In this document: positions 1-64,000 of the stretch, in pieces
Layout: every line of letters begins with the position of its first letter
Numbering within the stretch: the stretch's first letter is position 1
Source of the DNA: Neotamlana sargassicola
GTDB lineage: Bacteria > Bacteroidota > Bacteroidia > Flavobacteriales > Flavobacteriaceae
DNA length: 64,000 nucleotides
Assembly: GCF_020523965.1 (NCBI RefSeq)
Contig: NZ_JAJAPX010000002.1
Span: 372,001-436,000 of the forward strand
Direction of reading: 5' to 3'
Made by a program: the position numbers and the translations under genes
The notes under the pieces: generated by a model
Seen by the model: the letters and a program-made list of their open reading frames with translations, nothing else
Database searches by the model: none
Told to the model about the DNA's origin: nothing

Positions 1-2019
1 TTAGTTATTAAATTTTCGTCTTTAGATTTTACTTCGCCCAGTAAAAACAAATTTGCCTATAAACTAGAGGGTGTAAACGATTTTTGGCTAAATACCGATG
101 CAACAAACAGAAATGCTAATTATAATAATTTGCCTCCTGGAACTTATACGTTTATGGTTAAAAGTACAAATAGCGATGGTGTTTGGAATGATAAGCCAGC
201 GCAATTAGCATTTGCCATAACACCGCCAATTTGGAAAAGTAATACCGCCTTTTTGTTATATGCAATTTTAGGTGTTTTTAGTATTTGGTTGGCGTGGTAT
301 TTAATTAAAAATTGGTATAGATTAAAGAAAACTTTAGTGGCAGAGACCGTAAGTAGAGAAAAGGATAAAGAGCTTCATAAAATGAAAATGACTTTTTTTA
401 CTGATGTTTCTCATGAGTTAAGAACACCTTTAGCATTAATTCAAGGCACTATAGAAAAAGTGGTTAAAGAAAAAAAGTTTGAGCTCAATCCAATGTCGTC
501 ACAACGTATTTATAATAATACACTCAGGATGCAACGACTTATAAATCAAATGTTGGATATTAGAAAATTTGATGAAGGAAAATTAAAGCTAAATATTTCA
601 AAAAACGATATTTTAACAGATATAAAAATTATAAAAAATGCCTTTAACGATTTTGCTAAAATTTATGAAATAAAATATGAGCTTAATACAAGTTTAACAG
701 AAGCAAATGGTTGGTACGATGTCGATATTTTAGAAAAAATACTGTTCAATCTTTTATCTAATGCATTTAAATATACTAAGGAAAAAGGAGAAATAACATT
801 AAATGTAGAGTTGATAAAAGATTTGAATTCAAAAAAAGAATTCGCGAAACTTCAAAAAGGAAAATATATTAAATGTTTAGTAAGAGATAACGGTGTAGGA
901 ATACCAGAAAAAGATTTAGATCGTATTTTCGATAGGTATTACCAAGCCACAAAAACCTATACAAATCAAATTCCCGGAACAGGTATTGGTATGGAGCTTG
1001 TTCAAAAATTAGTGGAGAGACATCATGGTTTTATATCGGTAGCGAGCGTAGAAAATGTTTTTACAGAATTTGTGTTTTATTTACCGTTAGATAAAAATAA
1101 ATATCAAAAAAGTGAACTTTTAGAAAAAGGCATGCCTTTAAAGAAAAACTTTATAAAAAATTCTGAATACCAGGTAATTGAAGAGGTGTCTTCAGAATTT
1201 GATGCAAAATCAAACGCTAAAAACACCCATAAACCTAAAATATTAATTGTTGAAGATAATCCAGATTTAAGGCAAATGCTAAAGGATGAGTTGAGTAATT
1301 CATATAATATAATTGAAGCCGAAAATGGTCAAGAAGGGTACAATATGGTTTTAAAAGAAAAACCGCAATTAGTAATAAGCGATGTTTTAATGCCAATAGA
1401 AGATGGAATAAGTATGTTAAAACGACTAAAAAATAATGTTGAGGTTAACAATATTCCAGTATTTATGCTTACCGCCAAAACAGCAAACGAAACAAAAATA
1501 GAATGTGTAAGTCTTGGAGCAGAAGATTATATAGAAAAACCGTTTAGCTTAGAGTTTGTAAAATGGAAAGTTAAAAATGCCTTGGTAACCAGAAAAATTC
1601 TGAAAGAAAAATTTAGTAAAGTCATTACGGCAAAACCTTCAGAAATCGAAATAGAATCGAGCGACGAAAAATTTGTTAAAAAACTAATTAAAATTATTGA
1701 AGATAATATAGACGACAATTTACTTAGTGTAGAGTTTTTAGCTTCGGAGGCAGGTATGAGTCGCGCCAATTTGTACCGAAAATTACAAGTTATTGTTAAC
1801 GATACGCCTGTTAATTTTATTAAAAAAATAAAGTTAAAACGAGCGGCTCAATTACTTGAACATGGAGATTTGTATATTTCGGAAATAGCTTACATGACAG
1901 GATTTAATAACCAAAAATACTTTAGCAAATGTTTTAGTAAAGAGTATAACATGAACCCAACACAGTATGTAAAAAAATATGCTAGCTCCAAATCTTCAAA
2001 AAGTATCCAGGAGTTATAA
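1..2019 (+). CDS. Hybrid two-component system regulator (HTCS), 5'-truncated by the window edge
   Basis: The reading frame is open from base 1, so the true start lies outside the window. The visible 672 residues begin in the C-terminal part of the periplasmic sensor (Y_Y_Y-type beta-sandwich, to about residue 75). A single membrane helix follows (about 80-105), then a HisKA dimerisation domain with phospho-acceptor His138 in VSHELRTP, an HATPase domain (GVGIPE and GTGIGM boxes), a receiver domain with Asp461 in VISDVLMP, and a C-terminal AraC-type helix-turn-helix. In the family, one protein senses an oligosaccharide in the periplasm and activates the adjacent polysaccharide-utilisation genes. 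It lies 101 bp upstream of a co-directional GH2 gene, so the module at 2.1-14.5 kb is the likely target. The propeller part is unseen, so ligand type cannot be guessed. Confidence 0.95.
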   Translation, partial: LVIKFSSLDFTSPSKNKFAYKLEGVNDFWLNTDATNRNANYNNLPPGTYTFMVKSTNSDGVWNDKPAQLAFAITPPIWKSNTAFLLYAILGVFSIWLAWYLIKNWYRLKKTLVAETVSREKDKELHKMKMTFFTDVSHELRTPLALIQGTIEKVVKEKKFELNPMSSQRIYNNTLRMQRLINQMLDIRKFDEGKLKLNISKNDILTDIKIIKNAFNDFAKIYEIKYELNTSLTEANGWYDVDILEKILFNLLSNAFKYTKEKGEITLNVELIKDLNSKKEFAKLQKGKYIKCLVRDNGVGIPEKDLDRIFDRYYQATKTYTNQIPGTGIGMELVQKLVERHHGFISVASVENVFTEFVFYLPLDKNKYQKSELLEKGMPLKKNFIKNSEYQVIEEVSSEFDAKSNAKNTHKPKILIVEDNPDLRQMLKDELSNSYNIIEAENGQEGYNMVLKEKPQLVISDVLMPIEDGISMLKRLKNNVEVNNIPVFMLTAKTANETKIECVSLGAEDYIEKPFSLEFVKWKVKNALVTRKILKEKFSKVITAKPSEIEIESSDEKFVKKLIKIIEDNIDDNLLSVEFLASEAGMSRANLYRKLQVIVNDTPVNFIKKIKLKRAAQLLEHGDLYISEIAYMTGFNNQKYFSKCFSKEYNMNPTQYVKKYASSKSSKSIQEL

Positions 2020-2036
2020 GTTGCTTTATTATCGTT

Positions 2037-2052
2037 TTTTATAACATATTTG
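2037..2052 (+). promoter_or_regulatory. 16-bp AT-rich element shared with 14597-14612
   Basis: TTTTATAACATATTTG occurs identically here and at 14597-14612, in both cases in a gap between + strand genes. In both places TTTTACC follows 6-10 bp later. The core TTTATAACAT also occurs in the third repeat unit upstream of the GH88 gene at 26.8 kb. It may be an activator site for the GH2 operon starting at 2121. In DNA this AT-rich, one chance pair of this length in 64 kb is not excluded, so confidence is limited. Confidence 0.35.
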
Positions 2053-2117
2053 AAACATTTTTACCCTCCTTTTTGGAGTTTGTATTTTTACTTTTAACCA
2101 TCTAAACCACAAAATAA

Positions 2118-5300
<3,183 letters not shown>

Positions 5301-5313
5301 TATCAAATGTTAC

Positions 5314-5345
5314 AAATCCTACTTATTAAAGTGGGATTTGTTTTT
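5314..5345 (+). terminator. Rho-independent terminator after GH2
   Basis: AAATCCTAC (5314-5322) pairs with GTGGGATTT (5331-5339), with one G-T wobble and an 8-nt loop, followed by GTTTTT. It lies 14 bp beyond the GH2 stop codon and partly separates this gene from the next operon. Confidence 0.7.
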
Positions 5346-5426
5346 AGATAATAATTCATCAACTATAAAGCATAATTACAAAGCGCATTGTTAATGAAAT
5401 TTTTTATAAAACTATTTCACAAGCAA

Positions 5427-5473
5427 AACCATCTGGCATACAATATTGTAAATGGTTGGTTTTATAGCCAGAT
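5427..5473. promoter_or_regulatory. Overlapping inverted repeats in the 5301-5569 gap
   Basis: Three dyads overlap: ATCTGGC (5431-5437) with GCCAGAT (5467-5473), AACCAT (5427-5432) with ATGGTT (5452-5457), and the perfect 12-bp palindrome TACAATATTGTA (5439-5450). They sit 97 bp upstream of the LamG gene. This could be an operator or a structured leader of the downstream transcript. No coding sequence is seen in this 269-bp gap. Confidence 0.35.
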
Positions 5474-5569
5474 ACAACATTTTATACCCCTAAATTATAC
5501 AATAGAGCAACGTAATCTTATTTATCATTAGGTAATTTTAAACACAACTAATTAAATAAGACAAATACA

Positions 5570-6508
5570 ATGAAGAAAAAAACTACTTTTTTAGCAATAC
5601 TATGTATAATAATTTTTGGTTGGGTGGAAGCTCAAACTCTAATAGCGCATTATAATTTTGATAATAGTTTAAACGACGAAACTTCAACCTATAATTTATC
5701 GGCTTCTTCCGGTTTTACGCCAACCTTTGTAACTGGTCAGGATGGTACAGCTAATGGCGCAGTAACAGGGTTTGCATCTCAAGACTTTTTATCCACGGCA
5801 TCAAATTTTGAAATTGATGGAAGCGAACCGCGTACAATGGCTGCATGGATTAATGCTAATTCGTTACCAGGTTCTGGTCAAGCAATAGTGGGTTTAGGAG
5901 AACAATCGCAATATAAACGATGGACTTACGGAACTCTTGGCGTACGGTCGAGAATAGAAATAAATGGAAAAGGGTTTAATGTGCCTTCTCCAGATTTTGT
6001 TACAGGAGTTTGGTACCACGTAGCTGTTACTTTCGATGGTACAACGGCTAAATTATACGTAAACGGAGAATTAAAACAAACAAATACTACTTGGGCAGTT
6101 GTAAATACCACTTCAGCACCTTTAAAAGTAGGTAACGATTACAATGCGGTTTCCCCTGCATTGTCAACAAGAGGTTTTCAAGGCGCCATAGACGATTTAC
6201 GCATTTATACCGGAGCAGCAAATGACGCCTTTATATTAAGCTTATACAATAATACCGTTTTAAGTGTTAATAATAGAAATGATGTTTCAACTTTTAAAGC
6301 ATTCCCTAACCCTGTTAAAAACAGGTTGTATTTTTCTTCAAATGAAATAGCTTCGGTAGAAATTTATAACTTATTAGGAGCTAAAGTTATAGCAAGCAAG
6401 GTGAGTAATGGTATAGATATGAGCCAGTTGAAACTAGGAATTTATTTATTAAAATGTTTTAATTCCAATAACGAGGTTGTTGGCACAATTAAAATTACAA
6501 AAAACTAA
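5570..6508 (+). CDS. LamG/concanavalin-A-like protein exported by the type IX system
   Basis: The protein has 312 residues. A signal peptide ends at about residue 21 (GWVEAQ). A LamG-type jelly-roll follows (about 25-225), with the typical strand pattern around FEIDGSEPRTMAAWIN, GVWYHVAVTFDGTTAKLYVNG and GAIDDLRIY. The last 80 residues (from about 232) form a T9SS type A sorting domain, with FKAFPNPVKNRLYF, then VEIYNLLGAKV, and a final GTIKITKN. No catalytic module is present, so this is probably a surface-attached or released carbohydrate-binding protein. Its place between a GH2 and a sulfatase suggests it binds the polysaccharide degraded here. I cannot name its ligand. A catalytic role as an unrecognised concanavalin-fold enzyme is possible but unsupported. 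Confidence 0.8.
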   Translation: MKKKTTFLAILCIIIFGWVEAQTLIAHYNFDNSLNDETSTYNLSASSGFTPTFVTGQDGTANGAVTGFASQDFLSTASNFEIDGSEPRTMAAWINANSLPGSGQAIVGLGEQSQYKRWTYGTLGVRSRIEINGKGFNVPSPDFVTGVWYHVAVTFDGTTAKLYVNGELKQTNTTWAVVNTTSAPLKVGNDYNAVSPALSTRGFQGAIDDLRIYTGAANDAFILSLYNNTVLSVNNRNDVSTFKAFPNPVKNRLYFSSNEIASVEIYNLLGAKVIASKVSNGIDMSQLKLGIYLLKCFNSNNEVVGTIKITKN

Positions 6509-6557
6509 ATAATATATAAGTTCAGCAATTCAATATCATGGTTCTGCCATTTTAAAA

Positions 6558-8072
6558 ATGAAAATTTCAATAACATTTTTCCTATTATTTTCTGTATTTA
6601 CATCCTGTGCTAATAAAAATAAAGATTCGCATGCAATCAAAGAAAATTTAAATAAACCAAATATCATTATTATCAATCTAGATGATTTGGGTTACGGCGA
6701 TTTAAGTTGTTATGGAGCTACAGAAATAAAAACGCCAAACATCGATAAACTAGCGAACAATGGGCTTTTGTTTACTAATGGTTATGCTACATCGGCAACA
6801 TGCTCACCTAGTAGGTTTTCATTATTAACAGGTGTTTACCCGTGGAGAAATAAACGTGCTAAAATTCTAGCTGGCGATGCGCCTTTGTTAATAGATACTG
6901 CGCAACAAACATTACCTAAATTGCTTAATAAAGCGGGTTATAATACCGCAATAATTGGAAAATGGCATTTAGGTTTGGGGTCGGGACATGTAAACTGGAA
7001 TAATACAATTACTCCAGGACCAAATCAAGTTGGGTTTAATGAATCCTATATTTTAGCCGCTACTCAAGATCGCGTTCCTACGGTTTATATTCATAATGGT
7101 AATGTGGTTAATTTAGATAAAACCGATCCTATTCAAGTAAATTACAAAAAGAACTTTTTAGGAGAACCAACCGCTCTTTCTAATCCCGAATTAGTTACAA
7201 TGAAATGGCATCATGGGCACAATAATAGTATTGTTAATGGTATACCAAGAATTGGATTTATGAAAGGTGGAGAAAATGCTAAATGGAGCGATATTGATAT
7301 GGCAGACCATTTTTTAGGTAAAGCTAAAGATTTTATAAAATCTAATAAAAACACCGATTTCTTTTTGTACTACGCCATGCAGCAACCGCATGTACCACGA
7401 ACTCCGCACCCTCGGTTTGTTGGTAAGTCTGGAATGGGACCTCGTGGAGACGCTATTTTGGAGGCCGATTGGTGTGTTGGGGAGTTGTTAAAAACCTTGA
7501 AAAATCTTGATGTTTTAAACAATACGCTTATTGTATTTACCAGTGATAATGGGCCTGTGTTAAACGACGGTTATTTTGATGAAGCCGAAGAAAAATTAGG
7601 AAAACATGACCCTAAAGGTGGTTTGCGTGGTGGGAAATACAGTCTTTTTGAAGCTGGTACAAGAGTTCCTTTTATCACATATTGGCCTGGTGTTATTAAA
7701 TCTGGAGTGTCTCAGGCTTTAGTATGTCAAATAGATTTATTAGCATCCTTGGGTTGCCTTGTAGGAGAAGAAGTAAATGCAACGGACAGTAAAAATATTT
7801 TAAAAGCATTTACTGGTAAATCAAACCAAGGACGCGACCATTTAATAATCGAAGCTAAATCTCGAACCGCTTTACGAAGCGGAGATTGGGTCATGATACC
7901 TGCATATAAAGGAAATCCAATAAATAGCAAGGTAAATATTGAAACTGGAATTTTGCCTAAATATCAACTTTACAACCTAAAAACAGATAGGGCGCAAAAA
8001 CATAATCTTGCCAGCGAAAATCCAGAAAAATTAAATGCAATGATAAAAATTTTTAAAAACCTAAAATCGTAG
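6558..8072 (+). CDS. Family S1 formylglycine-dependent sulfatase, lipoprotein
   Basis: This 504-residue sulfatase has a lipoprotein signal peptide with lipobox FTSC (Cys17). The metal-binding start of the fold is LDDLGYGD (41-48). The active-site signature is C82-S-P-S-R, where Cys82 would be oxidised to formylglycine. Later landmarks are IGKWHLG and VFTSDNGP, both typical of the alkaline-phosphatase fold. It removes sulfate esters from a glycan, probably at the cell surface or in the periplasm. It lies 49 bp after the LamG protein and is followed by a weak hairpin. The maturation enzyme (anSME or FGE) is not in the window. The S1 subfamily and regiospecificity cannot be read from sequence alone. 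The C-terminal part is short, so the protein is compact for the family. Confidence 0.93.
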   Translation: MKISITFFLLFSVFTSCANKNKDSHAIKENLNKPNIIIINLDDLGYGDLSCYGATEIKTPNIDKLANNGLLFTNGYATSATCSPSRFSLLTGVYPWRNKRAKILAGDAPLLIDTAQQTLPKLLNKAGYNTAIIGKWHLGLGSGHVNWNNTITPGPNQVGFNESYILAATQDRVPTVYIHNGNVVNLDKTDPIQVNYKKNFLGEPTALSNPELVTMKWHHGHNNSIVNGIPRIGFMKGGENAKWSDIDMADHFLGKAKDFIKSNKNTDFFLYYAMQQPHVPRTPHPRFVGKSGMGPRGDAILEADWCVGELLKTLKNLDVLNNTLIVFTSDNGPVLNDGYFDEAEEKLGKHDPKGGLRGGKYSLFEAGTRVPFITYWPGVIKSGVSQALVCQIDLLASLGCLVGEEVNATDSKNILKAFTGKSNQGRDHLIIEAKSRTALRSGDWVMIPAYKGNPINSKVNIETGILPKYQLYNLKTDRAQKHNLASENPEKLNAMIKIFKNLKS

Positions 8073-8102
8073 TTAAAGCTTGGTTTTTAGGTTCGTTTTT
8101 TG
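8058..8102 (+). terminator. Possible weak terminator at the sulfatase 3' end
   Basis: AACCTAAAA (8058-8066), inside the last sulfatase codons, can pair with TTTTTAGGTT (8084-8093). CG and a run of T follow. The loop is long (17 nt) and the stem AT-rich, so this may only attenuate transcription. Confidence 0.35.
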
Positions 8103-8218
8103 GGCTTGTAAAATACTTTGTAGAAATCTAATTGTCGGTAATACAATAAAATGGGTGATACGTAGCGAAATAATGAGAGCAGGCCAAACCATAAATAATT
8201 TAATTTATAAAAAGTAAA

Positions 8219-9742
8219 ATGAAAATAATTTTAATGAAACCAAAAGCATTCAGGTATTTACTATTATGTTTATTGGTATTGCCAATAGGTTTATTTTGCC
8301 AAAACAGTAAGGTCTTTTTAGTAATCGGGCAATCTAACGCAGCAGGTCGTGGTGAGTTACCAGATCCGCTACCAGAATTAAATAATGTTTTGGTTTTAAA
8401 TGGTGCTGGCAAGTTTGAAAAAGCTACGCCTGCATTAAATATATATTCCACCATACGAGACCAAAGCAAAACACAAGGCTACAATCTTGGATACACTTTT
8501 GGACAAGCAATGCATGATAATATTGGAGAACAAATACATTTGGTTGTTAATGCTAGGGCTGGTTCTTCAATTGATGCATGGGAAATTGGAGCTTCACAAA
8601 ATTATTATGGAGAGGCAGTTGCCAGAACGCATGAAGCATTACAAGAGTTAGGATCTGGCGCTCAATTAGCTGGAATAATATGGCATCAGGGAGAATCTAA
8701 TTATGCGCGTACAACCTATATAGCCCAACTTTCGGCAATAATTGAAGGTTTTAGAACCGAATTTGGTAATCCTAACTTACCATTTATAGCAGGCGAAATA
8801 TCATATGAAAACAAAAACTATTTAAATTTTAATTACGATTTAATAAGCAATCTAACCAGTTCGGTTTCAAATACCGAGGTAGTAAGTGCCGAAGGTCTTA
8901 CCACTGTGCCAGAAGATGATATTCATTTTAATGCGTTGTCTCAAAAAATATTAGGCAATCGATATGCGGTAAAAATGTTGCAAATGATGGGATACACTAA
9001 TATTAACGTTAATATTCCTGAACCAGATACTAACGGAATTACTCATTTTATCCCAGACCCTAGTAGGGAATATTACATTCAATCGGTAGCAGGTAAGCGG
9101 TTAGCAGCAAATGGAAGCAATAATTTTGCAACAGCCGAAGCCCCAACAGTTACGGGTAATACAGTAACTTGGAAATTTATAAATAGTGGAGATGATGGAC
9201 TGTATCATGTAGAGTTGGCCTCTGGAGGAAACAGACCTAGATTGCAATCTAATAATAGCGGAACTGCGACAATGCAACCAACGAGTTCCTCGGGAAGTTG
9301 GACAAAGTTTATTATCGAGGAACGTACTTATGGCGAAGGCGTTTATCATATTACTGCTCCATTTGGCTCCGATGGGGAAAGGCGCTTATACCTCGATTCA
9401 ACTAACGGAACTGCTGGTATGTACGCACTTAGTAATGAGGGCGACGAATCTACTTTCTCCATTGTTGAAACAAATTCGCTTTCTGTTAATAAGGTTGCAA
9501 ATGTGAGTTTTTCTAGTTTCCCCAATCCATTTGCAGATAGGTTTACTATTAAAGGATTAAACCCAAGTATAATGGTTAAAGAAGCTAAAGTGGTAAATTT
9601 GAATGGAAATATTTTGAAGGTTCCAGTAAGTATAAATAGAAGTGAAATTCAAGTTTATGCAGAAAATTTATCGGCTGGAGTCTATTTAGTACTATTAAAA
9701 ACGGATAAAGGTAACTTTACCAGTAGAGTTATTAAAAATTAG
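8219..9742 (+). CDS. SGNH carbohydrate esterase (SASA/CE6-like) with ricin-like module and T9SS tail
   Basis: The protein has 507 residues. A second in-frame ATG at 8234 gives a more typical signal peptide, so the start may be five codons later. The catalytic domain (about 30-255) has the SGNH serine in VIGQSNAAGRG (Ser39), WHQGESNY and the DxxH pair in EDDIHFN (Asp233, His236). A second region (about 270-425) has repeated short strands such as YYIQSVAGKRLA and LYHVELASG, resembling a beta-trefoil (ricin-type) lectin. The final 75 residues are a T9SS type A sorting domain (SSFPNPFADRF to FTSRVIKN). It is probably a secreted acetyl esterase acting on polysaccharide before GH30 and GH2 attack. 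The GH30 gene starts 26 bp downstream. The exact acyl group and position are unknown. Confidence 0.85.
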   Translation: MKIILMKPKAFRYLLLCLLVLPIGLFCQNSKVFLVIGQSNAAGRGELPDPLPELNNVLVLNGAGKFEKATPALNIYSTIRDQSKTQGYNLGYTFGQAMHDNIGEQIHLVVNARAGSSIDAWEIGASQNYYGEAVARTHEALQELGSGAQLAGIIWHQGESNYARTTYIAQLSAIIEGFRTEFGNPNLPFIAGEISYENKNYLNFNYDLISNLTSSVSNTEVVSAEGLTTVPEDDIHFNALSQKILGNRYAVKMLQMMGYTNINVNIPEPDTNGITHFIPDPSREYYIQSVAGKRLAANGSNNFATAEAPTVTGNTVTWKFINSGDDGLYHVELASGGNRPRLQSNNSGTATMQPTSSSGSWTKFIIEERTYGEGVYHITAPFGSDGERRLYLDSTNGTAGMYALSNEGDESTFSIVETNSLSVNKVANVSFSSFPNPFADRFTIKGLNPSIMVKEAKVVNLNGNILKVPVSINRSEIQVYAENLSAGVYLVLLKTDKGNFTSRVIKN

Positions 9743-9768
9743 CTTTTTTGTGTTAATCAATAATTACA

Positions 9769-11373
9769 ATGATTAAGTTTTTTTGTTCTACATGTATTAT
9801 AATTAGTGTCTTTTCTATTGGAATGGCACAGGAAAACGCGTTAAGTTTATTAGATAGTAATAGGCTTGAAAGATCTGGAAGTAATCACCTTGTTAAAGTT
9901 GAAATTGATGCCTCCCAAACTTATCAAACCATTCATAATTTTGGGGCGTCCGATGCTTGGTCTATTCAATTTGTTGGGAAAAACTGGCCAGAGTCATCAA
10001 AAAAGCAGATTGCTGATTTACTTTTTAGTAGAGCATTAAAAAAAGACGGTAGCCCCAAAGGAATAGGGCTTAGTGCTTGGCGATTTAATATTGGTGCAGG
10101 TAGTATGGAGCAAGGTGAAGCCAGTGATATTAAAAACCAATGGAGGCGCACAGAGAGTTTTTTAGATTCGGTTGGTAATTATAATTGGAATGCCCAATCT
10201 GGACAAGTTTGGTTTTTAAAACAGGCGCAAAAAATGGGCGTAAATAACTTTGTAGGGTTTGTAAATAGTCCGCCAGTCCATTTAACAAAAAACAATAAAG
10301 CTTTTTCTCAGGATGGATTATCGGCAAATATTGGTAGTGAGAATTATTCAAAATACGCTCAGTTTCTTGTAAAGGTTATTCAAGGCATAAAAGAAAATGC
10401 AGGTGTAAAACTAAATTATGTTAGTCCGTTTAACGAACCGCAATGGAAATGGAAATGCTGTAACCAAGAAGGTTCGCCATGGAATAATGATGAAATAGCG
10501 ACAATGACCAAAATACTAAATGATTCGTTAAGTAAACAGGGCTTGGAAACCAAAATAGAACTTACCGAAGCCGGACAAATCGATTATTTATTTAGTGATT
10601 TTAAAGATGAAAATAGAGGAGACCAAATCAATGTGTTTTTTAATCCATCATCTAAAAATTACTTAGGCAATTTAAGTCATGTTGCTAAAAAAGTGGTTGG
10701 GCATAGTTATTTTAGTACTTGGCCTACCGATAGGTTGGTTAGAACCCGAAAATTATTGGCTCAAAAAATTGAAGAAACCAATTCAAATTTAGAGTATGGG
10801 ATGAGCGAATATACCTTGCTCGAAAATAATGAAGAAGTAAAGGGTAAAGGGCGCGATTTAGAGATGGCTCCAGCATTATATATGGCACGCGTTTTACATG
10901 CCGATTTAACTATTGCCAATGCAACATTTTGGCATTGGTGGTTAGCGGTTAGCCCGTACAACTATAAAGATGGTTTAATTTACATCGATAAGAAAAAAGA
11001 TGGAGGCGAAATATTCGAGTCTAAGTTGTTATGGACCTTAGGGCATTATTCAAGGTTTATTGAGCCAGGAATGATTAGGATTGGTACAGATTACGCTTCA
11101 GATGTACCAGAACATGAAAAAATTAATGGTTTGTTGTGTTCTGCTTATCAATCTAAATCTGGAAATAAAATAGTTTTGGTGTTTACAAATCAATTAAATG
11201 AGGATAAAATAATTCAACTTTCAGGTGTGTCAAAGCAGTTTGAAAAAATGAAGCTGTATATAACATCAGAATCGCCACATGATAATTTAAGATTTATTGG
11301 AGAATACTCAAAAAATCAAACAGTTTCCCTCCCAAAAAGATCACTAATAACCTGTGTTTTCGAAACCAATTAA
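9769..11373 (+). CDS. GH30 glycoside hydrolase, probable endo-beta-1,6-galactanase type
   Basis: This 534-residue protein has a signal peptide cleaved after about FSIGMAQ (residue 21), a TIM barrel and a C-terminal beta-sandwich (about 450-534), as usual for GH30. The acid/base is Glu223 in SPFNEPQW, and the probable nucleophile is Glu347 in YGMSEYTLLEN. The stretch WRFNIGAGSMEQG with WRRTESF recalls the branch that contains fungal and bacterial endo-beta-1,6-galactanases, but the subfamily assignment is from memory of motifs. It would cut galactan side chains that the flanking GH2 enzymes then trim. Only 12 bp separate it from the next gene, so the two are co-transcribed. Other GH30 activities (glucuronoxylanase, beta-1,6-glucanase, fucosidase) are less likely given the GH2 neighbours. 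Confidence 0.85.
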   Translation: MIKFFCSTCIIISVFSIGMAQENALSLLDSNRLERSGSNHLVKVEIDASQTYQTIHNFGASDAWSIQFVGKNWPESSKKQIADLLFSRALKKDGSPKGIGLSAWRFNIGAGSMEQGEASDIKNQWRRTESFLDSVGNYNWNAQSGQVWFLKQAQKMGVNNFVGFVNSPPVHLTKNNKAFSQDGLSANIGSENYSKYAQFLVKVIQGIKENAGVKLNYVSPFNEPQWKWKCCNQEGSPWNNDEIATMTKILNDSLSKQGLETKIELTEAGQIDYLFSDFKDENRGDQINVFFNPSSKNYLGNLSHVAKKVVGHSYFSTWPTDRLVRTRKLLAQKIEETNSNLEYGMSEYTLLENNEEVKGKGRDLEMAPALYMARVLHADLTIANATFWHWWLAVSPYNYKDGLIYIDKKKDGGEIFESKLLWTLGHYSRFIEPGMIRIGTDYASDVPEHEKINGLLCSAYQSKSGNKIVLVFTNQLNEDKIIQLSGVSKQFEKMKLYITSESPHDNLRFIGEYSKNQTVSLPKRSLITCVFETN

Positions 11374-11385
11374 TAATTATAATTA

Positions 11386-14300
11386 ATGTTATATTTTTTA
11401 GCTGCAAAATTTAGAAAGGTGTTTAACAGGTTAAGTGTATTTAGCCTTTTCGTTTGTGTTTTTTCATGCTGTGCTTTTGCCCAAAGAGAAACCATTAATT
11501 TTGATGCAGATTGGAAATTTATTCAAGAAGATGTTACAGGTGCTGAAGCCAGCGGTTTTAATGATGATTCTTGGCGAATTTTAAACTTACCGCACGATTG
11601 GAGTATTGAAGGCGAATATAGCGAAAACCATCCTATGGGAGCGCAATGTGGATATTTACCTGCTGGCATTGGGTGGTACCGAAAAACCATAAAAGTGCCC
11701 GAAACCTGGAAAGGGAAACACATTGAAATAGCTTTCGATGGTGTTTTTATGAATAGTACCGTTTGGGCCAATGGTGAAAAATTAGGCTTTCGGCCTTATG
11801 GTTGGATATCTTTTGATTATGATATTAGCGAAATTGCTCAAAAATCAGAAACCATAACTTTTGCAGTTCGGGTAGATAATGAAAAACAACCATCGGCACG
11901 TTGGTATACCGGCAGTGGTGTTTATGCACATACTTGGATACAGGTTAAAAACAAAACGCATATTGCAAAAAACAGCACTTTTATAAAAACAAAAGGCAAT
12001 CAAGTTTTTGTAAATGGTGAGTTGTACGATAAAACTAAAAAGCTCAAAAATGCTGTTTTAAAAATATCTATTATCGATAAAAATGGGGAAACTGTTGCTA
12101 GCACTAAAATTAAAGTACAACTTAAAAAGTCCACCAAATATCAACAAGAATTAATTATTAAAAACCCAAATAAATGGTCGCCACATACACCATATTTGTA
12201 TACTTTAAAAACGGAATTGATTGGTGGAAAAAGCGTGTTGGATGTTGAGCAAATTAAATTTGGAGTTCGAGATATAGAGTGGAAACCAGAAACGGGCATG
12301 TGGTTAAATGGAGAAAACGTAAAACTTCAAGGCGTTTGTAATCATCAAGATGCAGGGGCTTTAGGAGCAGCGGTTCCCGATAAAATACTTCGTTTTAGAA
12401 TTCAGCAGTTAAAAAATATGGGAGTAAATGCAATTCGAACTGCCCATAACCCACAAACGCCGCAATTTTATAATATTTGTGATGAATTAGGTATGTTGGT
12501 AATGGATGAGATTTTTGATGGCTGGAAGAAAAAAGCAAAAAATGATTATGGCGCACATTACTTTAATACCTGGTGGAAACAAGATTTAACCGATTGGATT
12601 AAACGCGACAGGAATCATCCATCAATAGTTATTTACAGTGTAGGCAACGAAACTGGCGGAAAAATAGGAGAGGATTTGGTTAAAACATGTCATTTATTAG
12701 ATCCAACAAGACCAGTAACTTCTGGACATTCTGGTTCTGAGTTTATGGATGTTTTAGGGGTTAATGGAAGTAGCGAAAAACAAGGTTTTTTAGAAAAACT
12801 TGAAGAGAAACAACAAGGAAAGGTATTTATTGGAACCGAAAACACGCATACATGGCAAGTGCGTGGATATTATAGAACAAAAACATGGTTTCGAGATGGG
12901 TTTCCTAGCAAAAATCAAAGGCCTTATGAGTTGCCAGATTTAACTAAAAACGAAGTGTTTACTCACGATTGGGTTGATGCTTCTAAAAGAAAAAACCGAA
13001 AGCAAATTTTTAATTCTAGTTACGATAATGCCACAGTTAGGGTGTCTTCTCGATTAAATATTGCGCAACTTCGAGATATTCCGGCTTATGCGGGTTCTTT
13101 CCGTTGGACAGGTCATGACTATATTGGAGAAGCAGGATATGTGCACGGCGGCTGGCCATTTAAAGCCTTTATGGGTGGGGCTATAGATTTGGCAAATTTC
13201 GAAAAAGATTTGTATTATCTCTATCAAAGTCAATGGACTTCAAAGCCAATGGTTCATGTATTGCCGCACTGGACACATCCAAAAGTGCCACTAGGCACAG
13301 AAATTCCGGTTTGGGTTTATTCCAATTGCGATGAGGTCGAGTTGTTTTTTAATGAAACGTCCCTAGGAAAGTTAAAACCAGGCAAAACATGGAATAGCAT
13401 GCAATGCCAATGGATTGTAAAATGGCAACCAGGAACCTTAAAAGCGGTTGGGTATAAAAATGGGAAGGTTATTTGTGAATCTATTGTAAAAACGGCCAAT
13501 CAGCCTTCAAAAATTAAGTTGTCTGTTGATGGAGAACCGTTTCAAAATAAAGCTGACGATATTGTTCAGGTACGTGTAACTACCACAGATGATGATGGTA
13601 CCATGTATCCTTACGGCGAAAACAGAACCTATTTTAATGTTCTAGGACATGGAAAAATTAAAGCTTTAGATAATGGAAGCCCTGTAGATGTTGAACAACA
13701 TGTAGGGCCAAATAATCGCAAAGCCTTTTATGGATTAACCCGCGCATATATTGAAAGTACAGATGCTTATGGTAGTATTAATATTTTGGCTAGTTGTATT
13801 CTCGGTGAAAAAAAATTAATCACCTCAAATTTGGTAAGTATCAATTCGCAAATTTTAAATTTAAGAGGCGAATCTATCAATCCGAAAATTGACATTTTCT
13901 ATACTTTAAATGGAGAAACACCAACAATTAACGCAACGCCGTATACAGGAAGTTTTAAAATAGATTTAGAAACTACGGTTAAAGCCTTAATTGTTTTAAA
14001 CGGTGAACCTATTCAGGTTTTAGAAGAAAAATTTGGACGAAATGAAGGTTTTACCTGGAATGCATCAACCGTCAACGAAAGTTCAACAGGGGAGCAGGCT
14101 GAAGATGCAACTATTGTTAAAGGCACAATTCAAAATAAAATAAAAGGTTTTAATGGCTCTGGTTATGTGGTTTTAAATAAAAAAGGAGCTGCCTTGTCTT
14201 GGTATTTAGAAAATGATGGAGCAGAAGGTGTAGTTGATTTATCGATTAGGTATAAGGCTTCAAAAAATGAATCTGCCTTTCTAAAAGTCACGGCAAACAA

Positions 14301-14463
14301 TAAAATTGTTGAAGAAAAATTAGAGCTAACAAATCATTTAAATACAACTAAAGATTGGTATATTTTTACTATTCCTATACCATTAAATCGAGGGGCGAAT
14401 AATATTGAAATACAAGCACTTTCAGATAAAATAATTATGATTGATGAAATAGAAATAAAATAA
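11386..14463 (+). CDS. GH2 beta-galactosidase with C-terminal accessory domains
   Basis: The protein has 1025 residues and a rather long hydrophobic leader (residues 8-32, ending SCCAFAQ). A GH2 sugar-binding domain (about 35-190) starts with FDADWKF and contains LPHDWSIEG. An Ig-like domain and a TIM barrel (about 300-600) follow. The acid/base is Glu422 in SVGNETGG, and the nucleophile is probably Glu485 in FIGTENTHTW. After the barrel come a DUF4982-type domain (VWVYSNCDEVELFFN), further Ig-like repeats, and a terminal beta-sandwich (about 900-1025, SGYVVLNKKGAALSWYL) resembling a carbohydrate-binding module. It is unlike the LacZ-type GH2 at 2121 and may act on a different linkage. Beta-galactosidase is the best guess, but beta-glucuronidase is not excluded. 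Confidence 0.85.
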   Translation: MLYFLAAKFRKVFNRLSVFSLFVCVFSCCAFAQRETINFDADWKFIQEDVTGAEASGFNDDSWRILNLPHDWSIEGEYSENHPMGAQCGYLPAGIGWYRKTIKVPETWKGKHIEIAFDGVFMNSTVWANGEKLGFRPYGWISFDYDISEIAQKSETITFAVRVDNEKQPSARWYTGSGVYAHTWIQVKNKTHIAKNSTFIKTKGNQVFVNGELYDKTKKLKNAVLKISIIDKNGETVASTKIKVQLKKSTKYQQELIIKNPNKWSPHTPYLYTLKTELIGGKSVLDVEQIKFGVRDIEWKPETGMWLNGENVKLQGVCNHQDAGALGAAVPDKILRFRIQQLKNMGVNAIRTAHNPQTPQFYNICDELGMLVMDEIFDGWKKKAKNDYGAHYFNTWWKQDLTDWIKRDRNHPSIVIYSVGNETGGKIGEDLVKTCHLLDPTRPVTSGHSGSEFMDVLGVNGSSEKQGFLEKLEEKQQGKVFIGTENTHTWQVRGYYRTKTWFRDGFPSKNQRPYELPDLTKNEVFTHDWVDASKRKNRKQIFNSSYDNATVRVSSRLNIAQLRDIPAYAGSFRWTGHDYIGEAGYVHGGWPFKAFMGGAIDLANFEKDLYYLYQSQWTSKPMVHVLPHWTHPKVPLGTEIPVWVYSNCDEVELFFNETSLGKLKPGKTWNSMQCQWIVKWQPGTLKAVGYKNGKVICESIVKTANQPSKIKLSVDGEPFQNKADDIVQVRVTTTDDDGTMYPYGENRTYFNVLGHGKIKALDNGSPVDVEQHVGPNNRKAFYGLTRAYIESTDAYGSINILASCILGEKKLITSNLVSINSQILNLRGESINPKIDIFYTLNGETPTINATPYTGSFKIDLETTVKALIVLNGEPIQVLEEKFGRNEGFTWNASTVNESSTGEQAEDATIVKGTIQNKIKGFNGSGYVVLNKKGAALSWYLENDGAEGVVDLSIRYKASKNESAFLKVTANNKIVEEKLELTNHLNTTKDWYIFTIPIPLNRGANNIEIQALSDKIIMIDEIEIK

Positions 14464-14952
14464 TATTAATTCAATTTTTTCATCTAATCATCAAAATTAA
14501 AAAAGATGATATGTTTATTGTAAAGGGCTCCGTTTTAGGTGTAATAAGCAAATAAAGTATTAGGTTTTGTAAAATTTGTAGTTGATTAGCGCCATATTTT
14601 ATAACATATTTGTTACCAATACTTTTACCACCATTTCGAAAATAATTTCGAATAAAACCAATAAACTAAACTAATGGAGAATCAAACTATTCACTACAAT
14701 ACTTAATTACTAAAATTAATACCTTAAAAGTATATTTTTTATAAGATAGAGTAATCTAAAGTTTTCAAAAAATCATCTTTTTATAGTACAGGAATGAGCT
14801 GTATTATATCTAAAAACTTTTGGTTTACTTGAAAAAGGATGTATCAGTAATTTAGTAATGAATTATATGTACATATTTCTGGGTAATAATAACATATCAA
14901 TTAGGTTTTTCTTTACTAAAATTGTTTTTCACCACAACCCGATTTAAAATAA
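14464..14952. other. Intergenic region, 489 bp, no gene seen
   Basis: AT-rich and without a credible reading frame: the ATG at 14674 opens only about 10 codons. It holds the 16-bp element at 14597-14612, a weak ATCATC/GATGAT dyad near 14486-14517, and an ATAACATAT copy at 14889-14897 that echoes the core of the 16-bp element. There is no strong GC-rich terminator. The length suggests an independent promoter for the DUF1592 operon. Confidence 0.6.
14597..14612 (+). promoter_or_regulatory. 16-bp AT-rich element, second copy
   Basis: Identical to 2037-2052 and followed by TTTTACC ten bases later. It is about 340 bp upstream of the next start codon, which is far for a classical activator site, so its target is uncertain. 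Confidence 0.3.
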
Positions 14953-17900
14953 ATGAAAAAAACATTAAAAATAGCAGTTATTATCACAATTATTTTACTG
15001 GTATTGGTACTTGTGCCTTTGTCTGGAAATGGCGATAATAATTTTCTTTTCTTTTTAGGACGATTTCATCCTTTAATATTGCATTTGCCTATAGGCGCAC
15101 TAGTCGTTTTGTTTTTCATGGAAATTATTAATGCCAAAAAACCAGAATTACATTTAGATGCGGCATGTAATATTCTACTTTGGTTTTCGGTATTAAGTTT
15201 TATTCCAACAGTAATATTTGGTTTGCTTTTAGCGTCGAGCGGAAATTATAATGATGCTGCACTTAGCAAACACCAATGGTTGGGTTGGTTTACGGCCGTA
15301 ATTTGCGTTTGGTTGTTGGTTTTACGTCGTAAAAAGCCGAAAAAATCTACTAAAAACGTCAGTAAAATTTATAAAGTATCATTGTTTGTAAATGTTGTAC
15401 TGTTGTCGCTTGCGGGACATTTTGGAGGTAATTTAACACATGGTTCTAATTATTTAACCAAGTACATGCCACAGCCATTAAAATCGGTTTTAGGTGTAAA
15501 CGATTCAGAAAATTATTTAGCCATAAAAGGCATAGATTCTACTTCCGAAGACGCCATTTATTTTAAAAACAATGTAAAACCAATCATGCAAAAGCATTGT
15601 TATAGCTGCCATGGCGAAAACAAGGAAAAAGGCGGTGTGCGTATAGATGTGTTACATTGGGACATGGTAAATGGGCCCGATGCCGAAGGGTGGCACTCGG
15701 CTTTAGATATGATAAACTCTGGAGAAATGCCTCCAGAAGATAAGCCGCAATTAACCACCGAAGAACGCCGCTTGGTAGTCGATTGGATGACCGAAAATTT
15801 AGAACACGCCGCAATAGCAAAACAAACCGAAAATAAAGGTGTAATGCGCCGTTTAACTAAAAAACAATACACTAATTCATTAAATGAATTGCTTGGTGTG
15901 CATGTTAATTTTGGTGATGTATTGCCAGACGACGGAAAATCGAAAATGGGTTTTACCAACAACGGTAATATTTTACAAACCTCGGCATTGCATATCGATT
16001 ATTATCAAAAAATTGCAAGAGAAGCACTCGATAAAGCCATTGTTTTTGGCGAAAAGCCAGAAGCTAAACGTTATAAAGTTACTATTGGTAAAAATAGTAG
16101 CGATGGTAAAGTTGGTGCCGAGTATGGCGGCTATCAAACTGCATCTGTAAATAATACCGATTTTTTAATTGATATTTTAGATGAATACGGCAAACCTATT
16201 TATGGAAATACCGAAGCCGAAAAAGATTCAATAAAAGCAACCAAAAACAAAATAGGTTTAGGAATGCGTGGTTCGGCAAGTAACCGTTACAGCGTTGTAA
16301 AAGAAGGGATGCTTTTAAACGCTGCTTTACCCGCTACAGAAAAAGCTCCAAAATCGTGGCAAGGGCCTTCACCAAATTTAAAATTGTTAGTAAAAGAAGA
16401 CTTTCCAAGAAATGGCGATTTTGTGTTTCGAGTAGAAGCTTCTCGTGGTTATTTTTCAGCTTCCACCGAAAAATTAATCGATTTAAAAGAAAATATACCT
16501 GCTAAATCATCAACCGAAGCCATTCATATTTCAGCAAAAAAAATAAAAAGACCAAAAGGATTAATAAAGAATAAAACATACTTGATGCCAGATAATGTAG
16601 CGGATAATGTGCGCGCTAACTTCACGTATGTTATTCCAAAATCTGGGTTTTATCAAATAGATTTAGTGCATCCGTATGCTTCAGATGATGCTATGCCGTC
16701 GTATCAAATTAGTTTATTAGGTAAAAAGAAGGCTGGCCGCATTAGTAAACGTTTGTACATGGATGAGGCTCTGGCTAATCAAAATCAAGTGGTAACACCT
16801 GTTACTTTGGCGTATTTATCCGAAGGAAAACATAATGGATATATTGGCGGTAAATTTTTTGTTGGGTTTAGCGATATTGTAATTACGCCTTTACCAGATA
16901 ACGATCCGTTGCCTAAAATGCTAGCGGAAGAAGCGAGACAGAACAGCTTAAAATATGAAGCTGTAAACCCATCAATTCAAGCCTTTGCAGGCACACGAAC
17001 AGACGATGGAATGGATTATAAAATTTTTGATAAATGTGTTGATGTTACAGCGCCATTTGGAGAAACACAACTATTTGAATTTAAAGGTCGATTAGAAAAT
17101 TTACCTATTCCGTTGGCAGGAAACCAAGTAAGTGGCGATTTAGCAAACATGCTAACCGTAGGCCTTTGGAACAACCATTTAGTGAAAGAAAATAGCCAAA
17201 CAGGACCGCCGTTACTCATAAAATCTATTGAATTTGAAGCGCCTTATCATCCAGTTTGGCCACCAGAAAGTCATACTAATATATTTTTCGATTCACCAAA
17301 TAAAGAAAATAAAGTGGTTTACACGAAGGAAGTACTTAATCGTTTTATGGAAAAAGCGTTTAGGCGATCGGTAAAGCCAGAAGAATTAAATCGTTACTTC
17401 GATTTTTGGAATAGTATAAAAGATGATTTCGATAGGTATGAAGACGGTGTAAAGGAAGTTTTAGTAGCCGTGTTATGTTCACCAAACTTTATTTATTTGT
17501 TCGAACCAGAGCCAAAGGAAAATGAAGATCCGGTTGAAGATGAGTTTTATTTGGCATCTCAACTATCGTATTTTCTTTGGAATTCTCCACCAGACGAAAC
17601 TTTAACACGTTTAGCTGCAGAAGGCGATTTACACGACGACATCGGCGAGCAAATTGAGCGTATGGTAAACGACTCGAAAATCACTAAAATGATAGAGGCT
17701 TTTACTTACGAATGGTTGCGTTTAGATAGGCATCAAGCCATGGATACCGACATTAAAAAATACAGCGATTACACCCGATTTGTTAAGCAGGATATGGCAA
17801 ACGAAACTTATGCGTTTATGCATCATGTTTTAAAAAATAATATGAGTATTTTAAATTTTATAGATTCCGATTTTGCTATGCTAAACCAAAATTTAGCAGA

Positions 17901-18570
17901 ATTTTATGGTATCGAAGGCGTAAAAGGTCATGAGTTTAGACCCGTAATGTTACCCGATAGCTTAAATCGTGGTGGTTTATTGTCGCAAGGTGCTTTTTTA
18001 AACGGGCATTCCGATGGTGTACAAGCGCACCCCATAAAACGAGCTGTTTGGCTTAAAGAAAAAATACTTGGCGATACACCGCCACCGCCACCACCAAATG
18101 TGCCGGAACTTGATCCAGAAACGCCTGGTTTTGAGGATTTAACTTTAAAAGAACAATTGTTTTTACATCGTAATAAAGCAGCTTGTTTAGATTGCCACCG
18201 TAAAATTGATCCGTATGGTGTGGTTTTCGAAAATTACGATGCCGTGGGTAGATTTAACTTAACTGCAAAAGAAAAACCTATTGATTCGAAATCGACATTA
18301 CCCGATGGCACAGAGGTAGAAGGCGTTCAAGGGATTAAAGATTATATTTTAAAATTAAAAACAGAAGATTTCACAAGGTCGTTAGTTGAGCATTTGTACG
18401 CTTATGCTTTAGGGCGCGATGTTAGTTTTGCCGACCAACAAGAAATCGATAGAATAGTGGTAGAAGTAGTTGAAGACGATTTTCGTTTTCAAACGGTAAT
18501 AGAACAAATAGTTTTAAGTCCGGCGTTTTATAAAAAAGAACAAAATTGGTTTAATAAAATTTTTGGATAA
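14953..18570 (+). CDS. Membrane-anchored cytochrome c-like DUF1592-family protein (planctomycete-type PSCyt/PSD architecture)
   Basis: This 1205-residue protein starts with a membrane region of about five helices (residues 5-160, DUF2231-like). A heme-binding C216-YS-C-H220 motif follows, next to GENKEKGG, as in PSCyt1-type cytochromes. The later order is DUF1587 (about 275-335, RLTKKQYTNSLNELL), a long insert, DUF1592 (about 830-960, SQLSYFLWNSPPDETL), DUF1588 (about 990-1100, with GAFLNGHSDG, a short proline run and C1078-LD-C-H1082) and DUF1585 at the end (VEHLYAYALGRD). The family is abundant in Planctomycetes and Verrucomicrobia and is almost always paired with a DUF1552 protein, as here. 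Function is unproven; electron transfer linked to sugar oxidation is a reasonable idea. Its stop overlaps the next start by one base. Confidence 0.85.
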   Translation: MKKTLKIAVIITIILLVLVLVPLSGNGDNNFLFFLGRFHPLILHLPIGALVVLFFMEIINAKKPELHLDAACNILLWFSVLSFIPTVIFGLLLASSGNYNDAALSKHQWLGWFTAVICVWLLVLRRKKPKKSTKNVSKIYKVSLFVNVVLLSLAGHFGGNLTHGSNYLTKYMPQPLKSVLGVNDSENYLAIKGIDSTSEDAIYFKNNVKPIMQKHCYSCHGENKEKGGVRIDVLHWDMVNGPDAEGWHSALDMINSGEMPPEDKPQLTTEERRLVVDWMTENLEHAAIAKQTENKGVMRRLTKKQYTNSLNELLGVHVNFGDVLPDDGKSKMGFTNNGNILQTSALHIDYYQKIAREALDKAIVFGEKPEAKRYKVTIGKNSSDGKVGAEYGGYQTASVNNTDFLIDILDEYGKPIYGNTEAEKDSIKATKNKIGLGMRGSASNRYSVVKEGMLLNAALPATEKAPKSWQGPSPNLKLLVKEDFPRNGDFVFRVEASRGYFSASTEKLIDLKENIPAKSSTEAIHISAKKIKRPKGLIKNKTYLMPDNVADNVRANFTYVIPKSGFYQIDLVHPYASDDAMPSYQISLLGKKKAGRISKRLYMDEALANQNQVVTPVTLAYLSEGKHNGYIGGKFFVGFSDIVITPLPDNDPLPKMLAEEARQNSLKYEAVNPSIQAFAGTRTDDGMDYKIFDKCVDVTAPFGETQLFEFKGRLENLPIPLAGNQVSGDLANMLTVGLWNNHLVKENSQTGPPLLIKSIEFEAPYHPVWPPESHTNIFFDSPNKENKVVYTKEVLNRFMEKAFRRSVKPEELNRYFDFWNSIKDDFDRYEDGVKEVLVAVLCSPNFIYLFEPEPKENEDPVEDEFYLASQLSYFLWNSPPDETLTRLAAEGDLHDDIGEQIERMVNDSKITKMIEAFTYEWLRLDRHQAMDTDIKKYSDYTRFVKQDMANETYAFMHHVLKNNMSILNFIDSDFAMLNQNLAEFYGIEGVKGHEFRPVMLPDSLNRGGLLSQGAFLNGHSDGVQAHPIKRAVWLKEKILGDTPPPPPPNVPELDPETPGFEDLTLKEQLFLHRNKAACLDCHRKIDPYGVVFENYDAVGRFNLTAKEKPIDSKSTLPDGTEVEGVQGIKDYILKLKTEDFTRSLVEHLYAYALGRDVSFADQQEIDRIVVEVVEDDFRFQTVIEQIVLSPAFYKKEQNWFNKIFG

Positions 18571-19916
18571 TGAGTAAAAAACCTTGGCATTTAGATCGAC
18601 GAACCTTTTTAAAAGGTTTAGGCGTAGCATGTATGTTACCTTATTTTGAAGGTATGGCAATGAGTAGTGTTTCTAAATTTTTTGAACCAGAAAAGCCTAA
18701 GCGACTTTGTTTTTTATATTTCCCAAATGGCGTTGGTTTACCTCCAGAAAACAGCGCGTATCACAAACAATGGAATTGGTTTCCGTTGGGCGGTGAAGGT
18801 AGCGACTATACACTTACAAAATCGTTATCTCCCTTAGAAAATTACCGAAACGATATTTCAATTATGGGTGGATTGAGTCACCCGTATAGCCGACAAGTTT
18901 TAGGGCATATTGCGGGCGATACTTGGCTTACTGGAGGCGATTTACGAGGCGAATATAAAAACAGTATTTCGGTCGATCAGGTGGCAGCAAAAAAGTTAAG
19001 TAGATATACCAGATTCCCATCGTTATCATTATCAACCGATGGTGGCGTTGGTTATAAATCAAGAGTTTCAACCTTGTCGTTTAACGATTCCGGACGACCA
19101 ATTCCTTCAGAACATCGTCAGCGCGAAATTTTCGAACGTTATTTTTCTCCAAATGGTGGAGGTTCTTCACAAGAACGAAGAAAAAGTCTGCATCAAGGCA
19201 AAAAAATAGTCGATTTGGTTTTAGAAGATAGCAAAAGCCTTCAAAAGCGATTAGGTGCAAACGATAAGCAGAAGTTAGATGAGTATTTAACCTCTTTAAA
19301 CCAAGTAGAAGAGCAGGTAAAACGAAACGAAAAATGGTTAGATATTCCTTTAAAAGAATTTGACGCGAGTTTAATAAATTTAGATGTCGATCCTACGTCG
19401 GCACCCGAAGATTATGTGCGTTCTATGATGGATTTAATGGTGTTAGGTTTTCAAACCGATGCAACTCGCGTTATTACCTATATGATGGCTCGCGAAGACG
19501 GTATGGGCTTTGGCGATAATTTCCCAAAAATTGCTTTAAAACTTAAAGGACATCATAGTATTTCGCACGATAAAACCACAGGTCATTGGGAAGATTGGGG
19601 GCGTTTAGACCAATGGTACGCCAAACAATTTGCTTATTTTATTAATAAAATGAAAAATACCAAAGATGAACACGGTTCTTTATTAGATAATACGTTAATT
19701 CTTTACGGTAGTGCATGTAGTTCTACACACAATGCGCGAAATTGTCCTTTAATCTTAGCAGGCGGAAATAATTTGGGCGTTAAACATGGCGCTTATACTA
19801 AATTTAATGAAAAAGAGGTGCCGTTATCTAACCTATATGTTAGCATGCTTAATAAAGTAGGCGTTTCTACCGAAACGTTCTCGGATAGCACAGGTGTGTT
19901 GCCTTCCATAATATAA
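18570..19916 (+). CDS. DUF1552 family protein, Tat-type leader
   Basis: The protein has 448 residues. The N-terminus MSKKPWHLDRRTFLKGLG carries a twin-arginine motif before a short hydrophobic stretch, so folded export by Tat is likely. The body contains CFLYFPNGV, ISIMGGLSHPYS, a coiled-coil-like helix (about 205-255, with QVEEQVKRNEKW), and ENGSLLDNT-like text near LLDNTLILYGSACSS. These fit the DUF1552 family, which is related to DUF1501/sulfatase-like folds. The start codon overlaps the stop of the DUF1592 gene (TAATG), so translation is probably coupled. The pair is recurrent across phyla, with an undefined biochemical role. A sugar permease follows after 28 bp, which ties the operon to carbohydrate use. 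Confidence 0.85.
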   Translation: MSKKPWHLDRRTFLKGLGVACMLPYFEGMAMSSVSKFFEPEKPKRLCFLYFPNGVGLPPENSAYHKQWNWFPLGGEGSDYTLTKSLSPLENYRNDISIMGGLSHPYSRQVLGHIAGDTWLTGGDLRGEYKNSISVDQVAAKKLSRYTRFPSLSLSTDGGVGYKSRVSTLSFNDSGRPIPSEHRQREIFERYFSPNGGGSSQERRKSLHQGKKIVDLVLEDSKSLQKRLGANDKQKLDEYLTSLNQVEEQVKRNEKWLDIPLKEFDASLINLDVDPTSAPEDYVRSMMDLMVLGFQTDATRVITYMMAREDGMGFGDNFPKIALKLKGHHSISHDKTTGHWEDWGRLDQWYAKQFAYFINKMKNTKDEHGSLLDNTLILYGSACSSTHNARNCPLILAGGNNLGVKHGAYTKFNEKEVPLSNLYVSMLNKVGVSTETFSDSTGVLPSII

Positions 19917-19944
19917 ATATCATCCAATTAAAATATTAAACTAA

Positions 19945-21258
19945 ATGACCAACCAAACTAAAACACCAATAGTTAGTAAAGCGCTATTGTTTCCATTTAT
20001 TGTAATTACTTCGCTATTTGCCCTTTGGGGAATTGCTAACGATTTAACCAACCCAATGGTTTCTGCATTTAAAAAAGTAATGCCAGAATTGTCTAATATT
20101 CAGGCATCATTGGTGCAGTTTGCTTTTTACTTCGGATATTTTTTTATGGCCTTACCGGCAGCTTTATTTATTAGGAAATTTAGTTACAAATCGGGAATTT
20201 TATTAGGTTTAACATTGTACGCAATTGGCGCATTTTTATTTTATCCTGCAGCTAAATATGAAGAATATAATTATTTTTTAGTGTCGCTTTGGGTTATTAC
20301 TTGCGGTTTGGCTTTTTTAGAAACCACGGCGAATCCGTTAATTTTAGCTTTAGGCGATAAAAAAACAGCAACGCAGCGGCTAAATTTAGCACAAGCATTT
20401 AATCCGGTTGGTTCGTTAACAGGGATGATTATTGCGCAGGTTTTTGTGTTAGGCGCACTGCAATCGGATGATTATACTACCGATGCGTACAACGCTTTAT
20501 CATCAAACGAATTGGCGGCTATTCGAGAAAATGATTTAGGTGTAATTAGTGTGCCTTATTTAAGTTTAGGTGTTTTGGTGTTAATAATTATGGCTATTAT
20601 ATTTTTTACAAAAATCCCGAAAACCCCAGAAGCCGATAAAATGGGCTTAAAAAAGTCGTTTTCAAAACTATTTGCCAATAAAAATTATGTAACGGGTGTT
20701 TTAGCACAAGCTGCATGTGTGGGCTCTCAAATTATGTGTTGGACGTACATTTTTCAGTATGTCGATAATTTAAATGCAGAAATGGGATGGAATATTACCG
20801 CGACAAATTATAACATTGCTGCGATGATTTTGTTTTTGTCTGGTCGATGGATTGGCACAGGATTAATGAAAAAGGTTAATCCGCCAAATGTTTTGGCTTT
20901 GTTTGGTTTTTGTGGGGCACTAGCCAGTATTGGGGCTATTGTTTTACCAGGAATGGCTGGATTAATTTCGTTGGTCGCTATTTCAGTATTTATGTCTATA
21001 ATGTTTCCAACAATTTATGGTATTGCTTTAAAAGATATGGGCGATGAAGCCAAAATAGGTTCTGCAGGTTTAGTAATGGCTATTGTTGGTGGTGCTTTAA
21101 TGCCGATAGCTCAAGCTGCTATTTTAGATTTGGGTGGCGATGGTTTTAACGATTTAAATATTTTGGGATACATTCCAGAAGTTAATGCCTCGTTTATTTT
21201 ACCAGCACTTTGTTTAGCTTTTGTTGGCTATTTTGGGTATAGAAGCAGAAAAGCTTAA
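19945..21258 (+). CDS. Major facilitator sugar permease, FHS (fucose:H+ symporter) family
   Basis: This 437-residue inner-membrane protein has about 12 hydrophobic helices. The N-terminal half carries the FHS hallmark FALWGIANDLTNPMVSAFKK, then QFAFYFGYFFMALPAA. Helix 5 contains LETTANPLIL and the following loop AFNPVGSLTG, all typical of the FucP/NagP branch. It should import a monosaccharide with protons, such as L-fucose, L-rhamnose, galactose or an amino sugar; the sequence does not settle which. It is the last gene of the DUF1592-DUF1552 operon and is followed by a strong bidirectional terminator. L-fucose released by the GH29 enzyme at 50.3 kb is one plausible substrate. Confidence 0.88.
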   Translation: MTNQTKTPIVSKALLFPFIVITSLFALWGIANDLTNPMVSAFKKVMPELSNIQASLVQFAFYFGYFFMALPAALFIRKFSYKSGILLGLTLYAIGAFLFYPAAKYEEYNYFLVSLWVITCGLAFLETTANPLILALGDKKTATQRLNLAQAFNPVGSLTGMIIAQVFVLGALQSDDYTTDAYNALSSNELAAIRENDLGVISVPYLSLGVLVLIIMAIIFFTKIPKTPEADKMGLKKSFSKLFANKNYVTGVLAQAACVGSQIMCWTYIFQYVDNLNAEMGWNITATNYNIAAMILFLSGRWIGTGLMKKVNPPNVLALFGFCGALASIGAIVLPGMAGLISLVAISVFMSIMFPTIYGIALKDMGDEAKIGSAGLVMAIVGGALMPIAQAAILDLGGDGFNDLNILGYIPEVNASFILPALCLAFVGYFGYRSRKA

Positions 21259-21320
21259 TTAATTTTAATATCGATTGTTGCATTGATATTGATAAAATGT
21301 TTATTGCATGAAATAAAAAA

Positions 21321-21354
21321 AACGGCTGCAAATTAATTTGCAGCCGTTTTTTTA
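21321..21354. terminator. Bidirectional terminator between convergent operons
   Basis: AACGGCTGCAAATT (21321-21334) is followed directly by its exact reverse complement (21335-21348), with a run of A on the left and a run of T on the right. It serves both the permease operon (+) and the susCD operon (-). Confidence 0.95.
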
Positions 21355-21373
21355 TTTTAGGAAATTTTAATGG

Positions 21374-23158
21374 TTAATAACCAGGATTTTGTAACAAGGC
21401 ATCGTTTAAACCCGTTTGCGATGTTGGTAATGGGAATAAGTAATTTTCTCTAGTGAAATTTCGTGTTGATTCTGGTTGAATAACTAAACATTCACGTTCC
21501 CCAACTCCCGTTGTAGTACTTTCTGGGCTGTAGCTGTAAACACCTGGAGTGTATAAAGCATCGTTACCTTCGTAAACAGTGCCCTCTATAACTGCACCAT
21601 ATACAGCTTCTCCTAATTCAGCTTCAGCAATGCCCCAACGTCTCAAATCTGAGTAGCGTGAAGATGATTCAGCATATAATTCAATAGCACGTTCTCTTCT
21701 AATTTCGGTTTCAATGTTCATATTATTAGCCGTTAAAAATGCATTGGTAAGTGGAGGTAAACCGGCGCGTTCTTTTAATAAATTAATAGAAGCATTCATT
21801 TGTGCATCGGTTAAAGTTCCGTTTAATTCGTATAGGGCTTCGGCATACATTAAATATACTTCTGCTAAACGAATTAATGGTATATCATAACTCTCTGTTT
21901 GTGTCGCTCTGTACGCATCTGCAGTTCCCCAGTTCCAGCTCATGAATTTAGAGTTAAAATACCCAAAGTTGTTTGTTCCATTTAAAAGAACATCACCAGT
22001 TTGTGGAATTTCTCCAAGAGCTTCATGGTGTGTAAAATAGGCTCGCATTCTTAAATCTCTGTTTTGAAACTCGTCTTGCGTATCGTAATAGCCTTCAAAT
22101 AAATCGGATTCTGAAATTGGTAAACCGTCTGTACATAAAAACAAGTCCATCATTTTTCTACTTGGTCTTAATCTGCCATTGTAAACATGACTTACCAAGG
22201 TATTGGCCTGTCTAAACGTAAAATCGTATTTGCCGTATAAAATAAACTCTTTATTGCTTGCTTTGTCTAAACCAGCAGGATTCGATCCACTATCTTCAAG
22301 ATTGAACAGAAAATTATGGGTTAAGCCATCTAAAACATCATTGTAATTCCAAAGTTCGAAACTTGATGAATTCATAACAGCCTCCGTTAGGGTTACTACT
22401 TCTTCAAAATACGGTGTTATATTTGCAGCATCATAACCAGCACTTCCAGCTCCAGAGCTTACCCCATCTCCATCGGTGGTAGTACCTACATATTTCATCC
22501 AAGTGGCTTCGTGTAATAAAACTTTGGCTTTAAAAGCCATAGCAGCTTCTTTACTTATTTTTCCTTTATCTTCTGAAGCAATGTTAGCTTCCAATGGTAA
22601 GCCTGCAATGGCATCATCTAAATCGGTTAGTATTTGCGCTACTACTTCATATCTGCTGTTTCGTGGTGCATATAATTCTTCTGAGTTTACATCGAGAGAA
22701 CGTGTTACAAGTGTTACGCCACCAAAACGTTGTACTAAAAAGAAATATTGAAACGCTCTGTGGAATTTTGATGCCGCAACATACTCAATAATACTTTCTG
22801 TGCCAGAATAAGATTCTGCACGTTCAAGAAGTAAATTAATGTCTCGAATGTATTCATATGCGTCTGTGTAATAGTCATCATCAACAGGTGCTAAAATTTC
22901 ACCTCTTCCGTATTCTTGCATATCACCGCCTTCAAAATAGCCTACTAAGTCCGAGCCATGATCGGAATAAATACCTTGGTCTCCCCAGCCAGTTAAATAA
23001 GTGTAAAACCTGTTAGAACCAGATAAGAAATGTTCTGCTTCATTGTAATAAACATCATCTGTAATTGATGCTGGTGGTGTTAGGTCAATAAACTCATCTT
23101 CACACGAAGTAAAAACCGCAAAGATGCATGGTATTATTATATATAAAATCTTTTTCAT
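21374..23158 (-). CDS. SusD-like outer-membrane glycan-binding lipoprotein
   Basis: The start is set at 23158, giving 594 residues beginning MKKILYIIIPCIFAVFTSC. An upstream in-frame ATG at 23209 would overlap the susC end and place 17 residues before the signal peptide. The lipobox is FTSC (Cys19), followed by the acidic EDEFIDLTPP usual for surface lipoproteins of this group. The N-terminal TPR-like helices and the RagB/SusD C-terminal region are recognisable, with PLIRLAEVYLMYAEALYELNG, the conserved RRERAIELYAESSSRYSDLRRWG, and the ending FPLPTSQTGLNDALLQNPGY. It caps the SusC transporter encoded 20 bp upstream in the same operon and captures oligosaccharide. Confidence 0.95.
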   Translation of the reverse strand: MKKILYIIIPCIFAVFTSCEDEFIDLTPPASITDDVYYNEAEHFLSGSNRFYTYLTGWGDQGIYSDHGSDLVGYFEGGDMQEYGRGEILAPVDDDYYTDAYEYIRDINLLLERAESYSGTESIIEYVAASKFHRAFQYFFLVQRFGGVTLVTRSLDVNSEELYAPRNSRYEVVAQILTDLDDAIAGLPLEANIASEDKGKISKEAAMAFKAKVLLHEATWMKYVGTTTDGDGVSSGAGSAGYDAANITPYFEEVVTLTEAVMNSSSFELWNYNDVLDGLTHNFLFNLEDSGSNPAGLDKASNKEFILYGKYDFTFRQANTLVSHVYNGRLRPSRKMMDLFLCTDGLPISESDLFEGYYDTQDEFQNRDLRMRAYFTHHEALGEIPQTGDVLLNGTNNFGYFNSKFMSWNWGTADAYRATQTESYDIPLIRLAEVYLMYAEALYELNGTLTDAQMNASINLLKERAGLPPLTNAFLTANNMNIETEIRRERAIELYAESSSRYSDLRRWGIAEAELGEAVYGAVIEGTVYEGNDALYTPGVYSYSPESTTTGVGERECLVIQPESTRNFTRENYLFPLPTSQTGLNDALLQNPGY

Positions 23159-23178
23159 TTTTAAGTGTGTTTTTAATG

Positions 23179-26100
23179 TTATAAAGAAACTTTTAAACCT
23201 AATGCCCAAGTTCGCATGAAGGGATAGGTAGCATTGTTGGCTCCTGCCTGAGATTCTGGATCGTAACCGTCTTTTACCTTTGTAAATTCAAATAAATCGT
23301 TTCCTGAAAAATATATTCTAACCAAATCAATGTTAGTATTTGATATTTTTAAATCGTTAATATTATAGCCTACGATTAATGATTTTAAACGCACATAACG
23401 GTTGTTTTGCTTCATGAAATCTTTGTTAATGTAATTCCAGTTAGCCACATTGCGTTGGGTTGAAAGTCTCGGGAATTCTGCATTTGGGTTATCTTCTGTC
23501 CAGGTTCTTCCTAACCAAGTCGCCGATTGGTTTTGCCATACTTGCTGAAATGGTGCTGCCCAATATCCAGTTCGAACTAAATTTTGGTTTAAAACGCCTT
23601 GAAAGAATGCGCTTAAATCCCAATTTTTATATTTTAAATCGAAATTAAATCCAAATACATGATGTGGTGAAGAGTCTCCATGATAGGTTAAATCGTTAGT
23701 ATCTATAACGCCATCTCCATTGCTATCAACAATTCTTGTGTCTCCAGGAACTAAACCTGCGGCTGTACCTTGTGTAGGCAAAATGCCCCCTGAGTAAGTT
23801 GCGTAATACTCGTCTACTTCAGCTTGGTTTGCAAAATAACCATCGGTGTTATATAGGTAATACGAGTTAATCGGCTTGACTAAAATGTTTTCATCATCAT
23901 CTACGCTATTTAAACCAGCAACAATTGCTTCAGCACCATCATATTGGGTTATTTCGTTTCTAGAGTCGCTCATATTTGCAGCTACACTAACATTTAAATC
24001 TCCAAAGTTTCCACGCCATCCAATTTGGAACTCCCAACCTTTATTCACTAAAGTTCCTGAATTGGTTAAAGGCGCTCCGGCACCTAGTATGTCCGGATAA
24101 ACCAAGCTCACAAGCATATCTCTATTTTGTTTTTCAAATAAGTCTAAAGAACCAAATACAGCGTTATTAAATAATTTAAAGTCCATACCAATTTCTTTAT
24201 TAACTATGCGTTCCCATGAGGTGGTATCGCTAAATAAATTGCTGGCGCGAGAGGTTTCTTGTTGCCCTGCATTGGTTTGACCAAATACGGTTGTGCCAAA
24301 GCCTACGGTAGATAGGTATCCAAAATTCCCAAACCCAGAGGTACTTCCTAATTCGCCATAACCACCACGTAGTTTTAAAAAGGAAAGAATATCGCTATTA
24401 TTTAAAAAGTTTTCTGCACTAATAACCCAACCACCAGATATACTAAAGTAGTTAGACCATTTTTCTCCATCTGCAAAACGAGACGAACCATCTCTTCTTC
24501 CTTGAAGTTCTAATAAATATTTTTCTTTATAGTCATAGTTAATACGACCAATATATCCAAAAGCGCCCCAGGTATTTCCTCCACCTTCGGTTTCTATACT
24601 TTGGTCTGTTGCTCCTAAATTTAAATCGTAAACACCGTAATCTACAAAACCGGTTCTTCTGGCTCTTAATGCATTATTAGTGTTTTTTTCTGCTTCTATC
24701 GCTAAAAGTCCAGAAAGGTTGTGGTCTCCAAAATTGTTGTTATAATTTAATGTAGCTTTATAATTTTTATAGGTTACATTTCCAGTTTCTTCTTCAATGT
24801 ACGTATTACTTGGGTCTCTTATATACGTAGCGAAATCCCCTTGCCAGCTATATAAAGGTGCTGCAAGCGCATATTCTTGGTCTTCACTATTTTGCCTAGT
24901 TACAGAATAAGAACCTGTAATATTTAAATTATCTGTTAGTTTGTACTGTGCTTGTGCGTAAATTTTTAATTGCTCGTCTATAAAATTTTGACGTCCGCCA
25001 TCAATAACTTGCGCGATAGCATTTCTGGCTCCTGTAATGTTAACACCACCAAAAACTGAGTAATATTGTCCTAAATCGTTGTAAGCAGGGAACAAAGGGG
25101 CATCGTAAGCAGCAGCTTCGCGAGCTAAACCACCAGTTGGTCCAGATATATGACGATGAAAATATGAAACATTAGTTGTTAAACTTAGTCGTTCGCTAAT
25201 GTTTAAATTGTAGTTTAAAGAGAAATTGTAACGCTCAGATGAATCGTCGGCAACTTTTAAACCACCTACGTTATCATCATAACCAGCAGAAAGACGAAAA
25301 TTACTTTTTTCAGTGCTTCCAGATACGCTTATGTTATGCTGTGCAGAATAAGAGTTTCCAAAAAGGTCGTCAAAACGGTTACCTTCTGCTAACCAAACTC
25401 TACCATTAATAGGTAAATCGTAGTAACCTTCTTCTCCGGCCGCTATTCTTTCAAGTGTTTCATAGTCGTTCCAGAAAAAATATCTTGGGCTTTTTCCTGC
25501 AGCTAAATCTGAATCTACAGCAGCAAGGTAAATGTCTCCGTATTCTGTCATGGTTGGTGTTGGTGGTCTAATACCAATTGTTCCCATTCTCATAATGGTA
25601 CTAACATCTACCTTTACATCACCTTTACCTTTTTTAGTGGTAACTAAAATAACACCACCAGCAGCTCTAGAACCATAAACCGATGCCGATCCACCTTTTA
25701 AAACACTAATGCTTTCTATATCGTTTGGGTTCATTTCATTAAACGCTGAAGCGTTTAAGGCAGGAACACCATCAATTACTATTAAAGGTGAAATTCCGTT
25801 AATAGAAGAAGCGCCTCGAATTAAGAAGTTGATATCTTCATTTCCTGGTCTAGATGATGTACGTGTAACTACTAAACCTGGTGTTCTACCTTGTAATGCA
25901 AGAGCAGGACTACCAACAGCTAAATCTTCAAAAGCTTCAGCTTTAACTTGTTCTACAGCTCCAGTTAAGGTTTCTTTTTTTGCGGTTCCGTAACCAACAA
26001 CTACAACTTCATCTAAAGCAGAGACATCAGATTCTAATGTAACATTAACGGTGCTTTGGTTACCTACCGTAACTTCCTTGGTTACATAACCAATGTACGA

Positions 26101-26382
26101 GAAAACCAGAACATCATTGTTAGATGAAACTGTTATGCTATAGTTTCCATCGAAATCTGTAACAGCACCGTTTGATGTGCCTTTTACCAAAACATTAACA
26201 CCTGGAATGCCCATTTGGTCGTCTGCACCGGTTACGGTACCTGTTATTGTTTTGTTTTGTGTAATAGTTGGGTCTGGGTTTGCGTAGGCTTTACTGGAAA
26301 GCGTGCAAACAAAAAGGCTAAAAATTCCAAAGAGTAGTATTGGATTTTTTATAAGTGCCCGAATTTTAAATTTGTTAGTCAT
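23179..26382 (-). CDS. SusC-like TonB-dependent outer-membrane transporter
   Basis: The protein has 1067 residues, with a signal peptide ending near SSKAYA (residue 34). A carboxypeptidase-regulatory-like domain follows (about 43-120, GTVTGADDQMGIPGVNVLVKG), then the TonB-box segment DEVVVVGYGTAKKETLTGA. The plug (about 130-255) contains SVLKGGSASVYGSRAAGGVI, and the 22-strand barrel fills the rest and ends in FMRTWALGLKVSL. The paired SusD follows in the same operon. Together they import oligosaccharide across the outer membrane using TonB energy. A three-part repeat lies about 70-130 bp upstream of the start and matches those before GH88 and the GH43 operon, which links this transporter to the lyase branch of the system (inference). 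Confidence 0.96.
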   Translation of the reverse strand: MTNKFKIRALIKNPILLFGIFSLFVCTLSSKAYANPDPTITQNKTITGTVTGADDQMGIPGVNVLVKGTSNGAVTDFDGNYSITVSSNNDVLVFSYIGYVTKEVTVGNQSTVNVTLESDVSALDEVVVVGYGTAKKETLTGAVEQVKAEAFEDLAVGSPALALQGRTPGLVVTRTSSRPGNEDINFLIRGASSINGISPLIVIDGVPALNASAFNEMNPNDIESISVLKGGSASVYGSRAAGGVILVTTKKGKGDVKVDVSTIMRMGTIGIRPPTPTMTEYGDIYLAAVDSDLAAGKSPRYFFWNDYETLERIAAGEEGYYDLPINGRVWLAEGNRFDDLFGNSYSAQHNISVSGSTEKSNFRLSAGYDDNVGGLKVADDSSERYNFSLNYNLNISERLSLTTNVSYFHRHISGPTGGLAREAAAYDAPLFPAYNDLGQYYSVFGGVNITGARNAIAQVIDGGRQNFIDEQLKIYAQAQYKLTDNLNITGSYSVTRQNSEDQEYALAAPLYSWQGDFATYIRDPSNTYIEEETGNVTYKNYKATLNYNNNFGDHNLSGLLAIEAEKNTNNALRARRTGFVDYGVYDLNLGATDQSIETEGGGNTWGAFGYIGRINYDYKEKYLLELQGRRDGSSRFADGEKWSNYFSISGGWVISAENFLNNSDILSFLKLRGGYGELGSTSGFGNFGYLSTVGFGTTVFGQTNAGQQETSRASNLFSDTTSWERIVNKEIGMDFKLFNNAVFGSLDLFEKQNRDMLVSLVYPDILGAGAPLTNSGTLVNKGWEFQIGWRGNFGDLNVSVAANMSDSRNEITQYDGAEAIVAGLNSVDDDENILVKPINSYYLYNTDGYFANQAEVDEYYATYSGGILPTQGTAAGLVPGDTRIVDSNGDGVIDTNDLTYHGDSSPHHVFGFNFDLKYKNWDLSAFFQGVLNQNLVRTGYWAAPFQQVWQNQSATWLGRTWTEDNPNAEFPRLSTQRNVANWNYINKDFMKQNNRYVRLKSLIVGYNINDLKISNTNIDLVRIYFSGNDLFEFTKVKDGYDPESQAGANNATYPFMRTWALGLKVSL

Positions 26383-26449
26383 AAAATAGTTAATTTTAAT
26401 TAGTTTCTGTTGTTTTCCTTGATTAAGGAATTTAGGACATAATTTGTTA

Positions 26450-26512
26450 AGACAATATTAAATAGATTCTACAAGCTTAATTTTAAATTATAGCCGAACT
26501 AATATAAATTAT
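26450..26512 (-). promoter_or_regulatory. Three-part direct-repeat operator upstream of susC
   Basis: Read on the - strand: unit 1 ATAATTTATA (26512 to 26503), unit 2 ATAATTTAAA (26491 to 26482, 21 bp downstream), and a degenerate unit 3 AATCTATTTA (26468 to 26459, 23 bp further). Unit 3 is followed by ATTGTCTTAAC, which parallels ATTGTCTAAAC at the same offset in the 57.5 kb copy. Unit 3 begins 86 bp before the susC start. The 21/23 spacing equals that of the other two copies. Unit sizes and helical spacing suit a dimeric AraC-type DNA-binding domain such as that of an HTCS. Confidence 0.6.
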
Positions 26513-26700
26513 GATGCATTTACGCTTAAATTGGTGTACCAGTGTTGGTTATGTATCATTAAAAAACTGCTTTTAAATTGCGATTATTTGATTTTTTATA
26601 CGCTGTATTTGAGAATTTTTTAAAGAATCTAGCAATAAACTAACCCTGAATGGATATTAAAAGTTTTTTAGAAAAATATGAGGATTTCGATAAATGAACC

Positions 26701-26754
26701 ATAATTTATAGCTTATGGATAATAATTTAACACTATTAATAGGGCTTATTTATA
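26701..26754 (+). promoter_or_regulatory. Three-part direct-repeat operator upstream of GH88
   Basis: Unit 1 ATAATTTATA (26701-26710), unit 2 ATAATTTAAC (26722-26731) and unit 3 CTTATTTATA (26745-26754) start 21 and 23 bp apart. Unit 3 is followed by ACATTGT and begins 40 bp before the GH88 start. Unit 1 is also followed by TATGG at the same offset as in the 57.5 kb copy. A perfect CCATAA/TTATGG dyad spans unit 1. Confidence 0.65.
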
Positions 26755-26784
26755 ACATTGTATTGTCGAAAACCAAAAATTAAT

Positions 26785-28020
26785 ATGAATATAATTAAGT
26801 CATCCTTAGTAATAGCATTTTTAATGATGCTGTCTTGTAATTCTACAAAAAAAGAAGCTGAAACCAAAATAGAAGAAACTGCCTTTACGTTTGAAGATGT
26901 TTTGCAGAAAAATGTAACGAAGCTAGAAAAAGTTTCAATAGGATTGGCAAAAGCAGATAGCTTACCAAGAAATATAAAAGGAGAAAATACGAATTGGGGA
27001 TTTGTTAGTTACACAGATTGGTGTAGTGGATTTTGGCCTGGTACATTATGGTATGCCTATGAGGCTTCAAACAACGAAGAGCTAAAAAAGCAAGCAGAAC
27101 GATTTACAGATCCATTAAAACCAATTGCGTATACCCCAGCCGACAACCATGATATTGGTTTTATGATGTATTGTAGTTATGGTAATGGTTACAGATTAAC
27201 AAAAAATGAGGCTTATAAAGACATTTTATTAGCAGCTGCCGATACATTGGCGACCTTATATAACCCAAAGGTTGGAACTATTTTATCTTGGCCTAGCCAA
27301 AAGCATAAATTCAAATACAATACTATTATTGATAATATGATGAATTTAGAGCTTTTGTTTTGGGCTGCCAAAAATGGGGAAAATAAAGGGTTATACGATA
27401 TTGCTAAAAGTCATGCCGAAAAAACCATGAATCATATTGTTAGAAAGGATAGTGCGGTTTATCATGTGGGATCTTTTGATGAAGAAACGGGTGAGTTTTT
27501 AAGAGGTTATACACACCAAGGTTATGCACACGAATCGATGTGGGCTAGAGGTCAAGGTTGGGGTATTTATGGGTTTTCCGTAGCCTTTAGAGAAACTGGA
27601 GAACAAGCCTTTTTAGATACTGCAGAAAAATTGGCGAATCATTATATGAATCGTTTACCAGAAGATAAAATTCCTTATTGGGATTTCGATGACCCTAATA
27701 TTCCTGAAGCTCCAAAAGATGCTTCTGCAGCGGCTGTGGCAGCATGTGGTATGATTGAACTGTCTCAATTGATAAAAGACGAAAACAAAAAAGAAAAGTA
27801 TTTTAATGCTGCTGTAAGTTATGTTGAAGAATTATCGTCTTCAAAGTATTTAAGTGGAGATAAAAATCAAGCTTTATTATTGCATTCAACAGGGCATTTC
27901 CCTAAAAATTCCGAAATAGATGTACCCATTATCTATGCCGACTATTATTACATGGAAGCCTTGTTAAGATTAAAGAAATTACATGCTAAGACCACGAAAA
28001 GTGAATTAGCATTAAAATAA
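26785..28020 (+). CDS. GH88 unsaturated glucuronyl hydrolase, lipoprotein
   Basis: The start is set at 26785 (MNIIKSSLVIAFLMMLSC), which gives a clean lipoprotein signal with Cys18; an ATG nine codons earlier would break it. The 411-residue protein is an (alpha/alpha)6 barrel. Key residues are Asp123 in NHDIGFMMY and Asp183 in TIIDNMMNLELL, matching the two catalytic aspartates of GH88 enzymes, plus YAHESMWARGQGWGIYGF. GH88 hydrates the 4,5 double bond of the unsaturated uronic acid left by a polysaccharide lyase, releasing a keto-uronic acid. This matches the lyase at 62.4 kb and the kduI/kduD genes downstream. The gene is divergent from susC and has its own three-part operator. Confidence 0.93.
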   Translation: MNIIKSSLVIAFLMMLSCNSTKKEAETKIEETAFTFEDVLQKNVTKLEKVSIGLAKADSLPRNIKGENTNWGFVSYTDWCSGFWPGTLWYAYEASNNEELKKQAERFTDPLKPIAYTPADNHDIGFMMYCSYGNGYRLTKNEAYKDILLAAADTLATLYNPKVGTILSWPSQKHKFKYNTIIDNMMNLELLFWAAKNGENKGLYDIAKSHAEKTMNHIVRKDSAVYHVGSFDEETGEFLRGYTHQGYAHESMWARGQGWGIYGFSVAFRETGEQAFLDTAEKLANHYMNRLPEDKIPYWDFDDPNIPEAPKDASAAAVAACGMIELSQLIKDENKKEKYFNAAVSYVEELSSSKYLSGDKNQALLLHSTGHFPKNSEIDVPIIYADYYYMEALLRLKKLHAKTTKSELALK

Positions 28021-28039
28021 GTATTTGAGTTAGTTAGTT

Positions 28040-28083
28040 AAAAAGCACTTATAAAACAGGTTTGTTTTTAAGTGCTTTTTTTA
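28040..28083. terminator. Terminator between convergent GH88 and DUF4861 genes
   Basis: AAAAAGCACTTA (28040-28051) pairs with TAAGTGCTTTTT (28069-28080) over a 17-nt loop, followed by more T. It lies between the two stop codons and can serve both strands. Confidence 0.85.
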
Positions 28084-28104
28084 TGTGTAAAAGTTATGTT
28101 TAGT

Positions 28105-29280
28105 CTAGTTTTTTAGGCTAACTTTTAAAGGGTTGTTTATTTGCTTTGCAAATTTAGTTAGATAGCTCTCCCACGCTTCAGGTGTTGGGTACTGCGCGGC
28201 CTCTTTCCATGCAAAACCGGCATAATATACTACCGTGTTATTTTTCACTTTAAGTTCTGCATAAGCATTACTTAAATCGATAGCTTCGGTATCGTATGTT
28301 TCGTAACCTAAAAAAGTTCCTTTTTCTGCTACAATGGCGGTGCCAATTTCGGAATCGGCATGAGGTTGCCAATAGCTTACCCATCCATTTTCTTTGTTTC
28401 CGGTTACTTTACCATCTTTTTCATGCAAGGTTAATCCAGCCGAAATAGCATCGGTTCCTTCTATGTGAGTTGTGAATTTAGACAAATTACTTCCCAAATC
28501 TAAACTTATAACTTTAGATTCTTTAATGCGTTTTTCCCCGGCATCCCACGACTCATATTCTAAATAAAAACTAGTACGAATTGGACCGGTGGTAATAGTG
28601 CGCCATTTCGTATAGTTTTTAGATAGGTGATAGGTTGTGTCTTCTTTTACAGCAATGCCACCAACACCTCTGCTGCTTCCTACATGGAAATTATCTAAAC
28701 CTTCTGGAGATGGCTCGTGATAGGCACCAGGTCTTTCAGAATTTTTTTTATACCAATTGTTAATTATTGGGTATTCTACTTTTTTTAACCAAGCATCAAC
28801 TCCGCTTGATAATGTGCCACCCTTTACACCGTCTTCAACCATTTTTTGTGCTACTGGTCCGTAAACACGAAATGCTACTTTGTTATTTTCCCAAGTATAA
28901 TCGTCGGTGCGTTCTGGAACAAATCTAGAATAGCAAAGAGCTTCTGCTTTAGGTTTTTCGGCTTCAGTTATAGTTACAATTTGGTATGTAGTTTCACTAT
29001 TGGCTTCAACTTTAGGTTGAAATAAAATTTCGTCCATGTTACCATCGCCATCGGTATCTACAGTTTGTGTTACTTGTAAAGTTCCAGTTTCTGCATTTTT
29101 AATTCCAATCGTGTTTAAATCTTCAACATTTAAAAACGATTTTGTTAGTTCTACAGTTTCGTGCGATCGCTCAAAATCTAAATTATTTTTAACGATAATT
29201 GATTTGATATTTTCTTTTTGATTACAAGAAGAAAAAATAGTGGCGCAAAATGCGCCAGCTATAATTAAGTGTTTATTCAT
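28105..29280 (-). CDS. DUF4861 family lipoprotein, unknown function
   Basis: The protein has 391 residues with a lipoprotein signal peptide, FSSC (Cys19). The body has the DUF4861 look: an all-beta protein with DTDGDGNMDEILFQP near residue 75, RFVPERTDDYTWENNKVAFRVYGP, SSRGVGGIAVKEDTTYHLSKNY and GWVSYWQPH. The family is often seen in polysaccharide-utilisation loci beside uronic-acid genes, but I know of no settled activity. It is the third gene of the kduI-kduD-DUF4861 operon, 18 bp after kduD. A role at the cell envelope on uronic-acid-containing oligosaccharides is plausible, for example as a binding protein, epimerase-like or lyase-like enzyme. That is inference only. Confidence 0.8.
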   Translation of the reverse strand: MNKHLIIAGAFCATIFSSCNQKENIKSIIVKNNLDFERSHETVELTKSFLNVEDLNTIGIKNAETGTLQVTQTVDTDGDGNMDEILFQPKVEANSETTYQIVTITEAEKPKAEALCYSRFVPERTDDYTWENNKVAFRVYGPVAQKMVEDGVKGGTLSSGVDAWLKKVEYPIINNWYKKNSERPGAYHEPSPEGLDNFHVGSSRGVGGIAVKEDTTYHLSKNYTKWRTITTGPIRTSFYLEYESWDAGEKRIKESKVISLDLGSNLSKFTTHIEGTDAISAGLTLHEKDGKVTGNKENGWVSYWQPHADSEIGTAIVAEKGTFLGYETYDTEAIDLSNAYAELKVKNNTVVYYAGFAWKEAAQYPTPEAWESYLTKFAKQINNPLKVSLKN

Positions 29281-29298
29281 AATATGTTTAGTTTTTGT

Positions 29299-30093
29299 TT
29301 AGTCTTCGTTTGAAGGTTTTCCAATAGTAGCTAAAATTCCGCCATCAACATAAATTACTTGTCCGTTTACAAAGTCGCTAGCTTTTGAGCTTAAAAAGAT
29401 AGCTGCGCCTTGTAAATCGTCTGGGTCGCCCCAACGCGCTGCAGGCGTTCGGTTAACAATAAATTCGTTAAATGGGTGGCCATCTACTCGAATTGGTGCC
29501 GTTTGGCTTGTAGCAAAATAGCCTGGACCAATACCGTTGGTTTGTATATTATGTTTAGCCCATTCTGTTGCCATGTTTTGGGTAAGCATTTTTAGCCCGC
29601 CTTTTGCAGCAGCATAAGCGCCAACCGTATTTCTACCTAATTCACTCATCATAGAGCAAATATTAATAATTTTACCTTCTTTACGCTTTATCATGCCTTT
29701 TACAACATGTTTAGACATTATAAAAGGGCTTACTAAGTCTACTTTTATTACGGCTTCAAAATCTTCAACTTCCATATCTTCAAGCGGTGTTCTTTTAATA
29801 ATTCCCGCATTGTTTACTAAAATATCGATGTTTCCAACTTTCTTTTCAATGGCAGCAATGTTTTTAATAACCAAAGCTTCATTGGTTACATCAAATAAAT
29901 AGCCATATGCCTTTATGCCTAGAGCTTTGTAATATTCTACTGCTTTATCTAGTTTTTCTTGCGAAGACGCGCCATTAATAACTAAGGTTGCACCGGCATT
30001 TCCTAAACCTGTAGCCATGGCTTGACCCAAACCATGTGTACCGCCAGTTACTAAAGCTACTTTTCCTGTTAAATCGAATAAGTTTACAGACAT
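29299..30093 (-). CDS. kduD: 2-dehydro-3-deoxy-D-gluconate 5-dehydrogenase (KduD)
   Basis: This 264-residue cytoplasmic short-chain dehydrogenase has the cofactor motif TGGTHGLG (16-23), NNAG (94-97) and the catalytic Tyr160 and Lys164 in YAAAK. The KduD-type ending is EWAKHNIQTNGIGPGYFAT, TPAARWGDPDDLQGAAIFL and VDGGILATIG. It reduces 3-deoxy-D-glycero-2,5-hexodiulosonate to 2-keto-3-deoxygluconate. It starts 6 bp after kduI, so the two steps are translated together. Many SDR enzymes look alike; adjacency to kduI makes this assignment firm. Confidence 0.93.
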   Translation of the reverse strand: MSVNLFDLTGKVALVTGGTHGLGQAMATGLGNAGATLVINGASSQEKLDKAVEYYKALGIKAYGYLFDVTNEALVIKNIAAIEKKVGNIDILVNNAGIIKRTPLEDMEVEDFEAVIKVDLVSPFIMSKHVVKGMIKRKEGKIINICSMMSELGRNTVGAYAAAKGGLKMLTQNMATEWAKHNIQTNGIGPGYFATSQTAPIRVDGHPFNEFIVNRTPAARWGDPDDLQGAAIFLSSKASDFVNGQVIYVDGGILATIGKPSNED

Positions 30094-30099
30094 ATTTGC

Positions 30100-30942
30100 T
30101 TATTTTAATTCGTTAACTTTACAATGGTCCATATCACCATAGTCTAAATTTTCACCGGCCATTCCCCAAATAAAAGTATAGTTGCTTGTTCCAGCACCCG
30201 AGTGAATAGACCATGCTGGAGAAATTACTGCCTGATTGTTTTGCATCCAAATGTGTCGTGTTTCCTGTGGTTGTCCCATAAAGTGACATACGGCTTGGTC
30301 TTCTGGAACGTCGAAATAAAAGTAAACTTCCATTCTTCTATCATGTACGTGTGCAGGCATGGTGTTCCAAACACTTCCCGATTTTAGTTCGGTCATTCCC
30401 ATTTGCAGTTGGCAAACATCTACAACACTATTTACAATGTATTTACGTAAGGTTCTTGCGTTACAAGTTTCTGGTGCACCAAGTTCCACTACTTCAACAT
30501 CGTTAATACCAATTTTTTTAATAGGATAAGCTTTGTGGGCAGGAGTAGAGTTGATGTAAAACATAGCAGGTTCGCTGCTCGATTTGCTTGAAAAAACAAC
30601 GTTTTTATTACCTTGACCAACGTAAAGAGCTTCACGATTGTCTAAATCGTAGGCTTCACCGTCAACTGTAATGGTACCAGCACCTCCAATATTTATTACA
30701 CCTAGTTCGCGTCTTTCTAAAAAGAATTCTGCTTTTAGAGGATCTATAGTATCGAGCGATAAATCGCCTTTTACAGGCACTGCACTTCCAGAAATAAAGC
30801 GGTCAAAATGAGAATATACCAAGTTTAACTCATCGGCACGCATTAAATTATCAATTAAAAACTCGTCTCTTAAACGGGTTGTATCGTACGATTTAACATC
30901 TTGTGGTGAAGCCGCGTATCTTACTTCAAAATTATTTTTCAT
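30100..30942 (-). CDS. kduI: 5-dehydro-4-deoxy-D-glucuronate isomerase (KduI)
   Basis: The protein has 280 residues, the usual length, with a cupin fold. The metal ligands seen are His198, His200 and Glu205 in PAHVHDRRMEVYFYF, and His247 in PAWSIHSG, equivalent to those of E. coli KduI shifted by two. It isomerises 5-keto-4-deoxyuronate, the ring-opened product of GH88 or exolytic lyase action, to 2,5-diketo-3-deoxygluconate for KduD. It is the first gene of the operon. A perfect CAATCGATTG palindrome lies about 80 bp upstream in the gap shared with the LacI regulator gene. No kdgK or kdgA gene lies in the window, so the last steps must be encoded elsewhere. Confidence 0.97.
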   Translation of the reverse strand: MKNNFEVRYAASPQDVKSYDTTRLRDEFLIDNLMRADELNLVYSHFDRFISGSAVPVKGDLSLDTIDPLKAEFFLERRELGVINIGGAGTITVDGEAYDLDNREALYVGQGNKNVVFSSKSSSEPAMFYINSTPAHKAYPIKKIGINDVEVVELGAPETCNARTLRKYIVNSVVDVCQLQMGMTELKSGSVWNTMPAHVHDRRMEVYFYFDVPEDQAVCHFMGQPQETRHIWMQNNQAVISPAWSIHSGAGTSNYTFIWGMAGENLDYGDMDHCKVNELK

Positions 30943-31018
30943 TTTTATCTAGTTTTAATGATTTGTATAGAATTACGATCAAAATTTAAGTATGTAAAGA
31001 TAAGAAAATTTATTAAAA

Positions 31019-31032
31019 TGCAATCGATTGTA
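31019..31032. promoter_or_regulatory. Candidate LacI-type operator between kduI and the regulator gene
   Basis: TGCAATCGATTGTA contains the perfect 10-bp palindrome CAATCGATTG with a central CG, as is common for LacI/GalR operators. It sits in the 136-bp divergent gap, close upstream of a Bacteroidota-type -7 box (31040-31047). Binding here could control both the kdu operon and the regulator. Confidence 0.65.
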
Positions 31033-31039
31033 TTTTTGC

Positions 31040-31047
31040 TATATTTG
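31040..31047 (+). promoter_or_regulatory. Bacteroidota -7 promoter box for the LacI-family gene
   Basis: TATATTTG matches TAnnTTTG. It is 32 bp upstream of the start codon, and the palindromic operator lies where the upstream promoter element would be. Confidence 0.5.
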
Positions 31048-31078
31048 TTGATTGTAAAGTGAAATTAAATTTGAGATT

Positions 31079-32098
31079 TTGAACAATAAGCCCACCATTC
31101 ACGATATAGCAAAGGCCTTAAACATAAATAGCTCTACGGTATCTAGAGCTTTAAACGATAGCCCTCGGGTTACTTTAAAGACTAAGGAAAAAATTTTGAA
31201 AAAGGCCGAAGAATTAGGTTATAAACGGAACGTTTTGGCATCTAGCTTACGTAAAAACGTTACCAATACTTTGGGAGTAATTGTACCACGAATTTCTAGG
31301 CATTTTTTTTCGTCGGCAATTCAGGGTATAGAGGAAACAGCTTATTTAGCGGGTTATAATGTAATTATTTGCCAGTCCTTAGAGCAGCTGGAACGCGAAC
31401 AAAGTATTGTAAATGGCTTGGTGGAAAAACGTGTTGATGGGGTTTTAATTTCAATTTCGATGGAAACCTTAAATTATCAACATTTAGAAATAGTAAAAAA
31501 TAGCAATATACCGCTAGTATTTTTCGACAGGCACTGTAATGAAGCAGGAAATAGCAACGTATTAATTGATGATTTTAAAGGCGGATTTGATGCAACCGAA
31601 CATTTAATTTTGCAAGGAAATAAAAATATAGTGCATTTTTCTGGTCCCAACGAATTGGAAATATACAAAAACCGATTAGCAGGTTATAAAGCAGCATTAA
31701 AAAAGCACAACATCGCATTTAATCCTGAGAATGTAATAGTAACAAGATTAATGGAGGACGATGGTTTTAAAAGCATGCAAACCATTTTAAATTTGAAACA
31801 AAAAATTGATGCTGTGTTTTCGGCAAACGATATGGCTGCAATTGGCGCTATTAAATGTATTAAGCAGAGCAATTTAAAAATTCCAGACGATATTGCCATT
31901 GTTGGTTTTAGTAACGAACCTATATCAACTGTTATTGAGCCATCTTTAACAACAATTGATCAATCTGGGTTAGAAATTGGTAAAACAGCAGCAGCGTTAA
32001 TTTTAAGCTACATTGAAAATAAACAAATTCCAGAAAAAGGAGAAAATATAGTTCTTAAGGCAAATTTAATTGAACGAAACTCATCGAAACGAAACTAA
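31079..32098 (+). CDS. LacI/GalR family transcriptional regulator
   Basis: The protein has 339 residues. The start is a TTG (31079): an in-frame stop lies at 31055 and there is no in-frame ATG before the helix-turn-helix. The N-terminal HTH reads TIHDIAKALNINSSTVSRALND (6-27), followed by the hinge helix RKNVTNTLGVIVPRIS. The periplasmic-binding-protein-like ligand domain follows (about 60-335, with DGVLISIS, VFFDRH, AVFSANDMAAIGAIK and PSLTTIDQSG). It is divergent from kduI-kduD-DUF4861 and most likely represses that operon until an uronic-acid intermediate such as 2-keto-3-deoxygluconate is present. The ligand is inferred from context only. Confidence 0.93.
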   Translation: MNNKPTIHDIAKALNINSSTVSRALNDSPRVTLKTKEKILKKAEELGYKRNVLASSLRKNVTNTLGVIVPRISRHFFSSAIQGIEETAYLAGYNVIICQSLEQLEREQSIVNGLVEKRVDGVLISISMETLNYQHLEIVKNSNIPLVFFDRHCNEAGNSNVLIDDFKGGFDATEHLILQGNKNIVHFSGPNELEIYKNRLAGYKAALKKHNIAFNPENVIVTRLMEDDGFKSMQTILNLKQKIDAVFSANDMAAIGAIKCIKQSNLKIPDDIAIVGFSNEPISTVIEPSLTTIDQSGLEIGKTAAALILSYIENKQIPEKGENIVLKANLIERNSSKRN

Positions 32099-32282
32099 AC
32101 TTTAATTGTAATTTTAGGTTTTTTGATTGTTGTTTTTAGTCTAATTACTTTAGTAAGTATATTATTCTAAATAGTTAATCTTTTAAAAAGTAATATTTTT
32201 TTTGTTATTTTAATTTTTTAAATCTTGTTAAGCGAGTTATTATACTTTACAAGAAAACTACTAAACTAAACCACTTTAATTA

Positions 32283-35200
32283 ATGCGAATTAAAATTTTC
32301 ATAACATTTTTGTTATGGGCCAATCTAAGTATGGCTCAATTAAATAATCTAAGATTTGAAAACTTAGACACCTACAACGGTTTATCCAGTAGTACTTGTG
32401 TTGAAATTTATCAGGATTTAGATGGTTTTATGTGGTTTGGTACTATTGATGGGCTTAACAAATATAACGGCTACGAATTTGAGGTTTTTAGAAATATTGT
32501 AGACGATAATACCTCAATAAGCAACAACAGAATAAATACTATTGAAGAAGATAATCAAGGTAATTTATGGGTAGGAACAAACAACGGGTTAAACCTGTTT
32601 AATAAGCAAACCAATCAATTTACCAGAATAGGGTTATACGACAATCTTTCTTTGGCCAGTAGCAAAAAAAAGATAATAAACGATTTACTTTACGATGGTA
32701 TTAATAACACCCTTTGGGTAGCCACAGAAATTGGCGTAATAAAAATGGAGTTAAGCGATTATATTATTAATAGTGAAAACTCTAAGTTTTCGTATTATAT
32801 TCATAATCAGTTGGATGTTAATTCTATCGATAACAATAGCGCTAATGTAATTTTACAAGATAAAGAAGGAGAAATTTGGGTGAGTACTAATGGCAATCAC
32901 TTAAATAAATATAGTAAAAAGAACGATAATTTTGATAGAGTTTACATTGAAAGCGATATGCCTTATGAACTCAATCATATTAGAAAAAAGGTGTTTGTTG
33001 ATGAAGATGGTGACTTTTGGATTGGTAACGATATTTCTCGTTTAATTTTATGGAACAGAGAAGATAATTCCTTTAAGCAAGTAGCTTTAAGCCAAAAGAG
33101 TATTCCAGTGCACGATATTTATCAAGACAAAGAAGGAATATATTGGGTTTCTACCGATGGTTATGGCTTGTTTTTATGCGAGAAAAATAATGGTGAAGTA
33201 CATTTTAAGCAAAATATTTTAAACAATTATGCCGATCCGTTTTCATTGCCAAATAATAAACCAACTAAAATTATAGAGGATAATAATGGCGTATTCTGGA
33301 TGGGGAGTTACGATGTGGGTGTAAGTATGCTCGACTTATCTAGTTCTTTTGCTTATTATTATTACACACCAAATAACAGCCAAGGATTAAATCAAAAAAC
33401 AGTACAATCTGTTTTGCAGGACTCTAAAGGCCGAATCTGGTTAAGCGCATATAATGGCGGGTTAAATTTGTTTAACGAAAAATCGCAAACTTTTAGTCAT
33501 TACTCCAGTCAAAACACTAAATTAAGTTCCAACAAAATAATGTACACTTTCGAAAGCAGCGATGGTTTTATTTGGGTGTGTACTTTAGATAAAGGGTTAA
33601 ATAAATTCAATCCAGAAACCGGGAAGTTTGAAGTTTTTTTACACGATGATAATAATCCTAATTCTATCGGCCAAAGTTCTGTTTGGACAGGGGTAGAAGA
33701 TTACAAAAATAGAATTTGGTTAGGGTTAAGAGATGAAGGTATAAGTTTGTACAATCCAGAAACGGGGCTGTTTAAAAATTACAAAAACGAGTATGGTAAC
33801 AAAACAAACTTACAGAGCAATAAAATACTATGTACATTTATAGATTCTAAGAATAGATTATTTGTTGGTACGTTTTTAGGCTTAAATGTGGTGAACCTGG
33901 AAGGTTTGGATTCTATTCCTAACGATATTGTTTTTAATCAAGTAGATAAAAAAGGGATTGAAGGTGTTGGTATAAATTATATTACCGAAGATCATGCCGG
34001 TAATATTTGGGTTGGCGCAGATAGTGGTGTGCATAAATTAGATGCAAATTTAAACGTAATTAAATCATATTCTTCAATAAATGGATTACCAAACAATTTG
34101 GTAGTAGGTATTCAGGAAGACAATAATAAAAATATATGGATATCTACAAAAGGAGGCCTGTCTTTATTACATCCTAATACTAATGAGTTTAAAAATTTTA
34201 ATACCCACGACGGTGTTCAAGGGTCCGAGTTTCAAAGCAAAGCGATTGCAAAAACTCAAGATGGACGTATCATTGTGGGTGGTATTAATGGGTTTAATAT
34301 TTTTCAGCCAAACGACATATTATATCCAGCTTCGGTAAGCCTAAAACCGCAATTAACAAACTTTAAATTAAATAATAAAACCGTTATAGCAGGCGATTCT
34401 ATTAATGGTCGAATTTTGCTAAATAAGGGAATTTCGGAGGTTAACAACGTGGAATTAAAATATAACGAAAATTATATTTCGTTCGAATTTTTAGCATTGC
34501 ACCTTGAAAACCCAGAAAGAGTTCGGTACGCCTACCGTATGAAAGGTTTAGATGATGAATTTATTAACATAGGATCGAACCGCTTAGTAAACTTATCGAA
34601 TCTAGAAAATGGAGACTACAATTTTGAAGTTAAAGCATCAATAAATAACAACTGGGAAAATGCACAAACGGCATCGGTAAATATAACCATATTACCTCCA
34701 ATTTGGCGCACTTGGTGGGCTTACTTAATATATTTTGTGTTAGGAGTATTAATATTTTGGTTAATAATGCATTATTATACCTTAAAAGTGCAAGAAGGTC
34801 AGCTTCGAGAGTTAGACCAAATGAAGCTTCAGTTTTTTGTAAATGTGTCTCATGAATTTAGAACACCGTTAACACTTATATTAAATCCGGTCGATAAAAT
34901 ATTATCGAATTTTAACAACGACCCAGAGGTTATTAAAAACTCGGCCTTATCTATTCAAAGAAGTGCTCGTAGATTGCTGCATCTAGTAAACCAGTTACTA
35001 GATTACAGAAAAATGGATGCAGGTATGTCTCCAGTGCAACTCGAAAAAGGCGATATGTTAGTATTTGTTCAAGATATATTTTCTTTATTTAAAGGTTTGG
35101 CATTTAAAAAAGAAATAGAATATAAATTTAAAAGCTCTTCCGATAAAATAATAGCTATTTTCGATTTTGATAAAGTTGAAAAAATTGTAACAAATTTAAT

Positions 35201-36458
35201 ATCAAATGCTTTAAAATTTACAACTAGTGGCGGACGTATAACAGTATCAATTAATCAGGTAAAAAGTAATGCAAATAAGCCGAAGTCGCTGTTTTTCTCA
35301 AATAAAAAATTAAGTGATTATGTTGAGATTATTGTAAAAGATACAGGTGTTGGACTAGATAAAGAGCAGTTAAAAAATATATTTTCACGTTTTCATAATG
35401 CCGACCCAACAAAAACAGGAACAGGTATAGGGTTAAATTTTACAAAAGCATTAGTTGAGGCACAAGGTGGCGAAATACAAGTAGAAAGTAAATTTAAAAG
35501 CGGTGCAAAGTTTATTGTAAGGCTACCATTAAATTTAGGAGCGAAAGCAGAAACAGTTGAGAATGTTAAAGACGAATTCTTAATCAATTCAATTAAAACG
35601 GTAGAGTACGATATGTTAATTACGGACGATGTTAATATTGCTGTAAGAGACAATGAAAACGTTAAAAACACCTCTACAAATACTAAAAAGCCTGTTGTAC
35701 TCATTGTTGAAGATAATAAAGAGTTGCGTACCCATTTAAGTAACGATTTAAGTCAGTTTTATCAAGTAAAGCAAGCAGCCAATGGGGAAGAAGGATTAAA
35801 AAAGGTAAAAAAAGCGCTTCCAGACCTAGTAATTAGTGATGTAATGATGCCAAAAATGAATGGTTTTGAGTTGTGCGAGGCAATAAAATCCGAATTTGAA
35901 ACCTCACATATCCCAGTGTTACTTTTAACAGCAAAGACCCTAGAAGAAGATAGAATTCATGGCTATCAACATGGTGCCGATGGTTATTTATCCAAGCCAT
36001 TTGTAACAAGTGTGCTTATGGCTCGCATAAAAAACTTACTCGAATCTAAAAACCGATTACGAAAACGTTACTCCGAAATAGGCGGCGTGTTTCCTTCTAG
36101 CGAGGTAACTACAAATAATTTAGACGAAGTATTCCTCGATAAAGTCACTAAAGTTATTTTAGATAATGTTAGCGATTTAGACTTTAAGCAAGAGCAACTA
36201 TTAAAAGAAATAGGTATTGGTCGTTCTCAATTTTACAGAAAAATTAATTCTCTTACAGGTAGTAACCCGAGTAACTTTATTCGAACTATTCGCCTGCGTT
36301 ATGCTTCAGAATTATTGTTAAAAGATCAATATTCTATTAAGGAAGTTACGCATATGTCAGGTTTTAATTCTACCGCATATTTTAGTAAAACCTTTAAAGA
36401 ACTCTTCGATTTAACACCTAGCCAGTTTATAGATGAAAATGCTGTTAGTAAATCTTAA
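32283..36458 (+). CDS. Hybrid two-component system regulator (HTCS), complete
   Basis: The protein has 1391 residues. It starts with a signal peptide (to about 19, LSMAQ) and two seven-bladed propellers made of Reg_prop repeats such as GFMWFGTIDGLNKYNGYEF and GNLWVGTNNGLNLFN (about 20-710). A Y_Y_Y domain follows (about 730-800), then one membrane helix (about 813-835). The kinase has His857 in VNVSHEFRTP and an HATPase domain (GVGLDKEQ, GTGIGL). The receiver has Asp1186 in VISDVMMPK, and an AraC-type HTH ends the protein (RYASELLLKDQYSIKEV). It senses an oligosaccharide and activates nearby operons. It lies 184 bp after the LacI gene. Likely targets are the esterase/GH78 operon or the susCD genes at 43.1 kb, but the sequence does not decide. 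Confidence 0.97.
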   Translation: MRIKIFITFLLWANLSMAQLNNLRFENLDTYNGLSSSTCVEIYQDLDGFMWFGTIDGLNKYNGYEFEVFRNIVDDNTSISNNRINTIEEDNQGNLWVGTNNGLNLFNKQTNQFTRIGLYDNLSLASSKKKIINDLLYDGINNTLWVATEIGVIKMELSDYIINSENSKFSYYIHNQLDVNSIDNNSANVILQDKEGEIWVSTNGNHLNKYSKKNDNFDRVYIESDMPYELNHIRKKVFVDEDGDFWIGNDISRLILWNREDNSFKQVALSQKSIPVHDIYQDKEGIYWVSTDGYGLFLCEKNNGEVHFKQNILNNYADPFSLPNNKPTKIIEDNNGVFWMGSYDVGVSMLDLSSSFAYYYYTPNNSQGLNQKTVQSVLQDSKGRIWLSAYNGGLNLFNEKSQTFSHYSSQNTKLSSNKIMYTFESSDGFIWVCTLDKGLNKFNPETGKFEVFLHDDNNPNSIGQSSVWTGVEDYKNRIWLGLRDEGISLYNPETGLFKNYKNEYGNKTNLQSNKILCTFIDSKNRLFVGTFLGLNVVNLEGLDSIPNDIVFNQVDKKGIEGVGINYITEDHAGNIWVGADSGVHKLDANLNVIKSYSSINGLPNNLVVGIQEDNNKNIWISTKGGLSLLHPNTNEFKNFNTHDGVQGSEFQSKAIAKTQDGRIIVGGINGFNIFQPNDILYPASVSLKPQLTNFKLNNKTVIAGDSINGRILLNKGISEVNNVELKYNENYISFEFLALHLENPERVRYAYRMKGLDDEFINIGSNRLVNLSNLENGDYNFEVKASINNNWENAQTASVNITILPPIWRTWWAYLIYFVLGVLIFWLIMHYYTLKVQEGQLRELDQMKLQFFVNVSHEFRTPLTLILNPVDKILSNFNNDPEVIKNSALSIQRSARRLLHLVNQLLDYRKMDAGMSPVQLEKGDMLVFVQDIFSLFKGLAFKKEIEYKFKSSSDKIIAIFDFDKVEKIVTNLISNALKFTTSGGRITVSINQVKSNANKPKSLFFSNKKLSDYVEIIVKDTGVGLDKEQLKNIFSRFHNADPTKTGTGIGLNFTKALVEAQGGEIQVESKFKSGAKFIVRLPLNLGAKAETVENVKDEFLINSIKTVEYDMLITDDVNIAVRDNENVKNTSTNTKKPVVLIVEDNKELRTHLSNDLSQFYQVKQAANGEEGLKKVKKALPDLVISDVMMPKMNGFELCEAIKSEFETSHIPVLLLTAKTLEEDRIHGYQHGADGYLSKPFVTSVLMARIKNLLESKNRLRKRYSEIGGVFPSSEVTTNNLDEVFLDKVTKVILDNVSDLDFKQEQLLKEIGIGRSQFYRKINSLTGSNPSNFIRTIRLRYASELLLKDQYSIKEVTHMSGFNSTAYFSKTFKELFDLTPSQFIDENAVSKS

Positions 36459-36542
36459 TGAATCCAGAAAATTGGTTTTTACCATTAACCATTCCAGATA
36501 ATTTTGTATCCGAGTAAGCTTAGCTATTAACCAAGTGATACG

Positions 36543-36587
36543 AAAAGAGGTGTAATTCAAATTTTATTTGAATTACACCTCTTTTTT
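36543..36587. terminator. Strong bidirectional terminator after the HTCS
   Basis: AAAAGAGGTGTAATTCAAAT (36543-36562) pairs perfectly over 20 bp with 36566-36585, with a 3-nt loop and a T run to 36587. It separates the convergent HTCS and esterase genes. Confidence 0.93.
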
Positions 36588-36603
36588 CTTTGTCTTTTTT
36601 TAA

Positions 36604-38124
36604 TTACTTCGTTTTGAAAGGGTAGGCTGGTAAGTTAGCTTCATTTACCAGATTAACACTTGGTTTTCCTGCAAAAGCATATCTAATATAAAGTGGTTGC
36701 TCAATTTCGGCATGGCTTAAAACAACGGTTTCTCCTTCAATTTTAGCTTCAGCTAATTTCCAATGTTTTGTTTTGTCGGCAATCCAAAAGCCTTTTGGGT
36801 TTTCATCATCGATTGTTTTTAGTCCATTACTATTCTTAAAATGAACGATTAAACGGTTATCAATAACTTCTACAGATTTTAACATGGGGCCTTCTGCAAC
36901 AATAGGTTTATTAAGCGTGTTTTTTGCGGCCAATAAAGCCAAACGTTCACCAATAGGCAATTTGTCTTTTGGATGAATATTCTTAACGTCGCCTAAGTCA
37001 ATAGTATTTGCAACCGAAGTATGCGGTAAATTAAGCGCTTGTAATTGAGATGCACGCATCCAAGCAAAAGATTCTTCCGTTGGATTTTCTGGGTCTATAT
37101 TTGGCTTTTTAGCTGTGCCCTTGCCATAACCAGGTAGCATTACAATAGCAAAATGCATGCTAGGGTTTTGCCACTTTGTACGATAATTTAAAATCCATTG
37201 TTGTAGTACGTCTGCATATTCCTGCATGCCAATAACTCTGTGAAACCAATTGTTTTCATTAACCGTTGGGACGCCCGAAATGTATCTTGTATTTCGTTCG
37301 CCTTGATACCAAACTAAACCTCTACAGGCAAATTTTGTTAAGGGATGCATCATCGCATTATAAATAATATTGGGTTGTCGGCGCATAAAAACATCTTCTT
37401 TTTGTGTCCAACCATCGGGAGCATTTAAAGATTTTTTTATCGTGTTTTTGGTAATGGTATCTTTATCAAAATCGAACATAATGTTTTTAAAGTACATAAA
37501 GTCGTTTTCCATATCGCGAGGCATCCATGCTTCAATAGATGAGCTTCCCCAAGACGTATGAAGAATTCCGACAGGAATATCTCCTAATTGCTCTAAATAA
37601 TGCGAAAAAGCAGAAGCTACTGCACTAGAAGAATTACCAATCTGCCATGTTCCAGTTACCTCGTCTTCTTCTTCAAAAGAAACGGTGCGTTTAACATCAA
37701 AACTGCGAATGTTTTCAGATAAAGGAGTAATAGCTTTAACATCAGGAACGTTATTTACATTCATTTGCATATTAGATTGTCCAGAACAAATCCAAACTTC
37801 ACCAACTAGAATATTTTTTATTTTTATTTCAGATGATTTTGATTTAATAATCATTTCACTAGCAGTTTTATTAGCTTGTAGTGGCTCTAATTTAAGCATC
37901 CATTTACCGTTGCTATCTGCTAGTGTGGATTTGTTTTGGTTAGAAAAAGTTACTGTAATACTATCGTTAGGAGAAGATAAACCCCAAACAGGAACAGCGA
38001 TGCCCTGTTGTAAAACCATGTTATCACCAAAAAGGTTAGCGGGTTTTAATTCCTGTGAAAAACTTAAAACTGATTTTGTTAATAGTAAAAGTAAGGTTAA
38101 TGTGTTAAGAACCTGATTATTCAT
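36604..38124 (-). CDS. Sialate O-acetylesterase-like SGNH esterase (SASA family)
   Basis: The protein has 506 residues, with a signal peptide ending near VLSFSQ (residue 24). The family start LFGDNMVLQQGIAVPVWG is followed by a small beta domain, then the SGNH catalytic domain with Ser117 in WICSGQSNMQMN, and GLVWYQGERNT, which is close to the family's WYQGE(S/A)N motif. The family removes acetyl groups from sialic acid or, more often in marine bacteria, from polysaccharides. It is the second gene of a - strand operon with the GH78-like enzyme, 24 bp downstream of it, so it probably deacetylates a rhamnose-containing glycan. I see no sialidase in the window, so sialic acid is an unlikely substrate. 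Confidence 0.88.
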   Translation of the reverse strand: MNNQVLNTLTLLLLLTKSVLSFSQELKPANLFGDNMVLQQGIAVPVWGLSSPNDSITVTFSNQNKSTLADSNGKWMLKLEPLQANKTASEMIIKSKSSEIKIKNILVGEVWICSGQSNMQMNVNNVPDVKAITPLSENIRSFDVKRTVSFEEEDEVTGTWQIGNSSSAVASAFSHYLEQLGDIPVGILHTSWGSSSIEAWMPRDMENDFMYFKNIMFDFDKDTITKNTIKKSLNAPDGWTQKEDVFMRRQPNIIYNAMMHPLTKFACRGLVWYQGERNTRYISGVPTVNENNWFHRVIGMQEYADVLQQWILNYRTKWQNPSMHFAIVMLPGYGKGTAKKPNIDPENPTEESFAWMRASQLQALNLPHTSVANTIDLGDVKNIHPKDKLPIGERLALLAAKNTLNKPIVAEGPMLKSVEVIDNRLIVHFKNSNGLKTIDDENPKGFWIADKTKHWKLAEAKIEGETVVLSHAEIEQPLYIRYAFAGKPSVNLVNEANLPAYPFKTK

Positions 38125-38148
38125 TTTTTTATAAAAAGTTGATTGTGT

Positions 38149-39984
38149 TTAGTTTATTATTTTAATAATACTTTCACCAGATTTTAATGCCACTGAATTT
38201 ACTTTCCGTTTTACTTTTTTATTGTTTAAGTAAGCTTTTTTAAATGGTTTTGGTATTGAAAATTCGGCAGTCATTCCGTCTGGAATTGTAATTGTAAATG
38301 TAGCGGTTTGTGCCGAGGTTTTTTCATAATTTCCTAAAATAATACCATGTTGCGTTGGTGTTTTTATTTTTGAAAATGTTAAATCTCCCATTTTAGGTTT
38401 TATCTTAGCAATTTTAAACCCAGGAGTTTTTGGTTGTATGCCCCATAAATAGCGAGTAATAGCATTTAAGGGAGCGGTTCCCCAAGCATGATTCCAGTCG
38501 GTATTGGGTTTGTATTTTACATCCCAAGCTTCCATAGCCATTGTAGAGCCTACTTTTATCATGTTCCACCAGTTTCTATCTCCAATGGTGTCGGAAATTA
38601 AATGATTTGCGTAACGTTCTTCATCATACTTATACAAGCCTTCAAGTAAATATTGAGCCCCATAAACACTGCAGGCCATTCCTCTCGATTTAATAAACTT
38701 AGTCACCGAAGCAATATGTTCTTCAGGAACTAAATCGAAAGCTAAAGGAAGCATATTGCCGTGTAAAGAGGCATGTTTTGAGCCCTCACCATCAATATAG
38801 ATGCCTCTTTCAGAATCTAAAAAGGTGTTATTTATAGTTTGTTTTACTTGTTTAGCTTTTTTACTGAATAATGTGGCATCATCTGTTTTATTCAAGGCTT
38901 CAGCAATTTTACTCATTAACACTAAGTTTTTATAGTAAAAGGCGTTTACTGCGGTGTTAACATCAACAATTTCGTAACCATCTCTTTCACCTTCGGCAGT
39001 AGCGAGTTTCCATCCGGTATCTTTTTGTGCAGGTGGCCAATCAATAATATCTTTAATTTTAGTATTCGGATTTTTAAATCCTAATTTTTTAATTAAATCT
39101 TTAGTTAAGTTTGGCGATTTAGAGCTTATTAAACCATCAGGTCGTTCTAAATCCATTAGTGTTTTAAGCTTTAAATTGTTGTAATGGTTTTCTAAAGGTT
39201 TTAAGTCGCCAGTATACATGTAATCTGTATAGAACATGAGTACAGTGTGTAATAACCATTCGGTTGGCCATGTTGGGTGATTAATAAAATAGGCGTTGGT
39301 GCGACGCGCCATAGTATAAACGCTATCTACACTGTAATGACTAAGTTGATTTATATAAGCATCGGCTTCATAAGGAATACGCTCACGATCACCATCTACA
39401 TAATATCCAGTAAATGTAGTTGCTTTTATAGTGTGTTTACACAGTGCCCAAATAGAATCCATAATTGGGTTGGAAGACGAGAAATAGCTGGCATTATCGT
39501 TAAATTTTGCGTGCAGCGCCTTTTGTTTAAATGTAAGTTTATCTATCGGGATTTTTAGGTTTTCAACTTCGGCGTAACGAAAAGGTATTATTACTCCAAT
39601 CGAATCTGGTAGCATTATGGCATCTCCTGTGGTGTTTCTTTTAAAGGCTTGCATGCTTACGCTTGTTGGCGTGTGGGCTAATAAATTTGGTAAAATAGAT
39701 TTTCTGTACCTAATAGTTGCTCCAGGTTTTCTATCAATTTTATGATTTTCAATTAGTTTTTCTCCTAAATGAACTATTAACGAATCGTTTTGATTTTGAG
39801 TTGCAGTTAGTTCAACGGTGCCGAAATAAGCTTTACCGAAGTCAATAAAATAATGACCATCATTTATTTTAACTACGTTTTTAGGTTTAAAAAAAGAGTG
39901 TTCTAAATGTATTTTATCATTAGTTTGGCTAAAAGCGTTTAAAATAATCAAGAAACAGGTTATTGAGAGAATGGTATTTTTCAT
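38149..39984 (-). CDS. GH78-like alpha-L-rhamnosidase
   Basis: The protein has 611 residues and a signal peptide (to about LNAFSQ, residue 20). An N-terminal beta domain (about 25-150) precedes an (alpha/alpha)6 barrel (about 165-520) and a C-terminal beta domain (about 525-611), the bacterial rhamnosidase six-hairpin layout. The active-site loop YVDGDRERIPYEADAYI (195-211) corresponds to the acidic DxxxRDE loop of GH78. A later landmark is WNHAWGTAPLNAI. It would remove terminal alpha-L-rhamnose. At 611 residues it is short for GH78, lacking the extra N-terminal beta domains of many members. The other possibility is a related unclassified six-hairpin glycosidase. A terminator just upstream shows it begins its own operon. 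Confidence 0.82.
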   Translation of the reverse strand: MKNTILSITCFLIILNAFSQTNDKIHLEHSFFKPKNVVKINDGHYFIDFGKAYFGTVELTATQNQNDSLIVHLGEKLIENHKIDRKPGATIRYRKSILPNLLAHTPTSVSMQAFKRNTTGDAIMLPDSIGVIIPFRYAEVENLKIPIDKLTFKQKALHAKFNDNASYFSSSNPIMDSIWALCKHTIKATTFTGYYVDGDRERIPYEADAYINQLSHYSVDSVYTMARRTNAYFINHPTWPTEWLLHTVLMFYTDYMYTGDLKPLENHYNNLKLKTLMDLERPDGLISSKSPNLTKDLIKKLGFKNPNTKIKDIIDWPPAQKDTGWKLATAEGERDGYEIVDVNTAVNAFYYKNLVLMSKIAEALNKTDDATLFSKKAKQVKQTINNTFLDSERGIYIDGEGSKHASLHGNMLPLAFDLVPEEHIASVTKFIKSRGMACSVYGAQYLLEGLYKYDEERYANHLISDTIGDRNWWNMIKVGSTMAMEAWDVKYKPNTDWNHAWGTAPLNAITRYLWGIQPKTPGFKIAKIKPKMGDLTFSKIKTPTQHGIILGNYEKTSAQTATFTITIPDGMTAEFSIPKPFKKAYLNNKKVKRKVNSVALKSGESIIKIIN

Positions 39985-40076
39985 TAGAATAGTTTTTTTT
40001 GAAAGTAATAAAATGATGGCTTTAGGTCAATTTTCTTATACAGACAACGTGTTTAGAACGACGGATGTCACGGTAA

Positions 40077-40111
40077 TAAAAAAAAGCCTTAAGTTTTTAA
40101 CTTAAGGCTTG
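40077..40111 (-). terminator. Terminator after the oxidoreductase gene (- strand)
   Basis: AAGCCTTAAGTT (40085-40096) and its exact complement (40100-40111) form a 12-bp stem with a 3-nt loop. On the - strand it is followed by a run of T (the A run at 40077-40084). It isolates the Gfo/Idh/MocA operon from GH78. Confidence 0.92.
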
Positions 40112-40124
40112 CTATTAAAAACAA

Positions 40125-41474
40125 TTAAACGGGTTTAATTTCCCATCCTGGTTCGTAAGTTCTAGACCATAATTTCATAGCTTCTCGGTTAAATATTCTT
40201 CCAGTAACTTCATCGACTTCGAAAGATTCATTAATTCTTGAGGCAATGTTTGCATAATGGGTTAGCATTTGGCTAATGGCACCTTGTTCTATAGGTGAAG
40301 TTAATTCTGCTTTACCTCTAATGGCATCAAAAAAGTTTAAGGTATGGGCTACGGTTAAACCGCCACCACCGCCAAGTGTGTTGCCGTTTTCTAATCCCGG
40401 AACAATGTTTTCTTTTATTAGTTTGCCTTTAATATCGTAAAGTTTATAGCCATCTCTGTCGATAAATACAGAGCCATTTGACCCAAATATTATTGTGCCT
40501 CTTCCAGCACCATATTTATCGTATCCATTTCTACTTCGTCCATCCCATTGAATAGTTCTATTACCGGAGAATGTAAATGTCGCTTCCATAGTGTCGTACA
40601 TTTCCCAACCATCATCTTTATAGTGAAACTTACCAGATTTAACTTCAACATGTTCAGGTATTTTAACACCTAAAGCCCAGCGAGCAATGTCTAGTTCGTG
40701 CGTAGCATTATTACCCATTTCGGCAGTTCCGTAGTCCCATCCATACCAATGCCAATTATAATTCCATGTATCATCGGTATAAGCTCGACGTGGAGCTGGC
40801 CCTTGAAAAAGTTCCCAATCTAACCCTTCTGGAGGTGCTGTTTGTACTTGTTTAGGAACGGGACCTCGTTTACTAGTGTAAAAGGCAATGGCGTTGTAAA
40901 CATCGCCAATAACACCGTTATGTATTTCTTTGATAATTTCCTGTGATTGCTGAGAGGAACGCTGTTGGTTTCCCATTTGTATATGTTTGCCATATTTTTT
41001 TTGATAGGCAATAAGTAAATCGCCTTCTGCTAGGTTATGGCTACACGGTTTCTCTAAATATACATGCTTGCCGGCAGCTACCGCCATACAGGCTCCTGGC
41101 GCGTGCCAATGGTCTGGTGTGGCCATAAAAATAGCGTCAACATGTTTATCGTTTAAAATGTTTCTAATATCATTTTCCAGTTTCGGTTTTTGGTTGCTAT
41201 TTTTGGCTACTTCTTGAGCTGCTTTATCTCGTTGACTTTTCATAACATCGCATAAATAACTTAGTTCAATGTTATTACTTTTGTCGTAAATAGGGTGCAT
41301 GTAAGAGCCATAACGTCTCCCTAAACCTTGAATTGCAACATTTATTCTGTCGTTGGAGCCAATAATTTTGTTATAACTTTTTGCCGACATTGCACTCAGG
41401 CTACTTGAAATTAACGTTGTGCCAGCGGCACCTAATGCTGCTTTTTTTATAAAATCTCTTCTGTTTGAACTCAT
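40125..41474 (-). CDS. Gfo/Idh/MocA family oxidoreductase, Tat-exported
   Basis: The start is set at 41474 (MSSNRRDFIKKAALG); an ATG 19 codons earlier would overlap the preceding gene and break the leader. The resulting 449-residue protein has a twin-arginine signal, a Rossmann NAD(P) domain (VAIQGLGRRYG), the family motif EKP in VYLEKPCSHN, MATPDHWHAPGA, and a C-terminal alpha/beta domain with GNNATHELDIARWALGV. Such proteins oxidise or reduce sugars with a tightly bound cofactor; Tat export fits a folded, cofactor-loaded enzyme acting in the periplasm. It follows the DUF1080 gene by 13 bp. The pair recalls the recently described route in which a glycoside is oxidised at C3 and the 3-keto-glycoside is then cleaved by a DUF1080 enzyme. 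Confidence 0.9.
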   Translation of the reverse strand: MSSNRRDFIKKAALGAAGTTLISSSLSAMSAKSYNKIIGSNDRINVAIQGLGRRYGSYMHPIYDKSNNIELSYLCDVMKSQRDKAAQEVAKNSNQKPKLENDIRNILNDKHVDAIFMATPDHWHAPGACMAVAAGKHVYLEKPCSHNLAEGDLLIAYQKKYGKHIQMGNQQRSSQQSQEIIKEIHNGVIGDVYNAIAFYTSKRGPVPKQVQTAPPEGLDWELFQGPAPRRAYTDDTWNYNWHWYGWDYGTAEMGNNATHELDIARWALGVKIPEHVEVKSGKFHYKDDGWEMYDTMEATFTFSGNRTIQWDGRSRNGYDKYGAGRGTIIFGSNGSVFIDRDGYKLYDIKGKLIKENIVPGLENGNTLGGGGGLTVAHTLNFFDAIRGKAELTSPIEQGAISQMLTHYANIASRINESFEVDEVTGRIFNREAMKLWSRTYEPGWEIKPV

Positions 41475-41487
41475 TGTGGTATTTGGT

Positions 41488-42867
41488 TTAGTTGTTAATA
41501 GGACGAATTTTAATATTTTTAAATGATACAAGATCGCCGTGATCTTGTAGCAAAATTTGGCCTTTATCTAATTCGCCAAAATTTGGCCATTTTACATATT
41601 TACTTTCCGAAACTAATTTTTTGTAGTTTTCGCTTTTTCGTTCGTATTCTAAAACTTTCATGCCATTTAACCAATGTTCAATATGATTGTTTTTAGATAT
41701 GATATGAGCTGTATTCCATTCACCAATTGGTTTTACAGGTTTGTTTGGGTCGGCTTTTATTAAATCGTATAAAGAGCTAACGGTGCGGCTTCCTTCGTGG
41801 TTACCTTTTTTTGCGTCTGGGTGTAAATCGTCGTCTAATATTTGAAATTCTAACCCGATTGAAGATCCAGGGCCTTTATTAATCTCGGTATCTACGTAAT
41901 ATTTTATACCACTATTTGCTCCAGGAGTAAGTTTAAAATCGACTTTTAATTCAAAATCGCTAAATTGCTCAGTAGTTACAATATCGCCACCCGCTCTAGA
42001 TTCGGCTCCACCCGAAGATAATACGCTTAAAATACCATCTTCAATTACCCAACCTTTTTCTGGAAAATGATCGAGCTTAGCACCGCGCCAGCCATTTGTG
42101 GTTTTACCATCCCAAAGTAGTTTCCAACCTTTTTTTGCTTCATCTATGGTTAAATTATTTTTTGTAATAATTGGTTCAATAGGGCTTTTTTTGCTGTATT
42201 TTGAAAGACTATCGGTTAAAATATTGATGTTTTTCCAAATTATTTCTGTGCCTTCTTTTTTATCCTTTTTAATACTATGTACTTGTAAGCAAATAAATCC
42301 GCTAGCTGTTTTATCATCAATTAAATGAGAAGCCGGCACACCGTTAATCCATGTTTTAATGGTGTCACCAATTGCTTCAATACGATAATGGTTCCAGTCA
42401 TTTTGTTTAAAAGCTTTTTGCGCTTCGGGGTTTTGCTCTAAAGTGTTAAGCCAGCCACGTCGTGCTTCATCGTAAATTCCCGCACTCCAAGCTCTATCAG
42501 ATGGGTCAATTTCAACTTGATATCCATGAACACGTCCATCTTTGTAATGAGGGAAACTATTGCTTCGTATTTGTATACCGCTATTCATAGTAGAATCAAC
42601 TTTATAATCTAATTCTAAAATAAAATCGCCGTACATTTTGTTAGTAGTTAAAAACGAATTTGGCGTATTATGTACCGTGCTGCCAACAATAGTTCCGTTT
42701 TTAACACTATAATTGGCTTTACCGCCTTTTTGAGACCAACCGTCTAGATTTTCGCCGTTAAAAAGTGAAATCCAAGGTGTTGTATCGGTTGGCGCTTGTT
42801 TACAGTTGTAAAATATAATTAAAATAGCAACGAGAAGTATTTTGCTATAAAATACAGGTTTTTTCAT
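41488..42867 (-). CDS. DUF1080 protein (3-keto-glycoside hydrolase family), tandem two-domain lipoprotein
   Basis: The start is set at 42867 (MKKPVFYSKILLVAILIIFYNC), which gives a lipoprotein signal with Cys22; an ATG 23 codons earlier is less likely. The 459-residue protein contains two DUF1080 jelly-roll domains in tandem: WISLFNGENLDGWSQKGG (from about 31) with NSGIQIRSN, and GWKLLWDGKTTNGWRG (from about 245) with NSGIKYYVDTE. DUF1080 is now annotated as 3-keto-disaccharide hydrolase. The gene is first in the operon with a Gfo/Idh/MocA oxidoreductase, as expected for an oxidise-then-eliminate glycoside cleavage route. Whether both domains are catalytic is unknown; one may only bind sugar. 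Confidence 0.88.
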   Translation of the reverse strand: MKKPVFYSKILLVAILIIFYNCKQAPTDTTPWISLFNGENLDGWSQKGGKANYSVKNGTIVGSTVHNTPNSFLTTNKMYGDFILELDYKVDSTMNSGIQIRSNSFPHYKDGRVHGYQVEIDPSDRAWSAGIYDEARRGWLNTLEQNPEAQKAFKQNDWNHYRIEAIGDTIKTWINGVPASHLIDDKTASGFICLQVHSIKKDKKEGTEIIWKNINILTDSLSKYSKKSPIEPIITKNNLTIDEAKKGWKLLWDGKTTNGWRGAKLDHFPEKGWVIEDGILSVLSSGGAESRAGGDIVTTEQFSDFELKVDFKLTPGANSGIKYYVDTEINKGPGSSIGLEFQILDDDLHPDAKKGNHEGSRTVSSLYDLIKADPNKPVKPIGEWNTAHIISKNNHIEHWLNGMKVLEYERKSENYKKLVSESKYVKWPNFGELDKGQILLQDHGDLVSFKNIKIRPINN

Positions 42868-43136
42868 GTTTAGTTGTTTTAAAAAAATTAATTCACAAGA
42901 TAGAATTAAGAAACAGTAGATTGATGGAGGAATCACTCAAATATATGGATTATTCATTCTATCGGAAAAGATTTTATTGCATTAATTTATGCGGATTTTT
43001 TATTGTAGAACCCTTTCAGGTAGATTTTATATTACACTTTAATTGATTGATGCGTCCATGAATATGAACTGAAAATCCATTTTATGCTTAATTAATAAAC
43101 TTAACTTGGCACCAACAACTAAACAAATAATTATTT

Positions 43137-46100
43137 ATGAAAACAATTAAACTAATGATGGCGGTCATGGTTTTATGCTTAACCAGCATATCATGGGCAC
43201 AGGTAAAAGTGTCTGGAACCGTAACCGATGACCAAGGTTTATCCTTGCCTGGGGTAAACGTAATTGTGAAAGGTAGTAATACTGGAGCTGCCACAGATTT
43301 TGATGGTAATTTCCAGATTGCTGTTAATAATGGAGATGTCCTGGTATTTTCTTATTTAGGATATGTAAATAAGGAAGTTACCTTTTCAGGACAAACGTTT
43401 TTAAATGTAAAAATGCAGGAAGATGCATCAGAACTCGATGAAGTAGTAGTAATTGGTTATGGTTCTGTTAAACGAACCGATTTAACTGGCGCTGTTGCTT
43501 CAATAGGAACGAAAGAAATTACACAACAAAAGAAAACCGATTTAGGGCAAGCCTTGCAAGGTCGTATTGCTGGGGTAGATGTGAGAACCACGAATAATAA
43601 ACCAGGTGCACCTCTTTCTTTTGATATTAGAGGTAATACGGTAATTCAAAATAATGACGAAACTAGAGATGGATTAAATTTTGATGGCGATTTGTCTAAA
43701 CCGCTATTTGTTGTAGATGGTGTGTTTTTCGATGATATTAACATTTTAAATCCATCCGATATTCAGCAGGTCGATATTTTAAAGGATGCTTCTGCAACTG
43801 CAATTTATGGGTCTCGTGGCGCTAATGGTGTTGTAATAATTACAACAAAAAACGGTGTAGAAGGGGTTACTCGTTTTACATACGAAGCTACTGTAGGTAT
43901 TAACTCCGTAGCGAATAAGCCAGATATGTTTACTGGTGACGAGTATGTTGCTTTTGTTGAAGATGTTTTACGAAGCAGCGAATGGCAGGGACTTTTTGAT
44001 TACAATACACCGTATTATCCAACAGTAGATGATTATAATAATGTTGCAATTGATTTTTCTGGAGAATTTAGATCTTCGAATGAAGAAGCCGATAATGTTG
44101 CTAACCGTCGTTATACCGATTGGCAAAACGATTATTTAAAAACCGGTATTCAAACCAGTCACACTATTGCGATGTCTGGTGGTAGTAATGGTTTAACTTA
44201 TAACGGTTCTATTGGGTATTTAAGTAATGAAGGGGTTATGGGAATTGAAAAATTTGAACGTTACAACCTAAGCACTGCTATTACAAAAAAAGTGTCCGAT
44301 AAGTTTACGGCAGGTTTAAAAGCGTATTTATCATTATCTGAAAGAGAAACAGGAAGTAACGAGCTATTTAGAAGTACACTTCGTTTAGCGCCAACTGTAA
44401 ATCCAAGAGATCCAGATGGCAACCTAATTTTATTTCCAGACGATCAAGATGGTAGGTTTACAAATCCATACTACGAAGCATACGAAGATGCTTGGTTAAA
44501 TAATACCAGAGCCTTAGATGTTATTGCAAACGTATTTTTAAATTATACCCCTACAAAGTGGTTAAGTTTTAAAACGCAGTTTGCACCAAACATACGAACT
44601 ACTCGTCATGGGCAACAATTTGGTTTACTAACCAAATCTGCAAGGAATGACGAAACGCGAACTCGCGCTTATTACGACGCGTTTTTCGATACCTCTTATA
44701 CTTGGGATAATATTGTAGATATGAATTTTGATGTGGCTGAAGGACACAATTTAAAAACCACATTGATATCGTCGGTTTATTACAGACAAGATGAATACAG
44801 TAATATTGAAACTAGAAATTTCGACACCGATATCTATCAATATTACAATACCGCAGCAGGTTTAGATGTTAGAACTTATGCAACCGATTACGAAAAAGAA
44901 ACCCTAGCATCTTTCGCCGGTAGATTAAACTATAGTATAGATGATAAATACTTATTTACCTTTACAGGTAGGTATGATGGTTCTTCTAAATTAGCTGTTG
45001 GTCACGAATGGGCATTTTTCCCTTCGGCAGCCTTTGCTTGGAAAGCCAGTGATGAAACATTTTTAAAAAATGTAGATTGGTTAAGTAACTTAAAACTACG
45101 TGTTAGTTATGGTGAGTCTGGTAACGATAATGTTATTGGGCCATATCAATCTTTTGCATTTTTAAACGGTACCGATTATGTTTTTGGAGAGGACCACTTA
45201 AATGGCGTACAAGTAGCCGGTTTAGCTAACCAAGAATTAACATGGGAGCGCTCTAAAGAGGTTAACTTAGGTGTAGATTTAGCCGTAGTTCAAAATAGAG
45301 TGCGTTTAGGCTTAGAAGTTTATAATAAGAAAACGGTTGATGCTATTTTAGGTAAAACTTTATCGGCTATTACAGGTTATGGAACTGCAATTGGTAACTA
45401 TGGTTCGGTAAGAAATAAAGGTGTTGAAATTACATTAAATACAACTAACATACAAACCGAAAATTTTAAATGGACCACCAGCTTAAACTACGCACGAAAT
45501 AAAAATGAAATTATTGAATTGGATGGCGATTTAGATAGTTATCCTTACGGAAATCATGGTGTTCGAGAAATAGGACAACCAGTAGATGCTATTTATAGTT
45601 ACCAATTTGATGGGATATGGCAACTCGATGAGGCTGCAGAAGCCCACACCTATGGAGCCTTCCCAGGGCAATGGAAATATGTAGATCAAAATAACGATGG
45701 TGTTCTAAATCAGGACGATAATGTTGTAATAGGTTCTATATCCCCAGATTGGATTGGGGGTATGACAAATACCTTCTCTTACAAAAATCTAGATTTAACC
45801 ATACAAATGCACGCAAGATATGGAGCTTATGGGCATTCCGAGTTTTATAACAACTTTGCGCCTTGGCAAAACGATGGCGCCAAGTTTAATAAAGTAGATT
45901 TAGATTATTGGTCACCTAATAATCAAGGCGCTAAATATCCAGCAGCACGGTATGCATCAACTGGAAACGATTATTATGTAGATGTAGATTTTATTAAAAT
46001 TGGTAATATCGGGTTAGGATATAATTTTAATCAACCTATGCTAGATAAACTAAAAATGTCAAGTTTAAGGTTAACCCTAGATCTTCAAAACCCATTTACA

Positions 46101-46205
46101 TTTACAGATTATGCAGGACCAGATCCAGAAACTGCATTAGGAAATACCTATAACGCAGGTTATATGATGAAAACAGTTTTATTCGGACTTAAGTTAGCCT
46201 ACTAA
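43137..46205 (+). CDS. SusC-like TonB-dependent outer-membrane transporter
   Basis: The protein has 1022 residues, with a signal peptide ending near TSISWAQ (residue 22). The carboxypeptidase-regulatory-like domain (about 24-100, VSGTVTDDQGLSLPGVNVIVKG) is followed by the segment DEVVVIGYGSVKRTDLTGA, the plug with DILKDASATAIYGSRGANGV, and a large barrel that ends MMKTVLFGLKLAY. It differs in sequence from the susC at 23.2 kb, so it probably handles a different oligosaccharide. It is divergent from the DUF1080-oxidoreductase operon and heads the susC-susD-GH92-GH29-esterase-HTCS series. The 269-bp upstream gap lacks an obvious copy of the three-part repeat seen at the other susC. Confidence 0.96.
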   Translation: MKTIKLMMAVMVLCLTSISWAQVKVSGTVTDDQGLSLPGVNVIVKGSNTGAATDFDGNFQIAVNNGDVLVFSYLGYVNKEVTFSGQTFLNVKMQEDASELDEVVVIGYGSVKRTDLTGAVASIGTKEITQQKKTDLGQALQGRIAGVDVRTTNNKPGAPLSFDIRGNTVIQNNDETRDGLNFDGDLSKPLFVVDGVFFDDINILNPSDIQQVDILKDASATAIYGSRGANGVVIITTKNGVEGVTRFTYEATVGINSVANKPDMFTGDEYVAFVEDVLRSSEWQGLFDYNTPYYPTVDDYNNVAIDFSGEFRSSNEEADNVANRRYTDWQNDYLKTGIQTSHTIAMSGGSNGLTYNGSIGYLSNEGVMGIEKFERYNLSTAITKKVSDKFTAGLKAYLSLSERETGSNELFRSTLRLAPTVNPRDPDGNLILFPDDQDGRFTNPYYEAYEDAWLNNTRALDVIANVFLNYTPTKWLSFKTQFAPNIRTTRHGQQFGLLTKSARNDETRTRAYYDAFFDTSYTWDNIVDMNFDVAEGHNLKTTLISSVYYRQDEYSNIETRNFDTDIYQYYNTAAGLDVRTYATDYEKETLASFAGRLNYSIDDKYLFTFTGRYDGSSKLAVGHEWAFFPSAAFAWKASDETFLKNVDWLSNLKLRVSYGESGNDNVIGPYQSFAFLNGTDYVFGEDHLNGVQVAGLANQELTWERSKEVNLGVDLAVVQNRVRLGLEVYNKKTVDAILGKTLSAITGYGTAIGNYGSVRNKGVEITLNTTNIQTENFKWTTSLNYARNKNEIIELDGDLDSYPYGNHGVREIGQPVDAIYSYQFDGIWQLDEAAEAHTYGAFPGQWKYVDQNNDGVLNQDDNVVIGSISPDWIGGMTNTFSYKNLDLTIQMHARYGAYGHSEFYNNFAPWQNDGAKFNKVDLDYWSPNNQGAKYPAARYASTGNDYYVDVDFIKIGNIGLGYNFNQPMLDKLKMSSLRLTLDLQNPFTFTDYAGPDPETALGNTYNAGYMMKTVLFGLKLAY

Positions 46206-46223
46206 TTTTTAATTCTTAAACAC

Positions 46224-47870
46224 ATGAAAACAAATAAAAATATAAAATCAATAGTTACCATTCTTGCTGTAGCGCTTTGCTTTATTGCTTGCGATGATTT
46301 TATTCAAGAAGATGCATATTCAGATATTACGAGTGAAACTTTTATTGACGAAGATAATGCCGATCAACTTGTAATTGGGGTTTATACAGCCACACGAGCA
46401 GTCTACAGAAATCATGACTATAAATTTGCAGGAACCGATATTTTTACCACAAAAAGTGAATTGTTTGCCTTTAGCAGTGGGAACGATTATAATAATTTTG
46501 TAGCGCCAGAAACCAATGGGGTTTGGAGTGTAAATTATAACGTAATTGCAAAAGCAAATACAGCTCTTAACCGTTACGAAAACCAAGTGAATTGGAGCGA
46601 TACTAATCTAGAAGCTAAAGCTTATGGTATAGCACAAGCACGAGCTTTAAGAGCATTGGCGTTTTTTAATTTAGCAGTGCAATATGGAGGTGTAGTATTA
46701 GATCTTGAAGAACCATTAAGTATTCGAAATGATTACACGCGTTCTTCGGAAGAAGAAACATTTAACTTAATTATTAGCGAGTTAGAAGCAGCCATTCCAG
46801 ATTTGGAAGCAGATCCGCAAATTGGGCGCTTATCGGTTCGAGCAGCAAAACACTTACTATCTGAGGTTTATTTAACAAGGGCGTATAAAACTTTTGCGGG
46901 AACTAACGATTTTCAAACAGCAGCAGATTTGGCTGTAGAAGCTATTGATGGTTATGATATTAGAAGTCAGTCATTTGCTGAGGTGTTTGATTATAGTAAT
47001 CAAATAAACGATGAAATTTTATTCGCAGCCCATTGGGAAAATAATGGTTTTGATGAAGATAGAAATAATAACAAACATTCCTTATTTATGTATAATTTAT
47101 TTGATTTACCCGGTGTTAGTAGATCAAATCAATACGGCGTGCAAGGTGATGGCCTAATGATGACACCATATTTCTATTCTTTATTTGCAGATAACGATAC
47201 ACGTGAAGATGCAACGATTCATCGCGTAATTTATGCCGACGAAGATTCAGCTTGGGAAGACGATATAGTTATTCCTGGAGATACTGTTGTTTATTTTCCA
47301 AAAGAACCTTTAGATGTCGCAGAACTTACCGATAAACTAGATAGATATTGGGTATACCAACCCGATGAATACTTATGGGGAAAGCCAGATGATATTCCAG
47401 GTGTTAATTACACCTATTCTTCAAATCCGTTTTTTATAAACTTTCCAATCATGAAAAAGTTTGATGATGAAATTTATAACGATCAAAATGGAGGGGCTAG
47501 AGATACTTTTATTTTTAGAATAGCAGAAACCCATTTATTAGCTGCAGAGGCTTTTTTAGGAGCAGGAAACACAACTCAAGCGTTGTTTCATATAAATAGA
47601 GTTCGTGAGCGAGCTACAGGAGATGTCGATTTTTATTCAACAATAGATTTAGATGTAATTTTAGAAGAACGCGCTTTAGAATTAGCAGGAGAAACTAACA
47701 GGTGGGCGGTGTTAAAACGTATGGGGAAATTAGAAGAACGCATAGAATTATACAACCCACATGTAATCGATCATGGTGCGTTTGATGCTTCTAAACATTT
47801 ATTACGTCCTATTCCTACCAGAGAAATAGCAATATCACCCAATACCATGGAGCAAAATCCTAATTATTAA
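46224..47870 (+). CDS. SusD-like outer-membrane glycan-binding lipoprotein
   Basis: The protein has 548 residues, with a lipoprotein signal and lipobox FIAC (Cys23) followed by DDFIQEDAYSD. The TPR-type helices (QARALRALAFFNLAVQYGG, RLSVRAAKHLLSEVYLTRAYK) and the SusD C-terminal signature (RIAETHLLAAEAFLGAGN, then LEERALELAGETNRWAVLKRMG, ending RPIPTREIAISPNTMEQNPNY) are clear. It partners the SusC encoded 18 bp upstream. A terminator hairpin follows after about 40 bp, so susCD may be expressed at a higher level than the downstream enzymes, as is common in such loci. Confidence 0.95.
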   Translation: MKTNKNIKSIVTILAVALCFIACDDFIQEDAYSDITSETFIDEDNADQLVIGVYTATRAVYRNHDYKFAGTDIFTTKSELFAFSSGNDYNNFVAPETNGVWSVNYNVIAKANTALNRYENQVNWSDTNLEAKAYGIAQARALRALAFFNLAVQYGGVVLDLEEPLSIRNDYTRSSEEETFNLIISELEAAIPDLEADPQIGRLSVRAAKHLLSEVYLTRAYKTFAGTNDFQTAADLAVEAIDGYDIRSQSFAEVFDYSNQINDEILFAAHWENNGFDEDRNNNKHSLFMYNLFDLPGVSRSNQYGVQGDGLMMTPYFYSLFADNDTREDATIHRVIYADEDSAWEDDIVIPGDTVVYFPKEPLDVAELTDKLDRYWVYQPDEYLWGKPDDIPGVNYTYSSNPFFINFPIMKKFDDEIYNDQNGGARDTFIFRIAETHLLAAEAFLGAGNTTQALFHINRVRERATGDVDFYSTIDLDVILEERALELAGETNRWAVLKRMGKLEERIELYNPHVIDHGAFDASKHLLRPIPTREIAISPNTMEQNPNY

Positions 47871-47912
47871 TAGAATACAATTCAATATTTGAGTTTAGTT
47901 TTTTTAGTTTTT

Positions 47913-47943
47913 ACAGGCAGACTTATTTGTCTGCCTGTTTTTT
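47913..47943 (+). terminator. Terminator or attenuator after susD
   Basis: ACAGGCAGAC (47913-47922) pairs perfectly with GTCTGCCTGT (47929-47938), with a 6-nt loop and a T run. GH92 starts 55 bp later on the same strand, so this may allow partial read-through. Confidence 0.9.
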
Positions 47944-47997
47944 AAAAGCTAGAGATTAAATAAAATAAAGTCTCAATAACAAAACAGCAATACATTT

Positions 47998-50331
47998 ATG
48001 AAGAACCTGTTTATATTTAAAAAAGTTATTCTCGTAACTTGTTTGATTTTTGCTTTGTTTTTGTCTTGCCAAAATGTTAAGACAGAACAGGTTCAAAAAA
48101 CAACTAAAACCGTAGATTATACGGCAAAAGTTTATCCTTGGCTAGATACCGAAAATTCTCGATGGTTTTTCTTTTCTTCGGCATCCAGACCATTTGGCAT
48201 GGTAAATTTAAGTCCCGACACGCAAATTGGTGGTGCTTGGGGTAGTGGTTATCGATATAAAACCGATACTATAAAAGGCTTTAGCCATATTCATGCTTGG
48301 CAAATGGCGGGTGTGTCGGTTATGCCTGTTACGGTTTCTAAAACTGAAAAAAGTAAAATATATCAGGATTTTTATTCAAAATTTAGTCACGAAACTGAAA
48401 CCGTAAAACCTGGGTTTCATCAAGTTCAATTACAACGTTATGATATTACGGCAAAATTAACCAGCACAACTCGTGTGGGTTTACATGAATATAGTTTTCC
48501 AAACACCCAACAATCCGCTATATTATTCAATTTAAACACGAAACTTGGACCTTGTAAAAATGAAAATGGTGATTTAAAACAAGATTCGGCTCGTGAGCTT
48601 TCTGGAAGTGTTACCATGGCAAAAACAGGAAGAAGACCTAAACCCATAACTGTATATTTTAAGGTGAAATTGAATGCCGATGTGGCGTCTGTTGAAAAAG
48701 ATAAAAAAACAGGAAATTATTTAGTTACGCTTAAAGATGCTAGTAAACCAGTGCTAATGAAGCTTGGTATATCTTACACCTCCGTAAAAAATGCCGAATT
48801 AAATATAAACGAAGAACTCCCAAGTTGGGATTTTAATAAGGTTGTCGAGGCTTCTAAAAAACAATGGAACGATTTACTAGGCAGAATTGAAATTCAAGGC
48901 GGAACAGAAGAAAGTCAATCTCGATTTTATACCGATTTGTGGCATGCATTGCAAGGGCGTCGCATTATTAGCGATGTAAACGGTGCTTATCCAGATTTAA
49001 CTGGAGAAAATTTTAAAATAGGGCAATTACCATTAAACGAGCATGGAAAACCTAAATTTAATCACTATAATTCCGATTCTTTTTGGGGCGCACAATGGAC
49101 ATTAAATACGCTTTGGGGTTTAGTTTATCCAGAAATTATGGAAGAATTTGTGCATTCCCTAATGCAATATTATAACGATGGTGGTTTGGTGCCTCGAGGT
49201 CCTTCTGGTGGTAATTACACGAATGTAATGACGGGAGCTTCGTCTACGCCGTTTATAGTTTCGGCCATACAAAAAGGCATTATTAAAAACGATTTAGAGT
49301 TTATTTATCAGGCTTTAAAAAAGAACCATATGTTAAATGGTATTATGGCAAAATCGGGTTATGAACACAATACTTTTGAAGGTGGCGGATTAAAATATTA
49401 CATAAATCAGGGCTATGTGCCTTACCCATTACCCGATGGTAAATTTGGTATACATGAAGACGGTGCTAGCATGACTTTAGAGTATGCATACCAAGACTAT
49501 ACTTTGGCTCAATTAGCTAAAAAGTTGAATCATGAAAGTGATTATAATTATTTTATAAATCGGTCTAAAAATTATAAGAATGTTTTTGATGTTGAAACTG
49601 GTTGGGTGCGTCCAAAAAATGTAAACGGCCATTGGAAGCAAAATTTCGACCCATTTCAAGTTGAGCATGGTTTTATAGAGTCTAACGCGGCACAAGCAAC
49701 TTGGTTTGTACCGCACGATATTAATGGTTTGGCAGAATTAATGGGAGGCGTTTTTAACGCTTCAGAAAAACTAAATGAACAATTTAAAACAGCCGAAAAA
49801 CAAAATTTTGCAGCAGGAAATTCGCATGCTCAAGAGTCGCATCCAGAGTATAGTCGAGTTCCTATAAACTATGGAAATCAGCCTTCAATTCAAACGGCTT
49901 TTATTTTTAATAAATTAAATCGTCCAGATTTAACACAGTTCTGGACTCGAAAGGTTGCCACTAAAACTTTTGGAGGTTTAAGCCCGAAAGTTGGATATTT
50001 TGGAGACGAAGATCAAGGTTTAATGGGAAGTTTAAGTGTGCTACTTAAAATGGGGCTGTTTCAATTAAATGGTGGAACCGAAGAAAATCCAGAATATCAA
50101 ATAGGAAGCCCTGTTTTTAATCAAGTTACTATTCATTTAAATTCAAATTATTATAAAGGAAATAAGTTTGTAATTTCAACCGAAAATAATAGTGAATCAA
50201 ATGTAATAGTAAATAAAGTGATGTTAAATAATACGGAAGTTACAGACTTTTCAATAAAGCATAACGATATTATAAACGGTGGAAATCTTCATTTAAAAAT
50301 GACTAATCAATCTTTAAATTTAAGCGAATGA
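47998..50331 (+). CDS. GH92 family glycosidase (alpha-mannosidase-like), lipoprotein
   Basis: The protein has 777 residues and a lipoprotein leader ending FLSC (Cys24). The N-terminal beta-sandwich opens with PWLDTENSRWFFFSSASRPFGMVNLSPDT and GFSHIHAWQMAG, typical of GH92. The (alpha/alpha)6 barrel follows. Compared with my recollection of GH92, the probable acid Glu561 (FIESNAAQ, usually EGNxWQY) and the acidic pair Asp670 and Asp672 (GDEDQG) are kept, while the GNEPxH motif has become GNQPS (Gln628). Both affected motifs line the active site, so an activity other than ordinary exo-alpha-mannosidase is possible. GH92 is calcium dependent. The stop overlaps the GH29 start by four bases (ATGA), showing translational coupling. 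Confidence 0.85.
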   Translation: MKNLFIFKKVILVTCLIFALFLSCQNVKTEQVQKTTKTVDYTAKVYPWLDTENSRWFFFSSASRPFGMVNLSPDTQIGGAWGSGYRYKTDTIKGFSHIHAWQMAGVSVMPVTVSKTEKSKIYQDFYSKFSHETETVKPGFHQVQLQRYDITAKLTSTTRVGLHEYSFPNTQQSAILFNLNTKLGPCKNENGDLKQDSARELSGSVTMAKTGRRPKPITVYFKVKLNADVASVEKDKKTGNYLVTLKDASKPVLMKLGISYTSVKNAELNINEELPSWDFNKVVEASKKQWNDLLGRIEIQGGTEESQSRFYTDLWHALQGRRIISDVNGAYPDLTGENFKIGQLPLNEHGKPKFNHYNSDSFWGAQWTLNTLWGLVYPEIMEEFVHSLMQYYNDGGLVPRGPSGGNYTNVMTGASSTPFIVSAIQKGIIKNDLEFIYQALKKNHMLNGIMAKSGYEHNTFEGGGLKYYINQGYVPYPLPDGKFGIHEDGASMTLEYAYQDYTLAQLAKKLNHESDYNYFINRSKNYKNVFDVETGWVRPKNVNGHWKQNFDPFQVEHGFIESNAAQATWFVPHDINGLAELMGGVFNASEKLNEQFKTAEKQNFAAGNSHAQESHPEYSRVPINYGNQPSIQTAFIFNKLNRPDLTQFWTRKVATKTFGGLSPKVGYFGDEDQGLMGSLSVLLKMGLFQLNGGTEENPEYQIGSPVFNQVTIHLNSNYYKGNKFVISTENNSESNVIVNKVMLNNTEVTDFSIKHNDIINGGNLHLKMTNQSLNLSE

Positions 50332-51635
50332 ATCGTTCAGGGAAAATTTCAATTTTACTAATAGTTTTTATAGCGTTTTCATCATTTGCACAGCTAAAAA
50401 ACAAGCCAGAACTTAATGAGAAGTTTATGGATATGGGCTTTGGTATTTTTATTCATTGGAGTCTAGATTCGCAGTTAGGAAGTGTAATTAGTCACTCTAT
50501 GGTTGGTGCTTCCGAAGATTATGTAAATCGGTATATGAACGAATTACCAAAAACATTCTATCCAAATAAATTCGATCCAGACGAATGGGCGCGACTTTTT
50601 AAACTTACAGGTGCCGAATATGTAATGTTTACAACTAAACACCATAATGGATTTTGCATGTGGGATACTAAAACCACCAGTTTTAATATTATGAATACGC
50701 CTTATGGTAAAGATATTACTGGATTATTGGTAAAATCGTTACGCAAATTTGGTTTAAAAGTAGGGTTTTATTTTTCTCCAGAAGATTTTAGTTTTATTCA
50801 TAAACAAGGGCATTTAATTTCCAGAAAAGGCGAAATGACCCAAACCACAGAAAATGAAGCCTTATTTGAATACGATAAAAAACAACTAGACGAATTATTT
50901 ACAAAATATGGTAAAATAGATTTAGTTTTTTTCGATTCGTTTTCAAATAAAAATATTGTGCAATATGTACATGAAAAATATCCTGATATTGTAGTAACTC
51001 GCGGCGAAATGCAAACACCAGAGCAAAAAATACCAGATGGTGCCATGCAAGGGCCATGGGAAACCTGTATGACTATGGGAACCCAATGGCAGTATAAACC
51101 AACAAACGAAACCTATAAATCGGGCACCGAATTAATTGAGAAATTAATTGAAATTAGAGCCAAGGGCGGAAACTTTTTACTAAATATCGGGCCTAAGCCA
51201 AATGGCGAAATTCCTATTGAACAAGAAGAACGATTACGAGAAGTAGCCTTATGGATGTTTGTAAACAACGAAGGCGTAAAAAATATTAGGCCTGCGCCAC
51301 ACAAAATTAAAGACGGCGATCTTTGGTTTACCCAAAACGAAAAAGAAAATGCTGTTTATGTGTTTATTACCGACCAAAAAGGGGAGTGGTTTAAAGGATT
51401 TAGAAGAAATTTTTTAATTAAATATTTAAAGGCAACTCCTAAAACTACAATCTCCGTATTAGGGCAAAATGATAAAGTAGTAGAATATTGGCCAGAAAAC
51501 AATCCGGAATCACGATTTATACAACATAGCGGAGGTCTTGAAATTTCTATAAGCAGAGCGCATCGGGTATATAATAATAAAATTTGGCCCAATCCAGTGG
51601 TTGTAAAACTTACTAATGTAGAATTTACAGAATAA
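50328..51635 (+). CDS. GH29 alpha-L-fucosidase-like enzyme
   Basis: The protein has 435 residues, with a signal peptide ending near FSSFAQ (residue 21). A TIM barrel covers about 25-335 and a C-terminal beta domain the rest. Family features are MGFGIFIHWSLDSQLG, YVMFTTKHHNGFCMWDT, SPEDFSF and KGGNFLLNIGPKPNGEI. The nucleophile is expected at Asp203 in DLVFFDSFS. GH29 removes alpha-L-fucose, or in some subfamilies other alpha-L- or beta-D-linked sugars of similar shape such as alpha-L-galactose. It is translationally coupled to GH92. The acid/base residue is not conserved in GH29 and I cannot assign it. Fucose or a fucose-like sugar may therefore decorate the glycan. Confidence 0.88.
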   Translation: MNRSGKISILLIVFIAFSSFAQLKNKPELNEKFMDMGFGIFIHWSLDSQLGSVISHSMVGASEDYVNRYMNELPKTFYPNKFDPDEWARLFKLTGAEYVMFTTKHHNGFCMWDTKTTSFNIMNTPYGKDITGLLVKSLRKFGLKVGFYFSPEDFSFIHKQGHLISRKGEMTQTTENEALFEYDKKQLDELFTKYGKIDLVFFDSFSNKNIVQYVHEKYPDIVVTRGEMQTPEQKIPDGAMQGPWETCMTMGTQWQYKPTNETYKSGTELIEKLIEIRAKGGNFLLNIGPKPNGEIPIEQEERLREVALWMFVNNEGVKNIRPAPHKIKDGDLWFTQNEKENAVYVFITDQKGEWFKGFRRNFLIKYLKATPKTTISVLGQNDKVVEYWPENNPESRFIQHSGGLEISISRAHRVYNNKIWPNPVVVKLTNVEFTE

Positions 51636-51723
51636 TTTACTCGCACAATTAAAAGAATAGGGTGTAGTTAAATTGTAATTGTTTAATAAAGGTTCTATTT
51701 TTAAGTCGACTATTTAATAATTC

Positions 51724-53361
51724 ATGACTATTTATAAAAAATATACCTTTTGGTTAGCTTTATGTTTAACCGGAATTTTGGTTGCGCAACAAAATAATAA
51801 AACCGTTATAGATTTATGGCCAGAGTCGGTGCCCGGACAAACCGAAGCAAAACAACAGTCCGTTGTAAGTAAAAATACATCAGGTAATGTTACGCGATTG
51901 GCTAAAGTAACGCGGCCAACTTTAACCGTTTTTAAACCCGAAAAACCAAACCAGTCTGGTGCTGCAGTTATTGTTTGTCCTGGAGGTGGTTATGGCATTT
52001 TGGCCATAGATAAAGAAGGCTACGAAATTGCAGAATGGTTAAATCAATTGGGGTATACGGCCTTTGTTTTGCAATATCGAGTGCCCAAAAATAGGGCAGG
52101 TGCTATTCAAGATGTGCAACGGGCAATAAAGGTTGTAAAAAGTAAGGCTGAATCATACAAATTAAATACCAATAAAATTGGAGTTTTGGGGTTTTCGGCC
52201 GGAGGACATTTGGCTGCCCGAGCGTCAATTAACTATAATATTGAAACTTATACAAAAACAGATGAGGTCGATAACTTTTCGCCTCGTCCAAACTTTACCA
52301 TGCTTATTTATCCGGCGTATTTAGATGGTGGTGAGGACAGATCTATTAGTCCAGAATTTCAATTTAACGCATTTACACCACCTTGTTTTGTGTTTGGAAC
52401 AGCAGACGACCCTTATGGAAATAGCGCATTAGAAATAACCAAAGCACTTCGAGATAAAAAAGTGCCTGTCGAGCTACACATGCTAGCAAAGGGTGGCCAT
52501 GGTTATGGATTGCGGAAAGGAAACAACGCAGCAAAAACTTGGCCTAAATTGGCCGAATCTTGGCTCGATAAGCTGGTTAATTCCATGCAAATTGTTAAAT
52601 ACGAGCGGAAATTAAATTTTCCAAAAACCGAGGTGAAACCAGATGGTTTACGAAAAAAGGAAGATGTTTGGGTGTTTTTTTTAGCCGGACAATCAAATAT
52701 GGCGGGTCGTGGTTTTGTAGAACCAAACGATACCATTCCTAATTCTAGAATTTTAACCATTAATAAATCAAATACCATTGTTTTAGCAAAAGAACCATTA
52801 CATTTTTATGAGCCAAAAATGGCTGGGTTAGATTGTGGTGTTTCGTTTGCAAGAACGCTATTAAAAGAAATTCCTAACCATGTTTCAATATTATTAATAC
52901 CAACAGCAGTAGGCGGAAGTAGCATATCACAATGGATACATGATGAGGAACATAGAGCGGTAAAACTCTTCAGTAATTTTAAAGCGAAAATGAACTTAGC
53001 CAAAACATACGGTACCGTAAAAGGCATATTGTGGCATCAAGGTGAAAGTGATGCTAACCAAAATGGCATAAAAAATTATGATAAAAATTTAAATAGGCTT
53101 TTTAAATCCTTTCGAAAAATAGCCGGAAATAAAAAGTTGCCAATTATGTTAGGAGAATTGGGTGGTTTTAGGACAGATAGTGAAACTTGGAAAGCTATGA
53201 ATGTGATAATTCATAATTATGCCGAAAAGCATAAATATACCGAAGCGGTTTCAACAGAAGACCTTACAGATCGAGGCGATAATTTACATTTTAACTCAAT
53301 AAGTGAGCGTAAATTAGGAGAACGATTCGCAAAAACATTTTTAAAAATGCAGCTTGAATGA
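51724..53361 (+). CDS. Two-domain carbohydrate esterase: alpha/beta-hydrolase fused to SGNH esterase
   Basis: The protein has 545 residues, with a signal peptide ending at about ILVAQ (residue 22). Domain 1 (about 25-290) is an alpha/beta-hydrolase of the BD-FAE/acetylxylan-esterase type, with oxyanion region CPGGGY, nucleophile Ser158 in GFSAGG, an Asp near GTADDP (226-230) and His259 in GGHGYG. Domain 2 (about 312-545) is an SGNH/SASA esterase, with Ser324 in AGQSNMAGRG, WHQGESD, and Asp519/His522 in GDNLHFN. Both catalytic sets look complete, so one polypeptide may remove two kinds of acyl groups or act at two positions. It sits 88 bp after GH29 and 20 bp before the HTCS. The open frame through the linker shows a true fusion, not two adjacent genes. 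Confidence 0.9.
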   Translation: MTIYKKYTFWLALCLTGILVAQQNNKTVIDLWPESVPGQTEAKQQSVVSKNTSGNVTRLAKVTRPTLTVFKPEKPNQSGAAVIVCPGGGYGILAIDKEGYEIAEWLNQLGYTAFVLQYRVPKNRAGAIQDVQRAIKVVKSKAESYKLNTNKIGVLGFSAGGHLAARASINYNIETYTKTDEVDNFSPRPNFTMLIYPAYLDGGEDRSISPEFQFNAFTPPCFVFGTADDPYGNSALEITKALRDKKVPVELHMLAKGGHGYGLRKGNNAAKTWPKLAESWLDKLVNSMQIVKYERKLNFPKTEVKPDGLRKKEDVWVFFLAGQSNMAGRGFVEPNDTIPNSRILTINKSNTIVLAKEPLHFYEPKMAGLDCGVSFARTLLKEIPNHVSILLIPTAVGGSSISQWIHDEEHRAVKLFSNFKAKMNLAKTYGTVKGILWHQGESDANQNGIKNYDKNLNRLFKSFRKIAGNKKLPIMLGELGGFRTDSETWKAMNVIIHNYAEKHKYTEAVSTEDLTDRGDNLHFNSISERKLGERFAKTFLKMQLE

Positions 53362-53381
53362 TTTGAAAATTATTACCAACT

Positions 53382-56300
53382 ATGCTAAACCGTTTTTTAT
53401 TTTATATTTTTTTACTAATTACTTGTTTAATTAATGCTCAAGATATTAAGTTCGAGCATTATAACGATAAAGGTGGGCTGTCGCAAAACTCGGTGCGTCA
53501 CATTGTACAAGATAAACAAGGGTTTTTATGGATTGGTACCTTTTCTGGGTTAAACCGTTTCGATGGCTACGAGTTTAAAACCTATTTAAGTAATTCGGGA
53601 GACAAAAATAGTATTAATAACAACGATATTACCGCTTTAAAATATGATAAAAATAATAATTGGTTGTGGATTGGAACAAGAAACGGCTTAACACAACTCA
53701 ATTTAAATACCTATAAATTTACCACATATTTAAATCAACCCGAAGTCGCAAATAGTTTGCCCGATAATGAAATTAGGTCGGTTTATATCGATAGTTTTAA
53801 TAGAGTTTGGGTTGGAACAAAAGATCATGGTTTATATTGGTTTTATGCTGAAGAAAACCGATTTGAAAAGATAAACTTGCCTCATTTTGATTATATAAAA
53901 GAAATTTTTGAAGACGATGAAGGTAATATTTGGGTAGGTAGTTATGGTACAGCTTCTGTTGCTAAAATAGTATTAAATAACAACGGTGAAATTCAAAAAA
54001 CGGCAACTTATACCATTCAAAACAAAAACACTTCAGAAAACAACCCGTATTTAAATTTTATATATCAAGATAAAGCTGCGAATTTATTTGTGGGCACCAG
54101 AAGCGGACTTTTTAAGTTGAATAAATCTGAAAATAAATTTGAACATTTAGAGGTTCGTAATAAAGAATTAAACGAAGCTTTGGGCTCTTATTTTAAATCT
54201 GTATCGCAATCACCAGAAGGTAAATATTGGGTTGGCACTATTGGCGGATTACTGGTTTGTGATAAGTTAGAAGATATTCAAAAAGGGCATTTTAAACATT
54301 ATTTTGCCGATTTAACAAATTACACATCGTTGGTAGATAATTTGGTGACATCATTATTTTTTGATGCCTCTGGGGTACTCTGGATTGGCACAGAAAATGG
54401 ACTCGATAAATACGATCCGTTTCAAAATCAATTTCATTTAAATAAAGACATTTCAAAATACATAGGTAACAAAGTGCCTTGGATTCGTGGTTTTGCAAAA
54501 ACATATAACAACAACCTCATTGTTGCTACTAGGCATAACGGTTTATTTGTTTCTACTAATTTTGGGTTTAAGCCTTTATATCATGGTAAATACGATATAG
54601 CCAGTATTTATACCATAAATGAAAAATTGTTTTTTTGCGGGTTATGGAATGGTAAATTGTTGGTTTATAATTATGTAAATAATACTGCAAAAGTAGTTGA
54701 TGTTGGTTTTGGGGATACGCCAATTGTGGCTTTCGAAACTTTAGGAAATAACCAGCTCGTTTTAGGCTCGTTTGGCGAAGGGGCTATTAAAATAAATACC
54801 AAGAATTTAAAACCTGAAATTAAAGGAGAACACCTGTTAAAAACGGCCGATGTTAACGAAATTCTTTATGGAAAAAATAATGAAATTTGGTTTGCTACCG
54901 AAGCCGGATTAATTAAGTATAACCTAAAAACAAAAACTCAAGAGCATTATTTGGCTACAACAGATCAAAAATCTGGGTTGCCACATGTAAATGTAAGTGA
55001 TATTATTTTCGATAAAAACGAGGTGCTTTGGGTAGCAACTAGGCAAGGGCTTTGTTATTTTGATAAAACTAAAAACAAGTTTGTTCAACCAAAAGAACCT
55101 GCTGCTTTAACCGAGAGTTGGATTACAGATTTATTAGTCGATTCTAATAATAATTTATGGTTAAATGTAAATAATAATAGTGTAGCGCGTTACAATTTTA
55201 AAACGAATAGTTACAACGCCTATCGGGTAGATAGCGGTAATCGATTAGATTATTACAGTCCAAAAGGTTTTTTTAGTAAAGGCGCTTCAAATATTTATTT
55301 GGGTGGTAAAAATGGCGTTATTCATTTTTCTCCAGAAGCATTAAATATTAATAAACTGGCTCCTAAACCAATAATAACCGAAATAAAAGTACAAAACGAA
55401 GTTGTAATTCCTGGTAAAGAAATTAACGGTAAAATTCCATTAGAAAAAGATTTAAACGAAGCTCAAATTATGGAGTTAGATTATAATATTCGAAATTTTT
55501 CTTTTCAATTTTCTACACCGTCATACACAAACCAATTACTAAATCAATTTCAATACAAATTAAATGGTTTCGATAAGGATTGGATAACAACAAGTAGTAA
55601 CTCACGTACTATTCAATACACCAATTTGTTTCCTGGTGAGTATCAATTTCAGTTAAAAGCAAGTAATAGCGACGGCGTTTGGAGCACTGTACAATCATAT
55701 CAAATAAAAATTAATAAACCCTTTTGGCTAACGTATAAAGCCCTTGTGTTGTTTTTATTATTAATAGCGTTAATTACTTATTTTGTTAGGCGTGAGGTTA
55801 AAAATAGAATGCGATTAAAGCAAGAGTTAGTAACCGAAAAAGTTAATAGGGAACGCGATGTTAAATTAAACAATGAAAAGCTAAGGTTTTTTACTAACAT
55901 TTCGCATGAGTTACGCACGCCTTTAACCCTAATTTTAGGTCCGGCTAAACAGCTTTTAGAAGACGAAGAAATTAAAAGTACGAGCTACCAAAAAAGTCGT
56001 TTTCAACTTATTCATCAAAACGCAAGTCGATTATTAAACTTGGTTAATCAAGTGCTCGATTTTAGAAAAGCACAAACTGGAGAACTAAAATTAAAAGTAA
56101 CAAAAACCAATGTTATTCAGTTTACACAAAACACCTTCGATTCCTTTAAAGAATTTGCATATAACAAAAACATTCATTTTAATTTTAACACCGAGGCCGA
56201 TTCTATTTCTGGTTGGTTAGATAAGGATAAATGCGATAAAATTCTATATAACTTATTATCAAATGCTATAAAGTTTACTCAAAAATATGGCCATGTCGAT

Positions 56301-57413
56301 TTATTTGTAGGTTTTAAAAATAACGATAAAACGCATTTAATTATTGAGGTTTCCGACGATGGTATCGGGATTCCTAAAAAAAGCCAAGAAAAAATATTTA
56401 ATCGATTTTATCAAGCAACAAATAGCAAAGAAAATAATACGGGTTCTGGTATTGGTTTGTCTCTTGTAAAGGCGCTGGTCGATTTACATAAAGGAGAAAT
56501 TTCTGTTAAAAGTAAACCTAAAAAAGGTAGTGTTTTTACGGTTTTATTACCAATAACGCGCGATTTTTATAATGAAGATGAAGTGTTTGAAATAGAAAAA
56601 AATGAAGAAAATTTTGTTCCTTTTAATGATAAAACACCAAAAAATCTGTCAGCTAATACCGAGATAAAACAAAAGATTTTAGTAATTGAAGATAATTTAG
56701 AACTACGGAATTATTTAATAGATTACTTATCGAATTACTATCAAGTTTTTGAAGCTGAGAACGGAGAAGAAGGTTTGCAGTTATGCCGGAAAATTAAACC
56801 TATTTTATGTGTTGCAGATGTTATGATGCCAGTTAAAGATGGTTTAGAGTTTTGTAAAGAGCTAAAAAACGACGAATCTATAAGTCATATTCCAGTAATA
56901 TTATTAACAGCGCTTTCCGAAAACGAAGATAAAGTGCGTGGTTTCGATTTAGGTGCCGATGGTTATTTGGTGAAACCATTCGATCCGGCCCTGTTAAAAT
57001 CTCGAATTTCAAATATTGTAAAAACAAGATTCGATCTAAAAGCAAAATTCTCTGGAGATACCGATAGTGAAATAAGTTTACTGGTTAATTCTCCTATCGA
57101 TGAAGCCTTCATGGAAAAATTGTCAATTATTATAGATGATAATATAGAAAACCCCGATTTAACCACAAGTTATTTATGCGATAAACTTGGAGTAAGTTCG
57201 TCAAAATTATATCGAAAAATAAAAGCTTTAACCGACTTGTCTCCAAATGAATTTATACGAACTGTTCGTTTAAAAAAATCGGCTCAATTATTAAAAACAA
57301 AAAAATACAACGTATCGGAGGTTACAAACTTGGTTGGGTTTAACGACCCCCTATATTTTAGCCGAAGATTTAAACAGCAATTTGGGTTTCCTCCAAGCCA
57401 ATTGTTAAAGTAA
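53382..57413 (+). CDS. Hybrid two-component system regulator (HTCS), complete
   Basis: The protein has 1343 residues, with a signal peptide (to about CLINAQ, residue 20) and propeller repeats such as GFLWIGTFSGLNRFDGYEF and NWLWIGTRNGLTQLN (to about 690). A Y_Y_Y domain (about 710-775) and a membrane helix (about 787-806) follow. His842 lies in TNISHELRTP, and the HATPase boxes are GIGIPKKS and GSGIGL. The receiver has Asp1146 in CVADVMMPVKDG, and the C-terminal AraC-type HTH ends in FGFPPSQLLK. It is immediately upstream of the GH43-to-lyase operon, whose promoter carries three direct repeats. This makes it the best candidate for binding those repeats and the matching ones near 26.5 and 26.7 kb (inference). 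Confidence 0.97.
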   Translation: MLNRFLFYIFLLITCLINAQDIKFEHYNDKGGLSQNSVRHIVQDKQGFLWIGTFSGLNRFDGYEFKTYLSNSGDKNSINNNDITALKYDKNNNWLWIGTRNGLTQLNLNTYKFTTYLNQPEVANSLPDNEIRSVYIDSFNRVWVGTKDHGLYWFYAEENRFEKINLPHFDYIKEIFEDDEGNIWVGSYGTASVAKIVLNNNGEIQKTATYTIQNKNTSENNPYLNFIYQDKAANLFVGTRSGLFKLNKSENKFEHLEVRNKELNEALGSYFKSVSQSPEGKYWVGTIGGLLVCDKLEDIQKGHFKHYFADLTNYTSLVDNLVTSLFFDASGVLWIGTENGLDKYDPFQNQFHLNKDISKYIGNKVPWIRGFAKTYNNNLIVATRHNGLFVSTNFGFKPLYHGKYDIASIYTINEKLFFCGLWNGKLLVYNYVNNTAKVVDVGFGDTPIVAFETLGNNQLVLGSFGEGAIKINTKNLKPEIKGEHLLKTADVNEILYGKNNEIWFATEAGLIKYNLKTKTQEHYLATTDQKSGLPHVNVSDIIFDKNEVLWVATRQGLCYFDKTKNKFVQPKEPAALTESWITDLLVDSNNNLWLNVNNNSVARYNFKTNSYNAYRVDSGNRLDYYSPKGFFSKGASNIYLGGKNGVIHFSPEALNINKLAPKPIITEIKVQNEVVIPGKEINGKIPLEKDLNEAQIMELDYNIRNFSFQFSTPSYTNQLLNQFQYKLNGFDKDWITTSSNSRTIQYTNLFPGEYQFQLKASNSDGVWSTVQSYQIKINKPFWLTYKALVLFLLLIALITYFVRREVKNRMRLKQELVTEKVNRERDVKLNNEKLRFFTNISHELRTPLTLILGPAKQLLEDEEIKSTSYQKSRFQLIHQNASRLLNLVNQVLDFRKAQTGELKLKVTKTNVIQFTQNTFDSFKEFAYNKNIHFNFNTEADSISGWLDKDKCDKILYNLLSNAIKFTQKYGHVDLFVGFKNNDKTHLIIEVSDDGIGIPKKSQEKIFNRFYQATNSKENNTGSGIGLSLVKALVDLHKGEISVKSKPKKGSVFTVLLPITRDFYNEDEVFEIEKNEENFVPFNDKTPKNLSANTEIKQKILVIEDNLELRNYLIDYLSNYYQVFEAENGEEGLQLCRKIKPILCVADVMMPVKDGLEFCKELKNDESISHIPVILLTALSENEDKVRGFDLGADGYLVKPFDPALLKSRISNIVKTRFDLKAKFSGDTDSEISLLVNSPIDEAFMEKLSIIIDDNIENPDLTTSYLCDKLGVSSSKLYRKIKALTDLSPNEFIRTVRLKKSAQLLKTKKYNVSEVTNLVGFNDPLYFSRRFKQQFGFPPSQLLK

Positions 57414-57508
57414 GTAATCGTTACAAATTTTTAGAAGCAAGAATTACTCAAACTAATACAAAATCTACTATTTACCGTGGTTATTGGTGTTGTTCGGTTA
57501 AATGAGCA

Positions 57509-57562
57509 ATAGTTTATACGCTATGGTTCATAGTTTATATCAATAAAACACCATAGTTTATA
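57509..57562 (+). promoter_or_regulatory. Three-part direct-repeat operator upstream of the GH43-lyase operon
   Basis: ATAGTTTATA occurs three times exactly: 57509-57518, 57530-57539 and 57553-57562 (start spacings 21 and 23 bp, about two helical turns). The second and third copies also share a preceding C and a following TCA. Unit 3 is followed by CATTGTCT and begins 42 bp before the start codon at 57595. Spacing and placement match the repeats upstream of GH88. The arrangement suggests cooperative binding by a dimeric activator. Confidence 0.75.
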
Positions 57563-57594
57563 TCATTGTCTAAACTAAATCAAGACTTATTTTA

Positions 57595-58689
57595 ATGATA
57601 AATGTGAAGTATTTAATTTTATTTTTCTTCGGAATTTTTGCCTGTAACGCACAAAATATAATCTATGATAATTTAGAAGAAGCGCCTGTTGATGGTGGTT
57701 TGCAAATGGAAAATTATTGGGTTTGGGGAAGTTCGGTAATAAAAGGAGACGATGGTTTATATCACATGTATGCATCGCGTTGGCCAAGTTATTTGCCGTT
57801 TCATCCTGGTTGGATGGTTGCTTCAGAAATTGTTCATGCCACATCAAAAACACCAGAAGGGCCTTATAAATTTCAAGATGTTGCTTTAGGAAGTCGAGGT
57901 GCTCAATTTTGGGATGGTCGCTCATGTCACAATCCTAAAATTGTAAAACATAACGATACTTATATTTTGTATTACATGGGCTCAACACATCCTTTCGAAG
58001 AAGTTAATCACGGTAATGTAGAGGAATTCGATTTAAAAAGTAAATGGTGTATTGCTGCACGCTGGGGTAAACGTGTTGGCGTTGCAACATCTAAAAGTCC
58101 GTTTGGTCCTTGGGAACGACGCGATGCACCAATTTTAGAAGTAAAACCAAATAGCTATTACAGTTTTTTAACCTCAAATCCATCACCGTTAATTAAAGAA
58201 GATGGCTCTGTGGTGCTTTTATTTAAAGGTAGAAGCTATCAAGACGATGAAATTACACATAGCGACATGAGTATAGGTGTTGCAACGGCGCCTTCGTTCG
58301 ATGGTGAATATACGGTTGTAGGAACAAAACCTTTGTTCTCAATGGAACATTTAGGCGAGGTTGAAGACCCGCATTTATGGAGCGATAATACCGGTTTTCA
58401 TTTAGTTGCAAAAGATCAACGCGGATTAATAACCGGCGGTAAAGGCGATGGTTTATTAGCACATTCAAAAGATGGTATCCATTGGGAAGTCGATAAATCG
58501 GCAAGAGCCTATACTAAAATCGTAAAATGGAATAACGGAAAAACAATAAAACAAGGCCAATTAGAACGCCCATTTGTATTTACAGAAAATGATGTGCCAA
58601 CGCATATTTTCTTTGCCACAATGGATGGTCCTGGAGGTTTTAGCAACGGGACAAAAACTTGGAATATGGTTATTCCTTTAAATCATTAA
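57595..58689 (+). CDS. GH43-like five-bladed beta-propeller glycosidase
   Basis: The protein has 364 residues, with a signal peptide (to about FACNAQ, residue 20). Repeated blades contain the sugar-hydrolase style motifs WGSSVIKGDDGLYHMYASRW, WDGRSCHNPKIVKHNDTYILYYMG, SNPSPLIKEDGSVVLLFKG and GEVEDPHLWSDNTGFHLVAKD. Acidic residues near each blade start fit a GH43/GH117/GH130-type propeller, but I cannot assign the exact family or the catalytic triad. It is the first gene of the operon that ends in the lyase, directly after the three-part operator. In related algal-polysaccharide loci such enzymes remove xylose, arabinose or galactose side groups, or cut unusual terminal sugars. The activity here is open. 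Confidence 0.72.
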   Translation: MINVKYLILFFFGIFACNAQNIIYDNLEEAPVDGGLQMENYWVWGSSVIKGDDGLYHMYASRWPSYLPFHPGWMVASEIVHATSKTPEGPYKFQDVALGSRGAQFWDGRSCHNPKIVKHNDTYILYYMGSTHPFEEVNHGNVEEFDLKSKWCIAARWGKRVGVATSKSPFGPWERRDAPILEVKPNSYYSFLTSNPSPLIKEDGSVVLLFKGRSYQDDEITHSDMSIGVATAPSFDGEYTVVGTKPLFSMEHLGEVEDPHLWSDNTGFHLVAKDQRGLITGGKGDGLLAHSKDGIHWEVDKSARAYTKIVKWNNGKTIKQGQLERPFVFTENDVPTHIFFATMDGPGGFSNGTKTWNMVIPLNH

Positions 58690-58718
58690 ACTAAAAAAAT
58701 CAACTAAAATATAATTAA

Positions 58719-60038
58719 ATGGATAGAAAAATTTTAATCTGGTCAATTACAGCAGCACTTGCTGGTTTTTTATTCGGTTTCGATGTCGTTGTTATTTCTG
58801 GAGCCGATAAAAAATTACAAGCCTTATGGGGGTCGTCTGAAGCTTTTCACGGTATGATAGTTATGGGGATGGCACTTTGGGGAACCGTTATTGGTGCCAT
58901 TTTTGGCGGTTGGCCAACTAATAAATACGGACGAAAAAACACGCTCATTGTTATTGGAGTGTTATTTGCTGTTTCTGCCATTGGTTCGGCTTTGGCTAAC
59001 GATCCGTATGTATTTGCTTTTGCACGTTTTATTGGTGGATTAGGAGTAGGCGCATCAACCATTGCCGCGCCTGCGTATATTTCGGAAATTGCGCCAGCTA
59101 AAGATCGTGGACGTTTGGTTGCTATGTATCAATTCAATATCGTTTTTGGTATTATGATAGCTTATGCATCAAATTATTTGTTAAGTGATATTGGTGAAAA
59201 CGATTGGCGTTGGATGTTGGGTGTAGAAGCTATTCCTGCGGTATTGTATATTTTATTTGCTTTGCAAGTACCTAAAAGTCCGCGTTGGTTACTTTCAAAA
59301 AACAGAGAAGCTGAAGCTAGAGAAATTTTTGAAATTATAGAACCTAATGCAGATATTGATGAGCTTATTAGCGAGCATCATGTACACGCAGCAAAAAGCG
59401 ATAAAACCGAAACTATTTTTATAAAAAAATATAGATTTCCTTTAATGTTGGCTTTTTTAATTGCATTTTTTAATCAATTTTCAGGAATAAATGCAGTGTT
59501 ATATTATGCGCCACGTATTTTTGAAGCAGCCGGATTGGGCGAAAATTCAGCTTTATTAAATAGTATTGGTTTAGGGGTTACAAATTTAATATTCACATTG
59601 TTAGGTGTGTTTTTAATAGATAAACTAGGCCGTAAAACGCTTATGTATATTGGATCTTTGGCTTATATTTTGTCATTAAGTTTATTATCTGCTGCTTTTT
59701 TCCTTGAATGGACAGGAATGGCGGTGCCATGTTTCTTGTTTTTATTTATTGCAGCTCATGCTGTTGGTCAAGGAGCCGTTATTTGGGTGTTTATTTCAGA
59801 AATTTTCCCAAATCATTTAAGAGCTTCGGGGCAGGCCTTTGGTAGCTCAACGCATTGGGTGTTGGCGGCATTAATTCCATCATTATTTCCATTATTATTA
59901 AAAGTTGCAGGAGGCGGCTTGGTATTTTTAGTGTTTGCAGGAATGATGGTTTTACAATTACTTTTTGTTGCTTTTATGATGCCAGAAACAAAGGGGAAAA
60001 CACTAGAGGAATTGGAAGACGTAATGCTAAAAAAATAA
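58719..60038 (+). CDS. Major facilitator sugar porter (XylE-like)
   Basis: This 439-residue inner-membrane protein has about 12 helices and the sugar-porter signatures: FLFGFDVVVISGA in helix 1, the loop GGWPTNKYGRKN, RFIGGLGVGASTIAAPAYISEIAPAKDRGRLV, PKSPRWLL after helix 6, FNQFSGINAVLYYAPRIFE in helix 7, and PETKGKTLEELE at the end. Such carriers bring in pentoses, hexoses or inositol, usually with protons. It lies 29 bp after the GH43-like gene and 9 bp before the esterase, so it belongs to the same operon. It probably takes up a monosaccharide released by these enzymes, such as xylose, galactose or an uronic acid. The specificity cannot be read here. Confidence 0.92.
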   Translation: MDRKILIWSITAALAGFLFGFDVVVISGADKKLQALWGSSEAFHGMIVMGMALWGTVIGAIFGGWPTNKYGRKNTLIVIGVLFAVSAIGSALANDPYVFAFARFIGGLGVGASTIAAPAYISEIAPAKDRGRLVAMYQFNIVFGIMIAYASNYLLSDIGENDWRWMLGVEAIPAVLYILFALQVPKSPRWLLSKNREAEAREIFEIIEPNADIDELISEHHVHAAKSDKTETIFIKKYRFPLMLAFLIAFFNQFSGINAVLYYAPRIFEAAGLGENSALLNSIGLGVTNLIFTLLGVFLIDKLGRKTLMYIGSLAYILSLSLLSAAFFLEWTGMAVPCFLFLFIAAHAVGQGAVIWVFISEIFPNHLRASGQAFGSSTHWVLAALIPSLFPLLLKVAGGGLVFLVFAGMMVLQLLFVAFMMPETKGKTLEELEDVMLKK

Positions 60039-60047
60039 ACAAAGTGT

Positions 60048-60866
60048 ATGAAGAAGTATTTGCTAATTATAATATTGATTTGTTTTTCGTTTAAGCTTTT
60101 TGCTTCAAATGTCGATACACTTTCGGTATTTAGTAAATCAATGAATAAAACCATTAAAAATGTTGTAATAACGCCAGACGCATATCCAGAAAAAGGGATG
60201 AAATATCCGGTAATTTACTTGCTTCATGGCGCCGGAGGAAATTATAAAGATTGGTTAAAAAAAGCTCCCCAAATTAAAGACTATGTAGAAACATATAATG
60301 TGTTAATAGTTTGTCCGGATGGGGGAAAAACAAGTTGGTATTTCGATAGCCCTGTTGATGCTTCAATGCGCTACGAAACTTATGTTTCAAAAGAATTAAT
60401 TGCTCAAGTAGATGCCAAATATCAAACAGCAGATAGCCGAGAAAAAAGAGCAATTGCCGGTTTAAGTATGGGCGGTTACGGCGCTTTGTATTTGGCATTT
60501 AAACATCAAGATGTTTGGGGTGTTGCTGCTAGTATGAGCGGCGGGGTTGATGTTAGAGGGTTTCCATTACGATGGGATTTAGCAGAAAGATTAGGAACCT
60601 ATGCAGAACACCCAGAAAACTGGGAAAAGCATATGGTTATTAATTTAACACATCTGTTAGACGGTAAAAAGTTGAAATTTATGTTCGATTGTGGTACAGA
60701 CGATTTTTTTTACAATGCCAACGTAAGACTTCATAAAAAACTTTTAGAACGTAATATTCCGCATGACTATATCGAGCGCCCAGGAGGACATACCGTTGCG
60801 TATTGGCGAAATTCCATAAAATATCACATGCTATATTTCAATGAATTTTTTAATCAATCAAATTAA
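60048..60866 (+). CDS. CE1-like alpha/beta-hydrolase esterase, secreted
   Basis: The protein has 272 residues, with a signal peptide (to about FKLFAS, residue 20). The fold is that of the esterase D/CE1 group. The oxyanion region is YLLHGAGGNYKDW, the nucleophile is Ser140 in AGLSMGGYG, the acid is probably the Asp in CGTDDFF (about 226-228), and the His lies in PGGHTVAYW (about 249). Family members include feruloyl and acetyl esterases. It probably removes acyl groups from the same glycan handled by the neighbouring GH43-like enzyme, sulfatase and lyase, with which it is co-transcribed (gaps of 9, 5 and 4 bp). The leader lacks a lipobox, so the protein is likely soluble in the periplasm. Confidence 0.88.
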   Translation: MKKYLLIIILICFSFKLFASNVDTLSVFSKSMNKTIKNVVITPDAYPEKGMKYPVIYLLHGAGGNYKDWLKKAPQIKDYVETYNVLIVCPDGGKTSWYFDSPVDASMRYETYVSKELIAQVDAKYQTADSREKRAIAGLSMGGYGALYLAFKHQDVWGVAASMSGGVDVRGFPLRWDLAERLGTYAEHPENWEKHMVINLTHLLDGKKLKFMFDCGTDDFFYNANVRLHKKLLERNIPHDYIERPGGHTVAYWRNSIKYHMLYFNEFFNQSN

Positions 60867-60871
60867 AATTT

Positions 60872-62365
60872 ATGCCTTTTAAAAAAGTAAACATAGTTTC
60901 AATTTTCGTTATTCTGTTTTGTTTTGTGGCTTGTAAAAACAACGTCGAGTCCAAAACAAAAACGGAGGAAATTAACACACCTACAAATAGTTTAATAAAT
61001 AGCAAACCGAATATTGTAGTGCTTTTATGCGACGATTTAGGCTACGGCGATTTATCGTCTTTCGGGCATCCAATAATAAAAACACCTAATCTTGATAAGT
61101 TAGCCGAAACCGGAATTAAGCTCACTAACTTTTACTCTACGGCACCTGTATGTTCGCCATCGCGCGCAGGATTGTTAACTGGTAGGAGCCCAAATAAAGC
61201 AGGGATTTACGATTTTATTCCAGGCTTAAAAAAGAGTCCAGACAACCGAGATTTAGTGCATTTACAAGCACACGAAAAAACCATTCCAGCCATGTTAAAA
61301 TCGGCTGGTTATGCTACCTGTTTAGTAGGGAAATGGCATTGTAGTTCTCGATTTAATTCAAATGAACAACCACAGCCAGACGATTTTGGTTTCGATCATT
61401 GGATGGCAACCCACAATAACGCATCTCCTAGTCATAAAAATCCTAAAAACTTTATTAGAAATAGAGAAAAGGTTGGCGAAATTGAAGGCTTTAGTAGCCA
61501 AATTATAGTATTTGAAGCAATCGATTGGTTAAATGCTAAAAAAGACGATAAGCCTTTCTTTTTAGAAGTTACATTTCATGAGCCACACGAGCCTATTGCT
61601 TCACCTGAAGATTTGGTGGAAAAATATCTGCCACAAGCAAAAACCAGAGAAGAAGCAGAGTATTTTGCAAATGTTGAAAATGTTGATATCGCTGTTGGTC
61701 GCTTAGTTGAATACTTTAAAGAAAACAATATGGACAATACATTAATTGTGTTTAGTTCAGATAACGGGCCAGAAACCTTAATGCGTTACAGCAGAGCAAA
61801 ACATTCTTATGGTTCTCCAGGGGCTTTAAAAGGAATGAAATTGTGGACTAACGAAGCTGGTTTTCGTGTACCTGGAATCATCAATTGGTTAGGTAAAGAA
61901 ACCTTTACTGGAACTGCAAATAATGTAGTTTCAGCCTTAGATTATTTTCCAACCTTCGCAGCATTGGCTGGTGCAGAAACACCAAATAATTTAGATGGTG
62001 AATCCTTTACATCACTTTTGCAAACGGGTGAGTTTAATAGAGAAAAACCACTTATTTGGGCCTTTTACGATGCTATTAACGAACGTCGTGTTGCGATGCG
62101 AAAAGGCAAATACAAAATTATGGCGCGTATTGAAGCTAACGGAGAAACCTTAGGAAAAATCCATAACCTTTACGATGGTAACGAAGCATTAGTTAAAAAC
62201 GCAGAGTTGGTCGATTTTGTGATGTTTAATCTAGAACAGGATATTAACGAATCGGAAGATTTAAAAGAAAAAGAACCTGAGGTTTTCCATACAATGAAAA
62301 TAGCATTTCAAAAGGAATACAAAAAACTATTAGACGAAAGCCATATTTGGGTAAGAGCAGAATAA
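60872..62365 (+). CDS. Family S1 formylglycine-dependent sulfatase, lipoprotein
   Basis: The protein has 497 residues, with a lipoprotein leader and lipobox FVAC (Cys21). The metal-binding segment is CDDLGYGD (53-60), and the active-site signature C94-S-P-S-R-A-G-L-L-T-G is complete, so Cys94 should become formylglycine. Further landmarks are VGKWHC, HEPHEPIASP and VFSSDNGPE. It differs clearly from the sulfatase at 6.6 kb, with GKWHC instead of GKWHLG and a different substrate region, so it is likely a different S1 subfamily acting on another sulfate position. It lies 4 bp upstream of the lyase, which suggests that desulfation prepares the chain or the oligosaccharides made by the lyase. Confidence 0.94.
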   Translation: MPFKKVNIVSIFVILFCFVACKNNVESKTKTEEINTPTNSLINSKPNIVVLLCDDLGYGDLSSFGHPIIKTPNLDKLAETGIKLTNFYSTAPVCSPSRAGLLTGRSPNKAGIYDFIPGLKKSPDNRDLVHLQAHEKTIPAMLKSAGYATCLVGKWHCSSRFNSNEQPQPDDFGFDHWMATHNNASPSHKNPKNFIRNREKVGEIEGFSSQIIVFEAIDWLNAKKDDKPFFLEVTFHEPHEPIASPEDLVEKYLPQAKTREEAEYFANVENVDIAVGRLVEYFKENNMDNTLIVFSSDNGPETLMRYSRAKHSYGSPGALKGMKLWTNEAGFRVPGIINWLGKETFTGTANNVVSALDYFPTFAALAGAETPNNLDGESFTSLLQTGEFNREKPLIWAFYDAINERRVAMRKGKYKIMARIEANGETLGKIHNLYDGNEALVKNAELVDFVMFNLEQDINESEDLKEKEPEVFHTMKIAFQKEYKKLLDESHIWVRAE

Positions 62366-62369
62366 TTAA

Positions 62370-64000
62370 ATGATTAAAAAAGTTACCATATTAATTTTCG
62401 TATTTACCGTCTTTTTTACTGAAGATGCCACGGCTCAATTTATTTTTCCAGATGAAATTAGTAGAGCGCATCCACGTTTAATTTCGTCAGGAGTTAATCG
62501 CGACGCTATTTTAAAAGCTATAGACACTTCGCAGGCAATTAAAACCTCTTTTGAAGCTATTAAAAATGATGTTTCGAAATACATAAATCAGTTTAAAACA
62601 GATAAAGATTGGTTGTCGTCTCGTTTGCAAATGTATTGGAAAAGTCATGCAACAAACGTATTTGTAAATGGGGAATTTTATGCCTATGCATCAGGAAAAG
62701 CTCCAGTGCCAACCGTTCGATTTACGGGGCAACGCGATTATGTTACCGATTATAAAACACCAAAAATTGAAGATGTAAAACCGTATTTTGAAGATAACCG
62801 CGGCCTATTTCTTCAAAATAAAAACACAGATAAATGGGAATGGGTAAGCCCTGAAAAAACGGGACGTGTTATAGAAAACACCAACGAAAATATTATGAAA
62901 ATTGCCCGAAATGCGGCATTAGTTTATTTTGTTGAAGGCGATGAAGCCTATGCCAAATTAGCGCAACATGTTTTTGATGTGTATATGCAAGGTTTGTATT
63001 ATAGAAATGAACCTGTAGATTTAAAACAAGGTAATATTCAAAACGTAATTGGCATAACTTCTTTTCAAGTAATTAAAGAAAATATTGTTGATGAGTTAGC
63101 CGAAACGTACGACTTTCTGTATGATTATATACAACAAAATCATAACGACAGAAACGATATTTATACAACCTCATTAAAAAAACTTGCCGAAATTATTATT
63201 AAAAATGGAGTGCCAGATAATAACTGGAACTTACACCAAGCCAATAAAGTAATTGAAATTGCTTTGGTGTTAAATAATGATGAAGATTATAAAGATGGAA
63301 AAGGCTGCCAATATTATTTAAATCGTGTGTTTAATGAGTCGGAAGCAAGACAATGGTCGGTTAACGATGTTTTAAATTATGGCTACGATCAAAACAACGG
63401 TGTTTGGAACGAAAGTGCCGGTTATGCCTTAAGCGTTGCCGAAGGATTTACACATTTAGCCGGCGTTATTGAGGAAGCTTTAGGTGTCGATATTATGCCA
63501 AATATGCCGGTAATTCCAAAGGCAGTAAAAGTAATGCCGCAATATTTATATCCTAACAAAAGTATTGTAGCTTTTGGCGATTCGCATTATGGCGAATTAA
63601 AAAGTCAGCCTTTTTTAGATGTGATAAGTAACGCTCAAAAATTCAATAAAAAAACAGAAGAAGCCACGTTTACAAGCATGCTTTTTATGCTGAAAGATAA
63701 ACAGGAACTACTCACTAAAAAAGCTCCAAAAAATGCCTTTAATGCTTTTGTTTACAACACAAACGTAACATTAAATAAAACCATTGAAGCTGCTGATTTA
63801 ACAGATTATGCAACGGCATCGTTTTACGCACCAAATGTAAGTTGGTTGGCTATGCGAAATGGCATGGATAAGCACAACGGATTAATGATTTCGCAAGCGG
63901 CATCTTTAGGAAACCATGCACATTCTAACGGAATTGCCATGGAATTGTATGGTAAAGGCTATATTTTGGCTCCCGAAGGTGGTCGTGGTTCTAGTTATTT
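62370..64000 (+). CDS. Heparinase II/III-like polysaccharide lyase, 3'-truncated by the window edge
   Basis: The open frame runs from ATG 62370 to the last base without a stop (543 residues visible). A signal peptide ends near EDATAQ (residue 23). A toroid (about 30-370) contains DNNWNLHQANKVIEIAL, where the Asn is the usual carboxylate-neutralising residue, and NGVWNESAGYALSVAEGFTHL with the expected catalytic Tyr. The beta-sandwich then begins with SWLAMRNGMDKHNGLMISQ and GNHAHSNGIAMELYGKGY, where the His pair lies. The layout fits heparinase II/III-like lyases (such as PL12, PL15, PL17, PL21 and PL40). The sulfatase and GH78 context makes the ulvan-lyase-type family PL40 attractive, but this is not proven. 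It would supply the unsaturated uronic acid that GH88 and KduI/KduD process. Confidence 0.82.
   Translation, partial: MIKKVTILIFVFTVFFTEDATAQFIFPDEISRAHPRLISSGVNRDAILKAIDTSQAIKTSFEAIKNDVSKYINQFKTDKDWLSSRLQMYWKSHATNVFVNGEFYAYASGKAPVPTVRFTGQRDYVTDYKTPKIEDVKPYFEDNRGLFLQNKNTDKWEWVSPEKTGRVIENTNENIMKIARNAALVYFVEGDEAYAKLAQHVFDVYMQGLYYRNEPVDLKQGNIQNVIGITSFQVIKENIVDELAETYDFLYDYIQQNHNDRNDIYTTSLKKLAEIIIKNGVPDNNWNLHQANKVIEIALVLNNDEDYKDGKGCQYYLNRVFNESEARQWSVNDVLNYGYDQNNGVWNESAGYALSVAEGFTHLAGVIEEALGVDIMPNMPVIPKAVKVMPQYLYPNKSIVAFGDSHYGELKSQPFLDVISNAQKFNKKTEEATFTSMLFMLKDKQELLTKKAPKNAFNAFVYNTNVTLNKTIEAADLTDYATASFYAPNVSWLAMRNGMDKHNGLMISQAASLGNHAHSNGIAMELYGKGYILAPEGGRGSSY

Follow-up and report, generated by a model that had tools for sequence, protein, structure and literature searches.

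A repeated element in front of polysaccharide gene groups of Neotamlana sargassicola and its most likely regulator, a hybrid two-component system

Introduction

The combination of a hybrid two-component system (HTCS) with a 21-bp direct-repeat operator is a kind of system already known from Bacteroides. According to the accessible text of Ravcheev et al. 2013 (PMC3878776), the HTCS operators of Bacteroides thetaiotaomicron are direct repeats with a mean spacing of 21 bp, and the motifs reported there are also computational predictions. The SHIP loop of the Bacteroides HTCSs BT4124 and BT4663 has been linked to inhibited DNA binding before phosphorylation, as stated in the available part of that report (PMC11253607). 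For the sigma-A promoters of F. psychrophilum, the available part of the source gives the motif TAnnTTTG at -12 to -5 and a median leader of 24 nt (PMC9723704).

The window analyzed here is a stretch of 64,000 nucleotides, positions 372001-436000 on contig C21 of the 3.6-Mb genome of the Flavobacteriaceae member Neotamlana sargassicola. It resembles the B. thetaiotaomicron system, as far as the accessible text describes it, in that a two-site direct repeat stands upstream of susCD and of enzyme operons, and in that an AraC-type HTCS is encoded near part of its regulon while distant genes can belong to it; however, the host belongs to the Flavobacteriaceae and the likeness is one of layout, not of base-by-base motif comparison (PMC3878776). 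Beyond what the accessible text of Ravcheev et al. offers, the present analysis adds the fixed distance to a -7 box and tests the presence of the regulator at genome scale (PMC3878776). Like BT4124 and BT4663 as partly described, the proposed regulator, H2, carries by its sequence a SHIP loop and a receiver joined to an AraC-type HTH (PMC11253607). The putative -7 box and the short predicted leaders are similar to those given for the F. psychrophilum sigma-A promoters (TAnnTTTG) in the available part of that source, but the box reads TAnnATTG and no conserved -33 element accompanies it (PMC9723704). The element is counted among the HTCS operators on the 21-bp spacing of its two direct half-sites and on two further findings, namely that its sites lie upstream of PUL genes and of their orthologues, and that H2 is present in 20 of the 21 genomes with the exact pattern, the 21st match lying inside a gene. 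A literature search, with most subscription journals outside its reach, found no earlier description of this operator or of its link to H2. The less expected feature is the fixed phase of the repeat to a non-consensus -7 box.

Results

The locus and its gene content

The three copies of the element were named A (57.5 kb, lyase operon), B (26701, + strand, GH88) and C (26512, - strand, susC), and their parts are listed with the genes under study in Table 1. H2 consists of one chain with sensor, kinase, receiver and AraC-type HTH, which is the complete HTCS domain set. The operon that starts at 57595 extends beyond the window end and encodes a protein related to the ulvan lyase Uly1040, and the solved relatives of the GH88 protein are unsaturated glucuronyl and chondroitin-disaccharide hydrolases. 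The window also holds a KduI-SDR-DUF4861 operon, a LacI-type gene (31079) and a second PUL with H3 at its end. GH88, KduI, the sulfatases and the Uly1040-related protein point to a sulfated uronic-acid polysaccharide, probably algal, as the likely substrate. Beside a PUL, a planctomycete-type cytochrome c/PSD domain protein and a DUF1552 (HXXSHH) protein are encoded in this flavobacterium (14953-19916).

Table 1. Positions of the genes, element parts and further predicted sites (window coordinates unless marked as contig; transcription starts are predictions)
Feature	Position	Strand	Remarks
H1	130-2019		AraC-type HTCS, truncated at the left window edge
susC + susD	21374..26382	-	Target of copy C
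Copy C -7 box TAATATTG	26453..26460	-	Predicted start ~26448, 66-nt leader to susC
Copy C proximal half-site	26482..26500	-	5' half degenerate, 21 bp from distal
Copy C distal half-site AAATGCATCATAATTTATA	26503..26521	-	susC promoter
Copy B distal half-site AAATGAACCATAATTTATA	26692..26710	+	GH88 promoter
Copy B proximal half-site	26713..26731	+	
Copy B -7 box TAACATTG	26753..26760	+	Predicted start ~26765, 20-nt leader to GH88 ATG at 26785
GH88 unsaturated glucuronyl hydrolase-like protein	26785..28020	+	Divergent from susC; target of copy B
H2, proposed regulator	32283..36458	+	Reg_prop sensor, Y_Y_Y, HisKA, HATPase, receiver, AraC-type HTH_18
H3, second HTCS of the window	53382..57413	+	Adjoins copy A
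Copy A distal half-site AAATGAGCAATAGTTTATA	57500..57518	+	Lyase operon promoter
Copy A proximal half-site	57521..57539	+	
Copy A third unit ATAGTTTATA	57553..57562	+	Perfect; overlaps -7 box
Copy A -7 box TATCATTG	57561..57568	+	Predicted start ~57573, 22-nt leader
Operon under copy A	57595..63998	+	GH-like protein, MFS transporter, esterase, sulfatase, ulvan-lyase-like protein
Further site	contig 453698	+	Upstream of sulfatase
Further site	contig 466810	-	Upstream of CBM6 protein
Further site	contig 466888	+	Upstream of GH31
Further site	contig 479474	+	Upstream of short ORF
Further site	contig 481674	+	Upstream of O-antigen-ligase-like gene
Further site	contig 506721	+	Upstream of alginate-lyase-like CBM6 protein
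Further site	contig 514783	+	Upstream of SusC
Further site	contig 522363	+	Upstream of leucine-rich-repeat protein

Anatomy of the element

The sequence-only reading had described each copy as three 10-bp units, and its coordinates and spacings could be confirmed, with unit starts at 26701, 26722 and 26745 in copy B (+ strand), at 26512, 26491 and 26468 in copy C (- strand), where the third unit is degenerate as claimed, and at 57509, 57530 and 57553 in copy A (spacings 21 and 23 bp). The flanking bases are also kept, with ATTG after unit 3 in all three copies and TATGG after unit 1 in two. The 10-bp units are present, but the conserved repeat is longer, about 19 bp, and begins 9 bp upstream of 'unit 1'; the three-part anatomy did not stand, the third unit being mostly a -7 promoter box and not a third full repeat. 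The element thus reads, from its conservation profile, as two putative half-sites of about 19 bp in direct orientation (AAATGRnYnATAATTTATA-like), 21 bp apart, plus a -7 box. In the site logo, the conserved half-sites approximate AAAWGRRYnATAATTTAT and TTTGAATnATAATTTAT. Of the flanking bases, the 'ATTGT after unit 3' closes the box TAnnATTG, and the 'TATGG after unit 1' makes up the 5' part of the second half-site. Self-correlation of the half-site profile reached 0.76 at 21 bp and was at most 0.39 at the other shifts from 15 to 49.

The second-best shift, 44 bp (0.39), is the place of the supposed third unit, and this bears on an alternative anatomy, a genuine three-site operator in which a third regulator subunit binds unit 3 at +23 bp, beside or over the -7 box. 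In its favor are the perfect 10-mer of copy A, which is retained at the orthologous promoters of G173 and G348 (both of the same genus as the source), and the presence of unit 3 with two mismatches or fewer at 10 of the 21 first-set sites; the third unit also keeps some likeness to a half-site through a T four bases ahead of the -7 box, conserved at 0.92. We nevertheless regard it as unlikely, since the best conserved columns at that place are those of the -7 box (T, A, T, T and G at 0.95 or above), the TG of the half-site is missing in register in all three window copies, the unit is present in only 2 of 14 sites of the later genomes, and 23 bp is off the 21-bp helical phase. The three-unit reading was dropped as the main anatomy on the -7 box conservation, the unit counts and the half-site profile.

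Position of the putative -7 box and predicted promoter register

When matches were ranked by units 1-2, 31 of the top 45 (25 of 35 without the same genus) had TAnnnTTG at a single fixed offset, and the other 14 had no box at that place. A regex of the units only, whose sites were not selected for the box, placed TAnnnTTG at the fixed position in 20 of 21 matches. The chance rate of TAnnnTTG is 0.0019 per position; the 20/21 and 31/45 counts come from stretches picked by protein orthology and are independent in this respect, but the related genomes are not fully independent of one another. The box could also be seen in 14/14 sites of the later genomes, where the stretches were taken around full-pattern matches, so that this count is not independent, and in 2 of 4 units-only regex matches of the own region. 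At position 5 of the -7 box, 81% of the sites have A, compared to T in the consensus; the logo and the 30-site model use box-bearing sites only, and box values of 0.98 arise by construction. The -33 element of Bacteroidota sigma-A promoters is TTG/TTTG, 19-21 bp upstream of the -7 box. No conserved TTG was found at the expected place in the site logo, which is expected because the promoter would be activator-dependent in the two-half-site reading.

Leaders were predicted at the F. psychrophilum register up to the first ATG opening at least 90 codons, which is a mechanical choice. For the 11 own-genome sites they amounted to 20 (GH88), 22 (lyase operon), 66 (susC), 167, 31, 23, 20, 73, 25, 22 and 134 nt, with a median of 25 nt, and a perfect TAnnnTTG was present in only 6 of the 11. 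Taking ATTGT as a -33 box was rejected, as it puts the transcription starts inside GH88 and the 57595 gene, whereas as a -7 box it gives leaders of 20-22 nt. The proximal half-site spans about -52 to -34 in the predicted register, a geometry that would suit an activator replacing the -33 contact.

Association of the element with H2 across genomes

A family-wide test was conducted on 397 genomes with a homologue cut-off of E<=1e-250 for H2 and H3. The exact full pattern occurred in 21 of the 397, namely in 20/20 genomes with H2 and 1/377 without it (Fisher 9e-33). The match in the odd genome, G115, was taken as chance because it scores -5.1 under the 30-site model, against at least 34.9 for the training sites, and lies inside a 1019-codon open frame. 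With one mismatch or fewer, each of the 20 H2 genomes carried 2 to 9 matches, and a match was present in 45 of the 377 genomes without H2; the total in the 20 H2 genomes was 99, versus 0 for the reversed control. One of the 377, G216, has a 59% match of the 57595 protein, and has neither H2 nor the exact pattern. Of the 20 H2 genomes, 13 (with the own genome among them) had served to write the exact pattern, and all seven others carry it. In six of these (G212, G227, G129, G011, G236 and G001), a divergent site pair precedes a susC and H2 lies beside the susD, with SusC identities of 69-72% in the first three and 39% in the last three; the seventh, G061, has one site ahead of GH88. Among the genomes of the first look, H2 was present in 13/14 and H3 in 11/14.

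The association is not only one of linkage, since H2 lies megabases from the exact sites in two genomes: in G335 its distance to the exact site and to the locus exceeds 2 Mb, and in G014 both exact sites are 1.4 Mb away. In G014 the linkage is only partly broken, because H2 has three one-mismatch sites no farther than 17 kb from it. As H2 travels with the whole locus, co-occurrence alone cannot separate it from another conserved gene of the locus. H2 is most likely the regulator of the element.

A different candidate is H3, which would use the same two half-sites and promoter. Its gene directly precedes copy A, with 86 bp from the gene end to the distal half-site, and the exact pattern occurs in 18 of 39 H3 genomes versus 3 of 358 others. 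However, three genomes with both H2 and the pattern (G348, G014 and G129) lack H3 at E<=1e-250, and among the 22 H3 genomes without H2 only one has the pattern (G115, inside a gene). Four same-genus pairs carry H3 in both members (G370/G203, G227/G382, G335/G153 and G383/G228), and in each of them exact matches occurred only in the member with H2. The susC2 promoter beside H3's own PUL, moreover, has a different conserved 21-bp repeat. On the genome co-occurrence and this separate repeat, H3 was ruled against as regulator of copies A-C, and we consider it very improbable in that role.

The repeat at the susC2 promoter (window 42900-43180) reads TCCAT-N16-TCCAT (21 bp) and is conserved in three aligned genomes including G173 and G321; a TAnnTTG starts 26 bp after the first base of the second TCCAT. 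It is a candidate H3 operator, which would have the same layout as the H2 element.

Still less probable is that another regulator of the locus, the LacI-type protein (31079) or H1, uses the element. The LacI-type gene stands between GH88 and H2 in the genus, and H1 is an AraC-type HTCS. LacI-type operators are typically palindromes, whereas the element is a direct repeat, and a palindrome is present at the LacI/KduI promoter (31016-31035); in addition, the LacI-type gene was found only in loci of the genus and in no stretch fetched from other genera. LacI was set aside on the direct-repeat form of the element and on the absence of the LacI-type gene from the stretches fetched from other genera. 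For H1, homologues of 61-79% were found in 10 of the 19 other H2 genomes, and the other 9 had none above 40% among the matches listed. H1 was rejected on this count: even with the own genome, no more than 11 of the 20 H2 genomes have a close homologue (at least 61%), and G173 and G348 are without one.

The palindrome, AAATGCAATCGATTGTATTT, lies between the LacI-type gene and KduI and is identical in G348, and its exact form was not found in G173. It is probably the LacI operator, and the cytoplasmic Kdu steps may therefore be under LacI and not under H2.

Conservation in relatives

Orthologues in relatives were found by protein and the stretches around them were fetched. One scoring pass read a single strand per locus, so its low scores at minus-strand loci are not absences; the second pass read both strands. 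Many of the relatives' sites precede GH88, susC or the start of the lyase operon. The claim that susCD, GH88 and the lyase operon form one regulon is supported by the conservation of the element at these genes in relatives, and by the same genes lying close together in several other genera. In G321, G335 and G121, an extra fucosidase-like gene, with 27-29% identity to that of the window, heads the 57595 operon and the site precedes that gene. In G348, which lacks the block 40125-57413 with H3, the 57595 orthologue comes immediately after GH78 and the operator is preserved.

In the window, this 17-kb block (40125-57413) separates two parts of the proposed H2 regulon; it forms a complete PUL that includes an HTCS and contains GFO, a 3-keto-disaccharide hydrolase-like protein, SusC2/D2, GH92, fucosidase, esterase and H3. 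In G173, a stop and a frame change interrupt the susC orthologue, with a promoter site ahead of the gene kept.

Searches in shuffled, related and own sequences

The repeated element in front of several sugar-digestion gene groups is real. When each copy was used as an ungapped 66-base query on both strands of the window (~128,000 positions), the best match of copy A after itself was B, the next matches of B were A and then C, and the next match of C was B. As A was missing from the top ten of C, and C from that of A, the A-C link runs via B and the conserved profile. A model trained on 30 sites from other genera, all with a -7 box, ranked the three window copies first to third (55.2, 54.7 and 32.1), while 30 Markov-1 shuffles of 158 kb peaked at 4.9.

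Further, it had been proposed that the motif would lose its meaning if it were equally common in shuffled sequence or unrelated genes; this was not the case, as the three-copy matrix gave 37 matches above 13 bits in 405 kb of relatives versus 0-6 in each of 20 Markov shuffles. The best shuffled score under this matrix was 24.0, and therefore single matches of 13-24 bits in relatives prove little. The pattern search of the whole own genome placed 7 of 8 matches at one mismatch or fewer in one 108-kb stretch. At three mismatches or fewer, 67 pattern matches were obtained versus 45 for the reversed control; only strong matches count, because this is little above the control. Chance similarity within AT-rich intergenic DNA is of negligible probability and already ruled out as far as sequence statistics go. 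In its favor are the AT-rich composition of the sites, the high frequency of single units and the fact that the pattern at up to three mismatches hardly exceeds its control, but the single-copy scans, the shuffles, the foreign-trained model and the reversed-pattern control all contradict it.

The predicted sites support a regulon that reaches beyond the window. The foreign-trained model gave 11 sites with scores over 10 bits when applied to 158 kb of the own genome, and 8 of them lie within 87 kb past the window (Table 1); the own genome outside the 158 kb was searched by pattern only. The sites at 466810 and 466888 form another divergent pair. Since a perfect TAnnnTTG is missing from 5 of the 11, the weaker sites may belong to related regulators. 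The site at 481674 (20.6 bits) precedes a Wzy_C gene, with an RND pump gene further on, which is odd for a polysaccharide regulon; a similar sequence is present in G173 at C43:171183.

Discussion

We consider it highly probable that the element serves one shared regulon through an HTCS dimer, most likely of H2, on two half-sites joined to a fixed -7 box. Each copy would be an activator-dependent promoter, and we infer activation rather than repression. The half-sites, two helical turns (21 bp) apart, would bind the AraC-type domains of one dimer. The proximal half-site would end near -34, where the -33 element would be, so that the bound regulator could recruit sigma-A RNA polymerase to the fixed, non-consensus -7 box TAnnATTG at the predicted starts. 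H2 would sense a periplasmic oligosaccharide of the sulfated, uronic-acid-containing, probably algal polysaccharide, and a phosphorelay to its receiver domain would release the DNA-binding domain. In this manner, susCD, GH88 and the lyase/sulfatase operon would be switched on together, along with at least some of the genes behind the 8 further downstream sites.

A more tentative proposal, which we consider slightly less likely than not, is that the element could be a regulator-plus-promoter cassette, about 70 bp long and both rigid and transferable, with the half-sites phase-locked to a regulon-specific -7 box (position 5 T->A). If this is true, the T->A change at position 5 would make the promoter silent without its own HTCS, and one sensor would hold the regulon across genera despite interposed PULs or a distant regulator gene, as in G335 and G014. 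H3 seems to use this grammar too, with a half-site of its own, and under the cassette proposal the code may hold generally and allow many orphan HTCSs to be read.

The Flavobacteriaceae carry many HTCSs and polysaccharide loci, and the pairing of sensor and target is often inferred from neighborhood. For the 57.5-kb operon, the neighborhood would point to the wrong sensor, whereas the motif and gene presence across genomes point to another. The outcome is a named candidate regulator, exact half-sites and predicted transcription starts, and half-sites in fixed register with a -7 box may offer a way to read other HTCS regulons from sequence.
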